From the IMG/VR virus record IMGVR_UViG_3300020438_000023, positions 1 to 64,000 of that record: a stretch of DNA of 64,000 nucleotides. One strand, given 5' to 3'. This document shows, piece by piece, positions 1 through 64,000 of the stretch. The position numbers and the translations under genes are program-made. The stretch is from a virus. Each line of letters opens with the position of its first letter. Position 1 is the first letter of the stretch. The notes beneath the pieces were generated by a model. It worked only from the letters and a program-made list of their open reading frames with translations, did no database searches and had not been told where the DNA came from.

Positions 1-1391
1 GAAGAAACTTTCATGAGTCCTTCTTTTGCTTGAAAATGACGAGGAAGATTCATATACTGATTACCATCTGATCTTCTCTGCCATTCATTAGTGAAAGCGT
101 AAACTTCAAAAGGAATGTTTACTTTCTTACAGAACCAAACAAGATTGTATAATTGTTTTACAGTGTCCATAAGAACTTTAGACATAGATCCAGACCAGTC
201 GATAACAAAAATCAGTCCATGATTCTTACCATCAGCAAGAGTTGTGACCTTTTTGAATAAATCTTCGTTGTATTTGTAGGTATGCAGTTTAGTTGTATCT
301 AAGACACCTGTACGTGCTGTGGTAGCACGGGCATAAGAGTCTGCTGCTTTCTTACACTCAAACTCTTTTACAAGGTAGTTGACTTCTTTCTGTGCCTGTT
401 TTTTAAACTTTAAATAATTTTGATCTTCATCTTTGTAAATATCAAAGAACTCCTTATTATCTTCGTTAAATTTATCGATATGATCTTGAAACCAATTAGT
501 CGCATATTCATATACTTCATGAACATCAGCAACTACAGTATTTAAATTTAGTTTTGGAATTTCAACATAGACATTATCTTCTCCCATTGTAGAAACAAGA
601 TCCTGTAAATTTTCTTCAAGAGCATCTGCAGTCTTAGATTGAATCTCACCAGAAATTTCTCCACCAGATATCCCAGAATCTTGAGAGGCAACTTCACTTT
701 GTTCATCATACTGCATAGATTCTTCAGAAAAATCTTCAGAAGAAAATTCACCTTCATCAGAAGGAGTTTGATCAGTAGAATCTCCTTGATCTTGAGATTC
801 TGAAGAATTTTCATTACCATTCAAAGAGACATCTTGGCTCTCTTGTTCTTTCTTACAGAAGTTATATAATTTTTCAGCAGCAATCAACGTATCAGAAAAA
901 GTTTCACAATCACCAATCACACGTACAATAGAAACCTCATCTTCTTTGAAAGGAATACTAGCATGATTACCAATCTTGTAGTAAAGATTTACTCGATCGG
1001 CAAGATTCATCTCACCAATATTTTCATCCGCAATATCAAAAAAATCTTCTTCAGAAAGTTCAGAATATCCACGATAGAAAGTCTTAGAAAGACCGGGATA
1101 TTTACGCTTCATCAACTTCTCAATACGGACATCTTCTACGATATTTACAACACTAGGTGAAATTTTATAATCAATACTCCAATCTACATCAGGAGTAAAT
1201 AGGGCATGTCCAACTTCATGACCGACCAAGAGATCGTAGACAACTCCAGATGCCTTATCCCAAACAGGCAGAGTCAAAACTCGCGTATGAACATTGAACT
1301 GAGCTGTGTTAACCTTACGGTGCTCTACAACCAGATCCTCAGTTGCAAGCAACTTTGCTAGTTGAGACTTGATTTCCTGAGAAACAGACAT
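1..1391 (-). CDS. CobT-like protein with HExxH metallopeptidase-like and VWA (MIDAS) domains, 3' end outside window
   Basis: This open frame starts at an ATG (1391-1389) and stays open for 463 codons to the window edge. The N-terminal part has HEVGH at residues 58-62, followed by NIVEDVRIE at 83-91. This is the layout of a gluzincin-type zinc site, with a possible third ligand in the second motif. Residues 185-260 are a Ser/Asp/Glu/Gln-rich low-complexity linker. Residues 393-402 carry a VWA domain start with the MIDAS motif DWSGS (D398, S400, S402). This HExxH-linker-VWA plan resembles cyanophage proteins annotated as peptidase or CobT-like, which are often found near the MoxR-type AAA+ gene cobS; that gene would lie beyond position 1 if present. 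The gene follows a terminator (1417-1447), so it is probably transcribed separately. The fold assignment is firm; substrate and protease activity are unknown. A metal-dependent chaperone or insertase partner is an alternative. Confidence 0.75.
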   Translation of the reverse strand, partial: MSVSQEIKSQLAKLLATEDLVVEHRKVNTAQFNVHTRVLTLPVWDKASGVVYDLLVGHEVGHALFTPDVDWSIDYKISPSVVNIVEDVRIEKLMKRKYPGLSKTFYRGYSELSEEDFFDIADENIGEMNLADRVNLYYKIGNHASIPFKEDEVSIVRVIGDCETFSDTLIAAEKLYNFCKKEQESQDVSLNGNENSSESQDQGDSTDQTPSDEGEFSSEDFSEESMQYDEQSEVASQDSGISGGEISGEIQSKTADALEENLQDLVSTMGEDNVYVEIPKLNLNTVVADVHEVYEYATNWFQDHIDKFNEDNKEFFDIYKDEDQNYLKFKKQAQKEVNYLVKEFECKKAADSYARATTARTGVLDTTKLHTYKYNEDLFKKVTTLADGKNHGLIFVIDWSGSMSKVLMDTVKQLYNLVWFCKKVNIPFEVYAFTNEWQRRSDGNQYMNLPRHFQAKEGLMKVS

Positions 1392-1416
1392 TGCTTTGAT
1401 GCGTATGAACGTAGTA

Positions 1417-1447
1417 TACAAAAGAACCCCGCCTTTTGGGCGAGGTC
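1417..1447 (-). terminator. rho-independent terminator after the 56-aa gene
   Basis: Read on the minus strand, a 7-bp stem (CCTCGCC against GGCGGGG, one G-T pair) closes a 5-base loop and is followed by the T-rich tract TTCTTTTG. The stem arms lie at 1439-1445 and 1427-1433. It starts 15 bases after the stop codon of the 56-aa gene and separates that unit from the CobT-like gene. Confidence 0.75.
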
Positions 1448-1459
1448 ATGTGACTCTTT

Positions 1460-1630
1460 TTAAACTGTCTTAGTCTTGCTTTCGCTTGACGAAGTGCCTG
1501 AGGTTTTAATTTTCTTTTCTGCTTTTTCCCAGAGTTGTGCTGCCAGTTCGGTATCGTCATGGTACTCGTCCAGTGTTTTATTAATCAATCTATCATACCA
1601 ATCAGAATTATCAAGATGGAAATTTTCCAT
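1460..1630 (-). CDS. small hypothetical protein (56 aa)
   Basis: The ORF runs from the ATG at 1630-1628 to the TAA at 1462-1460 and encodes 56 residues beginning MENFHLDNSDWYD and ending in a Ser/Lys/Thr-rich tail (SGTSSSESKTKTV). I do not recognise the family. It is credible because it fits exactly between two controls: overlapping late-promoter octamers 9-20 bases upstream and a strong terminator 15 bases downstream. No other frame fits this interval. A competing frame that runs from about 1560 through the terminator into the CobT-like gene has no such support. The centre is amphipathic and acidic; no membrane segment is visible. Confidence 0.6.
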   Translation of the reverse strand: MENFHLDNSDWYDRLINKTLDEYHDDTELAAQLWEKAEKKIKTSGTSSSESKTKTV

Positions 1631-1638
1631 AGATTTTT

Positions 1639-1650
1639 TATTTATTTATT
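1639..1650 (-). promoter_or_regulatory. late promoter, two overlapping AATAAATA octamers
   Basis: Two overlapping AATAAATA octamers (1639-1646 and 1643-1650) lie 9-20 bases before the ATG of the 56-aa gene, at the stop codon of the sulfotransferase gene. They match the T4/cyanophage late consensus NATAAATA. Confidence 0.5.
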
Positions 1651-2488
1651 ATGATGTAAGTAATTCTGGATAAAATTCTTCATAATACCAAAAATTTTCT
1701 CCTAGTATTTTATCTTCTGCTGTTGGACATATATTAAATTTCCAAGGATCTCTATTTTCTAATTTTGAATTTATCTTATGTCTACCATAAGGCAAGAACA
1801 TAGCATCATGAAAAGGTATCTGCTGTATATCTTCAAAATTATTTTTAAAGGGAGATGCACCAATAAAGTCATATATGATTGAAAGCTCCCGATAAGGATT
1901 TTCTATGAGATCTTCATACCTAACAAAAAGAAAATTTTCATCTAACTTATTACAATCTAATAACTCTTTAATAAGAATTAAGTTTCTTCTAATCATTTGA
2001 TTAGAAAAAACCGCGTCAACTTTTACCTCTTCAATATTTGTTTCTCTATAATCATAATCTTGTTCTCCAAAAAGATATTCGTCATTATAGCTCAGAGGCG
2101 TTTTCTTTTCAATCTTTAAAAGAGATCCATACACTCCTCTTAAGTCTCTTATACAAATAATAAATTTTGTTCCAGTAAAAGCATTTTTAACTATATCTAT
2201 AAGTTCATTCCATGCTCTACACTTATCTAAAAAAAATTTTTTATTGGATAAAGTGTTCATCCAAGAATAAGCACCGTCTCTGCAAAAATTATAAAAAAGA
2301 TCATATGAAGTATCAGAATTGAACTGAGAATTATTAATATTCCCATTAAGAGTTTCTTGCATACCCAGTATCATAGTAGATAGTAAAGAATCTGGAGATC
2401 CATAAACATCAGGATGCTGACTAACTAAATTTATTAAAAGAGTAGATCCTGATCTTGGAAGTCCACACATAGGAACTAATATTGTCAT
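1649..2488 (-). CDS. PAPS-dependent sulfotransferase family protein
   Basis: This 279-aa protein should transfer sulfate from PAPS to a hydroxyl or amine acceptor. The 5'-phosphosulfate loop is GLPRSGSTLL at residues 9-18. The 3'-phosphate site is represented by IRDLRGVYGS (R114 and S122). RYEDLIENP at 190-198 is another typical sulfotransferase motif. The C-terminal half has the aromatic/acidic look of host-type enzymes. No signal peptide is visible, so it acts in the infected cell. The start overlaps the stop of gene 46 by four bases, making it the last gene of the 55-47-46 operon. The acceptor cannot be read from sequence; host glycans, lipids or a phage protein are possible. Family assignment is strong; role is unknown. 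Confidence 0.85.
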   Translation of the reverse strand: MTILVPMCGLPRSGSTLLINLVSQHPDVYGSPDSLLSTMILGMQETLNGNINNSQFNSDTSYDLFYNFCRDGAYSWMNTLSNKKFFLDKCRAWNELIDIVKNAFTGTKFIICIRDLRGVYGSLLKIEKKTPLSYNDEYLFGEQDYDYRETNIEEVKVDAVFSNQMIRRNLILIKELLDCNKLDENFLFVRYEDLIENPYRELSIIYDFIGASPFKNNFEDIQQIPFHDAMFLPYGRHKINSKLENRDPWKFNICPTAEDKILGENFWYYEEFYPELLTS

Positions 2489-4194
2489 TGTTTATATGAG
2501 AAGTTTTTAACTTTTTCAAATCGAATAGTCTCATGAAATTTATCATGCAAGGACTCTTTATGAGATATAATAAAGATATTAGAATCTTTGATAACGTATC
2601 TAATAATTTTAAGAAATTCTTCTGTACCAAATCCATCAAGAGATGAATCGAATACCTCATCCATGATTAGTAAATTAGTACTTGTAGAGTTTTTAAACTT
2701 TGCTACTTCTCTCCAAGTGAATAGTAGTGCAAGATCAATTCTTTGCTTTTCACCTTCACTAAAAGAACTATAGGAGAAGTCTTCATGAATAGGAGACTGG
2801 ACGGTTTCATTAAACTCTTCATCTAGAGTAAAGTTAATGTAGAAGTCCATCATCTGCAGATAACGGTTTACTTGCTGATTTATCAGCGGTAGATACTTCT
2901 TAATAATTTGAGATTTAACCCCGCCGTCTTTTAAAAGTCCATACGCAAAATCGTAATGACTATTAGAGTCTCTTCTTTGTGCGAGCTCGTCGTAGGTAAT
3001 ATTAAGTTTTTCTTTGAAGGATTCTAGTTTTTCATTTTCAGCAGTTCTATTTGCAAGTTGGTCGGTAACTCTTTGAATTTCCGATTCCAGATCCCTGACT
3101 TGTCGTTGACATCCAGCGATCTTAATATTGTTTTGAGAAATGCCATGTGCTAGGGAAGTAATCTCCTTCGATAAATTAGTGAAATGATGCTCTCGATTTT
3201 CTTCTTCTTTAATTGCTTCTTCTAGTTGTTTATAACCAGATTGCAATTCTTTTGCTTTATCTTGAGCCTCATCAATTTTATTTATTCTGAAGGTCTCTTC
3301 AATATCTTGGTCACATGTTGGGCATACCGTATGCTCTGTAAAAAATTTATGTTCCTTAGTAATAGTTGATACTTTGTTAGAAATCTTACCTTTTAGATTA
3401 CCAAGTGTACGAAGTTTTTCTTTAGCTCCAGAATAATTTTCGGTTTTCTTTTGGAGATCAATCAATTCACGATTCTTTGATTCATTATCTCCCATCCAAT
3501 TATTTTCTTCTACAAGGAGTTGTCCAATTTTTGTTTCTTTATCTACAACATTTTGCTTAGCACGATTCTCCAGTTCATCAATAAAATTCTCTTGCATTTT
3601 TAACTTATCAGTAAGAGAATCTTTTTTGAGTTCATACACACGAATATCTTCCTTTGACCGACGAATCTTATCTTTAATAAGATTATTCATTGAGGTAAAG
3701 ATCTTAATATCAAGAAGGTCTTCAATAACTTCTCTCCTGTTTGCAGAAGATAACTGCATGAAAGGGACAAAGTTACTACTACCAAGAATTACAATCTGTG
3801 TGAAAGACTTATAGTTCATTTTTAAAATAGTCTGTTCAAGCCACTTCTGCTGATCATTAGCGGAAGATGATTGATCTAACTTAGTATCGTTTCTATAGAT
3901 CTCAAATAATGCGGGTTTGATTCCTCTACAAATTTTCCAGTTAGTATTACCAATTTTAAATTCTATTTCAACAATACAATCCTTTTCATTTGTAGAGTTT
4001 ATAAGTTGAGGTTTATTAATTTTACGGAAAGGTTTACCAAAAAGAGAAAAGCAGAGTGCATCAAGAATTGTGCTTTTTCCTGCTCCATTATTACCAATGA
4101 TTAATGTAGTCTGGTTTTTATCTAATTTTATTTCTGTAAACTGATTTCCAGTAGAGAGAAAGTTTTTCCAACGAATAGTTTCAAACAGTATCAT
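2485..4194 (-). CDS. gp46: gp46 recombination endonuclease subunit (SbcC/Rad50-like)
   Basis: This is the ATPase half of the gp46/gp47 complex, which resects DNA ends for recombination-dependent replication. At 569 aa it is close to T4 gp46 (about 560). The Walker A motif GNNGAGKST is at residues 34-42. A long coiled-coil region is interrupted near residues 291-296 by the zinc hook CPTCDQ. The ABC signature SFSEGEKQR lies near residue 481 and Walker B LLIMDEVFD near 511. The start overlaps the DUF3110-like gene by 14 bases, and the stop overlaps the sulfotransferase start, so translation is probably coupled. All expected motifs are present. Confidence 0.95.
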   Translation of the reverse strand: MILFETIRWKNFLSTGNQFTEIKLDKNQTTLIIGNNGAGKSTILDALCFSLFGKPFRKINKPQLINSTNEKDCIVEIEFKIGNTNWKICRGIKPALFEIYRNDTKLDQSSSANDQQKWLEQTILKMNYKSFTQIVILGSSNFVPFMQLSSANRREVIEDLLDIKIFTSMNNLIKDKIRRSKEDIRVYELKKDSLTDKLKMQENFIDELENRAKQNVVDKETKIGQLLVEENNWMGDNESKNRELIDLQKKTENYSGAKEKLRTLGNLKGKISNKVSTITKEHKFFTEHTVCPTCDQDIEETFRINKIDEAQDKAKELQSGYKQLEEAIKEEENREHHFTNLSKEITSLAHGISQNNIKIAGCQRQVRDLESEIQRVTDQLANRTAENEKLESFKEKLNITYDELAQRRDSNSHYDFAYGLLKDGGVKSQIIKKYLPLINQQVNRYLQMMDFYINFTLDEEFNETVQSPIHEDFSYSSFSEGEKQRIDLALLFTWREVAKFKNSTSTNLLIMDEVFDSSLDGFGTEEFLKIIRYVIKDSNIFIISHKESLHDKFHETIRFEKVKNFSYKQ

Positions 4195-4453
4195 TTTCTA
4201 ATAGAGGAGGAATAACAAGATCATTTTTAGTTATTATAGCGTAATTATATTCATTTTGATCACAAGTAAAAAGTAAAAGTTCATCATCGACTTCCATAAC
4301 ATTCATTTCAGGATAGTTAGTATCTTCTAGCATTATAGAAAATCTAGTAGCATCATCCTCTTCTTCAAAAATATACAGTACTTTAACGCCTCGCTCATTA
4401 GCTACAGAATAAGCTCCATCATCTTCGCGATCCTTTACTGTAAGTATAAACAT
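4181..4453 (-). CDS. DUF3110-like small protein between 47 and 46
   Basis: This 90-aa protein has the pattern of the cyanobacterial DUF3110 family: a short beta-strand start (MFILTVKD), then VLYIFEEEDDATRFSIML, then an acidic stretch and the C-terminal NDLVIPPLLEN. I recognise the family by eye; its function is not known. It lies inside the recombination operon, overlapping the stop of gene 47 by one base and the start of 46 by 14 bases, so it is co-translated with the nuclease subunits. A host origin is plausible because DUF3110 is largely cyanobacterial. It may modulate gp46/47 or simply ride in the operon. Confidence 0.75.
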   Translation of the reverse strand: MFILTVKDREDDGAYSVANERGVKVLYIFEEEDDATRFSIMLEDTNYPEMNVMEVDDELLLFTCDQNEYNYAIITKNDLVIPPLLENDTV

Positions 4454-5502
4454 TACACAAGTTCACAAGCTTCTCTATATATCTCAGATATTATTTTCTT
4501 GACCATAGTTTTATCCAGATCAATTTCGGATTCTTCAATATGTTTATTGAGGATTGATAGTGTGTCCTCAGATTCAACTTCAGAATCTTCGCTCTCAAGA
4601 TACCCATTATTATAGTCAAAGTTTTCAATTACTTTTAAATCAGAAACTCCAGCATCATAAAGTTTATCAATAAACTTTTCAAATTTTTTAGAATCTGTTT
4701 TCTTTTTTACAATAACTTTAATAAGTTTGTTTTCATACTCGCGAGCATCAAAAGTTTGATAAGGAGTATCATCATAGTATATTTTGTAAAAAAGTCTATA
4801 TGGATTGTCTACATGAAAATGTTCAAGAGTTTCTGTATCAAAGATGGCGAATCCTCTCCGATCACCAACATCGTTCCAGAACATTTCGTATGGGTTTCCC
4901 AAGTAATAGACCCGTCCATTATTCGATCTAGTGTGATAGTGACCGCTGAAGACATGGGTGAACTTCTCAAATAACTCGCTTGCATAACCATGCTCCATGA
5001 CGAATCCTTTATAAGGAGCAAATCCTTTGAGCTCAAGGTGCCCCATCGCGCAGTTGCAACTTGTATTTTGAATATATTTGAGAGTAGATTCTTCATTTTC
5101 TTCATTAATCCATGGTATAAAAAGAATGGGTAATCCACCAACAGTTTCTTCAGTAGGTTCCGAATAAACTGTTACATTATCATACTCTCTAAGTAAAAGG
5201 TCTACTGCATTAACATCATTTGTATTTTTGTAATAAGCAGTATGATTACCAACAATGGTGTGTACTCGTATACCCATTGCTTTCAGTCTATCATAATAAT
5301 TGTTTTTTGCCCACGCTAGAGCAGAAAAATCAATACCTTTACGGGAGTCGAAAGTGTCTCCCATATCAATAACCGTAGTAATTCCGTGCTCTTCCAAATA
5401 AGGAAAGAACACGTCATTATAGAACTTCAGGAAATAGTCATGAAATAACTTAGAGTTTTTACGAGCACCAAAATGCTGATCAGTGATAATTGCTACTTTC
5501 AT
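4453..5502 (-). CDS. gp47: gp47 recombination endonuclease subunit (SbcD/Mre11-like)
   Basis: This 349-aa protein is the metallophosphoesterase nuclease partner of gp46 (T4 gp47 is about 339 aa). Metal-binding motifs appear in order: DQH at residues 8-10, GDTFDSRK at 48-55 with D49, GNH at 85-87, GHLE at 154-157 and GHYH at 187-190. The region before the C-terminus contains an acidic Glu/Asp/Ser patch (ESEDSEVESED) that looks like a family-specific insert. The start codon overlaps the stop of the 2OG oxygenase gene (TAATG), and its own stop overlaps the DUF3110-like start. Identification is firm. Confidence 0.95.
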   Translation of the reverse strand: MKVAIITDQHFGARKNSKLFHDYFLKFYNDVFFPYLEEHGITTVIDMGDTFDSRKGIDFSALAWAKNNYYDRLKAMGIRVHTIVGNHTAYYKNTNDVNAVDLLLREYDNVTVYSEPTEETVGGLPILFIPWINEENEESTLKYIQNTSCNCAMGHLELKGFAPYKGFVMEHGYASELFEKFTHVFSGHYHTRSNNGRVYYLGNPYEMFWNDVGDRRGFAIFDTETLEHFHVDNPYRLFYKIYYDDTPYQTFDAREYENKLIKVIVKKKTDSKKFEKFIDKLYDAGVSDLKVIENFDYNNGYLESEDSEVESEDTLSILNKHIEESEIDLDKTMVKKIISEIYREACELV

Positions 5503-6011
5503 TACAAATTAAAATCAGTGGTAATCGCTTGTGATATGTCTCTAGTATACCACATTATCAGAGTATATCTACAATTAGAAATGACATCATTAACTTGATG
5601 CATGTACTTCATTCCATCGAAGGCGATTGTCTTTCCAGTTTTAGGTACAATTGTTATATTTTCTTGTTTGATATATGTTTCACCGCCAGCATAATTATCA
5701 TTTAGATTTGTTATTGATACAAGTTCAGTAGATGATCTTCCAGTATCATAGTGTAAATCCATACCAGCTCCAGGTCTCCACAAAACAAATTGTGCATATT
5801 CAATGAAGACTAATCCAAAAGTTTGACTTAAAGATCTTTCAATAATGGTTGCTGCTTTTTTTGCAGTTATAAAATCATTACCTTCAATATTAGTCAGATT
5901 CATTATTATTGATCCATTATAACTTTGTTGAATATGACGATTTTTTTCAAATATATTGATAAGTTCTTCACAGACAACAGGATGAATTAAGTCAGGATCT
6001 ATTAGTATCAT
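5502..6011 (-). CDS. 2OG-Fe(II) oxygenase (prolyl 4-hydroxylase-like)
   Basis: This 169-aa enzyme belongs to the Fe(II)/2-oxoglutarate dioxygenases, common auxiliary genes of cyanophages. The iron triad is H87-x-D89 in LHYDTGR and H138 in MKYMHQVND; the 2-oxoglutarate-binding arginine is R148, ten residues after the last histidine. AGGETYI at 108-114 is a typical strand of the double-stranded beta-helix. There is no signal peptide. It lies one base after the stop of gene 55 and overlaps the start of gene 47, so it is expressed with late-sigma and recombination genes. The substrate is unknown; protein prolyl hydroxylation or nucleic-acid repair are both possible. Confidence 0.88.
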   Translation of the reverse strand: MILIDPDLIHPVVCEELINIFEKNRHIQQSYNGSIIMNLTNIEGNDFITAKKAATIIERSLSQTFGLVFIEYAQFVLWRPGAGMDLHYDTGRSSTELVSITNLNDNYAGGETYIKQENITIVPKTGKTIAFDGMKYMHQVNDVISNCRYTLIMWYTRDISQAITTDFNL

Positions 6012-6012
6012 A

Positions 6013-6561
6013 CTAATATCTTAATTTAGAATGAATAGCGTCTTTGATACTATTGTAATCAGAGTAGTTAGATCCGTCAAGAGAGTTGTCTTCAAAGACT
6101 TGCTCAAATCCTGTTCTCTCAAGAATTTTATTCTTAACTTCTAACTGACGTTTTTCTTTTTGAATACGACGCAGAAAAGCGTAATGAATAATCTGAGTGA
6201 AATACGCAAAGGGATTCTGGGATTTCTCTGGGTTAAAGTTGTGTATGTACTGAACACAGTTCTCAATTCCGTCAGAGATCATGTCCTCTTTGAACATGTA
6301 GTTGACGAAGTTTGGTTTGAATGATAGATGATTTGCAATCTTCAAGAAACACTCCCCAACATATCTTGGAATGGGTGGCTTACCTTCCCATCGTTTTGCT
6401 CTTTCAGACTTATCTAATAATGTTAGATCTTCTTTATAAAGTTTCATGTAAGAGACTTCGACATTAGTTCGATAGTCAATGAGTGCTGCGAGAAACTCTT
6501 TGTTGTTAACGTAATGTTCTGATCTTTTTTTTCTAGGAGTCATGTTTGGAGTAATAGCCAT
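6013..6561 (-). CDS. gp55: gp55 late-transcription sigma factor
   Basis: This 182-aa protein matches T4 gp55 (185 aa), the minimal sigma-like subunit that directs RNA polymerase to late promoters. The part that supports it is the sigma region 2-like block near residues 80-135: NHLSFKPNFVNYMFKEDMI, then NPFAYFTQIIHYAFLRRIQKEKRQ, with aromatic residues suited to -10 melting. It is the first gene of the 55, 2OG, 47, DUF3110-like, 46, sulfotransferase operon and has a consensus host-type promoter 24-52 bases upstream. The late octamers found throughout the window are its expected targets. Confidence 0.93.
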   Translation of the reverse strand: MAITPNMTPRKKRSEHYVNNKEFLAALIDYRTNVEVSYMKLYKEDLTLLDKSERAKRWEGKPPIPRYVGECFLKIANHLSFKPNFVNYMFKEDMISDGIENCVQYIHNFNPEKSQNPFAYFTQIIHYAFLRRIQKEKRQLEVKNKILERTGFEQVFEDNSLDGSNYSDYNSIKDAIHSKLRY

Positions 6562-6584
6562 ATTGTTATCTTGTATATGTAGAT

Positions 6585-6613
6585 ATTATAACATTAGAAA
6601 CCTAACTTGACAA
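6585..6613 (-). promoter_or_regulatory. host sigma-70-type promoter of gene 55 operon
   Basis: The minus strand reads TTGTCA (6613-6608), 17 bases, then TATAAT (6590-6585). The -10 is a perfect consensus and the -35 differs from TTGACA at one base. It stands 24 bases before the gene 55 ATG, in the largest intergenic gap of the window. It should be read by host RNA polymerase before gp55 exists. Confidence 0.7.
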
Positions 6614-6670
6614 GGTTCTCATATAACGATACAATTACCTTTGTGGAGGTTAATAAGTAATTTATTAGCT

Positions 6671-7057
6671 TTAACTCTTCTTATAAAGCCTTTCCAAGAG
6701 TTTCTTTGCTTCATTAATACTTCCTACATATCCCATCTTTCCTGAGAGTTTTAGTTGTCCACGATCATCATTTGTGTCTTTAAGGAACGTCTCATAGATA
6801 ATAATGATTTGTTCATTTTCAGATTCAGAGATAGTAATAACTTTATCCATACTAAGTAAAAACATATCATCAGATGATGTCTTTAACCAAGGTTCTACTT
6901 TGTATCCATTTACTTCTCTCTTCTGAGAAAACATAGGAGTAACAATTACAGGATTACTTAGTAACAAATATTTTCCATCTTTTTCAATTGTATTTACGAT
7001 TCCAAATAATTCTTCTCCACTTACAAGTTTGATTGATGCATAAAATTCTTCTTCCAT
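6671..7057 (-). CDS. hypothetical protein, possible Sm-like fold (128 aa)
   Basis: This 128-aa protein begins MEEEFYASIKLVSGEELFGIV, followed by a Gly/Lys turn and LLLSNPVIVTPM. The order strand, SGEE turn, strand, NPV resembles the core of Sm/LSm-like small beta-barrels, but this is a visual impression only. The C-terminus is a basic helix (AKKLLERLYKKS). It starts three bases after the uvsW stop, so it is co-transcribed with uvsW, and is followed by the 109-base gap carrying the gene 55 promoter. The function is unknown; if the barrel is real, RNA binding would be a reasonable idea. Confidence 0.7.
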   Translation of the reverse strand: MEEEFYASIKLVSGEELFGIVNTIEKDGKYLLLSNPVIVTPMFSQKREVNGYKVEPWLKTSSDDMFLLSMDKVITISESENEQIIIIYETFLKDTNDDRGQLKLSGKMGYVGSINEAKKLLERLYKKS

Positions 7058-7060
7058 AAA

Positions 7061-8524
7061 TTATTCCTTAAGGTTGATTGTTGTTATCTCATAATTAAAA
7101 TCCTCTTCATTGTATATTTTAATTCTTTCTATCAAGTGATTTAAAGTATAGTTTTTCCTTGATCCATATGTACAATCATCAGAGATGTCGTAGAGGACGG
7201 CTTTAGTTTTATTTTTTCCTTTTCTAAGTACTCTTCCAATTGATTGAAGATTTCTAATTCGTGACTTACTGGGTGATGCAAAGATAACATTATGGAGGTT
7301 CTTAATGTTAATACCAGTAGAAAAAGTTCCATAAGAAGCGACAATAATAGCATTATCTTCTTTTTCGGTTATTTCCCTTACAAGTTCTCGTTCAGATGTA
7401 TGTACACCACCATGAATAAAGAATACCTTTCTATCATCTCCCGTATTACTATTTATTAGGTCATGCAATACTGCTCCATGAGATTCTACTCGTTGAAATA
7501 AAACAAGAGTATTACCTTTTAAATCTACAGCAAGATTTTTTATAAAGTTATTTCTTTTATCATGGTTTATGATATACTGTACTTCATCTTCAAATACTTC
7601 AAACTTCTGTGGATTATGTTTTAGCACAATACAATTAATATCTAAGGTTGCAAGATGTCCCTGAGACATTAGTTCTGCTGTTTGTGTTACTTTATATGAT
7701 GGACCAAACACTCCCTCCAGTACCCATTTATGTGTTTGCGTTCCATCAAGAGTACCTGTAAATCCAAATCGATATTTTGCATCAGCAAGTTTGGTCATTA
7801 TACCAATGAGAGATTTAGATTTAAATTGATGAGCTTCATCTCCTATAACAACTTCGTAGTCTTCAAAGAAATTTCTATCTAATTTATAAATAGATTGCCA
7901 AGTTGTAACCGTTACAGGTAAATCGCTATATTTTTCTTTTCCCGAATATATTTTATGACAGTATGAATCAGCATCCCAACCATAGTCCTGAAAGTCACCG
8001 ACTATTTGCTCTACAAGGCTGGTCGTCGGAACAACTACAAGAATTTTTTTCTTCTTATCCATATAGTAACGCACGATTGCGTAAATCATCAGACTTTTTC
8101 CTGACGCAGTGGGACTTATCAATAACTTTCGATTATGTCGTAGGGCATCATATACTCCCTCTACTTGATAAGTCCTAGGTGAAAAGGAACAAATAGATCC
8201 CATGTATCCTTTCACGCCTTCGTAGGAAATCTCTTCGTTTATTTCAAACGGAAGTCCATAAAATTTATTTTCTTCAAAACTGTATGTGTAATTATAATTC
8301 TTACAAAAACTAACTATCTTATCTAATAATCCAACATAGATTTTTTTCGATCTCATATCGAATAAATGAATTTCTCCATTCCAATTCTTACCTCTATACT
8401 GAGGCATAAACTTTGCATTTGGAACTTCAAATGTAAAATGATCTCTTAACTCATATTCTATATGAGGGTCTGTGGTAATTTTAAGAAATACTTCATTGGA
8501 CTTTGATATAACAAGATCCGTCAC
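7061..8524 (-). CDS. uvsW: UvsW RNA-DNA/DNA-DNA helicase
   Basis: This 487-aa superfamily 2 helicase matches T4 UvsW (about 503 aa), which unwinds R-loops and branched DNA and helps switch replication from origin- to recombination-dependent initiation. Walker A PTASGKS is at 138-144, DEAH at 229-232, motif III GFTGTLDG follows, and motif VI QSIGRVLRKG is near the C-terminus. The start is a GTG at 8524, because the nearby ATGs run into TGA in other frames. An AATAAATA late octamer lies 22 bases upstream, agreeing with uvsW being a late gene in T4. Confidence 0.93.
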   Translation of the reverse strand: MTDLVISKSNEVFLKITTDPHIEYELRDHFTFEVPNAKFMPQYRGKNWNGEIHLFDMRSKKIYVGLLDKIVSFCKNYNYTYSFEENKFYGLPFEINEEISYEGVKGYMGSICSFSPRTYQVEGVYDALRHNRKLLISPTASGKSLMIYAIVRYYMDKKKKILVVVPTTSLVEQIVGDFQDYGWDADSYCHKIYSGKEKYSDLPVTVTTWQSIYKLDRNFFEDYEVVIGDEAHQFKSKSLIGIMTKLADAKYRFGFTGTLDGTQTHKWVLEGVFGPSYKVTQTAELMSQGHLATLDINCIVLKHNPQKFEVFEDEVQYIINHDKRNNFIKNLAVDLKGNTLVLFQRVESHGAVLHDLINSNTGDDRKVFFIHGGVHTSERELVREITEKEDNAIIVASYGTFSTGINIKNLHNVIFASPSKSRIRNLQSIGRVLRKGKNKTKAVLYDISDDCTYGSRKNYTLNHLIERIKIYNEEDFNYEITTINLKE

Positions 8525-8545
8525 ATCATAACATTCAACTACAAG

Positions 8546-8553
8546 TATTTATT
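8546..8553 (-). promoter_or_regulatory. late promoter AATAAATA before uvsW
   Basis: The octamer AATAAATA lies 22 bases before the uvsW GTG and overlaps the stop codon of the preceding 66-aa gene. Confidence 0.5.
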
Positions 8554-8752
8554 ACATATTGTCAAACTTATATTCTAGTATCATTCGATATAATGAATCT
8601 CTTAAATACCAAAGATGCTCTTGCTCTGCTGGGTGCCTAGATGGAGATCCTTCCCATAATCGTATACGTTCAAGAACACAATGATGCAGAAGATGAATAT
8701 CTTTTATAGTCAAATTTACAGTATAATCATATTCCCATTGCTCTTCTTCCAT
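8552..8752 (-). CDS. small hypothetical protein (66 aa) between uvsY and uvsW
   Basis: This 66-aa acidic, aromatic-rich protein (MEEEQWEYDY start; HHCVLERIRLWEG centre; LWYLRDSLYRMILEYKF end) looks like two amphipathic helices. I do not recognise a family. Its ATG overlaps the uvsY stop (TAATG), and it ends just before the uvsW start region, so translation is coupled to uvsY. The tight placement between two recombination genes makes it a credible real gene and a candidate accessory of UvsY or UvsW; that is inference. Confidence 0.75.
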   Translation of the reverse strand: MEEEQWEYDYTVNLTIKDIHLLHHCVLERIRLWEGSPSRHPAEQEHLWYLRDSLYRMILEYKFDNM

Positions 8753-9189
8753 TACCCTAGTCCTGCGGTAAATTTCATAAACTCAATAGCATTTTTTATC
8801 TGATAAGTTCTATTTGAAATTTGTTTTAAAATACTATCAATGTATGAAAGAATGGTATCATAGTACTCGATCTTTAATGAGGAGTTTGCTAATTTTTGGT
8901 CAGCATCCATATATTTCTGCATAGTATCTTTATCTCTAATTTTTTTAGGAAAAGGATTTTCTACATATACATCTGGATCTGCTTTGCCTGAAAAATATTC
9001 GTATCTTTCATGTCTAATATTTTTTCTTTGTTGTTCTGCTTTCTTTCTTAAAAGAGAAATGTTATTATACAGTTCATGATATTTTGAATGAAGAACAGGG
9101 ATATTTAATGATTCAGTATGAAGATTATCTGGATCTATTTTTGAATCTCTTTCCCACATTTCTTGGAGTTTTTCAAGATCAATACTCAT
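8752..9189 (-). CDS. uvsY: UvsY recombination mediator
   Basis: This 145-aa protein matches T4 UvsY (137 aa), which loads UvsX recombinase on gp32-covered ssDNA. Recognisable parts are the N-terminal LEKLQEMWERDSKID, the Lys/Arg-rich helix around residues 48-62 (RKKAEQQRKNIRHERYEYF), GKADPDVY, and the C-terminal helix ending in TYQIKNAIEFMKFTAGLG. The start overlaps the previous gene by ATGA. Here it is transcribed with a tail-type gene downstream of the major capsid gene, unlike its early/middle placement in T4. Confidence 0.92.
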   Translation of the reverse strand: MSIDLEKLQEMWERDSKIDPDNLHTESLNIPVLHSKYHELYNNISLLRKKAEQQRKNIRHERYEYFSGKADPDVYVENPFPKKIRDKDTMQKYMDADQKLANSSLKIEYYDTILSYIDSILKQISNRTYQIKNAIEFMKFTAGLG

Positions 9190-9743
9190 AGCCTCTTGTT
9201 ATTCTCATCAGTTATATTATATAAAGTATACTTGAAAGTAACGTCTGCTGTAAAGTACTGTACATCTGTATCAGTAGCATCAAAGTCTAGTGTGGACAAA
9301 TATGACGGGAACATATTTTGAAAATTAACTTTAAAATTAATATTGTTATTACTTGTTAGTACCATTAAAGAACCATCAGAATATATGTCCATAGTTTTTT
9401 CTGGAATGATAGTTCTCCTAGAATCATTATTCTGCAGATCTATAATTTCTTTTACGTTCTCTGGAAACCCAAGACCTCTCATCCAGTTTTGAATTTCCAT
9501 ATAATTTTTGAGATCTTCATCAACTAAAAATTTTAAGTTAAAATCTCCAAATACTAATTTATCCCCAGGTACATCAATATCTTTTAGATATGATGGTTGA
9601 ACTGCAACTCCTAGATTCATGTCTGGGATATTTGCACTGTTGCTAAAGAATGCTACTCTAGGTGCTCTAGTTAAACCAAATCTAAATCCAGTTGGAGATA
9701 GAAAGTTTCTATTCTGTATTTGAGTATCGTAAAATCCTGCCAT
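9186..9743 (-). CDS. tail-tube-fold virion protein downstream of gp23
   Basis: This 185-aa protein has the signature of T4-type tail-tube relatives: a variable N-terminus, then VPGDKLVFGDFNLKFLVDED at about 77-96, followed by NYMEIQNWMRGLGFP. Compare the tube protein in this window (19), which has VAGDRTFDTWTVTV. It may form a specialised ring at one end of the tube, as gp54 or gp3 do in T4, but I cannot tell which. It follows the gp23 terminator and a TCTAAATA late-like octamer, and overlaps uvsY by four bases. The structural class is likely; the exact role is uncertain. Confidence 0.7.
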   Translation of the reverse strand: MAGFYDTQIQNRNFLSPTGFRFGLTRAPRVAFFSNSANIPDMNLGVAVQPSYLKDIDVPGDKLVFGDFNLKFLVDEDLKNYMEIQNWMRGLGFPENVKEIIDLQNNDSRRTIIPEKTMDIYSDGSLMVLTSNNNINFKVNFQNMFPSYLSTLDFDATDTDVQYFTADVTFKYTLYNITDENNKRL

Positions 9744-9754
9744 CTTTTTTTAAT

Positions 9755-9762
9755 TATTTAGA
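9755..9762 (-). promoter_or_regulatory. late-promoter-like TCTAAATA after gp23 terminator
   Basis: TCTAAATA lies 12 bases before the ATG of the tail-tube-fold gene and directly after the T-run of the gp23 terminator. It is the NCTAAATA variant found repeatedly in this window. Confidence 0.35.
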
Positions 9763-9790
9763 TAAAAAAAGAGGGTCCGAAGACCCTCTC
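9763..9790 (-). terminator. rho-independent terminator after gp23
   Basis: On the minus strand an 8-bp perfect stem (AGAGGGTC against GACCCTCT) with the stable loop TTCG is followed by a run of seven T. It starts about 23 bases after the gp23 stop and is the strongest terminator in the window. Confidence 0.92.
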
Positions 9791-9812
9791 GCATAACCTT
9801 GTGATCAATAAA

Positions 9813-11201
9813 TCACATGAGGTTTTTGATGGAAACGCGACGGTAGTAGCGGTTAGCATTGGTGGTAAGAGCACCAGCTCCAACTGTGCTTCCCTGTGCG
9901 AAGGGGTTAGCAACCATGCCGTAGCGAGTCTTGAAGCCGATTTTAGGCTGGAAGGTGTTCTCTCCAACTGCACGAACCATCTGTAGGGGAACGTATGGGC
10001 AGTAGAATAAACCAGCGTCATAAGGGGAAGTACCCTTATAACCAACAACGTAGTACTGATTAGCAGCGTTGTTTGCAGCGTAAGGATCGATGTATACGCG
10101 GAACTTACCAAGCAGAGTACCTGCGAAGGTGTTACCAGCGTCATCAACACTCAAGTTAGCGTTAAGAGCAGGAGTGTAGTCAAGTACACCAGCCATTGCA
10201 AGTGCGGATGCAACGTCAGCGGAGCACATGATTACGTTGCCCTTTCCTCTACGAGTTCTTTGAGCAATCTGGTTCGCATCTCTTTCGATTTGGAACAGAA
10301 GACCTTTGAACTTCTCAACACTCCAACGTCCGTTGGAATCGATGTCGAGATCAAACTCACCAGCAGTTGCAACGTTTTGTGTTGCGCCTTGCTCAGCGGT
10401 TTTGTAGATTGTTCTGATGACTTCACGGTTGATCTCAGCAAGAATCTCAGAAGAGAGAATATTTGCGAGTTCCGCTTCAGCGTTCAGACCGTGGATCGCC
10501 TTGAGGTCTTGTGCGAGTTCTAAAGAATACTCAGCTTTCAGAGCTCTGGACTTGGCGGTTACGGTGACTTTCTCGATCGAGAATGCCATCTGGTTGAAGT
10601 GGTCGCTACCTGTGCCGAGGTTCTCAGCATCATCGGTACGCATACCCTGACCAACGCTATAGTTGGATTCGGTTGCAGAACCAGTTGGGTTCAGTACACT
10701 TGGGTTTCCACCTGCTTGTGCAGTTGTACCCATACCAACGGAAGTACCAGTGTTGCCGTTAGTAAGATCGAACTCGGAAGACTGACCAGAGAATCCGGTG
10801 TCTACTTCGTCGAAGAAGCTCTCTTTACCGTTCTGAGTCTCGTAGCGTGAACGCATCGCGAAGATGAGTCCAGTAGGACCGTTCATTGGTTGTACGCCAG
10901 CCAGGTCATAAGCGACCAGGTTAGGCATAGAACGACGGATCAAGGAGATCAGTACTGGGTCGAAACCAGCAACTGTTTGACCGCCTGAGGAGGTATACCC
11001 ACCATCGCCAACTGCGTTAACAGGTGCTTCGGATAGGAAAGAACCAGAATCACTGAATGATTGCTGTTCTCTAAGGAATTTTTCTTGGTTTTCGAGCAGG
11101 ACTGCGGTAACAGCTCTCTTGTGAGAATCTTGGATTGAATCAAGTCCCTCGTGATTGAGGAGAGGTGCCCACTTTTCCTGCAACTGTTCTGATTGGAACA
11201 T
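9813..11201 (-). CDS. gp23: gp23 major capsid protein
   Basis: This 462-aa protein is the T4-type major capsid protein (T4 gp23 is 521 aa), the HK97-fold subunit of the head. The N-terminal MFQSEQLQEKWAPLLNHE is the usual start. FLSE at 55-58 followed by APVN fits the gp21 prohead protease consensus (hydrophobic-x-Glu), so cleavage after E58 is predicted. GRWSVEKFKGLLFQIERDAN and the C-terminal YYRRVSIKNLM are typical. The ATG at 11201 has no clear Shine-Dalgarno and no late octamer in the 42-base gap to gene 22, so it probably depends on readthrough from the gene 22 promoter. A strong terminator follows. Confidence 0.97.
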   Translation of the reverse strand: MFQSEQLQEKWAPLLNHEGLDSIQDSHKRAVTAVLLENQEKFLREQQSFSDSGSFLSEAPVNAVGDGGYTSSGGQTVAGFDPVLISLIRRSMPNLVAYDLAGVQPMNGPTGLIFAMRSRYETQNGKESFFDEVDTGFSGQSSEFDLTNGNTGTSVGMGTTAQAGGNPSVLNPTGSATESNYSVGQGMRTDDAENLGTGSDHFNQMAFSIEKVTVTAKSRALKAEYSLELAQDLKAIHGLNAEAELANILSSEILAEINREVIRTIYKTAEQGATQNVATAGEFDLDIDSNGRWSVEKFKGLLFQIERDANQIAQRTRRGKGNVIMCSADVASALAMAGVLDYTPALNANLSVDDAGNTFAGTLLGKFRVYIDPYAANNAANQYYVVGYKGTSPYDAGLFYCPYVPLQMVRAVGENTFQPKIGFKTRYGMVANPFAQGSTVGAGALTTNANRYYRRVSIKNLM

Positions 11202-11243
11202 TTGCTTTAAAGGGTGATGTTTACGTTTGAGTTAATATTAAAT

Positions 11244-12368
11244 TCAGTTTTTGTTAGCAATAACTGAAAGTGTCTTAAGGTATGCAGCCATGGAATTTGA
11301 GTAGGACTCAGTTCCACTTTCTACACCCTCAGAGAGTGATTCAGTTTTTGCTGCTTTTGGAGTTTTTGCTGAGAAGTATGACTCCTTCAGGGTCTCCAAT
11401 TTTTCACGATATTGTTCTTCACTTTCAAACTCAACACTTTCGGAAAGTGTGGCGAGTTTCTCTTTCTGTGTCTGTGCTAGACCTTCAGAGACTTGAGCTA
11501 CGATTCCATCCGCAACCGACTCGGAAAGACGGGAGTTTAGGGAAACATTTTTCTCAATTTGCTCGTTGAGTTTTGTCTCCATGTCATCAAGTTTTTCTAC
11601 CATGCTCTCTAATACATCATATTTTTCTTCAGGGATAGTTACATAATGTGTTTCAAAAAGATCCTTCATGCCTGAGATGAAACTCTCAGTCATTTCGGTC
11701 TTGAGTGCTGCTTCGATAGCGAGTTGGTTCTCATTGAACCACTCTTCAGCAACATACTCAAGATAAGAATCAACTCTAGTGGTTAATTCTTCTTTAGTTT
11801 CTGTAATTGCTTCTGAGAGTTCAGAAACAAATTTTGTTTCGTATTGTGCTTCTAGACTTTCTTTGATTGCTGCAACTTTAGAGTTGATTGCTGTTTCAAA
11901 GATTGTACGAGCTTTTTCTTGGAATTCTTCGGAGAGTTCTTCGCCATTGAGAAGTGCAGTTACATCTTCTTCGATGTCGTATTCTGCAACAACTTCTGCC
12001 TCCGCAACTTCTGTAGTTTCTTCTTCAGATACTACTTCTTCCTCAGTTGCTTCTTCTTCTGCGACAATTTCGCCTTCGACTTCTTCTTCTTCCTTAACGC
12101 CAGCAGGCATAGGATCTGCCTTAGCAGCACCTTTGTTTACTACGTTTCTAACTTGAGCAAGCGTTGCGCCAGGCTCTTTTAACTTTGCGGAATCGTCATC
12201 AGGTTTATAATTCTCGGGGGTAGGACCTCCGAGATCTTCTACTGATGCAGATGGACCGGGATTAGATAGCGTTGGCATCGGATCCGCTGCAGCAGCATTC
12301 GCATTTACAGCAGTTTTGGATTGTGTAGTGCCCGCTTCCATTTCCTGTAAATTGTTGTCACTAGACAT
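11244..12368 (-). CDS. gp22: gp22 prohead core scaffold protein
   Basis: This 374-aa acidic, helix-rich protein lies exactly where the main scaffold gp22 is found (T4: 269 aa), between protease 21 and capsid 23. The first 100 residues are low-complexity (Ala/Pro/Asn/Glu); residues 95-140 are almost all Glu/Val/Ala/Thr, and the rest is charged coiled coil with many short (hydrophobic)-x-Glu sites suitable for gp21 cleavage. A GGAGAG ribosome binding site and a TATAAATA octamer precede the ATG. The longer length comes mostly from the acidic N-terminal extension. Confidence 0.9.
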   Translation of the reverse strand: MSSDNNLQEMEAGTTQSKTAVNANAAAADPMPTLSNPGPSASVEDLGGPTPENYKPDDDSAKLKEPGATLAQVRNVVNKGAAKADPMPAGVKEEEEVEGEIVAEEEATEEEVVSEEETTEVAEAEVVAEYDIEEDVTALLNGEELSEEFQEKARTIFETAINSKVAAIKESLEAQYETKFVSELSEAITETKEELTTRVDSYLEYVAEEWFNENQLAIEAALKTEMTESFISGMKDLFETHYVTIPEEKYDVLESMVEKLDDMETKLNEQIEKNVSLNSRLSESVADGIVAQVSEGLAQTQKEKLATLSESVEFESEEQYREKLETLKESYFSAKTPKAAKTESLSEGVESGTESYSNSMAAYLKTLSVIANKN

Positions 12369-12410
12369 TTGAGACTCTCCGTTTATCTTTTAATTTAGAT
12401 TAACTATATT

Positions 12411-12418
12411 TATTTATA
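12411..12418 (-). promoter_or_regulatory. late promoter TATAAATA before gene 22
   Basis: A perfect T4 late octamer TATAAATA lies 43 bases before the gene 22 ATG, in the gap between 21 and 22. It probably drives both scaffold and capsid genes. Confidence 0.7.
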
Positions 12419-12421
12419 TTT

Positions 12422-13069
12422 TTAAAGATTTGATATAAACTGATCAAACAGTTCAATCTTACGCTCTTGTAGGCGTCTCTGGCGAGATGCTATTTCAATC
12501 TCAGCTCTCAGATCCTGCGCCATTTTTTCGCGAAGAATACCACCTTCCCATACCCATTCTTTACCTTCCATAATACCTTCTACAAAAGCATCAGGAGCAG
12601 AAGGATCAGCAACAATGTCGGCAGCAGTTGCAAGCATAAAGTCTCCACCAACCACGTTGATACCTTCTTGCCTAGAGATTGATCCGATTCCACGGGAAGA
12701 AACTCCTAGTTTTACACCATCATTGAGAAGAGCCTCAGCGATTTTTCCCATAGGGGTAGAAAGAATCTTTGCTTTACCAATAAAATTAGATCCATTCTCT
12801 TTGAGGGATACAATTTTATGAGAAACTCGATCGAGATTTACGGTTGGACCGTCTGGGTGTCCTAGTTCTCCAAGTGCTCTACCAGAAGAAACATTCTCCT
12901 TGATATAACGACCAACCTCTTTACGAAGAGTCTCCATAGGATACATACGACCATTACGGTTTTTGATGTTTCCTTGAAGGAAAACTCCTTCGATGTAAAG
13001 AGACTTTTTAGACCCTTTACCTTCTACGAGGACTTTTACTTCTTCGATTTCTTCTCTGATTAGTTTCAT
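12422..13069 (-). CDS. gp21: gp21 prohead core scaffold protease
   Basis: This 215-aa protein matches T4 gp21 (212 aa), the serine protease that matures the prohead by cleaving scaffold and capsid after hydrophobic-x-Glu. Key parts are YIEGVFLQGNIKNRNGRMYP, GELGHPDGP with the likely catalytic H71, and GVSSRG at 122-127 holding the likely catalytic serine. The start lies four bases after the 89-aa gene stop, without its own promoter or strong ribosome binding site, suggesting coupled translation. Confidence 0.95.
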   Translation of the reverse strand: MKLIREEIEEVKVLVEGKGSKKSLYIEGVFLQGNIKNRNGRMYPMETLRKEVGRYIKENVSSGRALGELGHPDGPTVNLDRVSHKIVSLKENGSNFIGKAKILSTPMGKIAEALLNDGVKLGVSSRGIGSISRQEGINVVGGDFMLATAADIVADPSAPDAFVEGIMEGKEWVWEGGILREKMAQDLRAEIEIASRQRRLQERKIELFDQFISNL

Positions 13070-13073
13070 TTGA

Positions 13074-13343
13074 TTAGCCAGTAAATCCTACTTTAAAACC
13101 TTTAACTGTTGCAGCAGATGCTGAAATAATATCTTGAGGACCTTTCTCAAAAAATTCAACTCTATCGTCTGGTAGAGTTACAGTAGCAGTACTTGCATAA
13201 CCAGCAGTTGTACTTTTTGCAATACTAACTGTCGCATCAGCTCCAGAAAGATTGATTACTCTAACAACGGTTGCATTACTAAGAGTAGTTGCACTATTAA
13301 GAGCAACCTCAACGCCAGATCCATTTAATAATGTTCTATACAT
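13074..13343 (-). CDS. small beta-rich hypothetical virion-locus protein (89 aa)
   Basis: This 89-aa protein is rich in Ser/Thr/Ala/Val with alternating beta-strand pattern (VVRVINLSGADATVSIAKS, then VTLPDDRVEFFEKGP). I do not recognise a family. It resembles in style the 114-aa protein at 23455-23799: a compact beta-sandwich pattern with VxRxI, a proline-containing loop and a terminal hydrophobic strand, so both may be virion decoration proteins. It lies between the prohead core gene and protease 21 with its own AATAAATA octamer 26 bases upstream, fitting late expression. Confidence 0.75.
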   Translation of the reverse strand: MYRTLLNGSGVEVALNSATTLSNATVVRVINLSGADATVSIAKSTTAGYASTATVTLPDDRVEFFEKGPQDIISASAATVKGFKVGFTG

Positions 13344-13368
13344 GAACTTAAAAGTGTCTTATAAGAGT

Positions 13369-13376
13369 TATTTATT
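13369..13376 (-). promoter_or_regulatory. late promoter AATAAATA before the 89-aa gene
   Basis: AATAAATA lies 26 bases before the ATG of the 89-aa gene and overlaps the stop codon of the prohead core gene. Confidence 0.5.
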
Positions 13377-13558
13377 CATTCTCCACTTTCTTCTTCTGAA
13401 GAAATTTCATCTTCTTTAGAATCTACATAAGAATTTGCCACAACAGGTTTAAATGCATCAACTTTTTCTGCGCTCTTAGCGAAAAGAAGATCTTTGATAG
13501 CATCTGTAATCTGTGAGGGGGACTCATCACTCACAATCATATCCATTAATTCATCCAT
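13376..13558 (-). CDS. gp67/68-type prohead core protein
   Basis: This 60-aa protein occupies the position of T4 genes 67/68, between portal 20 and protease 21. The middle (SPSQITDAIKDLLFAKSAEK) followed by VDAFKPVVANSY is the pattern of small T4-type prohead core proteins, and the C-terminus is an acidic Ser/Glu tail. A perfect TATAAATA octamer lies 30 bases upstream. It is shorter than T4 gp67 (80 aa). Position and motif agree, but the short length leaves some doubt on which T4 protein it matches. Confidence 0.75.
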   Translation of the reverse strand: MDELMDMIVSDESPSQITDAIKDLLFAKSAEKVDAFKPVVANSYVDSKEDEISSEEESGE

Positions 13559-13587
13559 GTTAATAATTCTGTACTACGATTACAATT

Positions 13588-13595
13588 TATTTATA
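13588..13595 (-). promoter_or_regulatory. late promoter TATAAATA before the prohead core gene
   Basis: A perfect TATAAATA octamer lies 30 bases before the ATG of the 60-aa prohead core gene, directly after the gene 20 stop codon. Confidence 0.65.
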
Positions 13596-15260
13596 TTATA
13601 TCTCTCCACCCTTAGGCATTTCTGGTGCCTCGGTTGAAGATCCATCTATTTCTGGTTCAACAGGAACAACCCCCATATTACCATTCGTAGAATCATCTAT
13701 AGGCATTCCTGTTTCGGGATCAACCGGAGCAGTAGGATCTGGAATAAGTCCTGCCGCAATTTCTTTTTCGATAAGTTTATTCTGTTCAAGAATTTCCTCA
13801 TCAGTTTGACGAAGAATTTTTCTTCTCAGATAATCCTGGGAGAAATACTTACCGACATATGGTTCTGCAGTTGCAACCATATTAAGTCTCTCAGTAAGAA
13901 GTTCAGAATCTTTCAGTTCAGAGAAGTGATTATCATATAGGAAGTCATATTGAATATGCTGCTCCATGACATCCCAATCTTCGGGAGTAACAACATTCTT
14001 CAAAAGAAGTTGAGTTTTGAGCATATCATTGAACATATTTGAGAATCTTTTTCTCAAACGTCCGACAAACTTAGTAAACTTGAGTTCATCTCTTAAGATC
14101 TCAGAAGATCTCCCCAGGTTAAATCCACCTTCTCCATCCATTCTTGAGGGTGGAACATTAAGGGATCTAAACAATTTTTTCTTAAAATATTCAATATCAG
14201 TAATTTCACCCAGGTTTTGTCCTCCGGGGAGAGTAGTAATTTCTGTTCCTCTTCCACCTTCACGTCTTGGGAGCCAGAAGTCCTCAAGCATGGACATGTG
14301 TTTTTTCTCATCCTTTATTTCCCCTGTTGAGGCATCATATACAAGTTTATTTCTATAGCGAGACATAACATCACGCAAATATTGTTCTGCTTTTACCTTA
14401 GGTAGATTGCCTACATCAATATAGAAAATTCTACGTTCAGGCGCACGCGATAGTCTGTATATAACAAGACTATCTTCAATCATTCTCAATTGATTGAGAG
14501 ACTTGATTGATTTGTGAAGATATGATAGCGTAGTTCCCTTATTTCTATCTACTAGTCCAGAAGTGCAATATGAAATTGCATCTTTTGCAATTTTGATTCC
14601 AGATTGATTTGAAGATCTACTACCAATAGGTGATGCTGAAGAATTTCCTTTTGGATTGTAAATAAAATATTCTTCAATCTCAGGCATTAAAACTTGTTGT
14701 TCATCCCTAGGACTGTTTAATGCCTTGAGTGCTTGAGCTTTATCTTGCTTCTTTTGTTGTCGGATATAACGCATTTTCATTGCGTCAACATATCTCAACT
14801 CTTGAATTCCATCCTGTGGATTTTTTAAATCTATTACTTTATGGTAGTATAGTCTACCATCAACGTACCAATTTCTATAAATTTCGTGAGATTTTTTATC
14901 AAAATCTAAAAGATCTAAAATTGTTTTAAATTCTTGTCTTACTATTGTCTTTATACCATCGCTCGCATTTAAATTGTCCAGATCAATTTGAACGGGAACG
15001 TCATTAGAATCTGAGACAATCGCTTCGTTTACAATATCTTCGATAGCACTATCAACTTCGGGATGCAGAGCCATTTCTCTGTATCTCTTGATTAGATCAA
15101 ATTCTGTTCTGAATACTCCTTCAATATCAACATAAGAACCAAAAAATCCGCTGGTTAGATAGTGATCAGACCCGTCCTCATTTGACTGAGGAACGGGCGA
15201 TTGAACACTAGGCGGCTTTTGGTTAGTATCTTCTATTGAGAAACCAAATAACTTAGCCAT
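13596..15260 (-). CDS. gp20: gp20 portal vertex protein
   Basis: This 554-aa protein is the T4-type portal (T4: 524 aa), a dodecamer forming the DNA entry channel and the site of head assembly initiation. Recognisable blocks include GSYVDIEGVFRTEFDLIKRY near the N-terminus, EVDSAIEDIVNEAIV, YRLSRAPERRIFYIDVGNLP, EDFWLPRREGGRGTEITTLP and PPSRMDGEGGFNLGRSSEI. The C-terminal 60 residues are Pro/Asp/Glu-rich and variable. The ATG has no clear Shine-Dalgarno; a GATAAATA octamer lies 32 bases upstream at the gene 19 stop. Confidence 0.97.
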   Translation of the reverse strand: MAKLFGFSIEDTNQKPPSVQSPVPQSNEDGSDHYLTSGFFGSYVDIEGVFRTEFDLIKRYREMALHPEVDSAIEDIVNEAIVSDSNDVPVQIDLDNLNASDGIKTIVRQEFKTILDLLDFDKKSHEIYRNWYVDGRLYYHKVIDLKNPQDGIQELRYVDAMKMRYIRQQKKQDKAQALKALNSPRDEQQVLMPEIEEYFIYNPKGNSSASPIGSRSSNQSGIKIAKDAISYCTSGLVDRNKGTTLSYLHKSIKSLNQLRMIEDSLVIYRLSRAPERRIFYIDVGNLPKVKAEQYLRDVMSRYRNKLVYDASTGEIKDEKKHMSMLEDFWLPRREGGRGTEITTLPGGQNLGEITDIEYFKKKLFRSLNVPPSRMDGEGGFNLGRSSEILRDELKFTKFVGRLRKRFSNMFNDMLKTQLLLKNVVTPEDWDVMEQHIQYDFLYDNHFSELKDSELLTERLNMVATAEPYVGKYFSQDYLRRKILRQTDEEILEQNKLIEKEIAAGLIPDPTAPVDPETGMPIDDSTNGNMGVVPVEPEIDGSSTEAPEMPKGGEI

Positions 15261-15291
15261 TATTTAAATATAGTGATCGTATTACTGTACC

Positions 15292-15299
15292 TATTTATC
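15292..15299 (-). promoter_or_regulatory. late promoter GATAAATA before gene 20
   Basis: GATAAATA lies 32 bases before the gene 20 ATG and overlaps the gene 19 stop codon. Confidence 0.5.
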
Positions 15300-15939
15300 A
15301 AGTGAGAGCAACGCCACTTTGATCAGTTGCTCCACCACTAGCCTGTGCAGATCCTGCTGTCCAGTATTGGACTTGGAACTCAACAGTATACTCTTCAATT
15401 GTGTCTGCCGAATCGTAACTCAGATCAATCTGAGAAACGTTTGTTGGGAAAACATCATTGAAAAGATATGTTCTAAGTGGTGTAACTCCAGAACCACCAG
15501 CGATATCGCTATTGGTTTGACTGAAGCGACCTTGATCAGCACCTCTACCTAACTGATGAACAATTGCTCTTGCCATATAGGAAGAGGGGTTTGTAGCACC
15601 AGTGTTGTTATCGAGTTTGCTGATTCCGTTCATCCATTGTTCAAAAGCACTTCTTAGTTTGAAGTCTTCATCGTTGATGACGGTAACAGTCCAGGTGTCG
15701 AATGTTCTATCTCCAGCAACCTTCAGAGTTCTACCTCTGAAGGGAACTTCGATAGGTGCAACGTTGGATGCGGGAAGTGCCGCAGCCTTACACAGGAACT
15801 GGAAGTTTTCTGCATCCCAATCAATACCTTGAGTTGCTACTGCTGGAATTGTTGGAATATCGACTTCAAATAAATTAGCTCTAGCGCCGCCGCCCTGAAG
15901 GGCGGTTTTGAAGTCAGTAATTGTGCGTAAAGTAGACAT
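15298..15939 (-). CDS. gp19: gp19 tail tube protein
   Basis: This 213-aa protein is the tail tube subunit (T4: 163 aa). FLCKAAALPASN at 48-59 and the strand pair VAGDRTFDTWTVTVIND at 74-90 closely follow the T4 pattern, and DVFPTNVSQIDLSYDSADTIEEY is the conserved C-terminal block. The extra length is an N-terminal insert and a Gly/Ala/Ser-rich C-terminus. A near-perfect ribosome binding site AGGAGG stands seven bases before the ATG, consistent with high expression. It follows gene 18 by 29 bases. Confidence 0.96.
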   Translation of the reverse strand: MSTLRTITDFKTALQGGGARANLFEVDIPTIPAVATQGIDWDAENFQFLCKAAALPASNVAPIEVPFRGRTLKVAGDRTFDTWTVTVINDEDFKLRSAFEQWMNGISKLDNNTGATNPSSYMARAIVHQLGRGADQGRFSQTNSDIAGGSGVTPLRTYLFNDVFPTNVSQIDLSYDSADTIEEYTVEFQVQYWTAGSAQASGGATDQSGVALT

Positions 15940-15968
15940 TTGGGGTTCCTCCTATTTTTTATAATAAA

Positions 15969-18428
15969 TTAAACTCTACCAGCAACTTCTTCAAAACTTA
16001 CACCTGTTCTCGTAGCAACGAAAGTAAGTGTAACGAAGTTGATTGATTTAGCAGGCTTCAGGAAGATGTCTGCTCTAAACTCATTATTATCAATGACATC
16101 TGGAGTGTTATTTGTTTTATCGCAAATAACCAGATAATCATAAATACCTCTCTTTGCTTGAATATCGCGGAGATAAGGTTCTACGATATTAACAAAGTTT
16201 GCTCTTGTGATCTGATCATTAAGTTCAAAGAGTTGTGACTCTGCTGCTTTTTGCAGTGCTTGCTCAACTGTGAGGAAGAGACGACGAACATTGATACGAT
16301 CGAATGCGGAAGAAACAGCAAGTGCGGTCTTATCACCGAACAACAGAATTCCTGAACCAGACTGATTAACAATGGAGTTAATTCTTCTTGGATAGAGTCT
16401 ATCTCTTTGAGCCTTGGATGGATTAAATGCAAGTTTGATTGCATTATTAAGTTGTCCTCTCTGAAGACCAGCGGGGGAGAACCATGGATAAGCGATAAGA
16501 TTAGTTCTTACCATCAAACCACCAACGTCTCCGTTGGTTGGAACATAACGGAACTTATCATTAAATCTATCATACATGTACTTGTATCCAGTATCGAATA
16601 CAGCATACGATGAAGATGTTAGTGACGAATAGAATGCGATAACATTATCTGTTGCAGTATCAGAATTTGCAACATCAACAACATTTGCTTTATGAGGAGA
16701 AATTGTTGCCATGCAATCCTTTCTCTGGTTAACCAGGGAAATCAGATAGTTTGCTTTTGCTCTAGACTCATCTTCTTGTGCAAGTCCAGGACCGCCAAGT
16801 ACAAAGTCAACCTCTACTTCATCTTTATTTGTTAGTAAAGAATATCCAGAAATTACATCACTAAGAGTTGCTTGCATTCCTTGTGATGCACCATAATCTT
16901 GACCACCTGTAAGATCATAAGTTGCAGCACCAATAGCATTAAAGGAAATTCCTTGTGCTAATGTGTTCCAAGAACCAGATCCTGTAGAGATTCCAGACCA
17001 TTGTGCAGTTGTATTTGCTGAAGCAGTTCCTGTTGTATTTGTTTGGAAATCAATAGCAGTAATTGTTGTTCCGTTAAAGGAATCATTCTCATCACCGAGA
17101 TTTGCTCCTGCAAAAATGTATTCGGATCTATCTGCGAGATAATCCTTATAGAATACCTTCAGGGGAGAATTGACTGCAGAAATTGTATCTGTAGCCTTAG
17201 AGAGGAAAGTATGCTTCTCAAGAAGATTTCCTTGAATTCCTGTTACTTTTCCTTCATCATCATAGACAGCAATGTGGAGAGCATCTCCTTTACCAGATCT
17301 TTCAGTAGAATGTCTACTTGTAACTGGCTTTGGTGCGATGTTCTTCCAGAAAACTGTGGAATTTGTTAATCCAAGTGTCTGTTGATCATACCAATCAACT
17401 GCATTTGTGATGCTGAAAGGAACGGACGATGTACCATCACTTGAATGTGAGTAAATTACTCCACTAGATGGGAATGCAGATCCTGTTACTCCTTCTGCAT
17501 AGTTAATAGCAGTGATCGAACCTGCATTAGAAATCAGATTAGAGAATGTAACTGCAACGCCTGCAGCAACACTACTACCAATTGTGCTTCCCAATGTTAC
17601 TCTGTTACCAGAAAGAACACTGACTACACTAAAGAATCCTGTTCCATCTCCAAATTCTGCGGTGAGAGCAGAAGATGTAGATATACCAGCAGTAGATCCA
17701 ACAGTAATAACTGAATCTGCAACAGTATGAATACCAACTGTTGTCTGAGATCTTGCAACTACGCTTGCTGTAGAACCAACGGAAACTCTTGATGTAATTT
17801 TTACATCAATGGTTTTATTTGATTCATCTTTACCTGTAATGATACCTTTTAAGAAACCATCAAATGTAGAGGTAGTACCATTAGAAGCATTTGGAACTGT
17901 TACACCTGATAGGGTGTAAGTAATACCTGTTCCAACGCTAAAACCATCTAGGTTAGCATTATTAACAGTTAGTCTTTGGTCTGCTAAATCGTCGATAACG
18001 CAGACTTTAATACCATTTGCCCATTCTCCTGGGTTCTTGGCAGCGAATGCCCAATCTACAGAATCTGCAGACTGGTTATCTTGATAGTCTTCGTAATTTT
18101 TTACTTTTGGTGCAGAACCTGAAGCACCAAATCCTCGGTATGCGTTCTTCAGGTTATCGCCATCAGTTCTTACAACTTTCAGTACGCCGCCGTATGAAAG
18201 GAAAGATGATGCTGCAAGCCAGTACTCATACTGGTTGTTATTATTACTTGGTTTGCCGAACTCTGTGATGAGTTCTTGCTCGGTGGCCACATCAGTTGGA
18301 TCTTCCACGGGACCAATAGGGAAGGGTCCTGCGATAGCGCCAATATTATCTAAAACATTCTCAGCTCTTCCTACCGTTAGGTCCACTTCCCTGGTTAATA
18401 CACCAGGAGATAATTGAGGAGTCGCCAT
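15969..18428 (-). CDS. gp18: gp18 contractile tail sheath protein
   Basis: This 819-aa sheath protein (T4: 659 aa) has the conserved N-terminus SPGVLTREVDLTV followed by NIGAIAGPFPIGPVEDPT, and the conserved C-terminal part LAFNPSKAQRDRLYPRRIN, then LLFGDKTALA, FDRINVRRLFLTVEQAL and the end FVATRTGVSFEEVAGRV. The middle (residues about 150-330) is Ser/Thr/Gly/Val-rich with 'VGSTA' type repeats and is probably an outward-facing variable insert. The ATG has a GGAG site, and an AATAAATA octamer lies 36 bases upstream. Confidence 0.97.
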   Translation of the reverse strand: MATPQLSPGVLTREVDLTVGRAENVLDNIGAIAGPFPIGPVEDPTDVATEQELITEFGKPSNNNNQYEYWLAASSFLSYGGVLKVVRTDGDNLKNAYRGFGASGSAPKVKNYEDYQDNQSADSVDWAFAAKNPGEWANGIKVCVIDDLADQRLTVNNANLDGFSVGTGITYTLSGVTVPNASNGTTSTFDGFLKGIITGKDESNKTIDVKITSRVSVGSTASVVARSQTTVGIHTVADSVITVGSTAGISTSSALTAEFGDGTGFFSVVSVLSGNRVTLGSTIGSSVAAGVAVTFSNLISNAGSITAINYAEGVTGSAFPSSGVIYSHSSDGTSSVPFSITNAVDWYDQQTLGLTNSTVFWKNIAPKPVTSRHSTERSGKGDALHIAVYDDEGKVTGIQGNLLEKHTFLSKATDTISAVNSPLKVFYKDYLADRSEYIFAGANLGDENDSFNGTTITAIDFQTNTTGTASANTTAQWSGISTGSGSWNTLAQGISFNAIGAATYDLTGGQDYGASQGMQATLSDVISGYSLLTNKDEVEVDFVLGGPGLAQEDESRAKANYLISLVNQRKDCMATISPHKANVVDVANSDTATDNVIAFYSSLTSSSYAVFDTGYKYMYDRFNDKFRYVPTNGDVGGLMVRTNLIAYPWFSPAGLQRGQLNNAIKLAFNPSKAQRDRLYPRRINSIVNQSGSGILLFGDKTALAVSSAFDRINVRRLFLTVEQALQKAAESQLFELNDQITRANFVNIVEPYLRDIQAKRGIYDYLVICDKTNNTPDVIDNNEFRADIFLKPAKSINFVTLTFVATRTGVSFEEVAGRV

Positions 18429-18463
18429 GTTTTTCTCCTGTAAGGGTTTCAGTTAACTTGAAA

Positions 18464-18471
18464 TATTTATT
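18464..18471 (-). promoter_or_regulatory. late promoter AATAAATA before gene 18
   Basis: AATAAATA lies 36 bases before the gene 18 ATG in the 79-base gap after the zinc-ribbon gene. Confidence 0.55.
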
Positions 18472-18478
18472 AAAAGTT

Positions 18479-18499
18479 GCATTTTCAGTGGGGAAATGC
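18479..18499 (-). terminator. possible weak terminator before gene 18
   Basis: A 6-bp stem (GCATTT against AAATGC, loop of nine bases) is followed on the minus strand by AACTTTTAAT. It stands between the zinc-ribbon gene and the gene 18 late promoter. The stem is short and AT-rich, so it is only a candidate. Confidence 0.3.
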
Positions 18500-18507
18500 C
18501 GCGTGAA

Positions 18508-18738
18508 CTACCAGTCTGGATATAACCAATCAACAAATGGCGTTTGTTTTTTTCTACTTTCAACAATTCTCTTTATAGTACAGTCTTTACATTCATATGA
18601 CCATGAGGATGGAACTGCTCCTCTGTCCTTTCTTGTTCTATAAAAGTCTTCTATTAGATTCTTAGTCTTATCGCAAATTCTACACTTTCTGTCTGTTAAT
18701 AAAAGATGACCAAGTTTTATTTGACTATCTAAATCCAT
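18508..18738 (-). CDS. zinc-ribbon small protein between 17 and 18 (76 aa)
   Basis: This small protein has two CxxC pairs, C19-x2-C22 and C50-x2-C53, spaced as in the zinc-binding parts of HNH or endonuclease VII-type proteins, with a basic stretch after each. I chose the ATG at 18738: it overlaps the stop of the preceding gene (TAATG) and has GGAG nine bases upstream. An upstream TTG (18753) is a weaker alternative. No HNH catalytic motif is visible, so a DNA-binding or structural zinc protein is as likely as a nuclease. Placement between large terminase and sheath is compatible with a packaging or resolution role, by inference. Confidence 0.7.
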   Translation of the reverse strand: MDLDSQIKLGHLLLTDRKCRICDKTKNLIEDFYRTRKDRGAVPSSWSYECKDCTIKRIVESRKKQTPFVDWLYPDW

Positions 18739-18983
18739 TAGAACCATCTCCAAGGGAGCATCGAATATCCTAACATATTTAATACTGGTTCAAATGCTAA
18801 CGCTAAAAGCGTAAGCATCAAGACTTCAATGAAAAGTTGTTTCCATAATGGTTGTTTTAATTTCCATTCTTTAAATTTATTTGGTTTGCTAGCCCAATCA
18901 TATAAACCAAATTTTTTACCAACTACTTCCGCCCACCAATTAGGATCAACTACATTACTCAATAATTTTAACAATCTAATCAC
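18738..18983 (-). CDS. small membrane protein downstream of gene 17
   Basis: This protein of about 81 aa has a Trp-rich amphipathic N-terminal half (NWWAEVVGKKFGLYDW) and one clear hydrophobic segment at about 49-70 (QLFIEVLMLTLLALAFEPVL), so it is predicted to sit in the inner membrane. I prefer the GTG at 18983, which overlaps the gene 17 stop (GTGA) and has GGGA six bases upstream; an in-frame GTG at 18995 would add four residues. The TM segment is visible; the function is not known. Position between terminase and sheath genes is odd for a membrane protein. Confidence 0.65.
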   Translation of the reverse strand: MIRLLKLLSNVVDPNWWAEVVGKKFGLYDWASKPNKFKEWKLKQPLWKQLFIEVLMLTLLALAFEPVLNMLGYSMLPWRWF

Positions 18984-20629
18984 TGATAATCCCACATATA
19001 CGACATATCACCATATTCACTAGTCGCATTAGACCATCTATCTCCTTCAGCATCTATAAAAGTGGAGTTATCTAATCCATCATCAATAAATCCAAAAGGA
19101 GCCATATCCTGTTCTATTTGATTTTTCTGTTCTTCATAAATTCTCTTTCTAACATCTTGATCGGTTAGTTCTTTAAAGTAATCTTGAAGAACCAACCATG
19201 CATAAATCACAAGACACATCGCAAGGTCATCATTACAACCCTCTTCTGCTTCAAAAGAATTGTGCTTTGAAATAAATGTAGTTAATTCTGATATGATATC
19301 ATAGTCATTAAATATTAATTTATCCTCTTCGATTAATGCTTTAAGATTGAGAGACCCTACTTTCTTAACAGTCTTAGACATTTTGACTCCCAATTGAGTC
19401 TTCTTTCCACTGAATCCTTGACCAACAATTTGTCCAGCACGTCCTCTCATTGAACACATAAGAACGTTTTGATACTCAAGATCATAGTGAAGTAATGATG
19501 CTACTTGATCGCCAATATCATTTACCTCACATAAAATATATGCTTGATTATAATTTCTTGCTATTTCCCATATTATATTTGGAAACAACATAGGTTTGAT
19601 TGTATTATTCTTATATTTTGAAACTATCTTATGGGGAAACTCTGTAATATCTACAACCACAAATGCTGAGTAATCTTCACTAACACCTCTAGCAACGTCT
19701 ACTGTAACAATATAATCATGCCCTTCTTTTGGTAGTTCGTAAATATCCAATCCTGCACTTTGCCTTAGAGGAGTATCATAAGCCATTGATCGCAATTTAC
19801 TCGGAGCTATCAATGTATCGATAGATCCTAAAAACTCACATTCAAACTCAACCTTGAACTGCTGCTCTGATGTGTTAGCAATAGTTTGTTGTTTCCACTT
19901 TGCATCACGTCCAGGAACTTCCGACCAATGAACGTCTGTGGGAATGTAATCATTTTTACTTCTTTCTGCATCATGCCACATTCGGTAGAAATGATTCATA
20001 CCATGTGGTGTAGACACGATAATTACTTTGGTACTTTTACCAGAAGTAATAGTAGGATAAACAGAGGCAAAGAACGAGTCAGCAATGTGATTTGGGACAA
20101 ATGCGAACTCATCGAGAAAGAGGATGTTAAAAGACATACCTCGGACAGCACTTGCAGACGTAGAAGCTGCCAGTATTTTACTCCCATTTTCTAACTCCAA
20201 AGATCCTTTATTCCATGCTATTATACCCTGTTGCATCCACTTGGGCAGGTTTTCATATGCAGTTTGTAATCTACCTAACAGTTCCCTGGCGGTTGCTGCC
20301 TTGTTAGCAAGGATACCAATATTAACACTATCGTTAAAGACTGCGTAGTGAAGAAGATAAGATACCACAGTCGTAGACTTACCAGTCTGACGAGGCATCT
20401 TACAAATATTGAATCTGTTTTCATGAAAATTGTTTACCAGTTTTTCCTGAAATGGATACATCTCAAAAGGAACTAGACCCTTATCAAGAGAGACAATTTG
20501 CACATAATTTTTAGCAAAATATACTGGATCTTCTTTACATTTGAGGAACTCAAGAATTTGTTCCTCTGTAAATTCTATTTTAGTATTTGCTTTTTTTAGA
20601 TTTGGATTACCAAGATAAATTTCACTCAT
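18980..20629 (-). CDS. gp17: gp17 large terminase subunit
   Basis: This 549-aa protein (T4: 610 aa) is the DNA-packaging motor ATPase and headful nuclease. Walker A MPRQTGKST is at 78-86, Walker B NILFLDEFAF with DE at 173-174, and the motif STPHGMNHFYRMW follows. The RNase H-fold nuclease domain starts at YIVTVDVARG (D311) and includes ILCEVNDIGDQV and GCNDDLAMCLVIYAW. It lies seven bases after the DUF6321-like gene and has no visible Shine-Dalgarno. Its small-subunit partner 16 is about 20 kb upstream instead of adjacent as in T4. Confidence 0.97.
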   Translation of the reverse strand: MSEIYLGNPNLKKANTKIEFTEEQILEFLKCKEDPVYFAKNYVQIVSLDKGLVPFEMYPFQEKLVNNFHENRFNICKMPRQTGKSTTVVSYLLHYAVFNDSVNIGILANKAATARELLGRLQTAYENLPKWMQQGIIAWNKGSLELENGSKILAASTSASAVRGMSFNILFLDEFAFVPNHIADSFFASVYPTITSGKSTKVIIVSTPHGMNHFYRMWHDAERSKNDYIPTDVHWSEVPGRDAKWKQQTIANTSEQQFKVEFECEFLGSIDTLIAPSKLRSMAYDTPLRQSAGLDIYELPKEGHDYIVTVDVARGVSEDYSAFVVVDITEFPHKIVSKYKNNTIKPMLFPNIIWEIARNYNQAYILCEVNDIGDQVASLLHYDLEYQNVLMCSMRGRAGQIVGQGFSGKKTQLGVKMSKTVKKVGSLNLKALIEEDKLIFNDYDIISELTTFISKHNSFEAEEGCNDDLAMCLVIYAWLVLQDYFKELTDQDVRKRIYEEQKNQIEQDMAPFGFIDDGLDNSTFIDAEGDRWSNATSEYGDMSYMWDYQ

Positions 20630-20636
20630 AAATCAA

Positions 20637-21239
20637 TCAACAATTCCAAGCTCTCAAACTTTTATTAATTCTACTATCGGGATCTCTAGCAGTTTTAGCA
20701 GAGGTTAATTTCTTCTTCATACCTTTCATTCTTGCACAGAATGATGCTCTTCTTTTATTACCCTTCGTTTTAGATGGTGCTTTCAGATCACTACCAGGAT
20801 TTTCTGCTTCGTAAGACTTACGTCCTTTTTCATTGAGACCACCTTCTTTATTTTTACCAGACTTCTTAGTCCATGCAGCACCTTCCGAAACTTCCGTTTC
20901 TTCATTCTTTGGACGGCAATCATTTACTAATTTACCACCTTTCATTTTCATACCCACTTTCTTGTGGGTGTCCCAACAATCCTTTGCTTTCTCTTCAATC
21001 TCAATCTCTTCTGCATATAAGAAGGTTTCACCAGGTTCTTTCTCAGAAACAGATGTATATTTTACTTTAGATCCAGGATAAATTCCTTGCATTTGTGCTT
21101 CAACTTCTTTTCTTGAAGGAAGTTTTGCTTGAGGGAAGAACATTTTTAAAACATATGTTCTTCCTTTCCAAGTCACAACAACCATCATAAGGTTGCCGAC
21201 CTTTGAAGGTATTCTTGTTGCTTCATCAATATTAGACAT
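20637..21239 (-). CDS. DUF6321-like protein next to large terminase
   Basis: This 200-aa basic protein joins short modules I recognise from phage proteins. Residues 1-80 are unassigned. Residues 88-111 hold CWDTHKKVGMKMKGGKLVND followed by CRPK, a Cys-bounded motif seen at the ends of many marine phage proteins. Residues 122-200 match the DUF6321 pattern: AWTKKSGKNKEGGLNEKGRK, then NPGSDLKAP, RRASFCARM and the end DPDSRINKSLRAWNC. The function of these modules is unknown; high Lys/Arg content suggests nucleic-acid contact. It precedes gene 17 by seven bases and has an ACTAAATA octamer 23 bases upstream, so it is likely late and co-transcribed with the terminase. Confidence 0.75.
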   Translation of the reverse strand: MSNIDEATRIPSKVGNLMMVVVTWKGRTYVLKMFFPQAKLPSRKEVEAQMQGIYPGSKVKYTSVSEKEPGETFLYAEEIEIEEKAKDCWDTHKKVGMKMKGGKLVNDCRPKNEETEVSEGAAWTKKSGKNKEGGLNEKGRKSYEAENPGSDLKAPSKTKGNKRRASFCARMKGMKKKLTSAKTARDPDSRINKSLRAWNC

Positions 21240-21256
21240 TATTGAAAAGACTCTTT

Positions 21257-23446
21257 TTAGTTATTTAGTAGAGACTTTAGTTCGTCAATCTGTTTCTGCT
21301 GATCTTTAACGGCTTCAACCAAAAGAGCAACCATATTTTGATATGCAATAGACTTAATACCCTCAACGTCTTCGTAGACAACATCTGGCACAATCTTCTC
21401 AACTTCTTGTGCAATCAAACCTAAGCAATGGTCTCCAGTGTTTTTATGATCATATTCAACACCACGTAGACTTGTTACTTTAGGAAGTGCATCACTGATA
21501 GTTTCAATATTCTTCTTAAGTCTTTCGTCAGAGTTTGCAGTAACTGTACCAGCACAAGTTAAGTTAGTTCCATTAAATTGTAAGTTTGCCGATGTTGTTG
21601 CAACGTTAGAACCATTCTTAAATAACACTTGGTTTGCAGAACCAATAGCATTAATATCTACAGCATCAATAGTAACAGTTGCTTTAGATCCAGCAGATTC
21701 AGAAACGATACTAGTAATTGCAGTTCCTTCAAAATTTAGTACTGTTGCTGCTGCAACTGATTGTACATCATCTTTTTGAACTTCAACACCAGAAATAATT
21801 CCTGTTAATTGAGAACCATCTCCTATAAATTGTCCACTAGTACTAGTTACATTACCAGAAACAGTTATAGCTGCTGGGAGACCAACGATAACTCTTCCTT
21901 CATTTCTAGTAACTGCAACCTGATTAGCCGTCCCATCAATGGCCATAACTGGACCAGTGAAGTTACTTGCAAGACCAACATGACCTGAAGTGGAGTTGAA
22001 ATCTATCTCAAAATGCTCTCCGAAGAAAGAAGCAACACCATAAGTAGTTGGAGTTGAAGATGCTAGAGAAACCGTATTTGTAGTAACGATACCAGTTACT
22101 CTACCGTATTCATCAATTTGTACATCAGTAATAAATCTATCATCTCTATCAGTTCTATCATCATAAGTTGTTGTTACCTGAGCGAGATTAATATCATCAT
22201 CATTAACAACAATCGCACTAGCATCTAAAGTTATAACATCAAATCTGTTACCAGTTTTCAACAAACCTTTACCAGCCTGTAGTTCACCAGGACTAGAGAA
22301 CTGGGTAAATTCCAGTGCGCTAACACCAATAGAAACTGGTTCTTTAGTGATCAACACGAAACCACCACCAGCATTCTCCTCACCGTTCAGAACGAACGAG
22401 AACGCACCTGATGCAATTTCACTTTGTTGGTCAAAGTCAACAGAACGAGTTAACTGCCATGATGTTGATCCACTTCCTACTCTAGTAACGGTATAATATC
22501 CATTTTCAAATGTATTTCCTACTCCAAGTTTACCTTGATCTTTTACAAGAACACGATCAGAAACTGTTAAATCTAAGAATCTATCAATAAGACCCGTTCC
22601 ACCAACACCTGCTGTAGTAATATTTTGATTTACTTGTGCAAATAAGATACCACCGACACCATTAGGTGATGTATCTACGTTATCATAATATGCTACAAGT
22701 GCTTCTGTCGTTGCTACAGATACAGCTTTCTGAACCACAAGACCAGCAGTTGCAAAGTTGTCCACATAGGCTTTTGTGGCAAGTTCCTGGTCTAACAGGG
22801 GTGTTAGTGTATCTACACTAGCATATGCTCTATTAAAGAATCCAGATCCAGCAACACCAACATCACCAACAACGCTTAACTTACGATCAGGAGTAGCAGA
22901 AGCGATTCCTATTCTACCTGTAGAATCATTGAAAATAAGATCTGCAGATCCACCAAATATTCCTCCATCATTATATTGAATTTGTCCATCAGAACCACCA
23001 GGAGCAACATCAGTAACCGTAATAGTAGCAGCAGCACCAGAAGCAACTGCGCTTATTAAATTACCAACAAAATTTATATCTCGTATACTATTACTAGAAC
23101 CTACCTGAACACCTTCATCTCTGATAGTGATACCAAGATCTTGAATACCTTCAAGAGTTTTCCAAGTTACAGAAGTTCCACCTAAAGATGTTAAGATGGT
23201 ATTGTTATCACCCATCGTTCCATCATAAGAAAATAATTCTTTATGAATCCTGATGTTTCCAGTATCTACATCAGCAGTGGGAGTATCATTGTTTCTATCT
23301 GTACCATGATCTGATCCGATGCCGATACTACCACCAATTGAAACGTTACCAATAACGTCCAATACTCTACTATTCTCACTGTAATCAGTGATGCCGATTC
23401 CAAAAGATCTTTCTCTTCCAGATAGGAATTTACCGTAATTAGCCAT
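21257..23446 (-). CDS. tail fibre with C-terminal S74 intramolecular chaperone
   Basis: This 729-aa fibre-like protein has beta-rich repeats (Gly/Ser/Thr/Val) in the body and a complete S74 (endosialidase-type) chaperone at residues about 640-729. The cleavage site is SDERLKKNI, with Ser and, five residues later, Lys forming the catalytic dyad. GLIAQEVEKIVPDVV and the final coiled coil KDQQKQIDELKSLL complete the domain. These domains fold the trimer and then cut themselves off. The gene follows the 114-aa gene by eight bases without its own promoter. Receptor-binding or side-fibre function is inferred from the S74 domain. Confidence 0.88.
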   Translation of the reverse strand: MANYGKFLSGRERSFGIGITDYSENSRVLDVIGNVSIGGSIGIGSDHGTDRNNDTPTADVDTGNIRIHKELFSYDGTMGDNNTILTSLGGTSVTWKTLEGIQDLGITIRDEGVQVGSSNSIRDINFVGNLISAVASGAAATITVTDVAPGGSDGQIQYNDGGIFGGSADLIFNDSTGRIGIASATPDRKLSVVGDVGVAGSGFFNRAYASVDTLTPLLDQELATKAYVDNFATAGLVVQKAVSVATTEALVAYYDNVDTSPNGVGGILFAQVNQNITTAGVGGTGLIDRFLDLTVSDRVLVKDQGKLGVGNTFENGYYTVTRVGSGSTSWQLTRSVDFDQQSEIASGAFSFVLNGEENAGGGFVLITKEPVSIGVSALEFTQFSSPGELQAGKGLLKTGNRFDVITLDASAIVVNDDDINLAQVTTTYDDRTDRDDRFITDVQIDEYGRVTGIVTTNTVSLASSTPTTYGVASFFGEHFEIDFNSTSGHVGLASNFTGPVMAIDGTANQVAVTRNEGRVIVGLPAAITVSGNVTSTSGQFIGDGSQLTGIISGVEVQKDDVQSVAAATVLNFEGTAITSIVSESAGSKATVTIDAVDINAIGSANQVLFKNGSNVATTSANLQFNGTNLTCAGTVTANSDERLKKNIETISDALPKVTSLRGVEYDHKNTGDHCLGLIAQEVEKIVPDVVYEDVEGIKSIAYQNMVALLVEAVKDQQKQIDELKSLLNN
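21262..21269 (-). promoter_or_regulatory. late-promoter-like ACTAAATA before DUF6321-like gene
   Basis: ACTAAATA lies 23 bases before the ATG of the DUF6321-like gene, next to the stop of the S74 fibre gene. It is the NCTAAATA variant. Confidence 0.35.
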
Positions 23447-23454
23447 TTTATAAA

Positions 23455-23799
23455 TTAGAAGTTAGAGGTTTCCAGGATTGATGAAAGAAATTTCATATCT
23501 GTTCCTGCATCTACAGAAACAGCAATCTTATCTCCAGTTTCTAGAACTAATTTTCCAGGGAGAAGATTGACCGTATCTCCTGCGGGGACAGGAAATGAAT
23601 TGACGATAGGTGTTGTAGTTGTGTCGGTACTATCATAGTAACTAAAAGTAATTCTTCTAGTTACTGTTCCAGTATTGATTGCTTGAGCCAATAGGAATAC
23701 TGAGGTATATCCTGTTGGTGCTGTGTAAATTTGAACATCTGATACTGTGGGCGTATTAGTAATTGTTCTAAAATTATTAATCGCAATTTGAGCAGCCAT
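23455..23799 (-). CDS. beta-sandwich small virion protein (114 aa)
   Basis: This 114-aa protein shows a regular beta-strand pattern (VQIYTAPTGYTSVFLLAQAI, VTRRITFSYYDS, VPAGDTVNLLPGKLVLETGD), typical of small phage beta-sandwich decoration or fibre-associated proteins. It is embedded between two fibre genes, with four bases to the gene upstream and eight to the one downstream, so it is made with the fibres. I recognise no named family. The 89-aa protein at 13074-13343 has a similar look but no clear sequence identity. Confidence 0.75.
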   Translation of the reverse strand: MAAQIAINNFRTITNTPTVSDVQIYTAPTGYTSVFLLAQAINTGTVTRRITFSYYDSTDTTTTPIVNSFPVPAGDTVNLLPGKLVLETGDKIAVSVDAGTDMKFLSSILETSNF

Positions 23800-23803
23800 T
23801 TAA

Positions 23804-26800
23804 TTAATCTCCTAGTGCTAGAATGAATGGTGTTACGTTGTTGAATAGAGATTTAAGGTATGTTCTACCTGTAATCGTTCCAGTTGCTTGGTTGATGGTA
23901 ACACCATCACCAATTCTAAAGTTACCTGCCTGGTCAGTAGATGTGAAAATAACTTCACCACCTTCTTCTTTAACAACCTCGTTTTCTTGGATGGTTACAC
24001 CACCAACACCAGGCCTTGCGGTGAAGATATCATTACCTGCACCAACATATTCAAACGAGTGAGAAGATGTAATTTGTAAACTCTGGCGACTTAGATAAAC
24101 AGTAGCTCCAGCACCTACATCATTATTTAACCCAGCAACAGCAGTGATAGTTGAAATACCTGCTCTTGGGAAGGTTGCAGCACCAACTTTATAATATAAA
24201 GGATCACTCTTACTTACTTCCGCAGTTGCTTGTGTACCACCTCCAGGAGGCGCTGCAATGCTTACATTTGGTGTTCTTGTCTCATATTGAGTACCAGTGT
24301 TAATAAGAGTAACTGCTGTTACTGCTCCATTTTCAACTGTAGGAATTGCCTGTGCAGAAATTCCATTTGGTCCTGTTGGAGACTCAATTGTAACGATTGC
24401 ATCGTTTGGAATGTTATATCCAGATCCACCATTAGTGATTGAAATTTCTGCTAATGAATAGTAAAGTTGATCGATATAATACACCTGACCATCATAAGGT
24501 CTTTGTGTTCCAAGACCACTTACTTCTAATGTAATATCATTAGCGGATGCAGCATTAACAACCTTTCCTGTCTGTCTGTAGATAGACTTAGTTGTAGCAT
24601 CACTAATTCCATTAGAGATAAGACCAATTCTTCCGAAGGAAGAGTTAGAGTTAGTCAAGTCACACTGACCACCACTTGATGTTACGATTGCTTCGTCGCA
24701 GCAAATTGTGAAGATAGACACCAACTGAGCATAAGATCCGTTTGTAATCGATACACCAATTCCTCTCTGGTTGTACTGCGTGTAAGAGTCAACCGACATG
24801 GAACCCTGAACACCAATTTCATCCTCATCTCCAGGTTCTGCAGCAAATCCATCGATCTTCAGACCGATGCTATCAAAGATAAAGTTTGTACAGTTTCTTA
24901 CATATGGACCTTTGAAGATCTGTCCACATCCAGGACTAAAGTTTAGATCGGCATCCTCACCTTCTGCTGGGTTGTAACCTACACCATCAAATCCTTCAAA
25001 TCTTGTGGTAATACCAGTTGGATTTACAGGACCTTGAATTGCAGTAATTCCACCACCAACAATAGAGGTAACAATACCAATAACAGTATCGATAGCACTC
25101 TGAACGTTCTTACATCCAGCAGGGCTTGTGTTACTATTAACTCTAGGATCATATTGAATAGACTCATCTTTGATTTGTCCGCCAGCATAACCAGAGTTCT
25201 TAGTAAATGGTTGGAACTTCAGGATGTTACCAGTATTTGTAGCATATGTGTGAGAAATATCACTAGGTCCAAAGTTTGTAGTAAACGTTGTGGGTCCAAC
25301 GATCGTATCAACGTTAAAGATATTTCCAAATGTTCCATCTGGGAATACGGTTGTTGTGATTCCAACGAAAGCACTACCACCACCAACGTAAGTATGATCT
25401 AATGTTGAAATACCAGTATTAACTGTAATAGAACTTGCGATAGAAAGTGTTGGGAAGTTGTTTAGATTTCCTGCACCAACATGAGTGGTTATGATACCGA
25501 CAAGACTATCAATAGAAGCACGAATGTCGGCACAACCAGAAGGAGAGGAATTAATTCCTACAGCTGGATCTGCGGTAATTGTGTAATCTTTGTAATTGAG
25601 GAGATTGTTGATAGCAAGTTTTGCATATTCTCCAATAGATGTAAATCCTGTTACAGATTCAGATTCTTCTCCAATCAATCCACCACTAATAGGTGCCCCA
25701 GTAGCATCAAAGTACTTTCTAGTTGTCTCTCTAATGTTCTTATTGCCATCTGTTCTTAAATCATCTATGATAGAATCAACAACATATGCAATATCTCTTC
25801 TACACTTAAACTCACCAGCAGGGAAGTTACCATAGTTAATAGTAAGACCATTAACAACATTTAAGTTAGCAACACCAAATGCTTCTGTAGAAATGCTTAC
25901 AAGTGTATCGATAGATGCTTGAACATCACTACAAGAGTAAGTTTCGCTATTACCAATAGCAGGACTTCCATCACCAAAGTAACTAGAACCACCAGAAACT
26001 GTTGTATCTTTTGTTGATAACTGATTAGCAATCGCCTGCTTCATTAAAGATTTTGCTTCATTGAAGGCAATAATTGTTTCCTCAGTCACACCTGCAATAG
26101 AATCATCACCTTCTCCAATCAGAGAACCTCCATTATCAAAGTATTTGTTAGTAACAGAAACGGTATAGTTATTACCACCGGTGAAGATATCTGTAGAAAC
26201 AGCATCTACTAGGTAATTCAGATTTCTTCTGAACTTAGTAGAATCGATTGATGGATATGTTACTTGAGCATTTGTATATGCTGCACCAACAATTTCACCT
26301 TTGTTCTGTTGGATTAGACGATATGCATCCTTATATCTGGATGTTGTTGTAATCTGATTATCTCCAGGATAGAAGAAATCTGGATGAAGAATAGCAATAT
26401 TCGCAAGAGCCTTATCTGTGATTTCTAGTTTGTTACCAGCGATTAAGTTTGCAGAATCTTGATATCTGTCTCCACCAACTTTTTCTACTGGGAAGTCAAA
26501 TCCAAGAGCACCTGAGGGGAAATACTGAGTCGAAAGACCACCACCAGAGTCGCACTGGAATACCAAATTCTCAAGACGAACTTTACCATCATTATCAATA
26601 TATGCCGGATCATTATCTGAACTACTAGAACCACTGTCTGTAAATCCAATTGTAGTAAATCCTGTGATTCTATCGTAAACAGCAGAGTTAATTCCTACTT
26701 CTGGAGTGTAGTAACGCTGAACCTTAATCGTTCCAGTTAAACCCGCAGATGCTGCAAGTCCATTTCCAACTCTTGCTGTAAATGTAGTAGAGGACATACT

Positions 26801-28876
26801 ATCATCTACAATCAGATTATTGAAATCACTACCAGTTGTAGAAGTAACTATGATACCATTACCAGACTTTAATTCATGATTCGTTGATGTTTCAAACGTA
26901 GTAATACCAGTAACACTATCATAAGTTGCAGTAAGAATTGTAGTTTCATCTCCAGGAGATCCTGGAAGACATGTAAATCCTAGTCCAGTAACTTCAATAC
27001 CATCATCTTTAGATAGATCGTGATTAAATCTGGTTGTAACAGTTGCAAGACCAGTATTAGTATCCCAATCAATATCACTAATTGGAGTTGTGTATCCGAT
27101 AGAAACTCCACCCCATGTTGTGTTATTGATTACGCAACGAATAATATCTTGTGCATAATCGACTGCACGGATTGTTTGTGTTACTTCATCAAATGGAGAT
27201 TTACTGAGAGTAGCAGCAGCAAAGGAGGAAATACCAATTTGAGCCAATGACTCATCAAAGTAGGTCTTACCAGCAGCAACTACTTTTGTAGATCCACCCC
27301 TTGTAATATCGTAGCAAACTGCTTTGAGAATATCTCTTACGTCTCTTGAGCAACGGAATGTATCGAGATTGATACCAGTAATAATTCCAACAACACCAGA
27401 GGAAGAACCAGCACCAATAGCACTTGATGTAATTCCTGTAAGATAACTGATGCTATTACCTACACCAGTACACCATCCTGTTCCTACAACGATCTTATTA
27501 TTTGAATTATCATATAAGATTCTCTTGTTTCTTCTTGTAGGATCAATTGCTTGAGTTTTATTGGTAGAATAATTAACGTACTTCTCTACTGTTCCACCAG
27601 TATCGTATGCATGTGAGATTGAAGAAATACCAACATTTGTTTTGAAAGTATTTACTCCAACATATTCTGTTACTGTAAAGTATTCTCCGTTTGAACCATC
27701 TGGGAAAATACTGGTTGTAACTCCGCTGCCTCCAGGACAGGTAAATTCAATTCCTTCTAGTTCAACAATATCACCAGTTGTTACACCATGACCAACAGAA
27801 GTGACTGTTGCAATACCAGTTAATTTATCGTAAGTAAATCCAGTAACATTTGTAGTACCACCAGCACCAACACTAGCCCATGGTCTCTGGTTGATTACAT
27901 ATGTTGAGATACCAGCAGCGCGATCAATAGCAGCGACAGTAGCATCGGCAATACTATAACCATTTGTATCTGTTCCCGTTACATGAGCAAGAGCTCCACC
28001 TGTGAAATATGATAATGCTGCTCCTACTGATTGTAAATTACCAGTAGACTTTAAGTCGTATGCAACTGATTTAAGTATATCTTTAATATCATCTCTACAG
28101 TTTTGTGGATCATCTGCAGCACCACCAACATCGGTAACAACAAATGCTGGATTTTTATAGTCAGTACTTGTAATATAACCAACTGCTTCTTGAGCAATAT
28201 AATCTAAGTTAGCCTCAAGAGCATTTGCACCATCTTGTTCAAGGTGGCCACCAGCATATCCACTATATCCACTGGTTAGGAATCCGACTGCTTCTCTTGC
28301 AATAAAATCTGAGTTGACGCGAATAAGTCTTGCTGCGTCAAAATATCTATCAGATGCTACGCTTTCAAGTGGTCTAAACGCGACTGCAGCAGAACCTGCG
28401 TCCATCGAACCTGTAAATCCAAGGTCAGTTAGATGACATCCATCATTTACATGAAATAAATCTTTATCTGCATTTCCTGGAGAAACAATACAGTTTCTTA
28501 ATTCTAAACCTTCTACTGATACGTTCTTATCGAGTAAAATAGGATTATTTTCAACATATACACCAGGATAAACTTTAACAGTATCAAAAATTTCTGCTAT
28601 CTCTGCAGCAGCTTTGATTGTTAGTTTTGCATCCTTTTCATTTAGACCAGTATTATCATCATTACCTTCTTTACATACAAAAATAGTTTTACCTAAAGAT
28701 CCTCCAGCGCCAACTCTAATGACGCGAGTTGCAATTCCAACTCCTGCTGTATCTTGCTTTAAAAATATTTCTCCATCAAAAGCATTTACAGCTATTTCAC
28801 CAAGAGCAAGTTGTGATGTAGTTGGAATTTTACCAGCTACCGTTGACCTTTTTAAACGAATTTGGGGATCTGACAT
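23804..28876 (-). CDS. giant tail-fibre-like virion protein (1690 aa), multi-module
   Basis: The N-terminus LKRSTVAGKIPTTSQLALGE followed by IAVNAFDGEIFLK is the common tail-fibre start of marine myoviruses. Residues about 58-130 (TIFVCKEGNDDNTGLNEKDA, then VKVYPGVYVENNP) look like the start of a pectate-lyase-type right-handed beta-helix. A roughly 100-residue helical module marked by C-(x)-RD, DL and GGN recurs at about 28100, 27330, 26200 and 25770. A GxGY beta module lies near 24220-24440, and the last 60 residues resemble the N-terminal fibre motif of other phages (GGEVIFTSTDQAGNFRIGD). No catalytic triad is visible. An ACTAAATA octamer lies 54 bases upstream of the ATG. It is probably a long, host-range-related fibre. 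Confidence 0.82.
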   Translation of the reverse strand: MSDPQIRLKRSTVAGKIPTTSQLALGEIAVNAFDGEIFLKQDTAGVGIATRVIRVGAGGSLGKTIFVCKEGNDDNTGLNEKDAKLTIKAAAEIAEIFDTVKVYPGVYVENNPILLDKNVSVEGLELRNCIVSPGNADKDLFHVNDGCHLTDLGFTGSMDAGSAAVAFRPLESVASDRYFDAARLIRVNSDFIAREAVGFLTSGYSGYAGGHLEQDGANALEANLDYIAQEAVGYITSTDYKNPAFVVTDVGGAADDPQNCRDDIKDILKSVAYDLKSTGNLQSVGAALSYFTGGALAHVTGTDTNGYSIADATVAAIDRAAGISTYVINQRPWASVGAGGTTNVTGFTYDKLTGIATVTSVGHGVTTGDIVELEGIEFTCPGGSGVTTSIFPDGSNGEYFTVTEYVGVNTFKTNVGISSISHAYDTGGTVEKYVNYSTNKTQAIDPTRRNKRILYDNSNNKIVVGTGWCTGVGNSISYLTGITSSAIGAGSSSGVVGIITGINLDTFRCSRDVRDILKAVCYDITRGGSTKVVAAGKTYFDESLAQIGISSFAAATLSKSPFDEVTQTIRAVDYAQDIIRCVINNTTWGGVSIGYTTPISDIDWDTNTGLATVTTRFNHDLSKDDGIEVTGLGFTCLPGSPGDETTILTATYDSVTGITTFETSTNHELKSGNGIIVTSTTGSDFNNLIVDDSMSSTTFTARVGNGLAASAGLTGTIKVQRYYTPEVGINSAVYDRITGFTTIGFTDSGSSSSDNDPAYIDNDGKVRLENLVFQCDSGGGLSTQYFPSGALGFDFPVEKVGGDRYQDSANLIAGNKLEITDKALANIAILHPDFFYPGDNQITTTSRYKDAYRLIQQNKGEIVGAAYTNAQVTYPSIDSTKFRRNLNYLVDAVSTDIFTGGNNYTVSVTNKYFDNGGSLIGEGDDSIAGVTEETIIAFNEAKSLMKQAIANQLSTKDTTVSGGSSYFGDGSPAIGNSETYSCSDVQASIDTLVSISTEAFGVANLNVVNGLTINYGNFPAGEFKCRRDIAYVVDSIIDDLRTDGNKNIRETTRKYFDATGAPISGGLIGEESESVTGFTSIGEYAKLAINNLLNYKDYTITADPAVGINSSPSGCADIRASIDSLVGIITTHVGAGNLNNFPTLSIASSITVNTGISTLDHTYVGGGSAFVGITTTVFPDGTFGNIFNVDTIVGPTTFTTNFGPSDISHTYATNTGNILKFQPFTKNSGYAGGQIKDESIQYDPRVNSNTSPAGCKNVQSAIDTVIGIVTSIVGGGITAIQGPVNPTGITTRFEGFDGVGYNPAEGEDADLNFSPGCGQIFKGPYVRNCTNFIFDSIGLKIDGFAAEPGDEDEIGVQGSMSVDSYTQYNQRGIGVSITNGSYAQLVSIFTICCDEAIVTSSGGQCDLTNSNSSFGRIGLISNGISDATTKSIYRQTGKVVNAASANDITLEVSGLGTQRPYDGQVYYIDQLYYSLAEISITNGGSGYNIPNDAIVTIESPTGPNGISAQAIPTVENGAVTAVTLINTGTQYETRTPNVSIAAPPGGGTQATAEVSKSDPLYYKVGAATFPRAGISTITAVAGLNNDVGAGATVYLSRQSLQITSSHSFEYVGAGNDIFTARPGVGGVTIQENEVVKEEGGEVIFTSTDQAGNFRIGDGVTINQATGTITGRTYLKSLFNNVTPFILALGD

Positions 28877-28929
28877 CTTCTACATGTTTGGTATATACCG
28901 TAATACCCAATAGAAATTGAGTGCTATCT

Positions 28930-28937
28930 TATTTAGT
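28930..28937 (-). promoter_or_regulatory. late-promoter-like ACTAAATA before the 1690-aa fibre gene
   Basis: ACTAAATA lies 54 bases before the ATG. The leader between contains a perfect 10-base palindrome GGTATATACC at 28890-28899. Confidence 0.35.
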
Positions 28938-28941
28938 AACC

Positions 28942-31900
28942 TTAATACTCCCCACCATCGATGGTGATATTTGCTAAAGTTCTAGTCGTTCCTTCACACT
29001 CAATAATGTCGGAAGTTCCTGCACAGTCTGATATTGTTACTGATTTAGTAACAATTTTTGCATATGAATTAATAGATAATACTTCAGATGTTTCTGAGAC
29101 ATCTGATGCAATTCCAATAGATCCTAAAGAATCATCCCAGAAAATTGCTGCTTTCTTGGGAGTAGTATCATAGTAATTTAAAAGTAATCCTACATCTTTA
29201 TTTTCATCTAAAGTTGGTACTACTAATTCAAAATTTGTTACTGTACTAATACCTAAACCAATATCAATTAACTTATCTCTTAGATTAATACTATCTGATA
29301 AGATATTTGTTGTACTACCCCTTACATATAGATCTCCATTTGCTGTTAAGTGTGATGCAATTCCAACAGCACCAGTTCCATTTATTAATTCAACACACTC
29401 GACGCCATCTGCTGCATTTATTTTATTACTTCCAACTGTTAAATCCCCAGCAACGGTTGTGTTGGTTGCTGCATCCATTGTAATATTAATGGAATTATCA
29501 GATGCCCTAATTCTATCACCATTAACGCGAAGATCAGCCTCAATTTGAGTATAACCCGTCGCTAGAGTTATGTTAGTTACACCCGCACCAGATTGAATTG
29601 AATTTCCTTCAACCCTTAATGTGGAAGCAATACTAACTAATCCATCTCCAATAAAAGATATAGATAATTCCCCATTAGAATCTCTAAGTTCATTTCCATT
29701 AACTTGAATATCACCTGCAAAAATAGTGTTATTACCATTTACCATCGTGATGTTTGTTACACCACCAGCAACTAGGATATCAGAACCATCGACTTGAATA
29801 TCTCCAGCAAATCTAGTCAAATCTGCACCGGTCATGACGATATTTGGTTGACCATCAGATGCTAAAATTGTATTACTATCAATCCTAACCTCACCCTCAA
29901 ATCTTACAAGTGGGTTTCTAAAAGAAGTAAATCCTGCAGTGGAACCAATTGTAATTTGATTAGCAAGTTGAAATGCATCTACCGTTGTGGTGAAGTTATT
30001 AGCAAGACGAAGTATTCCATTTCTTACATCTATATCACTTCCTTCCATCGCAATATTGCCGGAAAATTCCGTCAAGTCACTGCCAGTGATAGTTATGTTT
30101 TCAAGACCATTTGCAGACCTAATCGCCGCTGTATCAATACCAGGAGTACCTAACTTAAGACTTCCTCTTAGGCAAGTTTCATATGTATTAAATGTTGTTA
30201 TACCAAGAGTTGATCCAATACTTAATGATCTTTGGTCATTTGTAAACATCTTGATGATATTAGGACCATCATTATAAAATTCTAAAGTTTTATTGGTTAT
30301 AGCTTCGGGATTCATACCAATGTAGATGGTATCGGAAGTGATTGGACCACCAACATATAAATTAGCATCAACCAAGAAACTATGATCAAATGGATTTAAT
30401 CTTAAACCACCAGATGCTGCATCTGGTTGGTCAACAAATACAGATCTTTTAGTGTTATTTCCAGTACTATCAGTTAATAGAACTGAATAATATTGATCTG
30501 TTACGGCAACACCAACATCAATAGCTTGTGCTCTTAAAGAAGTTGTTGCTGTTCCTAGGATATCGTCAGCAGCTGTTAAAGTTTGTATAAATGTATTATC
30601 TAGGATTGAATTATTTTGAATTTCTAAACCATTATAAAATATTGCAGTTCCCTCAAGTCCAGTATGATAAAACTCTCCTTGATTAGTTGATACTCCAGTA
30701 ATTCTGAGGTTATTTACTACTGCCTCAGTATTAATAGCAACGTTATCTACGTTTATTGTTTCTACAAATAGAGTTTTCCATGTATATGAAGCATCGCCCA
30801 AATTATAGAAATTGGGTTCAAATGGTATAATAGCACTGTTTATCTGATTGTTTAAATTTATTTTATGAGTTGAAACTCCTAGTACTCCAGATTGACCAAT
30901 ATCAATAGTTGGTGAGAAGATTTGAGTTCGACCACCAATTCCAGTACTAACTTCTAGGTCTGTACAAGAAATAATTCCTGTTGTTTGAAGTTGGCCAACT
31001 ATAAATACATCTTGTCCAAATATTGCTCCACCAGCGACTTGTAAAGCGCCAGCATTCTGTTCACCTATAGTTGAGAATCCTAAAGGATTAGATCCATTAC
31101 TTATGTAAATACTAGAATTGAAAGTAGCAATAAATGGACTTGACTGACTTATCGCCCCAAGTTCAGTATAACCTTCACTAAAATCACTAAAACTTTTGCA
31201 TTGCAATACAGTGGTGTCCGCTTCCATAAAAATGGAACCACCGGAAAGAATACTAATTTCTGGAGTTTTAAAATTTCCAAAATCTTGATAAACTGATCCT
31301 CTTAGTCCAATATCACCATTAATTGTTATTAAACCAGTTTCCGTATCGGTGGTTTGAGATATTGAAGTTCCTGCAAGACCTGGCCCAATTACTATTGGAC
31401 CTTGAACACTTGTTTTACCACCCTGAACCTCCAATATTGGTTGTACTTCACCAATTGTAGATGCAGCTCCCAGATTAAATGTATCAACACCATCAACAAA
31501 GAGTGGAAGTTTAGAAGTGATTTTTCCACCAGCACTGTTTCCAATAGAAATAGTTGTACTATTAATATCTAATGCTATTAATGTCGTTCCAATACCAACA
31601 CTGCCTTGAAGCAATGTGTTAATACCAATATTACCGCCTAATTCAACTACTCTTAATGGTATACTAAGAGCCAATGAATCCTGATACTCTATATCATTTA
31701 TTCCTTCATTTATAGTAACAGTACCACCTATAGTACTTATACCACCTACTACTAGATCACCTTCTAACTCAACACCACCACCTTGTGGTACTCCTTCTGC
31801 GTTTTGAACTTTTGAAAAAAGAGATCCGTCTCTAGACGCAACTTGGAAAGCTCTGACTATATCTGTTGTTCCTATTCCAACTGCTGGAGCTTCATCTGTA

Positions 31901-32034
31901 CCAGCATAGAGGGATGCTCCAATGGCTACAACTTGAGCGTATTCGTAATTAGAACCCGACTCAATTTCTTGACTGTGATCCTCAATTCCGATAAAAGCGG
32001 CTAACTGAGATAGTTCTCTATTGTTCCTTGCCAT
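28942..32034 (-). CDS. repeat-containing tail fibre protein (1030 aa)
   Basis: This 1030-aa protein has the composition of a phage fibre shaft: Gly, Ile, Thr, Ser, Asn, few charged residues, and repeated 'VGIGTT' and 'GVSTxxG' turns. Between about 29400 and 30200 there is a run of roughly 28-30-residue repeats with the pattern L-x-V-x-G-N-x-I, xSxG, NITM (for example GDIQVDGSDILVAGGVTNIT). The N-terminus (ARNNRELSQLAAFIGIEDHS) is not fibre-like and may be the attachment part. A GATAAATA octamer and an AGGAAG ribosome binding site precede the ATG. No enzyme motif is visible. Confidence 0.82.
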   Translation of the reverse strand: MARNNRELSQLAAFIGIEDHSQEIESGSNYEYAQVVAIGASLYAGTDEAPAVGIGTTDIVRAFQVASRDGSLFSKVQNAEGVPQGGGVELEGDLVVGGISTIGGTVTINEGINDIEYQDSLALSIPLRVVELGGNIGINTLLQGSVGIGTTLIALDINSTTISIGNSAGGKITSKLPLFVDGVDTFNLGAASTIGEVQPILEVQGGKTSVQGPIVIGPGLAGTSISQTTDTETGLITINGDIGLRGSVYQDFGNFKTPEISILSGGSIFMEADTTVLQCKSFSDFSEGYTELGAISQSSPFIATFNSSIYISNGSNPLGFSTIGEQNAGALQVAGGAIFGQDVFIVGQLQTTGIISCTDLEVSTGIGGRTQIFSPTIDIGQSGVLGVSTHKINLNNQINSAIIPFEPNFYNLGDASYTWKTLFVETINVDNVAINTEAVVNNLRITGVSTNQGEFYHTGLEGTAIFYNGLEIQNNSILDNTFIQTLTAADDILGTATTSLRAQAIDVGVAVTDQYYSVLLTDSTGNNTKRSVFVDQPDAASGGLRLNPFDHSFLVDANLYVGGPITSDTIYIGMNPEAITNKTLEFYNDGPNIIKMFTNDQRSLSIGSTLGITTFNTYETCLRGSLKLGTPGIDTAAIRSANGLENITITGSDLTEFSGNIAMEGSDIDVRNGILRLANNFTTTVDAFQLANQITIGSTAGFTSFRNPLVRFEGEVRIDSNTILASDGQPNIVMTGADLTRFAGDIQVDGSDILVAGGVTNITMVNGNNTIFAGDIQVNGNELRDSNGELSISFIGDGLVSIASTLRVEGNSIQSGAGVTNITLATGYTQIEADLRVNGDRIRASDNSINITMDAATNTTVAGDLTVGSNKINAADGVECVELINGTGAVGIASHLTANGDLYVRGSTTNILSDSINLRDKLIDIGLGISTVTNFELVVPTLDENKDVGLLLNYYDTTPKKAAIFWDDSLGSIGIASDVSETSEVLSINSYAKIVTKSVTISDCAGTSDIIECEGTTRTLANITIDGGEY

Positions 32035-32058
32035 GTTGGTAGAGTCTTCCTATGTTTG

Positions 32059-32066
32059 TATTTATC
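32059..32066 (-). promoter_or_regulatory. late promoter GATAAATA before the 1030-aa fibre gene
   Basis: GATAAATA lies 25 bases before the ATG, overlapping the end of the 111-aa gene. Confidence 0.5.
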
Positions 32067-32400
32067 AGATAGATACTGTAAATATAGTTCCATCAGTATT
32101 TACACTGACTCTATATTGAGTTCCCGTAGAATCAGTCAAGATTAATCCTTTAGAAGTGTCTACGCCAACTCTTGCGTCACCATTAATGTCCAGATTTACT
32201 GTAGGTTGAGTGCTACCAATACCTACAGAATACCCAGTTCCTACAATAATGTCTGACTGAACTTTCCCACCAACTGTAACGTCTGTGCTGATTGCGACAG
32301 TTGGTGCATTTAAATTTAAAGTAGTTGGACTAGTTACTTTTGAAGAACCAGAAGAACTAATTAAATTTATTTTTTTTACACCAAAATCCTTATCTGCCAT
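32065..32400 (-). CDS. short fibre-like protein (111 aa)
   Basis: This 111-aa protein looks like a miniature fibre: a basic N-terminus (MADKDFGVKKINLISSSGSS), then GLN/GIG turns including VGIGSTQPTVNLDINGDAR, the hallmark repeat of fibre shafts, and a terminal beta segment (TGTQYRVSVNTDGTIFTVSI). It may be an independent short fibre subunit or a detached piece of a larger one. It sits between the subtilase gene and the 1030-aa fibre gene, with CATAAATA 13 bases upstream. Confidence 0.72.
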   Translation of the reverse strand: MADKDFGVKKINLISSSGSSKVTSPTTLNLNAPTVAISTDVTVGGKVQSDIIVGTGYSVGIGSTQPTVNLDINGDARVGVDTSKGLILTDSTGTQYRVSVNTDGTIFTVSI

Positions 32401-32412
32401 GGGTTTTTTAGT

Positions 32413-32420
32413 TATTTATG
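32413..32420 (-). promoter_or_regulatory. late promoter CATAAATA before the 111-aa gene
   Basis: CATAAATA lies 13 bases before the ATG of the 111-aa gene, overlapping the stop codon of the subtilase gene. Confidence 0.45.
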
Positions 32421-34344
32421 ATATTTGAAATGATATACCTTCAATTTGTACATTTTCTATTGAGGATGCATCATCATTAGCATATGGATTATAAAGAACG
32501 CGAGAATCTGCACCTCTTAAATTATATGATCCAGTCCAATATGCAGTGTCGGTGTCGTCACTATATGGACTCCACCATCCGTCGCCAGAATTAGAATCAA
32601 TAGTTTGTGGTAATAATGTACCATTATCTTTAATCCAATTTTTTACATCTCTAGATGTTGCTGTTGGTCTTACTTGTAAATATAACGCAATAATACCAGT
32701 GACGACTGGAGCAGCTGCAGATGTTCCATTGAAGTATGCGTCATAAAATCTAGAATCATCATATCTTTCATAGTCATCATATCCACCACCAGAGAAATCC
32801 CCTCCTGCAGCTAAGGTTTCATCTGCTGGAGACCAGATATCAATACCAGGACCATTATTTGAATAAGTTGCTTGATATTCTGCACCACCAGTTGTTACAC
32901 TATCTTCTATTGCACCAACACAAACCACTGGATGAAAATCCTTATCGGATTCAAATCCAATACCTTGTGGATTCATCCAGTCTCTATGATTGCATGGACA
33001 AGTAATTCCTGGAAACTCTGACCTGGGATCACCAGAAAAGAACCTATGATCTTCCATATAGTTTAAACGATCTACATCATCCGCACCAACTCCAAGTCTT
33101 TGATTATTATTTCCTGATGCAGCAACATAAATTACTCCAGTTTGTATCAGTTCATCTGCTGCAGTATCTGTTGATGAAGATCTTGATGATGTTGACCAAG
33201 ATCTATATTCACCGGTAACTTGATTATTAAGACCATCCTTCATCGCAGTAACTTGATCAGTAACTGCTGCATCACCAGAAAATGATCCAGTAGATCCTCT
33301 AAATTTATAATCAACCAAATCAGTAGATTCAAAGGCCGCTTGATATCCCCAACTTCCATTAACCACGGTTGGATTTTTTCTACCAATTTCTGGGTTAACT
33401 GGTTTCAAACGTTGCCAAAGTTTCATCGCATCATAATTAGTTTCAGGACCCATTGAAACATTATCACTAATACCAGGCATATTCCAAATATTTGCTTCAA
33501 AAGCATTACCAAAGTTTTTACCTGCTGCTAAAGATGCACATGCAGTTCCATGACCACTACTTAAACTATTAGTTCCATCTAAAGATCCACCCATAGATCT
33601 TGCTTCGGTATAATTTGATGATACTGAAATAGTTCCTTCTGATTGGAATTGTGCAGATCTATTTGAACTATTTGTCCACCATCCTCTTGATTCTACTTCT
33701 GATCCTGTTACTCTACCATCTGCTCTTGTAGTTGTATAACCATTAGAGATAAAGTAATCTGGGTCGATATAATACGGACCATCAAGAATAATATCTCTCA
33801 CTCTTGACTGACCATTTGCATCCATAAACTCTGGATGATATTGTAAAACTCCAGAATCATGAATAACAACATCTACATTTTTACCAGTAAGGTTGTATGA
33901 TACATCTTTTGTTACTAAATTAACCGCACCAAGGTTATCGGTAAAAAATTCTCCACTTTTTCTAACTGTTGGTCTTGCTACACCCCAATTAGATCTATCC
34001 AATTCATCAGAACTTGGACTTGTAGTTGGTATGGATTGAGAAACTAAATCCCGATAGAACTTTACATTTTTCTTAAATCTTTTTGTAGCGAGATCTGGTT
34101 TTGGATATGATTCTGGATTATCTGTAGGAGACAACTCAATCCACTTAATGTGAGGATGTACAGCAATCTCTGCTGCTTCATCTTCTGTTAATTCGTAGGT
34201 TCCTCTAGTAGGACTATGATTTTTAGAATCAGAGCATGTAACCTGTCTATCTGGAATATTATCTTGATTAGAATCTACAATTAAAGCATCATGAATCTCG
34301 GACCAATAGTCTGGACTCGTAACAGCTAAGGTGTATTTTTTCAT
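32416..34344 (-). CDS. subtilisin-like (S8) serine protease in the fibre island
   Basis: This 642-aa protein has all parts of a subtilase: Asp in VVIHDSG (D163), His in SSGHGTACASLAAG (H265), the oxyanion Asn in AASGNNN (N412) and Ser in FNGTSAAAPVVTG (S542). About 150 residues precede the catalytic core; the segment with EDEAAEIAVHPHIKWIELSP (about residues 54-73) resembles an inhibitor-type propeptide. There is no signal peptide, so it is probably used in the virion or inside the cell. It overlaps the upstream fibre gene by one base and is co-expressed with it. Possible roles are processing of fibre proteins or degradation of host surface protein; neither can be decided from sequence. Confidence 0.9.
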   Translation of the reverse strand: MKKYTLAVTSPDYWSEIHDALIVDSNQDNIPDRQVTCSDSKNHSPTRGTYELTEDEAAEIAVHPHIKWIELSPTDNPESYPKPDLATKRFKKNVKFYRDLVSQSIPTTSPSSDELDRSNWGVARPTVRKSGEFFTDNLGAVNLVTKDVSYNLTGKNVDVVIHDSGVLQYHPEFMDANGQSRVRDIILDGPYYIDPDYFISNGYTTTRADGRVTGSEVESRGWWTNSSNRSAQFQSEGTISVSSNYTEARSMGGSLDGTNSLSSGHGTACASLAAGKNFGNAFEANIWNMPGISDNVSMGPETNYDAMKLWQRLKPVNPEIGRKNPTVVNGSWGYQAAFESTDLVDYKFRGSTGSFSGDAAVTDQVTAMKDGLNNQVTGEYRSWSTSSRSSSTDTAADELIQTGVIYVAASGNNNQRLGVGADDVDRLNYMEDHRFFSGDPRSEFPGITCPCNHRDWMNPQGIGFESDKDFHPVVCVGAIEDSVTTGGAEYQATYSNNGPGIDIWSPADETLAAGGDFSGGGYDDYERYDDSRFYDAYFNGTSAAAPVVTGIIALYLQVRPTATSRDVKNWIKDNGTLLPQTIDSNSGDGWWSPYSDDTDTAYWTGSYNLRGADSRVLYNPYANDDASSIENVQIEGISFQIS

Positions 34345-36257
34345 CAGATCATTGTCTCCCTAGTAAATCTATATGTAACGATACCGTTGACTCCACTTTC
34401 TGGTGTCCACCAAAGTTCTACATTACCAGATTTAACTGTTGCGCCGACAGAAACTAGAAGATCACTACTATACATAATTGCATATTCCTGGGAATATGCT
34501 GTGGAGTCATTATCCATAACAAGAATTTTTTGAGATTGAATTCCTGATGAATGTTGGAAGAATAATGTATACTCTGAATTTACAAAGTCTGTAGATGTGT
34601 ATGTATTTGCAGTATATGCAATACCAGCAGAAGCAGTAAATGATCCAGATCCAGTTTCAATACCATAAACATTATTTACTTGGATAGAAGTTATTGGATT
34701 GGTTGTACCAAAACCAACATGAGATGATGTAGTGTGGATACCTGCATTTGTTTGTTGATCACTAAACTTACCACCACCAGAACCACCACCACTAATTCCA
34801 GTCAGTGCAGAACCATCAATTGCAGGTAAAGCACCAGTAAGTTGACCCGAAGGAAGACTTGTCAGACCAGCACCAGAACCACTAAATGATGATGCAGTTA
34901 TAATTCCACTTATTGATACATTACCACCAGTGTCTCTATTGACTAACTCTAACCAATTACCAGCGTGTGCAAAATATCCTTTGCCTTCTGAGTGAACATG
35001 AGCAAACATACCATGATATGACGCTGCACTCGGTAATGCTGCTAGATTAGCATATAAAGAAGGTATTTTGTTTTCACCTGATGATGCTTCAATTATACCA
35101 CCGAAAGTAGATACTCCTGATACGGAAGCATTAGTAAGTGCGGTAAGACCACTTATACTTACATTAGCAGTTGTGCTAATTCCTGCTGCAGTTCCACTCC
35201 AAGCATATGCAGTTCTTACCGTAACAACACCTGCCGAAATTGGTTCTATAGTAAACCCTTCAACAAAACTAATTGTTGCTGCAGTACCTACTGATGCTCC
35301 ATCATTTTGAATTTCTACACCAGTTCCTGTAGATGTAATATTTGTAAGTCCAGATCCATCTCCACTGTATTGTGCTGCGGTGAGAATTCCAAGAATTCTT
35401 ACATCGTTGAACGTGCTTGTTCCTACAGTATTAATTCCACTATTAATTTCTACGGTTACTCCTTCGCTACTGGTAAATACTGTCGCAGAATTTCCAGTAA
35501 AATCTATATCGCTTGTAGCAGCACTTACAATATTATTTTTATCTCTAACAGTAAGACTTCCAGATCCACCTCCACCTGTTCCATAAACAGTAACACCAGC
35601 ACCAGAACCAACTGCAGTAATAGCAACTCCAATAAAGTTTATAGAATTAACCCCGTTTGGATTACCTACTATTACTCCTTCTTCTTGAATGGTAACACCA
35701 AGGATACCGGTATTACCTCCGCCAACTGCTGCTGGATTATATGCGGCTACTTCAACAATATCTCCATCAAAGCACTCTTGATTTACTGAAAAATTAACTC
35801 CATTGTTTGCAATATAATCAGAAACATCAGATGCACCGTCTCCCCTTAATTTTACACCATTGATGTATACATCAAGGAACCCAATATTATATGCATAAGT
35901 AAATGTTGTTTGATTATCTGTAGCAATAAAAGTTTGCTGTGCTCTGACTGTGGTAGGGAAAGATGCCCACTCTACGCCACTACCAGTAGATCTCAAGTAT
36001 TGTCCTGGCGCACCGGTGGTATCACCAATAGTTACATTTGCTCCAGTAAACTGAACTTGATTAAATGTTGATATTCCACTAGCTCTTAAATTTCTGGTTG
36101 CACTAAAATCAGTACATCCGATAGATCCAATTACTCTGAGTTCTACATCAGGAAATATCGTACCTATACCAACTTTATTTGCATCTGAATCGACGTATAG
36201 AGTATTTTCGTCAACCTCTAAACCGTTCTTTACAACAAAATTCTTCTGAATAGCCAA
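34344..36257 (-). CDS. tail-fibre-like structural protein (637 aa), TTG start
   Basis: This 637-aa protein begins AIQKNFVVKNGLEVDENTLYVD, a common start of cyanophage fibre-like proteins, and continues with VGIGT and GISTF-type repeats and a Gly/Ser-rich middle. The C-terminal 110 residues form a different beta domain (TYTSTDFVNSEYTLFF, VELWWTPESG, TYRFTRETM). The only in-frame start after the upstream stop is a TTG at 36257, preceded by a GGGGATAG ribosome binding site and a perfect TATAAATA octamer 35 bases upstream. It overlaps the subtilase start by one base. Confidence 0.8.
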   Translation of the reverse strand: MAIQKNFVVKNGLEVDENTLYVDSDANKVGIGTIFPDVELRVIGSIGCTDFSATRNLRASGISTFNQVQFTGANVTIGDTTGAPGQYLRSTGSGVEWASFPTTVRAQQTFIATDNQTTFTYAYNIGFLDVYINGVKLRGDGASDVSDYIANNGVNFSVNQECFDGDIVEVAAYNPAAVGGGNTGILGVTIQEEGVIVGNPNGVNSINFIGVAITAVGSGAGVTVYGTGGGGSGSLTVRDKNNIVSAATSDIDFTGNSATVFTSSEGVTVEINSGINTVGTSTFNDVRILGILTAAQYSGDGSGLTNITSTGTGVEIQNDGASVGTAATISFVEGFTIEPISAGVVTVRTAYAWSGTAAGISTTANVSISGLTALTNASVSGVSTFGGIIEASSGENKIPSLYANLAALPSAASYHGMFAHVHSEGKGYFAHAGNWLELVNRDTGGNVSISGIITASSFSGSGAGLTSLPSGQLTGALPAIDGSALTGISGGGSGGGKFSDQQTNAGIHTTSSHVGFGTTNPITSIQVNNVYGIETGSGSFTASAGIAYTANTYTSTDFVNSEYTLFFQHSSGIQSQKILVMDNDSTAYSQEYAIMYSSDLLVSVGATVKSGNVELWWTPESGVNGIVTYRFTRETMI

Positions 36258-36291
36258 GGTTCACTATCCCCTTACTGATTTTAGTTTTAGT

Positions 36292-36299
36292 TATTTATA
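36292..36299 (-). promoter_or_regulatory. late promoter TATAAATA before the 637-aa gene
   Basis: A perfect T4 late octamer lies 35 bases before the TTG start and directly after the 809-aa gene stop. It probably drives the fibre-subtilase pair. Confidence 0.7.
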
Positions 36300-38729
36300 T
36301 CAAGTAGAGGCGTGATAAGCAGACCACTCAGCGAATACACTGAACTCATCGTTCGTATCATGAACAATCTTGAATTCTACAATATCAAAAGCATTTGATG
36401 AACCTGTTGTCGTACCAACTGGTTGAGCACCATTTCTCCAAAGATAGTTTGTTGGTGTCTGACCATTAACTTTAAGCACAACGTTACCAGTGTCCCAGTC
36501 ATTGGCAGCATCAGTAAATGTGATTAAAGTTGCTCTCACCATATATTTGCTATTTGTTGGAAGACCAGCGAGTTCAATATTCTCTATTCCGTTACTAGCC
36601 TCGCCACCAATTACGGAAGGTGCCGTAGCAAAGTCCCAATATAATGTATCTGTTGAACCACTAGTAAATGCTACACCAGTAATATTATTAAAGTCTCCTG
36701 CATTTCTTAAACTAGTATCAGGATCTAATTCATCATAAACAAATCCAGTGAATGTTGAAAGTCCTGCTCTAAGAGTAAGCGTATTGAGATTTCCTGCAAC
36801 ATCTACAGACTTGTTAGCATCGATATTCGCGGAGAATGTAGCAGTTTCAGCAACATTAAGAACATCTAACTCAGTAGTTCCGTCAACATCAAGATCTCCA
36901 TCAAGTTCAACTCTAGAAGCAAAAGTTGTTACTCCAGCAATACTTACATTATCAAGATTGGTATGACCATCAACATCTAAGTCAGCATCGGCGTCAATGT
37001 TACCTGCAAAAGTTGTTACTCCAGCAATACTTACGTTATCTAAGTTTGTATGCCCATCTACATCTAGTTCTACAAAGTCACCATTTCCAATAAATGTTGT
37101 TGCTGTTACAACACCAGCAATACTCACATTATCAAGATTGGTATGACCATCTACATCCAAATCTGCTTGAGCAGTAATGTTACCAGATATCGTAAGTCCT
37201 GTTAGAGTACCAACCGAAGTAATGTTTGGTTGTGCTGCTGTATCAACTTCTCCAGACAAACTACCAGTGAATGTGGTTGCTGTAATAGCCCCACCAACAG
37301 TTACATTATCTAAGTTGGTATGACCATCAACATCTAGGTCTCCAGTTATATCTAAATTAACACCAACTGCAAGGGTAGATCCATTGAAGGTTAGATTGGC
37401 ATCGTCCTCAAGTTCACCACCAGTTCCAGCAATAATAACACGGTTATCTGTTAGATCTTCTACCTTGAAAGTATTTGCTTGTCCACCAGCATTAATATCA
37501 AGTAAACCTGAAGTTGTAGTTACACCAGCAATACTCACATTATCAAGATTGGTATGACCATCTACATCTAGTTCTACAAAGTCACCATTTCCAACAAATG
37601 TTGTTGCTGTTACAACACCAGCAATACTTACGTTATCGAGATTTGTGTGACCATCGACATCTAAGTCAGCATTAGCGTCAATGTTACCTGTGAAAGTTGT
37701 TACTCCAACAATACTTACATTTCTAAGATCTGTTTGTCCAGTTACATCAAGTTCCGTTAGTGTACCAAGTTTGGTTATACTAGTTTGTTCCGCAGTATTA
37801 ATCGATCCAGCTAGATTACCGGTAAATGTAGTGGCAGTGATAGCACCAGAAACATTTACATTATCAAGATTGGTATGACCATCTACATCTAAATCTCCAC
37901 CGATTGTAGCAGCACCACTAACTTGAACTCCTGCAAGTGTTCCTACATTTTGAAGAGAAGAGTTAGTTACAGCCGAACCTACAGTCGTTGATGAAAGAAC
38001 ATCTGTTCCATTAATTTTAAAAGTCTTACTAGCAGCAAGATCAATATTCTCGGAGAACGTCCAAGAATCTGTAGAGTCAACCCAATTAATTGTTTTATTT
38101 CCTTCTCCAGATTCTAGTGTAATACCACCACCATCAGAAGATGCGTCGGTAAGGGATCCACTAGCAAGAATAATATTTTTATCGTCTACAGTTAAAGTAG
38201 TTGAGTTTACGGTTGTTGTATCTCCATCTACTTGAAGATCGCCATTGATTACAACTGTTCCTGTGTTTGTCCCAATACCTGCAGGATCAATTGTAATTGT
38301 TGCTGGACCACTAATTGTGTTTGAAGATATCCTAATATCGGATCCTTCCGTTCCTGTTGATAATAATGCTGCTGTTAAAATTCCAGTAGCATTTAATGTA
38401 TTAGTTTCTGTATGGCCTAATATATCAATGTTTCCGTTTAAATCAATATTAGATCCAAAAGTAGAGATACCACTTACATTTAGACTTGCAAAATCATTTG
38501 GTGCAAGAACAATAGCAGCTTCTATTGTTGCAGTTGTGGTTGCATCTAAGTCGATGATATTTTTTAATTCAAACCCTGAACTAACAACCTCTGTTACTCC
38601 AATCGAAACAGAATCGCCAGCAAGAGATCCCGATGCAGTAATTATACCTGAAATAACGACACCCTTATCAAAAACTGGGGCACCATTACCATCTCTATTT
38701 CTTATAGTATCAACGAATAGCTGGGACAT
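36300..38729 (-). CDS. tail fibre with tandem GHTNLDNV repeats (809 aa)
   Basis: This 809-aa fibre-like protein begins SQLFVDTIRNRDGNGAPVFD, a frequent fibre N-terminus in these phages. Between about 36880 and 37880 it carries seven copies of a repeat containing DVDGHTNLDNVxxxG, plus a degenerate copy (DVDGTTELDVLNV), each extending into ITATTF or TTFAGNIDA strands. The C-terminal 130 residues form a separate beta domain (DTLYWDFATAPSV, VVLKVNGQTPTNYLWRNG, EFSVFAEWSAYHAST), possibly the tip. Copy number is likely variable between relatives. An ACTAAATA octamer lies 25 bases upstream. Confidence 0.85.
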   Translation of the reverse strand: MSQLFVDTIRNRDGNGAPVFDKGVVISGIITASGSLAGDSVSIGVTEVVSSGFELKNIIDLDATTTATIEAAIVLAPNDFASLNVSGISTFGSNIDLNGNIDILGHTETNTLNATGILTAALLSTGTEGSDIRISSNTISGPATITIDPAGIGTNTGTVVINGDLQVDGDTTTVNSTTLTVDDKNIILASGSLTDASSDGGGITLESGEGNKTINWVDSTDSWTFSENIDLAASKTFKINGTDVLSSTTVGSAVTNSSLQNVGTLAGVQVSGAATIGGDLDVDGHTNLDNVNVSGAITATTFTGNLAGSINTAEQTSITKLGTLTELDVTGQTDLRNVSIVGVTTFTGNIDANADLDVDGHTNLDNVSIAGVVTATTFVGNGDFVELDVDGHTNLDNVSIAGVTTTSGLLDINAGGQANTFKVEDLTDNRVIIAGTGGELEDDANLTFNGSTLAVGVNLDITGDLDVDGHTNLDNVTVGGAITATTFTGSLSGEVDTAAQPNITSVGTLTGLTISGNITAQADLDVDGHTNLDNVSIAGVVTATTFIGNGDFVELDVDGHTNLDNVSIAGVTTFAGNIDADADLDVDGHTNLDNVSIAGVTTFASRVELDGDLDVDGTTELDVLNVAETATFSANIDANKSVDVAGNLNTLTLRAGLSTFTGFVYDELDPDTSLRNAGDFNNITGVAFTSGSTDTLYWDFATAPSVIGGEASNGIENIELAGLPTNSKYMVRATLITFTDAANDWDTGNVVLKVNGQTPTNYLWRNGAQPVGTTTGSSNAFDIVEFKIVHDTNDEFSVFAEWSAYHAST
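36880..37880 (-). repeat. tandem coding repeats (GHTNLDNV units)
   Basis: Seven near-identical DNA copies encoding DVDGHTNLDNV, with variable spacers of one to three strands, occur in the 809-aa fibre gene. Near-identical blocks of tens of bases recur, for instance around 36930-37160 and 37510-37660, giving substrate for homologous expansion or contraction. Confidence 0.8.
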
Positions 38730-38752
38730 TCTCGTCTTTTTCTAGTATGTCT

Positions 38753-39238
38753 TTATTTAGTAGGGCTAGGCTCAATTGGCCACCGAACATTCCATGGATA
38801 TTCTTTTTGTGATGGTATATCTCTTAATTTTTCTCTATAGTCCAAAAATCCTTGTATAAATTCATCAGAATAGCGTTCATTCTCACGGACATCATACATC
38901 ATAGTCCAATCACTTCCTCTTAATTTTTCATCTCGCAATCTTTTAATTTCGAGTTTTTTTAATTCTGTAGATTTTTCAATCTCTTCTGCAGACATTGCCC
39001 CTGTTTCCCAAGTCTGCATAAAAATTCCATCAGAATTTCTTACAGGAACAGTTTCTTCAACTTTAAAATGTCTTCCCGGAATTGGAGGTTTTGTATATTG
39101 ATATAAACCATAACCAAAAGGTTCTACACAATCTGTAGTTAGAGATCTAGGAAAGGATGTATTGTTGTACAGTTTTCTAAAGTTTTTTTCATCAATAGGA
39201 TTTCCAACAGGGATTCCATTTTCTAATTTTACTAACAT
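38753..39238 (-). CDS. tail-fibre assembly chaperone (Phage_tail_APC-like)
   Basis: This 161-aa protein has at its C-terminus the pattern of phage tail assembly chaperones: helix ELKKLEIKRLRDEKL followed by GSDWTMMYDV, then FLDYREKLRDIPSQ and the end YPWNVRWPIEP. The N-terminal half (LVKLENGIPVGNPIDEKNF...) resembles proteins paired with fibres. It likely helps fold or trimerise the neighbouring fibre or adhesin, acting in the cytoplasm. It lies between the Gly-rich adhesin candidate and the 809-aa fibre, with ACTAAATA 27 bases upstream. Confidence 0.8.
   Translation of the reverse strand: MLVKLENGIPVGNPIDEKNFRKLYNNTSFPRSLTTDCVEPFGYGLYQYTKPPIPGRHFKVEETVPVRNSDGIFMQTWETGAMSAEEIEKSTELKKLEIKRLRDEKLRGSDWTMMYDVRENERYSDEFIQGFLDYREKLRDIPSQKEYPWNVRWPIEPSPTK
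38754..38761 (-). promoter_or_regulatory. late-promoter-like ACTAAATA before the 809-aa fibre gene
   Basis: ACTAAATA lies 25 bases before the ATG of the 809-aa gene and overlaps the end of the chaperone gene. Confidence 0.35.
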
Positions 39239-39250
39239 TTAAAATCTCTA

Positions 39251-40153
39251 CTATATCTCTTGAGTATTTAGTGAGGGGAATTGTCTAATATTCCCTGGCC
39301 ATATTATACGGACAGCACCACCACCACCAGAACCACCTGCAATGTATAAATTCGGAACCGTTGTTTTTAAAAATCCAGATCTTCCACCTCCACCAAATAA
39401 ACCACCATTCAAATCACCATTTGTACCATTACTTCCTCCTCCAGATGCAGTTGCATTTCCTAAACCGGAATCAGACGTTGCACCGAGTCCACCAGTTCCA
39501 TCTGAACCTTGTCCATAAACTCCTGTACCACCTCCAGATGATGCTCTACCTGGTTGAGTTGATGAAAATGTTTGTGCGAAAGATCCACCTCCACCACCTC
39601 CAGCACCACCAGTTCCAGCATCACCGGGATTTCCTTGAGAAGAACTTCCACCTTGCCCACCAGATCCGCCATTTCCTGTATATCCACCAGCACCACCGCC
39701 ACCATATCCTTGAGAAGCATTAGATGCTCCACCGTTTCCTCCACCATCACCGCCAGAGAAAACTCCAGAGTTACCATTAGAAAAACCACCATAGGCAATT
39801 AATGTTGTTAAATCGGCAGTAAAACTGGAAAGACCTCCATTTTCTCCTGATAATGGACTTACAGAACTTCCTTGAGAATCTCCTCCTTTTCCTACAACAA
39901 CATCATACGATTGACCAGGAATTACACTTATATTATTAGCATAAACTAAACCTCCTCCACCTCCACCAGGAAAATTACTAGTAGCGACTAAAGGACTAGC
40001 TCCTCCACCAATACATACAACACTTACACTTCTTACTTTTGGTGGAGCAACCCAGGTAAAAGATCCCGAGGTTGTAAATAATGCCTCATCATCAGTTGGA
40101 GATGCCGCTAAAATTGCGGAAGACATCATCATAAATTGAGATAAAAAATTCAT
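39251..40153 (-). CDS. glycine-rich adhesin candidate (300 aa)
   Basis: This 300-aa protein has a short N-terminal region (FTTSGSFTWVAPPKVRSVSV), typical of the phage glycine-rich domain start, followed by about 190 residues with many GG and GGG blocks (PGGGGGGL, GGDGGGNGGASNASQGYGGG, GGSGGQGG). This layout resembles polyglycine-II adhesins that cap tail fibres, such as the gp38 class of some T-even phages; I infer the analogy from composition and location. The chaperone gene follows 12 bases downstream. The ATG overlaps the 108-aa gene stop (ATGA). The N-terminal MNFLSQFMMMSSAILAAS is hydrophobic but not a convincing secretion signal. Confidence 0.75.
   Translation of the reverse strand: MNFLSQFMMMSSAILAASPTDDEALFTTSGSFTWVAPPKVRSVSVVCIGGGASPLVATSNFPGGGGGGLVYANNISVIPGQSYDVVVGKGGDSQGSSVSPLSGENGGLSSFTADLTTLIAYGGFSNGNSGVFSGGDGGGNGGASNASQGYGGGGAGGYTGNGGSGGQGGSSSQGNPGDAGTGGAGGGGGGSFAQTFSSTQPGRASSGGGTGVYGQGSDGTGGLGATSDSGLGNATASGGGSNGTNGDLNGGLFGGGGRSGFLKTTVPNLYIAGGSGGGGAVRIIWPGNIRQFPSLNTQEI
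39265..39272 (-). promoter_or_regulatory. late-promoter-like ACTAAATA before the chaperone gene
   Basis: ACTAAATA lies 27 bases before the ATG of the tail assembly chaperone gene, inside the end of the Gly-rich gene. Confidence 0.3.
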
Positions 40154-40476
40154 GAGGATACTGTTGGATTTACTATTATTGAACCTTCAACTAATTTCAT
40201 TATTTTATTAGTAGAAGAATTTTCGGAAATAATATCAAAATAATTTCTACCTTCTGTTAGATCGTCGGTAACACTATTACCCATTGATATAACAACTACA
40301 TTATTAGTTGTATCAATGTGAGTATCGAAACTATACGAAGTACTCGCTGTTTCGTGCTTTCTGATCTTAGCTGTTATCGTTTCTGTACCAACTAAAGTAG
40401 TTAGGGCAATAGAAACTTTTTTCTCAAAATCAGTTCCTTTATATATTGCTAATGATGTTACTGCAGGAACACTCAT
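40150..40476 (-). CDS. beta-rich fibre-island protein (108 aa)
   Basis: This 108-aa protein has a beta-sandwich pattern: YKGTDFEKKVSIALTTLVGT, ITAKIRKHETAS, VVVISMGNSVTDDLTEGRNY, then KLVEGSIIVNPTVSS. This order (strand, 'IRK', strand, 'LxxGxYxYD', 'VxGxIxVxP') resembles small phage baseplate or fibre-connector proteins, but I cannot assign a named family. It overlaps the adhesin candidate by four bases and has AATAAATA 25 bases upstream, so the 108-aa protein and the adhesin form a two-gene unit. Confidence 0.7.
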   Translation of the reverse strand: MSVPAVTSLAIYKGTDFEKKVSIALTTLVGTETITAKIRKHETASTSYSFDTHIDTTNNVVVISMGNSVTDDLTEGRNYFDIISENSSTNKIMKLVEGSIIVNPTVSS

Positions 40477-40499
40477 TGGATTTGCGTTTAGATATAAGA

Positions 40500-40919
40500 T
40501 TATTTATTATCTTGCTGCTGTTTTAAAAGTTTTGCTAAATCTGCGGTAGATCCAACAAAAAGTGCGTTGGTAACATTCGTTGGACCTTTTGAATTCTCTC
40601 CTTCAACATCTTTTAGTTTTTTCTGAAGATCTAATAATTTATCTGTTGCATCTGCAACACTTTTAATTAATTGCCCAGCAACTTCATATGCTCTTGCTTG
40701 CTCAGTTTCTTGGGCTAATTCAAGAATACCATTAATTGCTTCTTGACCTTTTTCAATTAAAGAGTATAAATTTCCTCTTGTATAGTCATAGTCTTTTTTA
40801 ATATCATCAGAGGTTGCCTTTATTTCCTCAATTTTATTTTTTGAAATTGAGGAGTCTACCTCTACTATATCTGCTTCAACATTAAAAGTATCATCTAGTT
40901 CGTCAAATTTATTACTCAT
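40500..40919 (-). CDS. gp16: gp16 small terminase subunit
   Basis: This protein of about 139 aa (T4 gp16: 164) matches the helical small terminase: DYDYTRGNLYSLIEKGQEAI, then ARAYEVAGQLIKSVADATDK and LLDLQKKLKDVEGE form the two long helices, and the C-terminal TNALFVGSTADLAKLLKQ is the conserved gp17-contact type tail. I chose the ATG at 40919, which overlaps the gene 15 stop (ATGA); an ATG six bases upstream is possible. The sites for DNA recognition are not identifiable by eye. It is separated from gene 17 by the fibre island. Confidence 0.9.
   Translation of the reverse strand: MSNKFDELDDTFNVEADIVEVDSSISKNKIEEIKATSDDIKKDYDYTRGNLYSLIEKGQEAINGILELAQETEQARAYEVAGQLIKSVADATDKLLDLQKKLKDVEGENSKGPTNVTNALFVGSTADLAKLLKQQQDNK
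40501..40508 (-). promoter_or_regulatory. late promoter AATAAATA before the 108-aa gene
   Basis: AATAAATA lies 25 bases before the ATG of the 108-aa gene, overlapping the gene 16 stop codon. It marks the entry to the fibre island. Confidence 0.5.
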
Positions 40920-41917
40920 GACCATTCACCATCAAATCCAAAATCATCACCAATTTCAATCTTGGCGTTATCAGCTTCACTAATTAATTTGACTCCTGTT
41001 CCGCCAACATGATCAATAACAGAAGTTGAATAGAATCCTCGTGTTACTCTAAGTTTGTTGCCGTTTACATCAGAGACATATACAGTTTCTTCTCCGATCG
41101 ATAGTTTATCTCCTGCAACAATTCCAGAGGAAGAAATAACTTCAAGTACTGTTTCTGTTTTGAGTAAATCTTTGAGTAATGATGTAGTATTATTCTCAGA
41201 ATAACTCTTGGTCGCAACTGGTTCTGCAGTATATCTAACATCAATTTGTCTAGACCCAGAACCACCAGCACCAAATCCAATAACAGACTTTTTGATAATA
41301 TCTGTTGTAGCTCCAGTAGAAATTGGTCCGAAGATATATGTTTTTGCGGTAAATCTTAAAGTATAAATTAATGATCTTCTTGTTTCAAAGTTACCTTCAT
41401 ATTGATCATCCATTGATATAGAATTCAAAATAATTGGAACATCTCTTCTCTCACCAATAGTTTCGAGTAGATTAACAGTCATTGTATATTGTGGTTGAAA
41501 ATATGGTAAAATTTGCTCCACAATTTGAAGCATCTCATCATTTATTTTTGTATAGATACTTAATTCAAAATCTACATTATATGGTACCGGCATATAATTC
41601 TTTCTAATATCCGAACCGTCGTCTTTTGTTCCCGATAAAAATGTTTGAGTTGTTGTTACTTTTCTCGATGAGTCATATGAAATACCAGTCATCTCAAAAG
41701 ACATTCTGGGTAACGTAATTTGAGTTGCTTTATTTAAATCTGGAGATTGCTCAAGTCTAGCAAGAAACTTTTGCATAGGTCCATATGCAAGAGGCACTTT
41801 TACTACTGAGGTAACATTATCTGAAGCATCCGTCTTCTTAATATCAATATCATTAAAAAGTGTTCCGAAAGATATTACCGTTTTTCTTAATATCTCGTGG
41901 TAGAAGTACTCAAACAT
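40916..41917 (-). CDS. gp15: gp15 tail completion / proximal sheath stabiliser
   Basis: This 333-aa protein (T4: 272 aa) is the tail terminator ring that caps tube and sheath and joins the head. FEYFYHEILRKTVISFGTLF at the N-terminus, VPLAYGPMQKFLARLEQ, LPRMSFEMTGISYDSSRK and YNVDFELSIYTKINDEMLQI follow the T4 gp15 pattern. The C-terminal 90 residues (about 240-333) are an extra segment (TVLEVISSSGIVAGDKLSIG, LRVTRGFYST) not present in T4. It overlaps gene 16 by four bases. No clear Shine-Dalgarno precedes the ATG. Confidence 0.92.
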   Translation of the reverse strand: MFEYFYHEILRKTVISFGTLFNDIDIKKTDASDNVTSVVKVPLAYGPMQKFLARLEQSPDLNKATQITLPRMSFEMTGISYDSSRKVTTTQTFLSGTKDDGSDIRKNYMPVPYNVDFELSIYTKINDEMLQIVEQILPYFQPQYTMTVNLLETIGERRDVPIILNSISMDDQYEGNFETRRSLIYTLRFTAKTYIFGPISTGATTDIIKKSVIGFGAGGSGSRQIDVRYTAEPVATKSYSENNTTSLLKDLLKTETVLEVISSSGIVAGDKLSIGEETVYVSDVNGNKLRVTRGFYSTSVIDHVGGTGVKLISEADNAKIEIGDDFGFDGEWS

Positions 41918-41959
41918 TATACTAAATGATAATTATATACTATTTAACAAAAGTAACCC

Positions 41960-43417
41960 TTATGGAAGACCAAATGGATTAGATTCGCTGAAATCTAATA
42001 TGTTGTCTCCTTCAGTTTCAAAATCATTATTAGATGCAAAAGGATCAGGTAGATTGAATTTATCAGCAATAGATCCTGGAGTTGCCTTATGTCTTGCTCC
42101 AGATTCTTCTCCAACGAATTCATCGTAGATATTAAAGTCTCCCGTGATTCGTGCAAGATTTAATTGGTTTGTAGTAGAGTTCCAATATCTAACTATACCA
42201 GTAACTGAACTACTAGACCCAACAACTGTTTCTCCAATGATATAATCACCAGATCCTGCAAGATAAGGATCTGCAATTGTTATTGTTGGTGGATTTGTCT
42301 TTGCATATCCAGCACCAGCATCAAGTATTTGAATTGATGTAATAGTTCCTGCACTACTTACAACAACTTCAGCAATTGCTGAAGTACCAGATCCGACAGG
42401 AGCACTGAAAGTAACTGCAGGAAGACCGAAATATCCAGATCCACCATCAGTTACAGTTATAATTCCAACTACTCCATTACCAGTTACTGCAGTTCCTACA
42501 AATCCAGATCCACCTCCTCCAGAAGTTGTTACAAGGGGGTCTGAAGTATATCCATATCCAGTGTTGGTTATCCTAACACCTTGAACTCTAGATCTATCAG
42601 TATTTGTTTCGCAATAATCAATAAGTCCGGTGATCATTGTTGCTATACCAACAGCAGTCAATCCATCATCAGGAGCTTTTGAAAATATGATATCTGGTGT
42701 TGATGTATATCCAGTTCCTCTATTTGTAATGGTTACATACCTTACACCACCATCAAATACTGTAGTTTCTGCTAATGCTGTAGATCCAATACCAAGCATC
42801 GTATAGATTCTTGTCCCTGCTAAGTTTGCACCAATACCACTTACCGCAGATCCAGCAACTCCACCAATCGATACTTCTGTTCCTAGTAATGCGGTATCAA
42901 TTGCATCCACATCAGTATCGATGATTTCATCACCATACCGGAATAGTTCACATCTTAGTTTATATACATAATTTTTTCTTAATTGATAGAAAGGTTGTTC
43001 GTGCTCTACAAACTTAATTTCAAATATACGATTGCCTAAAGGGAAAAATATAAGATCACCTTCTTTAGGTCTACTGGATAATTTTATATTGTTCTTACTT
43101 TCTATTAATGGTTTAACATATTCTTCGTAACGTTCTCTAGAGATAGTGAGATTTAAATCGTCTTGAGATTCAATACCAAATTTACTCATTATTTCACCAG
43201 ATCCTTCATATCCTTCGCTTGTATCTACATATGCTTCAATAGGATATGCATCCCTAAATTCAGAATCAACTACCTCTCTTATAATAGTCTTTTCATTTAC
43301 ATAAAGTCTTGGGATGTAGTATACATCTACCCCATACATCCGAAGTTGTTCATTAACTAAATCTTGAATAAGATTTTGTTCTGACTTAGTTCCTTGTTGA
43401 AAAAATGGATTGAGCAT
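41960..43417 (-). CDS. gp14: gp14 neck protein with inserted GxGY modules
   Basis: The N-terminal 170 residues (LNPFFQQGTKSEQNLIQDLV, VYYIPRLYVNEKTIIREV, GDLIFFPLGNRIFEI, YKLRCELFRYGDE) and the C-terminal 60 residues (LPDPFASNNDFETEGDNILD) match T4 gp14. In between lies an insert of over 200 residues with several GxGYxxxPxVTxS beta units (for example TNRGTGYTSTPDIIFS). This explains the 485-aa length against 256 in T4. With gp13, gp14 forms the neck ring that seals the filled head. The insert is probably exposed on the outside of the neck. Its stop is followed by gene 15 after 42 bases. Confidence 0.9.
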   Translation of the reverse strand: MLNPFFQQGTKSEQNLIQDLVNEQLRMYGVDVYYIPRLYVNEKTIIREVVDSEFRDAYPIEAYVDTSEGYEGSGEIMSKFGIESQDDLNLTISRERYEEYVKPLIESKNNIKLSSRPKEGDLIFFPLGNRIFEIKFVEHEQPFYQLRKNYVYKLRCELFRYGDEIIDTDVDAIDTALLGTEVSIGGVAGSAVSGIGANLAGTRIYTMLGIGSTALAETTVFDGGVRYVTITNRGTGYTSTPDIIFSKAPDDGLTAVGIATMITGLIDYCETNTDRSRVQGVRITNTGYGYTSDPLVTTSGGGGSGFVGTAVTGNGVVGIITVTDGGSGYFGLPAVTFSAPVGSGTSAIAEVVVSSAGTITSIQILDAGAGYAKTNPPTITIADPYLAGSGDYIIGETVVGSSSSVTGIVRYWNSTTNQLNLARITGDFNIYDEFVGEESGARHKATPGSIADKFNLPDPFASNNDFETEGDNILDFSESNPFGLP

Positions 43418-43423
43418 ATCTTA

Positions 43424-44242
43424 TCACCCTATCATGTCTAGAGGAGGCATCTCATAATAAGTAGGCATTTTATCTAATATGGCATCAATTTCTTTTTGAG
43501 CATCATCAAATAATTGTCTACCATTTAGTTCTATACCACCAGGAAGTTTTACTCCCTGAAATTTAATGAGATTCATTCCCCACTGACGTTTTATCGTGGA
43601 TGTAAGGTATCTTTTTAAAAATGAGTCATTATATACTTTTGAATAAGTTGCTGGATCTGCAATTGAATAAGTGTCTAATACTAAGTATTCACCTGCAATA
43701 GCTTCGTTCCAATCCATATCAATGTACAATCTACCCTTTCTTTGATTAAATCTAATCTTCTTTTGGGTAGTGAGCATATGATCAATATCAGACAAAAATG
43801 TCTGAGTCATTTGATAAGTCAATAACTCAGTAGATCCTAGATAATGAATATCATTTAGGAATAATTGATATTTAAAGTTAAACATCCCACTAGAGATATT
43901 ATTAGATCCTGTAAAATGAAGAATTCCTTCTACACCAATTACTCCATCGGGGAGAGGTAGATATCTTGAATCCTCTTCATAGTCATAATCAATACCACCA
44001 TCACTGACTGTGGTGGTAGTTATTCCTGATGTTCCTTTTCCTCTATCAATATCTGTTTGAGTAAGTTTATATTTTAAGTATGTTTTTCCAACTCCGTCAA
44101 AGTGGCGTTCCTGGAAGAACTGGAGCGCATCATCCACAAGATCATCTATTTGCTCATCTGCAACGTTAATTTCTAATACAGGAGCACCTAGCTGCCTCTT
44201 ACAGTAGCTTATTAGGGTTTGTCTGGATGATGGTTTAGCCAT
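43424..44242 (-). CDS. gp13: gp13 neck protein
   Basis: This 272-aa protein (T4: 309 aa) is the other neck subunit, needed for head-tail joining. SSRQTLISYCKRQLGAPVLE, NVADEQIDDLVDDALQFFQE and RHFDGVGKTYLKYKLTQTDI are conserved, followed by YLPLPDGVIGVEGIL and the C-terminal IKRQWGMNLIKFQGVKLPGG. It overlaps the 61-aa gene by one base and is followed by gene 14 after six bases, so 13 and 14 are made together. Confidence 0.93.
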   Translation of the reverse strand: MAKPSSRQTLISYCKRQLGAPVLEINVADEQIDDLVDDALQFFQERHFDGVGKTYLKYKLTQTDIDRGKGTSGITTTTVSDGGIDYDYEEDSRYLPLPDGVIGVEGILHFTGSNNISSGMFNFKYQLFLNDIHYLGSTELLTYQMTQTFLSDIDHMLTTQKKIRFNQRKGRLYIDMDWNEAIAGEYLVLDTYSIADPATYSKVYNDSFLKRYLTSTIKRQWGMNLIKFQGVKLPGGIELNGRQLFDDAQKEIDAILDKMPTYYEMPPLDMIG

Positions 44243-44427
44243 TATTTTGAAATGTCTATGGACGGTAGTACCGAAAGTGTTTCTTGTTGTTTTAAGTACA
44301 ACTTAACGTAACTTTTAGTTACATCTCGAAGAATTTTAATATCATCTATACTATCTATATCTCTAGAAAGTTTTTCATATTCAAAGGTCTTAGATAATTT
44401 TTTAAGTTCTATTTGATCAGGATTCAT
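44242..44427 (-). CDS. small hypothetical helical protein (61 aa)
   Basis: This 61-aa protein (MNPDQIELKKLSKTFEYEKL start; KILRDVTKSYVKLYLKQQET middle) is predicted to be mostly helical and charged. The ATG overlaps the preceding 92-aa gene by 11 bases and its stop overlaps the gene 13 start by one base, a strong sign that it is a translated gene of the neck operon. No family recognised. Confidence 0.7.
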   Translation of the reverse strand: MNPDQIELKKLSKTFEYEKLSRDIDSIDDIKILRDVTKSYVKLYLKQQETLSVLPSIDISK

Positions 44428-44695
44428 TTTGCAACTCCATTACTTTTTGTTGTAATTCTATGACTGCGGTTTTTAAAAAATCAATATCGAATTTTAGTTG
44501 ATTTTTTTCATTTTCTTCACGCCATTTTATATCTCTTAGTTCTAAGTAGGTTTCATATTCATCATCATCCGTATTAATTACTGCCCCAGTATCTTCATCT
44601 TTCAATAGATTTTCAAAATCTTTTACAAGAGCAAGACCTCTTTCTTCCTCTACATCATCTTCTATTTCAATAATCTGATCAAATTCGTCATTCAT
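44417..44695 (-). CDS. small acidic coiled-coil protein (92 aa)
   Basis: This 92-aa protein is acidic in its first half (EFDQIIEIEDDVEEERG) and ends in a clear coiled coil (NQLKFDIDFLKTAVIELQQK). In T4 the position before gene 13 is held by the fibritin gene wac, but no fibritin-like repeat or foldon is visible, so I do not equate them. It lies two bases after the 835-aa gene and overlaps the 61-aa gene. Confidence 0.7.
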   Translation of the reverse strand: MNDEFDQIIEIEDDVEEERGLALVKDFENLLKDEDTGAVINTDDDEYETYLELRDIKWREENEKNQLKFDIDFLKTAVIELQQKVMELQNES

Positions 44696-44697
44696 AA

Positions 44698-47205
44698 TTA
44701 AGCAAGTGCGATTACTCTTAAATCTTTTAATCTAACGGGATATGTTGTATCTTCTGTAGATGCACATAGTTTTATACCGAAAGCTCTAAAGGAAGGAAGT
44801 TTATTAATACTAAATTTCAGTTCTTGGAATTCTAATTCATCAGATTCAAATCCAACACTATCAGTTTTTGATAGTTTCTCGTCTGGAGTTCCATTACTCT
44901 TAGAAAGATCTTCAACATTTCCCTGATTATCAATATTATCAAATCCTGGGAATGGATAATAAATCATTTCTTCTTTACCATCGTCATCAATAGCATAGAA
45001 AGCTCTCAAATCACTTTTAGTATTTACATATGCACTAACATAAATTTGAAGAGATGTTGCTGCATTTTCTAAAGTTATGGGTCTCGTAGCATAAACAAAA
45101 GCATGAGGATCATTCTCCAAATCTGCAGTACGCTCATCATTAGCATAATCGGTAATGGGTTTATTCATTCTATTACCGATTAAAATAACAGCACATCGAT
45201 CCAAATCGATCATAGGAGATAATGTTGGACTAGTGGTTGTTAGATTGACGGATATATTAAGAGATTTATTTCCTTCAATTCCGTCAATTCCATCAAGAAG
45301 TTCAGTTTCATTAATACGGGAACAAATTAGTCTAGGAGAAGATAGGTATGTTTCTTCTTCTGTAGAAATTTTTTCAAATCCTTGATCGATAAAGGATTCT
45401 TGATTACCACCAATACTTCTTCCGGAAACAGTTCTTAGATTTAATTCTACTTCAGTACCGTTGACTTCTGTTGCTGAAATTTCTGGGTCGATAATTTCAA
45501 ATTGAATATTCTGAGTAGCAGTAATATCATCACCACCAGTAGATTTAGTTTCTTCAAAAAATAAATCAGGATATCCAAAAGGACTACTAGATCTATCAAT
45601 TCCAGCTTCTTGAGGGTCGATTCTTATAGTGTAATAGTCCAAATCAATTGGATTAGATACTGTTGCATCTTGCAATTCATGAGTTTTATTAATTCTTCTT
45701 AGAGAAATACCATTAAGTTCGTACTTAACAATATCTACACCTTTTTCATATGAAGTTCCTACGGTATTATCAACTTCTCTTGTAATTCCAATTAGATTAA
45801 GTCCATCAATTCCTGTGTATCCAATAATTTCTTCTTCAATTTGAATATATCCTGGATTTGTCGAAGATACACCTACGTTTTCAAACGTAGCAAAAATACT
45901 TAATCCAGTTTCACTATCAATGAGTAAATCATCAATAGGAATTGGTAAGGTTGAGTCTTCCTCAACATCTGCTGTTGTATCTACACTTGGATTGTCTGGA
46001 TCAACATCATCAATAGTAACGACATTTTCTAGTGCATACATTCCATGATTAGGATGATTCACTTTGATATGAAGACCATCATGAATAACTGTACTGTCGG
46101 TGAGTGTTAGTCCACCTGATCCAGCATTTAATCCAACAGTAGCTCCACTAGAGTTTTCATATGTAACTGTACTTCCTGAACCAGTTGTAAACCTACCTTG
46201 AATATCATCAACAATAATTTCGTTTATATCGCCAAGTTCTCCGATAGATAATCTTAAATTTCTTCCTAATCCACTTCCAATCGAGTTAGATGTTACCAAA
46301 TCTCCAACCTGATATCCAGATCCTCCATTAACTATGGTTGCACCAACAGCGACTCCATTTTGGACAGTTAAATTACAGGTAGCGTTTTTCCCTTCTCCTG
46401 TTATTTTTGATAACGGAACATCAAAATATGTAAGTCCACCAATCGATGGTGTGAGACCAATACCAGCATTAAAAACTGATACAGATGAAACAGCGCCAGC
46501 ATTCCCGATATAATTTCCTCTACCATCAGAATTTTCTTGTGTTACAGTAACACCAGTAGTAAATCCAACTTCATTTAATCCACCACTTAAAACTAATCTT
46601 ACTTGTCTAGATTCCATTTCAAATGCATCATTATCCAAAATAGAAACTTGATCGTTTCCTACGGATAATTCTGGATTATAGAAGTTTACATTTCCTGAAT
46701 TTTCTTTGAAGTCAGCTCTATAAAGAGTAAACTTCATATCTTCTCTTTCAGATGGTGTCCATGTTGCACCATTCTGAGATCTAAAGAATACTCCAGAATT
46801 TGGGTTTGCTGAAACGAAAACTGATTTAGAATCATCGTCATTCGCTTTAGTAACATCTATCTCACCCATCTTAGCAACCCATACTGAGTATTTTTTGCTA
46901 TTTGCAATAACAACTAATGAATGAAAAGTTTCTCCTTTTAGAAATACTGGTGATTTAAATTTAAAATTTGTTGGGGCTTCTGCATCAGGACTTACAACAA
47001 CATCTTCTGGTTCTAATGTAGTTTGAGAAAATGGATAAATGTCTTTTGCAGATGGATTTCCATTTACCGTAGGTCTCAGTTCTATAGAAACGGGTAAAGC
47101 AGAATCTCCTTCATAAAAATAAACGTCAACAGACGTTGCAAAAATCCCTTTAGGATTATCTACATAGAATGTTTGCGCTAACGGGTCAATTAGTTTATCG
47201 GACAT
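44698..47205 (-). CDS. virion structural protein with DPLAQTF domain (835 aa)
   Basis: The N-terminus DPLAQTFYVDNPKGIFATSV, with the following SALPVSIELRPTVNGNPS, is a segment I normally know from the C-terminal part of long DUF4815 tail proteins; here it starts its own gene. The rest is beta-rich with a GxGY module (near 46270-46370), a DVDPDNPSVDT stretch and a C-terminal domain (LKFSINKLPSFRAFGIKLCA) found in baseplate or tail wedge proteins. It follows the 84-aa S74 gene and has AATAAATA 37 bases upstream. It likely belongs to the baseplate/fibre-connector region, in the T4 gene 10-12 position. Confidence 0.78.
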   Translation of the reverse strand: MSDKLIDPLAQTFYVDNPKGIFATSVDVYFYEGDSALPVSIELRPTVNGNPSAKDIYPFSQTTLEPEDVVVSPDAEAPTNFKFKSPVFLKGETFHSLVVIANSKKYSVWVAKMGEIDVTKANDDDSKSVFVSANPNSGVFFRSQNGATWTPSEREDMKFTLYRADFKENSGNVNFYNPELSVGNDQVSILDNDAFEMESRQVRLVLSGGLNEVGFTTGVTVTQENSDGRGNYIGNAGAVSSVSVFNAGIGLTPSIGGLTYFDVPLSKITGEGKNATCNLTVQNGVAVGATIVNGGSGYQVGDLVTSNSIGSGLGRNLRLSIGELGDINEIIVDDIQGRFTTGSGSTVTYENSSGATVGLNAGSGGLTLTDSTVIHDGLHIKVNHPNHGMYALENVVTIDDVDPDNPSVDTTADVEEDSTLPIPIDDLLIDSETGLSIFATFENVGVSSTNPGYIQIEEEIIGYTGIDGLNLIGITREVDNTVGTSYEKGVDIVKYELNGISLRRINKTHELQDATVSNPIDLDYYTIRIDPQEAGIDRSSSPFGYPDLFFEETKSTGGDDITATQNIQFEIIDPEISATEVNGTEVELNLRTVSGRSIGGNQESFIDQGFEKISTEEETYLSSPRLICSRINETELLDGIDGIEGNKSLNISVNLTTTSPTLSPMIDLDRCAVILIGNRMNKPITDYANDERTADLENDPHAFVYATRPITLENAATSLQIYVSAYVNTKSDLRAFYAIDDDGKEEMIYYPFPGFDNIDNQGNVEDLSKSNGTPDEKLSKTDSVGFESDELEFQELKFSINKLPSFRAFGIKLCASTEDTTYPVRLKDLRVIALA

Positions 47206-47240
47206 TTATCTGCTCAATAGCTTTGGTGAATAATTTACTT

Positions 47241-47495
47241 TTATTTATTTGCTTTTAATGTATTAAGTTCACCTTTAAGTTCTTTAATGGCTTCTACTAA
47301 GACGGGTATCATTTGAATATAATCAACAGATAGATACCCATCTTCTTCGTAAACCATTTCGGGAAACTCTTTTTGAACTTCCTGGGCTATGAGACCATAC
47401 TCATAACCCTCTCTTTCATGATGTTTTTTCATTTTATCATTCCACTTATAAAGTGTTCCATTAAGATTACATACTTTATTCAAAAGAGAAATCAT
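47241..47495 (-). CDS. stand-alone S74 intramolecular chaperone body (84 aa)
   Basis: This 84-aa protein is the bulk of an S74 chaperone: NKVCNLNGTLYKWND, then YEYGLIAQEVQKEFPEMVYE, GYLSVDYIQMIPVLVEAIKE and a terminal coiled coil. It lacks the S-D-x-x-L-K cleavage site, which instead is found at the C-terminus of the upstream 2076-aa protein in another frame. Its ATG lies nine bases after that protein's stop. An ACTAAATA octamer lies 25 bases upstream inside the end of the 2076-aa gene, so separate late expression is possible. A stop codon in its own frame lies 18 bases upstream of the ATG. Confidence 0.8.
   Translation of the reverse strand: MISLLNKVCNLNGTLYKWNDKMKKHHEREGYEYGLIAQEVQKEFPEMVYEEDGYLSVDYIQMIPVLVEAIKELKGELNTLKANK
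47242..47249 (-). promoter_or_regulatory. late promoter AATAAATA before the 835-aa gene
   Basis: AATAAATA lies 37 bases before the ATG of the 835-aa gene, overlapping the end of the S74 gene. Confidence 0.5.
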
Positions 47496-47503
47496 AATAT
47501 ATT

Positions 47504-50500
47504 TCAGACTCTAAACACTCTATTTAGTGCGTTTTGGATGATCATAATGTTTGTCTTCAGTAAGAGGTCGGATCTTCTTCCTCTTCTTCCTCTTCTTCTT
47601 CCTCCTCCTCTTCTTGCTGCTCTACCTGGTGGTCTAGGTGGACGTGCTGGAGGTCTTGGTCTTGGTCTAGGTCTAGGTCTCCGTGGATAACCTCCACCTA
47701 ATCTTCTTCTCCTATTTGCTCTTGGCGTTGGTCTTGGTGCAGGTCTTGGACGAGACCTTCTCCGTGGTCTTGGTTTGCGTGGCTGGAATCTCTTTATACT
47801 ACCATTCTTAAGTGGTAATTTATTAACAGGGAATCCTCGTTTCTCAAACTTCTTCTTACCTCTCTTAGTAACTTTTTTAGTTGCTTTCTTGTTTTGTGTT
47901 GCAAGAAGTGTTGCACCATACTTCCAGAGTTGGGGTTTACCCTTGTTGTAATAGCCATAATCCTTATCGCCTGGTTTAATAACATCCCTGACGTTAGACT
48001 TCTTACCCTTTCTCTTGAGTTTCCTTGCCTTCTTGGAGGTATCAATAACCTTCATCACACCTTTACGATTTTGTTTAATCGCAATGGTAGTTGTCTTCTT
48101 TTTACCTCCAGTTGGTCTTGCTGGTTTACCTCTACCTGGGTAATTCTTAGGTGGAAGAGGGTATCCAAACTCCCTGAATGCTCTCTTAGCATCCTTTTTA
48201 CCACCTAGTCTTCTAATTTGGTTAAAGTTAAGGTATCTAGTTTTTCCCTTATTTTTACCCTTTTTAATGGTATATGGAACATACCAAATAGGAAGTGCTT
48301 TTCCTTTCTTATCAAAGACGTATTTAACCTTAGCAGTTTTGACTTTAGGTCTATTCTTCTTGGGTGGTGGCGTCTTGCCTCCTGGTTTACACCTTTTCTT
48401 ACCCCTTCCTTTACGCCGACATGGACGTGGATCCTTCGGCACTTTAGGACCTTTAGGTGGGTCAACGTGTCTCGGTGGCTTCGTCCCTCCTGGTGGAGTG
48501 GGACTGATTGGTGCTGATTCTTCTTCGTCTCCTGGATCGGGAGTTACTGGACGTGCTCGACCACCTCTACACTTCCTAAGTACTCTTCTTCTTCCGACCT
48601 CTGCATTTGGTCTGCGAGTACATCTACGTCCTCTTCTGACTTTCAATCTCCGAAGGTGATATCTTGTCTTAAGACCACCACCGGTACATGTAAATTCATC
48701 CTCAGCCATTGTGGTGAGTTCTGCCTTATCATCAGAGTTAGTTTTGGAGTCAACTAATCTAAATGTTTTTTTACCAGCACTAAATGCATAACCAAATTTT
48801 CTCTTTCTCACACCATCTGCTGCTGGAAGGAAGAATGAACCTGCAACAGTGCCCTGACCGTCTGTGATAAGTCGTTTATTAACAACTCTACAAACGGCTT
48901 TACTCTTACGTCCTTTTAGACGCATCTTACGGTTAATAAATCCCCAATATCTTCCTCTTTGTTTGAGGGACATGATGAAAGTATCAATATTCAGAATCGT
49001 AGAATTGGATGCATAACTTGTAGGCATCGCCGTCTTTGTATATGGGTTCTGACCATATACTTTTAATGGAGTATTAACTGGACCTTCTTTATGATTAATT
49101 GGACAAACTCGTCCAGAGAATCTCATTGCCCAACGCCATCCTCTAACGGATCTAACTCTGATTCTTCTCCTTCTTACTTTAACTGCAATAGATCCTCTTC
49201 TACGGAATCTTCTCCTTCTTGCACTAGTTACACGTTCACCAACCTGGAACGTTCCCTTGATCATCTTAACTTCGATAAGCTTAGGAGTAATGGTTTTCAT
49301 TACTGGAACACCATCAAAGAAAGCGTAAACCCTTGTGTTGGGTTTCATCTTCTTCGCTTTGAATTGAATGTTCCGCATTCTCATCCACTTACGGACGGCT
49401 ACGGATACAAAGCGTCTTCCTTGGCGTACTCTTCTTGCCCAGAATCTACGTCTTATAGTTCTCTTACCCCATCCCTTTCTTCTAGCACCACCTCTCTTAA
49501 TCTTAAACCGATGCTTTCTTCTTCTATTAATTTTTAATCTCTTTTTCCGTCTAAAGACTCCTCCAGCTGCTCTAATTCTTCTTCTTCTCCTTCTCCTCCT
49601 ACGGTTAGCAGTTGTTCCACTATATTCTCCACCACGACGACGCCCTCCCTTAGGAAGATTACCTTTCCAATGATGTCTCCAATCTTTCCAAATAACACCA
49701 CCCCAACCGAAGTTAGGATTCCATCTCATTTTTCTCCATTGCCGTCTAGTGAACCAGAATTTACCTCTTGAATCTTTTACTCTTCTTCCACCCAAGTTCT
49801 GGCGCACCCAAAGGTCAGAATCTGGTTGAAGTTCTAATTCACCTTCATAAAATATATCAGCAAAAGTATTAACTGGAACGTTTTGAGTTGCATATGGTTG
49901 ATGAATCTCAATTTGCTCATCATAATCGAGAGTAATCACTCTACCAGTCATTTTGATATTTTCACCAATAATATTGGTATCAAATTCTGGATCAAGAGTA
50001 ACAGAATCAATAACGTCAGTTCCAATACCTAGTGCGCTGAATGTTCCTAACTCTAAGTCAATTTGAGTAGTATATGGAGCAGCCCTTAATTCACCCTCTT
50101 CAGTATCTACAGAGTTCTTAAGAATTGTTACCTTTAGTTGATTTTCTGCATCAGAGAAATCATCAACAAAGAATCCAGACTTAAACCTATTAAGACCATT
50201 ACCATCAGTCACCTTCATATTAGCAGTACTTTGCTCAAGAAGGTTTAAAGATGTATAGTACTCAAGTTGCTTAATACGATCTTCTAGATCTCCAATATCA
50301 TCCATTGTATAGCGTTTATGGTCCGCTAATTCAATACTGGCGTCTTCTACATCTTCAAGGAATGGTGGATGAATAATTTGAGCAACTTCAATAGAATCAT
50401 CCTTTGCTCCAGGAGGTGCTGGATTTTCTGATGGAGGACCTTCTACATTGTGAAACTGTCCTGCTTCATCTAAGAAAATTTTATCAACTCTAGCTAAGTA

Positions 50501-53500
50501 GATTGAGTAATCAAGTGTGATAGTTTCGTCTGATGCAAGAATAAAATCAGCAGAGTTTCCATCACCATCAAAAGATCTGCCAAAAAATTCAAATGGTGAT
50601 CTAGAATTTTCTGTTACATTATAAAAATCAACTCTTGGTCTAATATCAATAATATCACTATGTCTAAGGTCTCCAGTTTCTGGAATATCCTTATAGTCAA
50701 AATTAGAGTAGGAATCTACCGTTGTGATATCTCCTGTGTCTGCAGCATCATATGTGCAGAACTCGTATATAATTTTTAATTTTCTCTTAGGTTCTTTAGC
50801 ATCTTTATTTCTTACAAGTCTAGCATAATCATATATTGTGTCTTCAAATCCATCTGCTAAATCAAATTTATTTGTAATGTTTAAATCTGATCCAGTTTCT
50901 TTTACAAAACTTGCAGTTACTCCAGACTCTTTAAATGTAATTTTCTCACCAGGTTCATCAAATGCATCATCATTTGCTGGTATGAATCCTATAGTAGTAT
51001 CATTTATTTTTTCAATTACAATACCGATAGCTTCACTAGTTGCTCCTTCAAATCTTTCACCAATAATTAAATCATCGGTAGACTGAGTAGGGCCAGAGAA
51101 GGTGCTAAATTCTAGTCTCTTAACATCTGGTTCTGCAGTATTATCAGATTCAAAAATTCCTAAGACCTCGATAACATCGGGTCTCATCAAAGCAATCTCT
51201 TCATCCTGTACTCTAGTACCATATGGATAATTTCCATATGTCAGTCCATCGTTTAATGTGGTTCCACCAACACCAGATTGACGAACTCTTGATTTATCAA
51301 TAATAAGAGATCCAATTCTATTTCTAATTTTTACTTTAGATGTGTTATTAGATTTGTTGCAAGTTGCTACAAGAACACCAGCAGTATTAGATCCAAGTCC
51401 TTTTATGGTTAATTGTGTAGATGACCCATTGAAGGTCATTTTATCATCAGTCAGTTCTTCAATAGTTCCATCATTTCTTGTTAGGACATATCTTCCTGCT
51501 GTGAAAGGAAGGAAAGTAAAATCAGTTCCTGATTGTATAGCATTTGTTGCACCATCAGTAATATTGATATCAAATGTTTTTCTAACGACAATAGTAGAAT
51601 CTTCAAGATTTACTTTCGCAACAAAATCTTTTGGAAACTCTGTATAAAGAGTATTATCGTCAGAAGTTTCAATTTCTGTTTCAATTTTTTGGAAATCTGT
51701 AGTCTGTACTGCAGAAGTTGGGAGAGCACCAGCACAGATTCCTGTTACTGAAGTAATCGCCTCCAGTCTCATGTTTGTTTTAGCTACAGCAGAAACTTTA
51801 TTATAGGTTACAATTTCTGGGTTTCCAGAATTTGTATATGATACAAGATCACCAACATCAAATACTTTATCTAGATTGAAGTTTGCAACACTTACCGTAG
51901 AAACACCACTAGATGCTCCAGTTATACTTACATTTAAACCTGGTTCTGGAATATCCTCAGAAGCTTCAAGTATAGTATCTGCACTAAAGAAAGTTCCATT
52001 TGCATTTACTGCATGAATAGATCTTACTTTATTAATTCCATATTCTGTTGCATCCTTTACGACTCTTGTATTTTCTTCTACACCATTAAAGATTAACTTT
52101 TCACCTACGTTGAATCTACCTCTTACATCATAAGCGGTAGCAATACCAGAATTATTAACATCAAATCTGAGGTGTCCAGTTGCTCCAGTTGCTTTTCCTT
52201 TAATATGAATAGGAGTTGTTAATTTTACTGGCTCATTCAGTTCAAATTCAACATAGGGTCTAACATCATATAATGTAAGATCCCAAGTGTTTAAGTCTAA
52301 ATTTTCTCTTTCATATGTTCCGTCTTCTAATTCATAATCATAAACTCTAGCAACACCAATTTCTTTACCGGCAGCTGTTGCTTGAGATCCACCAACTCTT
52401 TCATCTCTAAGAGTGATATAAAAACTTGTTTGAATTCCTAAAGTTGGATATCCAAATACTCTGTTTATTGCTAATGTTGGTCCAGAGTTATATGCTAACT
52501 GCTGATCTTCAAACTCTTTAGTTTCTCTTGGTTTATCAAATTCAAGATATGTTGGTGTATTAATTTCAATTTGATACCCATTAACATAGGCTTTAAATGG
52601 GGAAATCTTATAGATTCCCATATCATCTGTAGGTTCTGATCCCTGTAAAGTAAGTTCTCCAGGTTCATATAACCCATCATTACCTTCTTTATCATTTAGA
52701 GCTTCTAAAATCTCTACCTCTGGTTGCTCTACATAGAAGTCTCCAGCAACATCATCAACTCTTTCTGCAATGTATTTTTCATTATCTGTTTGTTGTCTGC
52801 TTCTATTATTGTTGACAATCTGACCGTTTTGAACGACCATTAATTCAACAAAATTCTCTACATCGTCGTCTTCATCAAGGTCAATCTTTACTAGATCAAT
52901 TTCAATTCGTAATCTATCTGCACCTGGTGCTGTAAAGTTAGAAAATCCTTGTGCATTATCAAGAAGAGCATCATCATCTAAATGTGTTGCAATCTCTTCT
53001 GTAATAATTAAACCTACTCTATATGATGGTTTATCATCATACTGATCAAGTAGTAAGGTTTTTTCCTCAGACTCTACAAAGTGTCCTCTAATATAGTAAA
53101 CACCTTCATTAATATGAACTGCAGATCCAACTTCATTTGGACTTTCTTCAACACATCTTGCAAATGGAGCATTCTCTCCAAATACAATTAAGTTTTCTAA
53201 ATTTTCTTGAATTGCTGCATCTGGATCATCAGAATCATATTCATCCGCTAAGTTATTAGTAGTCTGAATTCCATCTTCTGTTAATAGGTTTTCTCCTGGA
53301 ATAAAACCAGTAAACTCAGAAGATCCTGAATCTGAACTTAGATATGTAATATAATAAGTATCAAATCCCCTTTCAGAACTAGATCCCGGTAAATATGAAT
53401 CGACTCTTGCTCTAATTCCCGAACTTTCGCCAACAATAACTTCGTCTAATAAATCCGCAGCATATTCTAAGATTGACTTTCCATTGAAGGAATCATCAAC

Positions 53501-53734
53501 CATAACACATGGATATTTTTCATAATATTGAATTTCTCCACCAGTTATAGCTTTCCCTTCTTTAAAGAAATGATCACTAAATTTCTCTAACTGACCTTGC
53601 AGCATAGACTGCATAGTCGTAAGTTCTCTTGCCTGAACAGGATACCCTGGTTTAAACAGAACGCGATAATAATCATTATCGCGATCAAAATCGTCATAAT
53701 AAGGAGAAACGTTAAGATTTAGTTCCTGGGGCAT
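47504..53734 (-). CDS. DUF4815 tail protein with very large Arg/Lys-rich C-terminal region (2076 aa)
   Basis: The N-terminus (SPYYDDFDRDNDYYRVLFKP followed by GYPVQARELTTMQ) is a clear DUF4815 start, known from long tail or baseplate fibre proteins of cyanophages. Residues 1 to about 1310 are acidic-neutral and beta-rich. From about 1311 to 2054 the protein becomes extremely basic: nine arginines in a row at 1378-1386, blocks such as RRKKRLKINRRRKHRFKIK, and a Pro-Arg tract near 2020-2040. Inside it, ordinary family segments survive (NTRVYAFFDG near 1475; ITDGQGTVAGSFFLP). The last 22 residues, SDLLLKTNIMIIQNALNRV plus three more, are the start of an S74 chaperone with the S2055/K2060 dyad, then a stop. 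Its stop precedes the 84-aa S74 gene. Confidence 0.88.
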   Translation of the reverse strand: MPQELNLNVSPYYDDFDRDNDYYRVLFKPGYPVQARELTTMQSMLQGQLEKFSDHFFKEGKAITGGEIQYYEKYPCVMVDDSFNGKSILEYAADLLDEVIVGESSGIRARVDSYLPGSSSERGFDTYYITYLSSDSGSSEFTGFIPGENLLTEDGIQTTNNLADEYDSDDPDAAIQENLENLIVFGENAPFARCVEESPNEVGSAVHINEGVYYIRGHFVESEEKTLLLDQYDDKPSYRVGLIITEEIATHLDDDALLDNAQGFSNFTAPGADRLRIEIDLVKIDLDEDDDVENFVELMVVQNGQIVNNNRSRQQTDNEKYIAERVDDVAGDFYVEQPEVEILEALNDKEGNDGLYEPGELTLQGSEPTDDMGIYKISPFKAYVNGYQIEINTPTYLEFDKPRETKEFEDQQLAYNSGPTLAINRVFGYPTLGIQTSFYITLRDERVGGSQATAAGKEIGVARVYDYELEDGTYERENLDLNTWDLTLYDVRPYVEFELNEPVKLTTPIHIKGKATGATGHLRFDVNNSGIATAYDVRGRFNVGEKLIFNGVEENTRVVKDATEYGINKVRSIHAVNANGTFFSADTILEASEDIPEPGLNVSITGASSGVSTVSVANFNLDKVFDVGDLVSYTNSGNPEIVTYNKVSAVAKTNMRLEAITSVTGICAGALPTSAVQTTDFQKIETEIETSDDNTLYTEFPKDFVAKVNLEDSTIVVRKTFDINITDGATNAIQSGTDFTFLPFTAGRYVLTRNDGTIEELTDDKMTFNGSSTQLTIKGLGSNTAGVLVATCNKSNNTSKVKIRNRIGSLIIDKSRVRQSGVGGTTLNDGLTYGNYPYGTRVQDEEIALMRPDVIEVLGIFESDNTAEPDVKRLEFSTFSGPTQSTDDLIIGERFEGATSEAIGIVIEKINDTTIGFIPANDDAFDEPGEKITFKESGVTASFVKETGSDLNITNKFDLADGFEDTIYDYARLVRNKDAKEPKRKLKIIYEFCTYDAADTGDITTVDSYSNFDYKDIPETGDLRHSDIIDIRPRVDFYNVTENSRSPFEFFGRSFDGDGNSADFILASDETITLDYSIYLARVDKIFLDEAGQFHNVEGPPSENPAPPGAKDDSIEVAQIIHPPFLEDVEDASIELADHKRYTMDDIGDLEDRIKQLEYYTSLNLLEQSTANMKVTDGNGLNRFKSGFFVDDFSDAENQLKVTILKNSVDTEEGELRAAPYTTQIDLELGTFSALGIGTDVIDSVTLDPEFDTNIIGENIKMTGRVITLDYDEQIEIHQPYATQNVPVNTFADIFYEGELELQPDSDLWVRQNLGGRRVKDSRGKFWFTRRQWRKMRWNPNFGWGGVIWKDWRHHWKGNLPKGGRRRGGEYSGTTANRRRRRRRRRIRAAGGVFRRKKRLKINRRRKHRFKIKRGGARRKGWGKRTIRRRFWARRVRQGRRFVSVAVRKWMRMRNIQFKAKKMKPNTRVYAFFDGVPVMKTITPKLIEVKMIKGTFQVGERVTSARRRRFRRRGSIAVKVRRRRIRVRSVRGWRWAMRFSGRVCPINHKEGPVNTPLKVYGQNPYTKTAMPTSYASNSTILNIDTFIMSLKQRGRYWGFINRKMRLKGRKSKAVCRVVNKRLITDGQGTVAGSFFLPAADGVRKRKFGYAFSAGKKTFRLVDSKTNSDDKAELTTMAEDEFTCTGGGLKTRYHLRRLKVRRGRRCTRRPNAEVGRRRVLRKCRGGRARPVTPDPGDEEESAPISPTPPGGTKPPRHVDPPKGPKVPKDPRPCRRKGRGKKRCKPGGKTPPPKKNRPKVKTAKVKYVFDKKGKALPIWYVPYTIKKGKNKGKTRYLNFNQIRRLGGKKDAKRAFREFGYPLPPKNYPGRGKPARPTGGKKKTTTIAIKQNRKGVMKVIDTSKKARKLKRKGKKSNVRDVIKPGDKDYGYYNKGKPQLWKYGATLLATQNKKATKKVTKRGKKKFEKRGFPVNKLPLKNGSIKRFQPRKPRPRRRSRPRPAPRPTPRANRRRRLGGGYPRRPRPRPRPRPPARPPRPPGRAARRGGGRRRGRRGRRSDLLLKTNIMIIQNALNRVFRV
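47521..47528 (-). promoter_or_regulatory. late-promoter-like ACTAAATA before the 84-aa S74 gene
   Basis: ACTAAATA lies 25 bases before the ATG of the S74 gene, within the last codons of the 2076-aa gene. The spacing equals that of other late octamers here. Confidence 0.3.
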
Positions 53735-53740
53735 GATTTC

Positions 53741-55294
53741 TTAGAATTGCAAAATGACCTTAATATCTTCTTTTTGACTCTTTGATCTAGTGATCGCGGG
53801 TCTATTATCGACATATATGATGTCTCCTGAGTATTTTTTTACTTCTGGAAGAGCAGTTCCGTTTGTAAAATTTTGTCCCAGGTTATATGTAGTATTATTT
53901 ATAGAGGTAGTTATACCGCTATAGTTTGCATCAATTGATAGTTCAACTGATCCTCCGTTAATAGTTAATGTTCCACCATCATCAGTATCAGATGTAAATC
54001 TATGTTGTATATATCCATATTCTGGAACTTTTTGAGATCCATCAGTATTAAATCCAACCTGAGCCTTATCCTGCCAGTATTTTAAAACACCAGTGATTTC
54101 ATCATAAGAAACTACTCTACCAACAGCAGTACTTCCCAAACCGACTTCTTGAGTTACCTCACTATCAAAAACAAAAGATGCCGAACTATATCCAATACCG
54201 GTAAGTTTTAATGCATAGACAGCACTAACTTTATCATCAGTTAATAACTCTGTAGATCCATCTTTTGTTGGATTATGAACAATTCCCACTCTAGCAACTT
54301 GGTTTCCAACAATAAAATCTGGATTATCAGAATCATTTTCAATGCGGGTATACATTAAAATGTTAGTCGATCCCATTTCTTTATAAATGTTAGCGCCATG
54401 TCCATCTGATGGTGGAATAATAACTTCAAATTCAGGAATTGTTGTTCCCGAAATAATAGATGAATTTGAAAGATCGACTCTTCCATGAGTATATCCTTCT
54501 CCACCATCCGACACAGTTACACTGTCAACCTTTGAGTCGTTATTGACGACAATAGTGCATTCCGCATCTTCCCCATCACCACTGATTGGAATATTTGTGT
54601 ATGTTACTCCACCAGTTCCTAGACCAGCACCTCTATTTGTTATTTTTACAATTTTAATCTGACCACTTGTTACTGCATTATCTCTAATTGAATCAAATGT
54701 AGAATCAGTCTCCCAATTTTTTGGAACAGGAATAAAATTTACAGAATCAAATTTTACAATATCAGAGGGTTTGATAGTATACAAATATTTCCATACATAT
54801 CCATCACCACTATCTCCAGGAATCTGTGGCTCTAGATCAGTAAATAAAGGTTCATCAAGAGATGGTCTTCCCTCTATATTTTCTGGATCAGAACCATTTT
54901 GTAGACAAATATAAACTCTAAAGTCGCTATTCATCACATAAAAGTTTGATGAATAAAGACTTGTAGCGTTTGATGGTTTTGCTAAGTTTGTTCTACTAAT
55001 ATTATGGCGATACATATCATAAGTAGTACCAGAATTCCAAGTAATTTTTTTAATTACTTGACGAATATCCACTGAAGATATCTTCTTCAGTGCAATCATA
55101 GTGTCCCAGTAGTCAAACTCTTGCTCAAAAGAATCCTTAGGAGCAGGAGGAGACGTATCCCAGTTAGTAACAACGTCTGTGGGATTTGGAAGTCCTATAA
55201 AAGCATAGAAAGCATTATTTTCCGTATCTTCGGCAAGATCTAGAAAATTTTGCGTATTCAAAATTCTAAGTTGATCAGTTATAATTGCGGACAT
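53741..55294 (-). CDS. gp8: gp8 baseplate wedge protein
   Basis: This 517-aa protein (T4: 334 aa) matches gp8 at its ends: DTMIALKKISSVDIRQVIKK, GDGYVWKYLYTIKPSDIVKF, and the C-terminal GDIIYVDNRPAITRS leading to EDIKVILQF at 489-517. An insert of about 200 residues in the second half contains a GxGY unit (TVSDGGEGYTHGRVDL) and accounts for the extra length. It lies after the giant gp7-position gene and before the DUF4815 gene, as 7-8-9/10 order predicts. CATAAATA lies 23 bases upstream. Confidence 0.88.
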   Translation of the reverse strand: MSAIITDQLRILNTQNFLDLAEDTENNAFYAFIGLPNPTDVVTNWDTSPPAPKDSFEQEFDYWDTMIALKKISSVDIRQVIKKITWNSGTTYDMYRHNISRTNLAKPSNATSLYSSNFYVMNSDFRVYICLQNGSDPENIEGRPSLDEPLFTDLEPQIPGDSGDGYVWKYLYTIKPSDIVKFDSVNFIPVPKNWETDSTFDSIRDNAVTSGQIKIVKITNRGAGLGTGGVTYTNIPISGDGEDAECTIVVNNDSKVDSVTVSDGGEGYTHGRVDLSNSSIISGTTIPEFEVIIPPSDGHGANIYKEMGSTNILMYTRIENDSDNPDFIVGNQVARVGIVHNPTKDGSTELLTDDKVSAVYALKLTGIGYSSASFVFDSEVTQEVGLGSTAVGRVVSYDEITGVLKYWQDKAQVGFNTDGSQKVPEYGYIQHRFTSDTDDGGTLTINGGSVELSIDANYSGITTSINNTTYNLGQNFTNGTALPEVKKYSGDIIYVDNRPAITRSKSQKEDIKVILQF

Positions 55295-55316
55295 TTAAAT
55301 ACAGAACTTTTCTAGT

Positions 55317-55324
55317 TATTTATG
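55317..55324 (-). promoter_or_regulatory. late promoter CATAAATA before gene 8
   Basis: CATAAATA lies 23 bases before the gene 8 ATG, overlapping the stop codon of the giant gene. Confidence 0.5.
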
Positions 55325-58300
55325 AAAGATAATTGGAGGCTTTTAATGGATTCTTTCTTCTCAAAATAGGTGATGTTTCGATACCAATAATTCCATTATC
55401 TCTCTTAATATCATATGCTTCAGGGAATGGTCTAGAAATACTATCTAGTCTACCCCAAGAGAAGTTTGCAAATGTTTGTCTAGAGAGGAATGAAGAAAGT
55501 CCAAGTTGTGAATAATCTTCAACAACAGTAACAACCTGAGTGTTATTTTCAATAATCAGTGTTGCACCATCAGCGACTGTAGTAGAAACTCCTAATCCAA
55601 CAGAATAAGAACCAAGTCTTGTTAAACTTGCAACAAAATCGTCACTGAATATAACGATTGGAGTTCCTGGAACAATGTCATGAACTTGGAATACACTATC
55701 AATAAATTGATTTCCTTCAACCAAGTCAACTCCATCTATTTCAATTGAAGTAACGCCATATCCAACTGTTGTCGCATTTCCGACCGTGGAATCTCGTATA
55801 GTAAAGAAGTCACCTGTTCCAATTCCACTATAATCAATTGTATTTCCAGTACCAACAATTGTTTCATCTTTCAAAGGAGAGTTTTCTGGAATAGCAAACT
55901 CAAAGATGAGACCTTGAGAAGATCCTGCTCCAATTGTTGTTGTTCCGACTCCAATAACTTCACCAAAGTCTCCTGCAAAGTCAACTCTAAATATTGTTTC
56001 TGATTTTGGAGTTGGTGGTGAAATTAAAACTGGTGGTGGATTATTATCATCATATCCAGTTCCACCAACAGAAATATTAATGGTTGCTACTTTACCAGAT
56101 GCGATAATGATATTAGCTTCTGCTTGAGTTCCACTATCATCTTTTGGCGCTCCGATAGATATTGTAGGAATGTTAAAATACCCAGATCCTGCATTGGTAA
56201 GGGATATTTGAGTAACAATTCCAGATGTAACTGAAGCAGTTGCTATAGATTCTTCTGTTTCATCTTGATCGATAATATCAACGGTAGTTGTCCAATTCAG
56301 TTCTGAATTTTCTCTCGCATTATCGAAGAAAGTTCTTGCGCCTTCAATCCAAATTTGTGTACTTGCAGTACCAACATCGTAAATGATATTAGTTAGAGGA
56401 AGAATTGCTGCCTCATAAATATCTCTTGCTTTGCTAACTTCTTCACCATCGATAATGAGATCAGTGGTTGCACGACACCAATTAACTGGTCTCTCAACAA
56501 ATGGATCATTACTGATTCCAACACCACCATAAAGATAAGTATCAACCGAGTCAGTAGAAGTAACTGATTTAACTGATCTATCTTTTTGTTTTAGGCTAAT
56601 ATCCTCACTACCGATTGTGAGGATATCTCCAGGAGAAACAGTCTCAAGAATATCTACAAATTCAACATCAACATCTCCAGTTCCTCTATAGAAGATAATT
56701 TTACAGACATCTCCTAGTTTTGGAGCTTCTGAGAAGCGAAGTGTACTACCTCCTGGGAATAAATATGCCTCTCCAGGAACTTGAAGAATATCATTAATAA
56801 AGACTAGAAGCGTTGCTTGAACATCAATCAAAGATCCTTTAGCAGCTTTAATTGATGTTCTAACTCCATCAAATTTAATAGCAAATCTAGTTGCATCTCC
56901 ATTAAACTGAGGACTGATATCATCAACAACCTGAAGATCTCCAATTGTCCATCCTGTAAATTGATCAGTTTGGGTCTTAGTAATATAGAAGTTGAATTCA
57001 TCAAAGTCTAATGTTGTTGGTAAAGCAAGTGTTGGTTTAGCAGAAGGACTTATCACTGGTGGAGCATATGCTGCACCATCACCAATAATTGTAGTAACAA
57101 TTCCAACTAGATTGGAAATTGAAGTTGCAACATCAGAACAACTATCAAGAGTGTATGAAGATCCATTTTCATAATCAATAGAAGCATCTGTAAATTGGGT
57201 AACAGAGACTGCAATACCCTGATATGAAGTAGGTAGAATTTGATTGTTTATAACGAATGTTGAAATACCAGCAAGATAATCATAAGTTGCAATGGTTTCT
57301 ATTGTTTCTCCAGTTACATAATTTAGAGGTCCATTCCAATACTTATTTCCTGCTGCAACAGAATTAAAGTTTCCTCCAAAGAAGAGATCATTTGCTAACG
57401 CATCAACAATAAATCCAGTATCTCTTTCACACTTAGTTTGATCATAATCTGGATTGGAAAGTAGGGAAGGATATGTAGCAGTTGCATATCCAACAGCTTC
57501 TTTAACAAGGAACTGTCTGTTAAAAGTAAGAAGATTTCCAGCATCAGCGAATCTTCCGTGATACATGTAAGGAATACCATCCGTTCCACCAACAGAAACT
57601 GTTAGTACATTGTTAATTTCATATCCATATCCAACATTTTTTATATCAAAATCAGTTACACTAGATCCTTCACCAACTACAACACTAATCTTTGCAAATC
57701 TTCCTCCAGTATCTCCGATTGAAGTTGTAGAATATGTTGTAGCCAGATTATCGTATGGAAGAGGATCATCAAAATCAACAGTTAGATACTTCGCAACTTT
57801 ACCACCTCTAGCATAAAAGTGACCTAATGTAGAAATACCAGTATTAACTTCAAACTCAGTATCACTATTAACTCTTCTTACACTCACAAACTGCGAAGCA
57901 GGATCTGACTGACTATCAGAATTATTGTTGAGTCTTGGGGCAATAATTATACCCTGAGCAGTTCCACCACTAGTGTAGAAGTTAACGGTGGTAGAAACTC
58001 CAACATTAACAGCAAATTCGGTAGCACTATTAACAGAAATTACTCCTGTACCGTTATATGCAGGATCTGTTGTTCTTGGGTGAGTAAGAATTCCCGCTCC
58101 ACCATCATATGCACAAGTAAATGCAAGTCCAGTTAGAATAACTTCACTGAGTTTGCCGAATGTGCTATAACCATGTCCCACAGAAGTGGTAACAGTCATA
58201 ATTCCAGTTATGTTATCATATTGAGCATTTGTTACGGTAAGTGGTAGAGCATAATCGCAAGTCATTGCGATTCCAGAAAGAACAATATCATTACCCTTAG

Positions 58301-61300
58301 ATAATCCGTGCGCTGTAGATGTTGTAACCGTTGTTAAACCTGTTATGGAAGTATAACCAACGTTAGAAATATCTCTAGGAGCGTAGAAGACCTCAGAATT
58401 TGTAACAGCCACTCCAGTAACTCTTCCTCTAGTAACAAGAGCAGTTCCTATCGCAACTTTACTAGATGCCTCTACTGTTTCTTCACGAATGTAGACATTA
58501 ATATTAGTTTGAATACCAGTTCGATATCCACCACCAACGTTAGAGACGTTAATAGCACTAATGGTTCCCGCAGAAGACACTGTAGCAGTTCCAGCAGCAG
58601 ATACTAGTGATTGATACCCAAATCCCTTTGTAGACCCAACAGAGACGATCCTACCGCCAACAGGAAGACCTTTAATAATGATATCATCTTCTCTATCATA
58701 AGATGTTTCATCAAAGATGATATTTGTTACTCCACTGTCTTCTTCTAAAGTGTAGTTTCCCTCAATATCAACATTGAGTTGATCTACCTTAGGTGATTGG
58801 AATAAATCATTCACTGTAATAATAGCATTACTTGCCGATAATCCATCAACACTTTGACCACCAACTTTTAATTCAAAAGAACTCTTAATTCCTGTGAATT
58901 GATCTTCAATACCGTCAAAGATATAGTTTTTGTAGTATGGATCATTTGTAGAATCAACTTGACCATTTCTCATGAACGATCTTCCACTAAATCTAGAGAA
59001 AGTAGTGATTCCACTATAATCTCTTTGATCTGGAGGATTATCTGGAGATCCTATCGGAGTTTTTCCATATGGAGCCTCAGCAAAACTAAGTGTATTATCG
59101 ATAATATTGTAATTACCAATAACCTTAGTAATTTTTGCAAATTGTACGTGATCTGCAAGTAGTGTACCTAAAACTGGCCTCTGAACATATACATCATTAT
59201 CAGAACCGCCATATCCAACAATGGATACTCTTACGATTTCATCGTCAATCTGAAGAAAATCTCCACTAAAGAATCTTTCTGGTTGCTCAGTTAAAGTAAG
59301 AACATCTTGAACAGTTGTAAAAGTATTACCAGCACCCGTTGTAGTAGCAGTAGATACAATAGGAGATTGGATCATATTATCAATAGTGATCAGAGTCTTA
59401 GGATTCTGATTCTTTGCGGTTATATAATGATCGGATCCAACTCCAAGAGTTGTAATATTAAAAGGTGTTGGAATTAAAGACAATGCCTCTGTAGCACTGG
59501 CTGCAACTCTTACAAGTAGTTCATCCTCTTTGATGATAAACAATTTAGATGGTAATATATCAGTAACTCCAATTCCAGGAACATCTGTAGAAGCAATTCC
59601 AATTGGTTCATTAAGAACATCATAAGAATATACAACTTCCTCTCCTGTTACAAAGAAGTGTTGAGGCAACTCAATAGTATTTTCAACGACACTAGTAATA
59701 CCAATATTAGATCCATCAAATTTCTTTTTGAAAATTGGATTTCCCTCATGGAATAGATTGAAATCTCTTATAACCGCATTCTGCGTTCCTTGATAGTCCG
59801 AATTTCCAGTCAGAATATCTGCATTGATCATATCAATATGATTATTACTTACTCTTTCATCTCTAATTCCAAGATGCTGAGCATAAACTCTAACTTCACA
59901 ATCAATCGCATTATTTGCTGTAAAGTAAATTGATGTAACTGTTCCTGCAACACCTGCAGTAACTACACCAACTTCACCATCAGTAAATATTTGACCATAT
60001 TCTGAATAATGTGCAGTTGTTGATGATGAAACAGTTACTAATTCGGAAAGTTGATACTTATTATTTGTAGTATCATCAATACTAATGATATAATAACCGC
60101 TACTGAAATCATCAATGCCTAAAATTCCATTGAAGTGTGAAGAAATTAAATTACCACCTGTACTATCTACGGCGTCAATTGATGTGTAATTAGATTCTAC
60201 AATAGCAGTAGTAAGTTTAGTGCTTCCCTCAGTGGTAAATCCAGAAGGTTCAGATGCAAGAGATATTCTTAAAGCATTGACCTCGGCAGCTATTGCAGGG
60301 TTATCTGGAATCAAATCAACCTTTACATTAGATCCATCAATGTAAGCATGATATGTTCCGATACCATCAGCGGAGTACTCATTTAAAGTATCTGTAGTTA
60401 ACTGACCGTAATCTTGGAATGTTACTTCTGATCCATCATGAACTAGACTGATTTCGTCTAATTCATACACATTACCACTACCTTCTTCAATTTGAACAAG
60501 CAATTTAGAAGATCTATAATCTGTTGGAATAGTCGCAATCGTGGTAGTAGCACCAGAAGAAACAATACTATGTTCTAATTCAATATCAACAACATTACCA
60601 AACGTAGTAGTTCCGATTCCTGAAGTAAAATCAGAAATACTGTGAGTAATGAAACTTAAATCATAGTCATTAATTTCAAATCTTTCTGGGTAGAATCTCA
60701 ACTGTGCTTCATCTTCAAATATAGCAAAATCAAAACTTCCTAATTCATAAACAGTTTCTACACGTCCATATTGATTGATAAAGAACTCAGTATCGTTATG
60801 AATTGCTGTTACAACATATAATTGTCTTTGATCTGTGAATCTGCTGTCTCTAGCAAATATTAAATATTTTCTAGCTCTAGATTCGGTTAATTTGAAAGTA
60901 TCGATTACACTAAATTGATCACCCCGTGGATCACTATTAAAATCATCACTAATATCATCAATAACAAGAACTCTGTTACCAATAGACTTATTAAAGTCTT
61001 GTAGTTCTCTACTGTTGAATACCATACCCGTAGAGAATCTCTTACTACCAATTAATAATGTTTCATCAACAGTGATATCAAAGTCGAATACACAATTTGT
61101 ATTCACTACTCTTGAGAAGTCTGCAATAGAAACAAAGTCTCCTCCATTTTGAGATGTGGAAATTCCACTATAGGCAAGATCCTGAGACTCTAACTGATAA
61201 TTACTAAATCTCTTCCATCCAACAAGATGATTAAGTCTTTCGACTTCTTCTTCCCAAATATTTTCAGTTACTGTACTTTCAATAGCATAAGAGAATCTCT

Positions 61301-64000
61301 GATAATAGAAACTATCTTGAATCTTGTACTCATTAGAACTTAAGAAACTATGGTTGTCCTCATATCCTTGTACAACAACAGCAGATGGTTCAATCTTGTA
61401 GTATAAGTCTGTGAGAGTAATATCATCAATTTTAGCAACTGTTCCACTTTTACTTCCAACTACCTCTTCATTAAGTTCAAAATACTGTTCTCCAAATATT
61501 TTCAAGATTTCAGAATCTTCATTATACTTTTGAACTTCTGCCTGGGCTCCAGTAGTTTTTCCTGTAATTATTTCTCCAGGAATATATGGAATTTTCTTTA
61601 CTGTTATTGCAAATGTTGGAAAATAAATTTCAGGAACAACAATTCCTGTAGCACTAATATCATCGTATTCCCCAAGAATTTCTGCAGATCCTACAGATTT
61701 AGACATATCAAGTTTAATATTAGCATTAGATCCGCCAAAATTTGGATCAATTTCTGTGATTTGAAATAAGTCATAATCAAAGTCAGCACTATTGAAAGTT
61801 CTATTAGAACTTCCCAAAGTCTTTGATGCACAACCTTCGACTAATACATTATTACCAACAGTAAATGGAAATGTAGTTCCTGTACTAAATTGAGTCTTAA
61901 ATGTTAAAGTTGCAATTTTAGTAGTGGTATTAAGGATAATATTTTTTATACTATAACCATTAGAATTATTAATAGGGATTATGATTGGTTTATCATTAGA
62001 TAAATCATTTGTATTTTTAATAATATCTACATTTCCATTAAGATCATAGTCTAACAGTAATTCATCTATAACTTTTTTAGTTACGCTATCTCTTACGATA
62101 AGATCTGGAGCTACATTGTAGTTTAATCCAGTAGTTATTGTCTCTATCCCATCAAAAGAAAGTTTTTGATCGAGAATTAATATATCTGGAAGTTTTGCTG
62201 TTGGACTCAACGTGGGATCTGTTGGATAGTCCCAACCAACATTTTCAGTTTTGAATGTTTTTTCAGCACCAATTGATTCACTTAATATTCTAATTTTTGA
62301 TCCTTCTCCACCACCTTCACTAACTATTGTCGTTACTCCAACAATTGTATCGTAATTATTTCCTGCATTTGTTACTAAGATATCAAATATTGGTCCAGTT
62401 GTATTAGTAGAGTTTGTAACATATTCTAAACTACTATTTTCTGCTGTAAAAGAAACAATGCCAATAGCACTTTGTGGAGTATCAAACACGAAAGAAGATG
62501 TTGCTGCAGAAACAACTACATGATTCGCATTAATATTACTATTAAGGAAAGAAATTTTTGTAGAATCAACAACGTTGTAATCATCGATAATTAAATCTTT
62601 CTTAGATTGAGTCATCCCAAGATCATTTTTGGGAATCAATTTATAAAATAATTGCTCTGGGGTAAGTTCATTAACCAATATTTCTACATATGCATCAGAA
62701 TCTAATCCTAGTCTTCCCGACGAAGTAACAACAAAGTTACCGTCTCTATCAGTTAAGTACTCTCTTTGATATGTACTATCAAAGAATACTTTGAAATCAA
62801 ATGCTGATTTTAAAGTAGTTCCATCAATATAAGCTAGTGAAGAATCTCCAACATTAAATCTTAAAATTTCATTTTTAATGGATCTGATTTCTGGATTTAC
62901 TAACCTCAGTCTAAAGGTTCCAGTAGTTGTTAAATTAACATTTTTAGTTTCTTCACCTACAGAATCTTGATAAGATGATGATAATGAGAAAATATTTCTA
63001 CTAATGTAGTTAGTATAATAAATCCTATTATTGTCTAATCCACCAACAGTAGAAGAAACTACAATTACTTTATCACCATCACGATAACCATGATTATCTG
63101 ATTGTATTTGATTATTTTCTGTATCTATATTGATCAGGGTTTTTTGATCAATCAATATTCTATTTGTTACATCATTATAAAATACATCATAATCTTTTCT
63201 TCCTCCTGGAAGAATTATTGATCTAAAACGATCACCAACAAGCAATCCATGAGTTTCTCCAGTAGAAACTGTACATCTAGTTCTCGAAACTTCAACAGAA
63301 GCATGAGATCTTTGAGTTTTAAAACTATGATGTTTACCTGTACCAACACCAACAAAATAGAAAGGTTCTGCGTTTATATTAGTTCCAACACCAACAAATG
63401 AGATTGGTTGTCCAGAATTCCTAAAAGATTCAGTTCCAACACCAAGCTTAACTGTTGATATTCCTATTCTATTTCTATTAAACGCGAAAGCAAAGAGTTC
63501 AGTATTATCTGCTAAAGTAGTGGATCCAACACCATTAGTTGATATTGAAAGATTATCTCCAGTATTTGAATAATATACAATTTTCTCCCCTGTTTTAAGT
63601 CCATGGCTGGGAATAAGAATAGATCTTGTGGGGATGGATATAATAGATTTTCCTGTTCCAGGATTACTAATGGTTACAGATGTTGTTATTCCAAAACCAG
63701 CAGTTGTTCCTATTCCAACAGACTCTGATGGATCAAAATATAATTCTCTATCTTGTTTAGATATTCCACCATTTTCAGTATTAAGAACAATCTCAAATCT
63801 TGTAGGTACATGAGTTATCGATGTTTCTAAAGAGTGTGCTACTCCAACTGTACCATCATGTTCTCTTAAAACTCTTAACCTTGATCTACTAAGATCAACA
63901 TTAAGAACTTTCATTCTTTCATCTTCAATTTGAATAATATCGTTTTCGCGTACTTTTGATAAAGATTCTGTTTTTACTGGTATGAAAGTTGTGGGACCAG
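55320..64000 (-). CDS. giant baseplate-region protein at the gp7 position, 5' end outside window
   Basis: The frame is open from the stop at 55320 to the window edge, at least 2893 codons. The frame continues past the first ATG visible (63914) with coding-like sequence (PTTFIPVKTESLSKVREND), so that ATG is internal. The protein is beta-rich with many Gly-Ile-Gly/Thr-Thr turns. GxGY modules occur near 56030-56220 and 57600. A helical module shared with the 1690-aa fibre (C-x-RD, DALxxDL, GGN) lies at about 57070-57560. It stands directly before gp8, the place of T4 gene 7 (1032 aa), but I see no direct similarity to T4 gp7, so the gp7 label is positional. It is likely part of the baseplate periphery. 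It is the largest gene in the window. Confidence 0.85.
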   Translation of the reverse strand, partial: GPTTFIPVKTESLSKVRENDIIQIEDERMKVLNVDLSRSRLRVLREHDGTVGVAHSLETSITHVPTRFEIVLNTENGGISKQDRELYFDPSESVGIGTTAGFGITTSVTISNPGTGKSIISIPTRSILIPSHGLKTGEKIVYYSNTGDNLSISTNGVGSTTLADNTELFAFAFNRNRIGISTVKLGVGTESFRNSGQPISFVGVGTNINAEPFYFVGVGTGKHHSFKTQRSHASVEVSRTRCTVSTGETHGLLVGDRFRSIILPGGRKDYDVFYNDVTNRILIDQKTLINIDTENNQIQSDNHGYRDGDKVIVVSSTVGGLDNNRIYYTNYISRNIFSLSSSYQDSVGEETKNVNLTTTGTFRLRLVNPEIRSIKNEILRFNVGDSSLAYIDGTTLKSAFDFKVFFDSTYQREYLTDRDGNFVVTSSGRLGLDSDAYVEILVNELTPEQLFYKLIPKNDLGMTQSKKDLIIDDYNVVDSTKISFLNSNINANHVVVSAATSSFVFDTPQSAIGIVSFTAENSSLEYVTNSTNTTGPIFDILVTNAGNNYDTIVGVTTIVSEGGGEGSKIRILSESIGAEKTFKTENVGWDYPTDPTLSPTAKLPDILILDQKLSFDGIETITTGLNYNVAPDLIVRDSVTKKVIDELLLDYDLNGNVDIIKNTNDLSNDKPIIIPINNSNGYSIKNIILNTTTKIATLTFKTQFSTGTTFPFTVGNNVLVEGCASKTLGSSNRTFNSADFDYDLFQITEIDPNFGGSNANIKLDMSKSVGSAEILGEYDDISATGIVVPEIYFPTFAITVKKIPYIPGEIITGKTTGAQAEVQKYNEDSEILKIFGEQYFELNEEVVGSKSGTVAKIDDITLTDLYYKIEPSAVVVQGYEDNHSFLSSNEYKIQDSFYYQRFSYAIESTVTENIWEEEVERLNHLVGWKRFSNYQLESQDLAYSGISTSQNGGDFVSIADFSRVVNTNCVFDFDITVDETLLIGSKRFSTGMVFNSRELQDFNKSIGNRVLVIDDISDDFNSDPRGDQFSVIDTFKLTESRARKYLIFARDSRFTDQRQLYVVTAIHNDTEFFINQYGRVETVYELGSFDFAIFEDEAQLRFYPERFEINDYDLSFITHSISDFTSGIGTTTFGNVVDIELEHSIVSSGATTTIATIPTDYRSSKLLVQIEEGSGNVYELDEISLVHDGSEVTFQDYGQLTTDTLNEYSADGIGTYHAYIDGSNVKVDLIPDNPAIAAEVNALRISLASEPSGFTTEGSTKLTTAIVESNYTSIDAVDSTGGNLISSHFNGILGIDDFSSGYYIISIDDTTNNKYQLSELVTVSSSTTAHYSEYGQIFTDGEVGVVTAGVAGTVTSIYFTANNAIDCEVRVYAQHLGIRDERVSNNHIDMINADILTGNSDYQGTQNAVIRDFNLFHEGNPIFKKKFDGSNIGITSVVENTIELPQHFFVTGEEVVYSYDVLNEPIGIASTDVPGIGVTDILPSKLFIIKEDELLVRVAASATEALSLIPTPFNITTLGVGSDHYITAKNQNPKTLITIDNMIQSPIVSTATTTGAGNTFTTVQDVLTLTEQPERFFSGDFLQIDDEIVRVSIVGYGGSDNDVYVQRPVLGTLLADHVQFAKITKVIGNYNIIDNTLSFAEAPYGKTPIGSPDNPPDQRDYSGITTFSRFSGRSFMRNGQVDSTNDPYYKNYIFDGIEDQFTGIKSSFELKVGGQSVDGLSASNAIITVNDLFQSPKVDQLNVDIEGNYTLEEDSGVTNIIFDETSYDREDDIIIKGLPVGGRIVSVGSTKGFGYQSLVSAAGTATVSSAGTISAINVSNVGGGYRTGIQTNINVYIREETVEASSKVAIGTALVTRGRVTGVAVTNSEVFYAPRDISNVGYTSITGLTTVTTSTAHGLSKGNDIVLSGIAMTCDYALPLTVTNAQYDNITGIMTVTTSVGHGYSTFGKLSEVILTGLAFTCAYDGGAGILTHPRTTDPAYNGTGVISVNSATEFAVNVGVSTTVNFYTSGGTAQGIIIAPRLNNNSDSQSDPASQFVSVRRVNSDTEFEVNTGISTLGHFYARGGKVAKYLTVDFDDPLPYDNLATTYSTTSIGDTGGRFAKISVVVGEGSSVTDFDIKNVGYGYEINNVLTVSVGGTDGIPYMYHGRFADAGNLLTFNRQFLVKEAVGYATATYPSLLSNPDYDQTKCERDTGFIVDALANDLFFGGNFNSVAAGNKYWNGPLNYVTGETIETIATYDYLAGISTFVINNQILPTSYQGIAVSVTQFTDASIDYENGSSYTLDSCSDVATSISNLVGIVTTIIGDGAAYAPPVISPSAKPTLALPTTLDFDEFNFYITKTQTDQFTGWTIGDLQVVDDISPQFNGDATRFAIKFDGVRTSIKAAKGSLIDVQATLLVFINDILQVPGEAYLFPGGSTLRFSEAPKLGDVCKIIFYRGTGDVDVEFVDILETVSPGDILTIGSEDISLKQKDRSVKSVTSTDSVDTYLYGGVGISNDPFVERPVNWCRATTDLIIDGEEVSKARDIYEAAILPLTNIIYDVGTASTQIWIEGARTFFDNARENSELNWTTTVDIIDQDETEESIATASVTSGIVTQISLTNAGSGYFNIPTISIGAPKDDSGTQAEANIIIASGKVATINISVGGTGYDDNNPPPVLISPPTPKSETIFRVDFAGDFGEVIGVGTTTIGAGSSQGLIFEFAIPENSPLKDETIVGTGNTIDYSGIGTGDFFTIRDSTVGNATTVGYGVTSIEIDGVDLVEGNQFIDSVFQVHDIVPGTPIVIFSDDFVASLTRLGSYSVGLGVSTTVADGATLIIENNTQVVTVVEDYSQLGLSSFLSRQTFANFSWGRLDSISRPFPEAYDIKRDNGIIGIETSPILRRKNPLKASNYLS

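Follow-up and report, generated by a model that had tools for sequence, protein, structure and literature searches.

A basic last third and a split Peptidase_S74 domain in a putative baseplate protein of a Kyanoviridae-like virus

How a phage tail protein could come to carry a last third dense in arginine and lysine, and what that charge might do, are the questions raised by a 2076-aa open reading frame (47504..53734, minus strand) in the 64,000-nucleotide stretch of viral DNA analysed here, which we call the window. Lysine and arginine make up 32.5% of residues 1311-2054, and aspartate and glutamate 4.4%, bearing out the original prediction of a basic last third; the corresponding values for residues 1-1310 are 8.2% and 18.3%. 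A run of nine arginines lies exactly where it had been placed (1378-1386), and the family motif NTRVYAFFDG does lie inside the basic region, starting at residue 1466 rather than near 1475. The charge is also as unusual as had been supposed: it reaches approximately +45 net per 100-residue window, whereas no locus exceeds +22 among 80 DUF4815 family loci, most of them partial, compared in the same way.

Identity and layout of the basic protein

The reading frame matches PF16075 (E = 3e-52, 178.2 bits against a cut-off of 30), and positions 1-1380 of the 2056-position phrog_358 profile align on its residues 1-1685. It follows gp8 and precedes gp13/gp14, as in Kyanoviridae, and we annotate it, from these matches and its gene position, as the N-half polypeptide of a DUF4815/VrlC tripod-type baseplate protein. 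The phage's terminase is 87% identical to those of S-SCSM1 and S-SM2 and its capsid protein 80-83% identical; judging by sequence, it is a Kyanoviridae-like, T4-like virus akin to the viruses of cyanobacteria, and it presumably comes from the sea and infects cyanobacteria. The closest structural reference is PDB 9euf (“DUF4815 domain-containing protein, ORF65”; 14 further entries hold the same protein), which the 2076-aa protein matches at 1.4e-14. This is ORF65 of Staphylococcus phage K (PhageK_118, hereafter K_ORF65), whose residues 559-626 are matched by a profile of aa 1218-1683, the part of that match within the basic segment being short. In a published assignment gp151 is the wedge, gp150/gp149 the arm and gp148 the tripod (PMC9241854); the gene order of phage K agrees with it, and K_ORF65 is therefore probably the tripod protein. 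VrlC has been described as an integral component of two-layered baseplates (PMC7029224), and together with the homology to K_ORF65 this suggests that the window's protein is a virion baseplate component.

By alignment, the basic third is made of two parts: a converted family segment (aa 1313-1690; 48665..49798, minus strand) and an inserted orphan part (aa 1691-2054). The region preceding both (aa 1-1312; 49799..53734, minus strand) is ordinary DUF4815 sequence but unusually acidic, at approximately -10 net per 100 aa against approximately -4 in cyanophages. The converted segment, which includes NTRVYAFFDG, carries approximately +22 per 100, against -6 to 0 for its counterpart in homologues; cyanophage homologues align over 1311-1685 and have T/S-rich or neutral residues where the window has lysine or arginine. 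Disorder is predicted at 1310-1380, 1391-1449 and 1508-1536, and the remainder of 1313-1690 is predicted to form an ordered beta domain with a net charge of +27 over 205 ordered residues, so that many of the basic residues sit inside it. A structure predicted for aa 1218-1683, with pLDDT 60 and confidence for about 180 residues, has no fold match in the PDB, though the sequence profile ties its first part to 9euf. The loop preceding FFDG is mildly Arg-rich in many family members, reaching at most +18 per 100 (L100 aa 1341-1440, others near aa 1340), and the charge conversion may have begun there.

The 364-aa insertion, which lies between the two family halves, begins with a fast-evolving linker (aa 1691-1799; 48338..48664, minus strand). 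HINT (bacterial intein-like) domains marked by Cys...SHNK occur in this linker in four relatives, singly in L003, L007 and L008 and doubly in L006, but in neither the window nor L004. They span aa 1750-1875 in L003 and 1780-1905 in L008. Gain, loss and duplication of the domain have all occurred inside a single clade; with Lys after His-Asn, the domains may cleave rather than splice. The linker is followed by a basic orphan module (aa 1800-1988, VKYVFDKKG...LPLKNGSIKRFQP; 47771..48337, minus strand; alignments A2 and A4), for which no relatives were found in phages, GTDB genomes, Pfam, PHROGs, NCBIfam or the PDB outside the window's own clade and a sister lineage. Its poor model (pLDDT 50) gave no structural match. 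In L008 a weak Tox-URI2 match (E = 0.079) was disregarded. The basic third closes with a Pro-Arg and Arg-Gly tail (aa 1989-2054; 47573..47770, minus strand). Expansion by repeats, which had been proposed for the whole region, holds for the RGR tail at 47573-47623, the sole tandem repeat found in the reading frame, and mostly fails elsewhere. In S-SCSM1 (L011) the DUF4815 protein has a long Pro-Arg repeat linker at approximately aa 1690-1760, where the window's gene is split, and the site therefore appears prone to P/R-rich insertions.

Gene fission and the lineage of the charge

The two family halves, usually though not universally one polypeptide, are separate reading frames here (47504-53734 and 44698-47205). 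The second encodes the C-half of the ancestral protein as an 835-aa gene (44698..47205, minus strand) that aligns with phrog_358 profile positions 1421-2055, matches K_ORF65 residues 789-964 and is acidic (-8.1 net per 100 aa). In Kyanoviridae both halves form one gene in the same place, between gp8 and gp13 (S-SM2 SSM2_099, Bellamy 113, S-SCSM1 SSCSM1_19). The N-half is 41% identical to that of S-SM2 and the C-half 42-45% identical to the Kyanoviridae proteins, which differ in being single genes of approximately 2400-2650 aa with no Peptidase_S74 (S74) sequence, no orphan module and a near-neutral counterpart of 1313-1690. K_ORF65, sequence-matched to both halves, is likewise a single chain (1152 aa) with neither S74 nor the module. 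Directly after the C-half gene, a 92-aa reading frame (44417-44695, minus strand) carries -21.7 net per 100 aa and is a possible acidic partner. Elsewhere, a 642-aa subtilase (PF00082, E = 1.3e-21) lies among tail fibre genes at 32416-34344 on the minus strand.

Between the two halves lie two pieces of a Peptidase_S74 domain. The large reading frame ends ‘SDLLLKTNIMIIQNALNRVFRV*’, and its residues 2055-2076 (47504..47572, minus strand) align with the first 22 residues of the intact S74 domain encoded by gene 21257-23446 of the same phage, after which it stops. A separate 84-aa reading frame (47241..47495, minus strand) supplies the remainder (PF13884, E = 5.5e-10, 39.8 bits against a cut-off of 22, profile 17-58 of 58). 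S74 is otherwise a continuous domain at its client's C-terminus, as in the endosialidase intramolecular chaperones (K1F type; also MYRF), and a Ser-Lys catalytic pair, with Lys at +5, has been described for it (PMC3742443). The window keeps the Ser-Asp cut site and the pair, as SD..LK (S2055, K2060), on the first chain, and L003, L006, L007, L008, L115 and L116 do the same, but it divides the domain over two reading frames, with the trimer-forming rest on the other chain. Every locus of the charged clade that reaches the domain has it split. Neither the S74 remnant nor the split of the ancestral gene figured in the original prediction, which was made from the sequence alone.

The window's species is represented in IMG/VR by L001, L002, L005 and L017. 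Five further loci, L003, L004, L006, L007 and L008, are relatives that share 56-86% identity with it across the region. The sampled charged clade amounts to approximately six distinct lineages, the window counted. In a sister lineage (L027, L115, L116, L119) the orphan module is likewise present, alongside an ordinary 1313-1690 segment and an acidic linker; the split S74 and separate C-half of this lineage are seen in L115 and L116. The charged clade, the sister lineage and the two together are each recovered with 100/100 support, S-SCSM1 branching next, in a tree for which composition bias is flagged for L007 and the window. The basic segment is confined to that one clade, in line with the lineage-specific adaptation originally suggested. 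The sister has the insertion and the split without the charge, which places insertion and fission before the charge in the order of events.

Charge shifts across the baseplate

The conversion of one segment coincides with opposite shifts around it. Compared with sister L116, aa 1313-1690 have 76 sites more positive and 16 more negative (p = 1.6e-10), whereas aa 1-600 have 25 more positive and 66 more negative (p = 2e-5) and the C-half 37 and 85 (p = 1.6e-5); these tests treat sites as independent and one branch is one evolutionary event, so they describe association, not cause. Against the sister, aa 1069-1312 likewise have 8 sites more positive and 24 more negative. Taken together, the two halves remain close to neutral in the charged clade, their net charges summing to +11 in the window, -24 in L003 and L007 and -30 in L008, with -24 in the sister's L116.

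A second comparison, with the three cyanophages S-SM2, S-SCSM1 and Bellamy, extends the acidification to neighbouring proteins. The N-half is more acidic by 5 to 6 net charges per 100 aa (mean shift approximately -5.7), the C-half by 4 to 5 (approximately -4.4) and the gp8 baseplate wedge (PF09215; 53741..55294, minus strand) by 2 to 3 (approximately -2.5). The large gp7-like wedge protein (phrog_2885; 55320..63914, minus strand) shows a small and uneven shift in the same direction, of 1 to 3 per 100 against these cyanophages (mean approximately 2.4) and approximately 1-4 overall, and the adjoining 1573-aa reading frame (G63899-; G000:C1:63899(-)) is also acidified. Shifts in gp3, gp13-15, gp17-23, uvsW and uvsY are at most 2.1 per 100 (all p ≥ 0.2) and those in gp47 are -1.4 and -3.2 (p = 0.6); gp14 exceeds its sister counterpart in acidity but not its cyanophage counterparts. 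These comparisons show a compensating charge shift limited to baseplate proteins, with head, neck, sheath and tube unchanged, and proteome-wide acidification was rejected on the unshifted non-baseplate proteins. The proposal that the basic region binds acidic partners gains indirect support from the acidified N- and C-halves, gp8 and gp7 of the same clade, and loses its candidate scaffold, gp22, which is unchanged. The giant gp7-like wedge, one gene of approximately 4000 aa in cyanophages, appears to be encoded here by two (55320-63914 and the 1573-aa reading frame), which would make it the second gene of this baseplate operon to have been split.

We tentatively favour a reading in which the tripod docks electrostatically within the baseplate, and give it slightly less than even weight. 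On this account the linker joining the two halves of a one-piece gene received an S74-terminated module in the ancestor of the charged clade and its sister; the C-half became a gene in its own right, and the S74 chaperone came to be shared between two chains. Later, and in the window's clade alone, the segment before the insertion turned strongly cationic, and the N-half, C-half, gp8 and gp7 more anionic. The cationic zone of the assembled protein would dock, by charge, against surfaces that have turned acidic on its own N-half, on the separately encoded C-half and on the gp7/gp8 wedge, replacing the lost covalent link between the halves with an electrostatic joint. The S74 pieces would bring about trimer assembly in trans and afterwards cut the trimer at Ser2055-Asp2056, leaving an Arg-rich free end. 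The physical steps (docking, trimerisation, assembly in trans and cleavage) are ones that we infer, and the acidic and basic shifts could share an unrelated cause. The detached C-half of the sister works without the charge, which counts against docking. Seawater ionic strength strongly screens charges, and a docking joint would therefore be short-ranged.

The main rival, which may coexist with docking and which we consider unlikely although worth serious weight, is that the cationic third lies exposed on the rim of the baseplate, where it would help adsorption non-specifically by binding anionic components of the host envelope (LPS phosphates, acidic polysaccharide); its acidic neighbours would then do no more than prevent its collapse onto the virion or aggregation. 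The tripod gene of phage K adjoins receptor-binding protein genes, VrlC genes border a host recognition cluster in pelagimyophages (PMC7029224), and modular inserts with a terminal S74 chaperone are characteristic of fibres and spikes; the predicted disordered R-rich stretches and the Pro-Arg/Arg-Gly tail would also suit an exposed arm. Such an arm needs no simultaneous acidification of gp8, gp7 and the C-half, however, and many of the basic residues lie in the ordered beta domain rather than in arms alone. A composite, in which a two-polypeptide S74 autoprotease-chaperone acting in trans is coupled to a co-evolved electrostatic latch, possibly opened by competing anionic host envelope, strikes us as doubtful.

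We regard as improbable a third account, in which the basic region plays no part in adsorption but either serves assembly or packing, by neutralising a baseplate that would otherwise be over-acidic while it is assembled, or binds nucleic acid (DNA or RNA) inside infected cells. Its polycationic R/K composition, RG/RGR repeats and disorder do resemble nucleic-acid-binding tails, with K codons and AGA dominating. Against this, neither Pfam, PHROGs nor NCBIfam yields a nucleic-acid-binding family match, the orphan module has no PDB relative, and the DUF4815 baseplate context is far from the genome channel. The only family matches for either basic part are phrog_358 and a marginal phrog_877, and the DNA binding once proposed for the region finds no positive evidence here.

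The locus amounts to an experiment of nature in supercharging a virion protein, in which an ordinary structural domain became strongly cationic along one branch; with the anionic turn confined to baseplate neighbours, it becomes possible to test what electrostatics contributes to the assembly or triggering of the baseplate. We found no reports of such a supercharged domain, or of a two-chain S74, in a literature search whose coverage left out most subscription journals.

A probable two-chain S74, reading frame and selection

The two S74 pieces, aligned to the intact domain of gene 21257-23446, tile one domain with approximately 10 residues of overlap, and in the window's clade the 7-16 nt before the stop are open in both frames. 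Both observations would fit recoding, by frameshift or ribosomal bypass, that joins the pieces and makes the split only apparent, yet we consider this very unlikely. In L115 and L116 the small reading frame's phase has a stop between the first reading frame's stop and its own ATG, so that a simple frameshift cannot join the pieces; the candidate matched hop codons vary among loci (AAT, ACT, GAT); and the small reading frame conserves its start and length in seven loci, with ATG in 7/7. Nor is there DNA duplication, above shuffles, that would make the overlapping ends. The sister stop codon and the differing hop codons make programmed frameshifting or bypass unlikely. Because simple frameshifting cannot join the pieces in the sister, the likeliest reading is that the S74 works as chaperone and protease in the form of two chains, for which family membership suggests trimerisation and cleavage here. 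If this is true, a chaperone termed ‘intramolecular’ can act between molecules.

Within the charged clade, dN/dS in the basic family segment is mostly 0.1-0.25, with exceptions in 1313-1440 (0.74 for L003 against L007, 0.41 for the window against L008); part of this loop may be weakly constrained, given the L003-L007 value. It is 0.09-0.16 in the orphan module, 0.07-0.33 in the 22-residue S74 start and 0.3-0.6 in the Pro-Arg tail. These estimates show a basic region maintained by purifying selection. DNA-level purine pressure as the source of the lysines and arginines was rejected, as third positions at four-fold sites are not enriched in purines: their purine fraction is 0.46 and 0.56 in the two basic stretches, compared with 0.48 in gp7 and 0.54 elsewhere in the reading frame.

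A sequencing, assembly or frame error as the source of the basic stretch, which the indel-riddled same-species contig L005/L118 might seem to favour, is refuted and retains virtually no probability: all relatives that reach the region keep it in the same open frame, including loci only 56-86% identical, dN/dS is well below 1, and family residues continue in frame through 1685. Homologues without basic enrichment, which the original prediction had named, together with a frame shift here, as a threat to its claim, do exist, but no shift into another frame is seen, and in close relatives the basic region is conserved by purifying selection. L005/L118 (IMGVR_3300050343_000190) itself has its reading frames broken by many indels, a pattern like that of uncorrected long reads.
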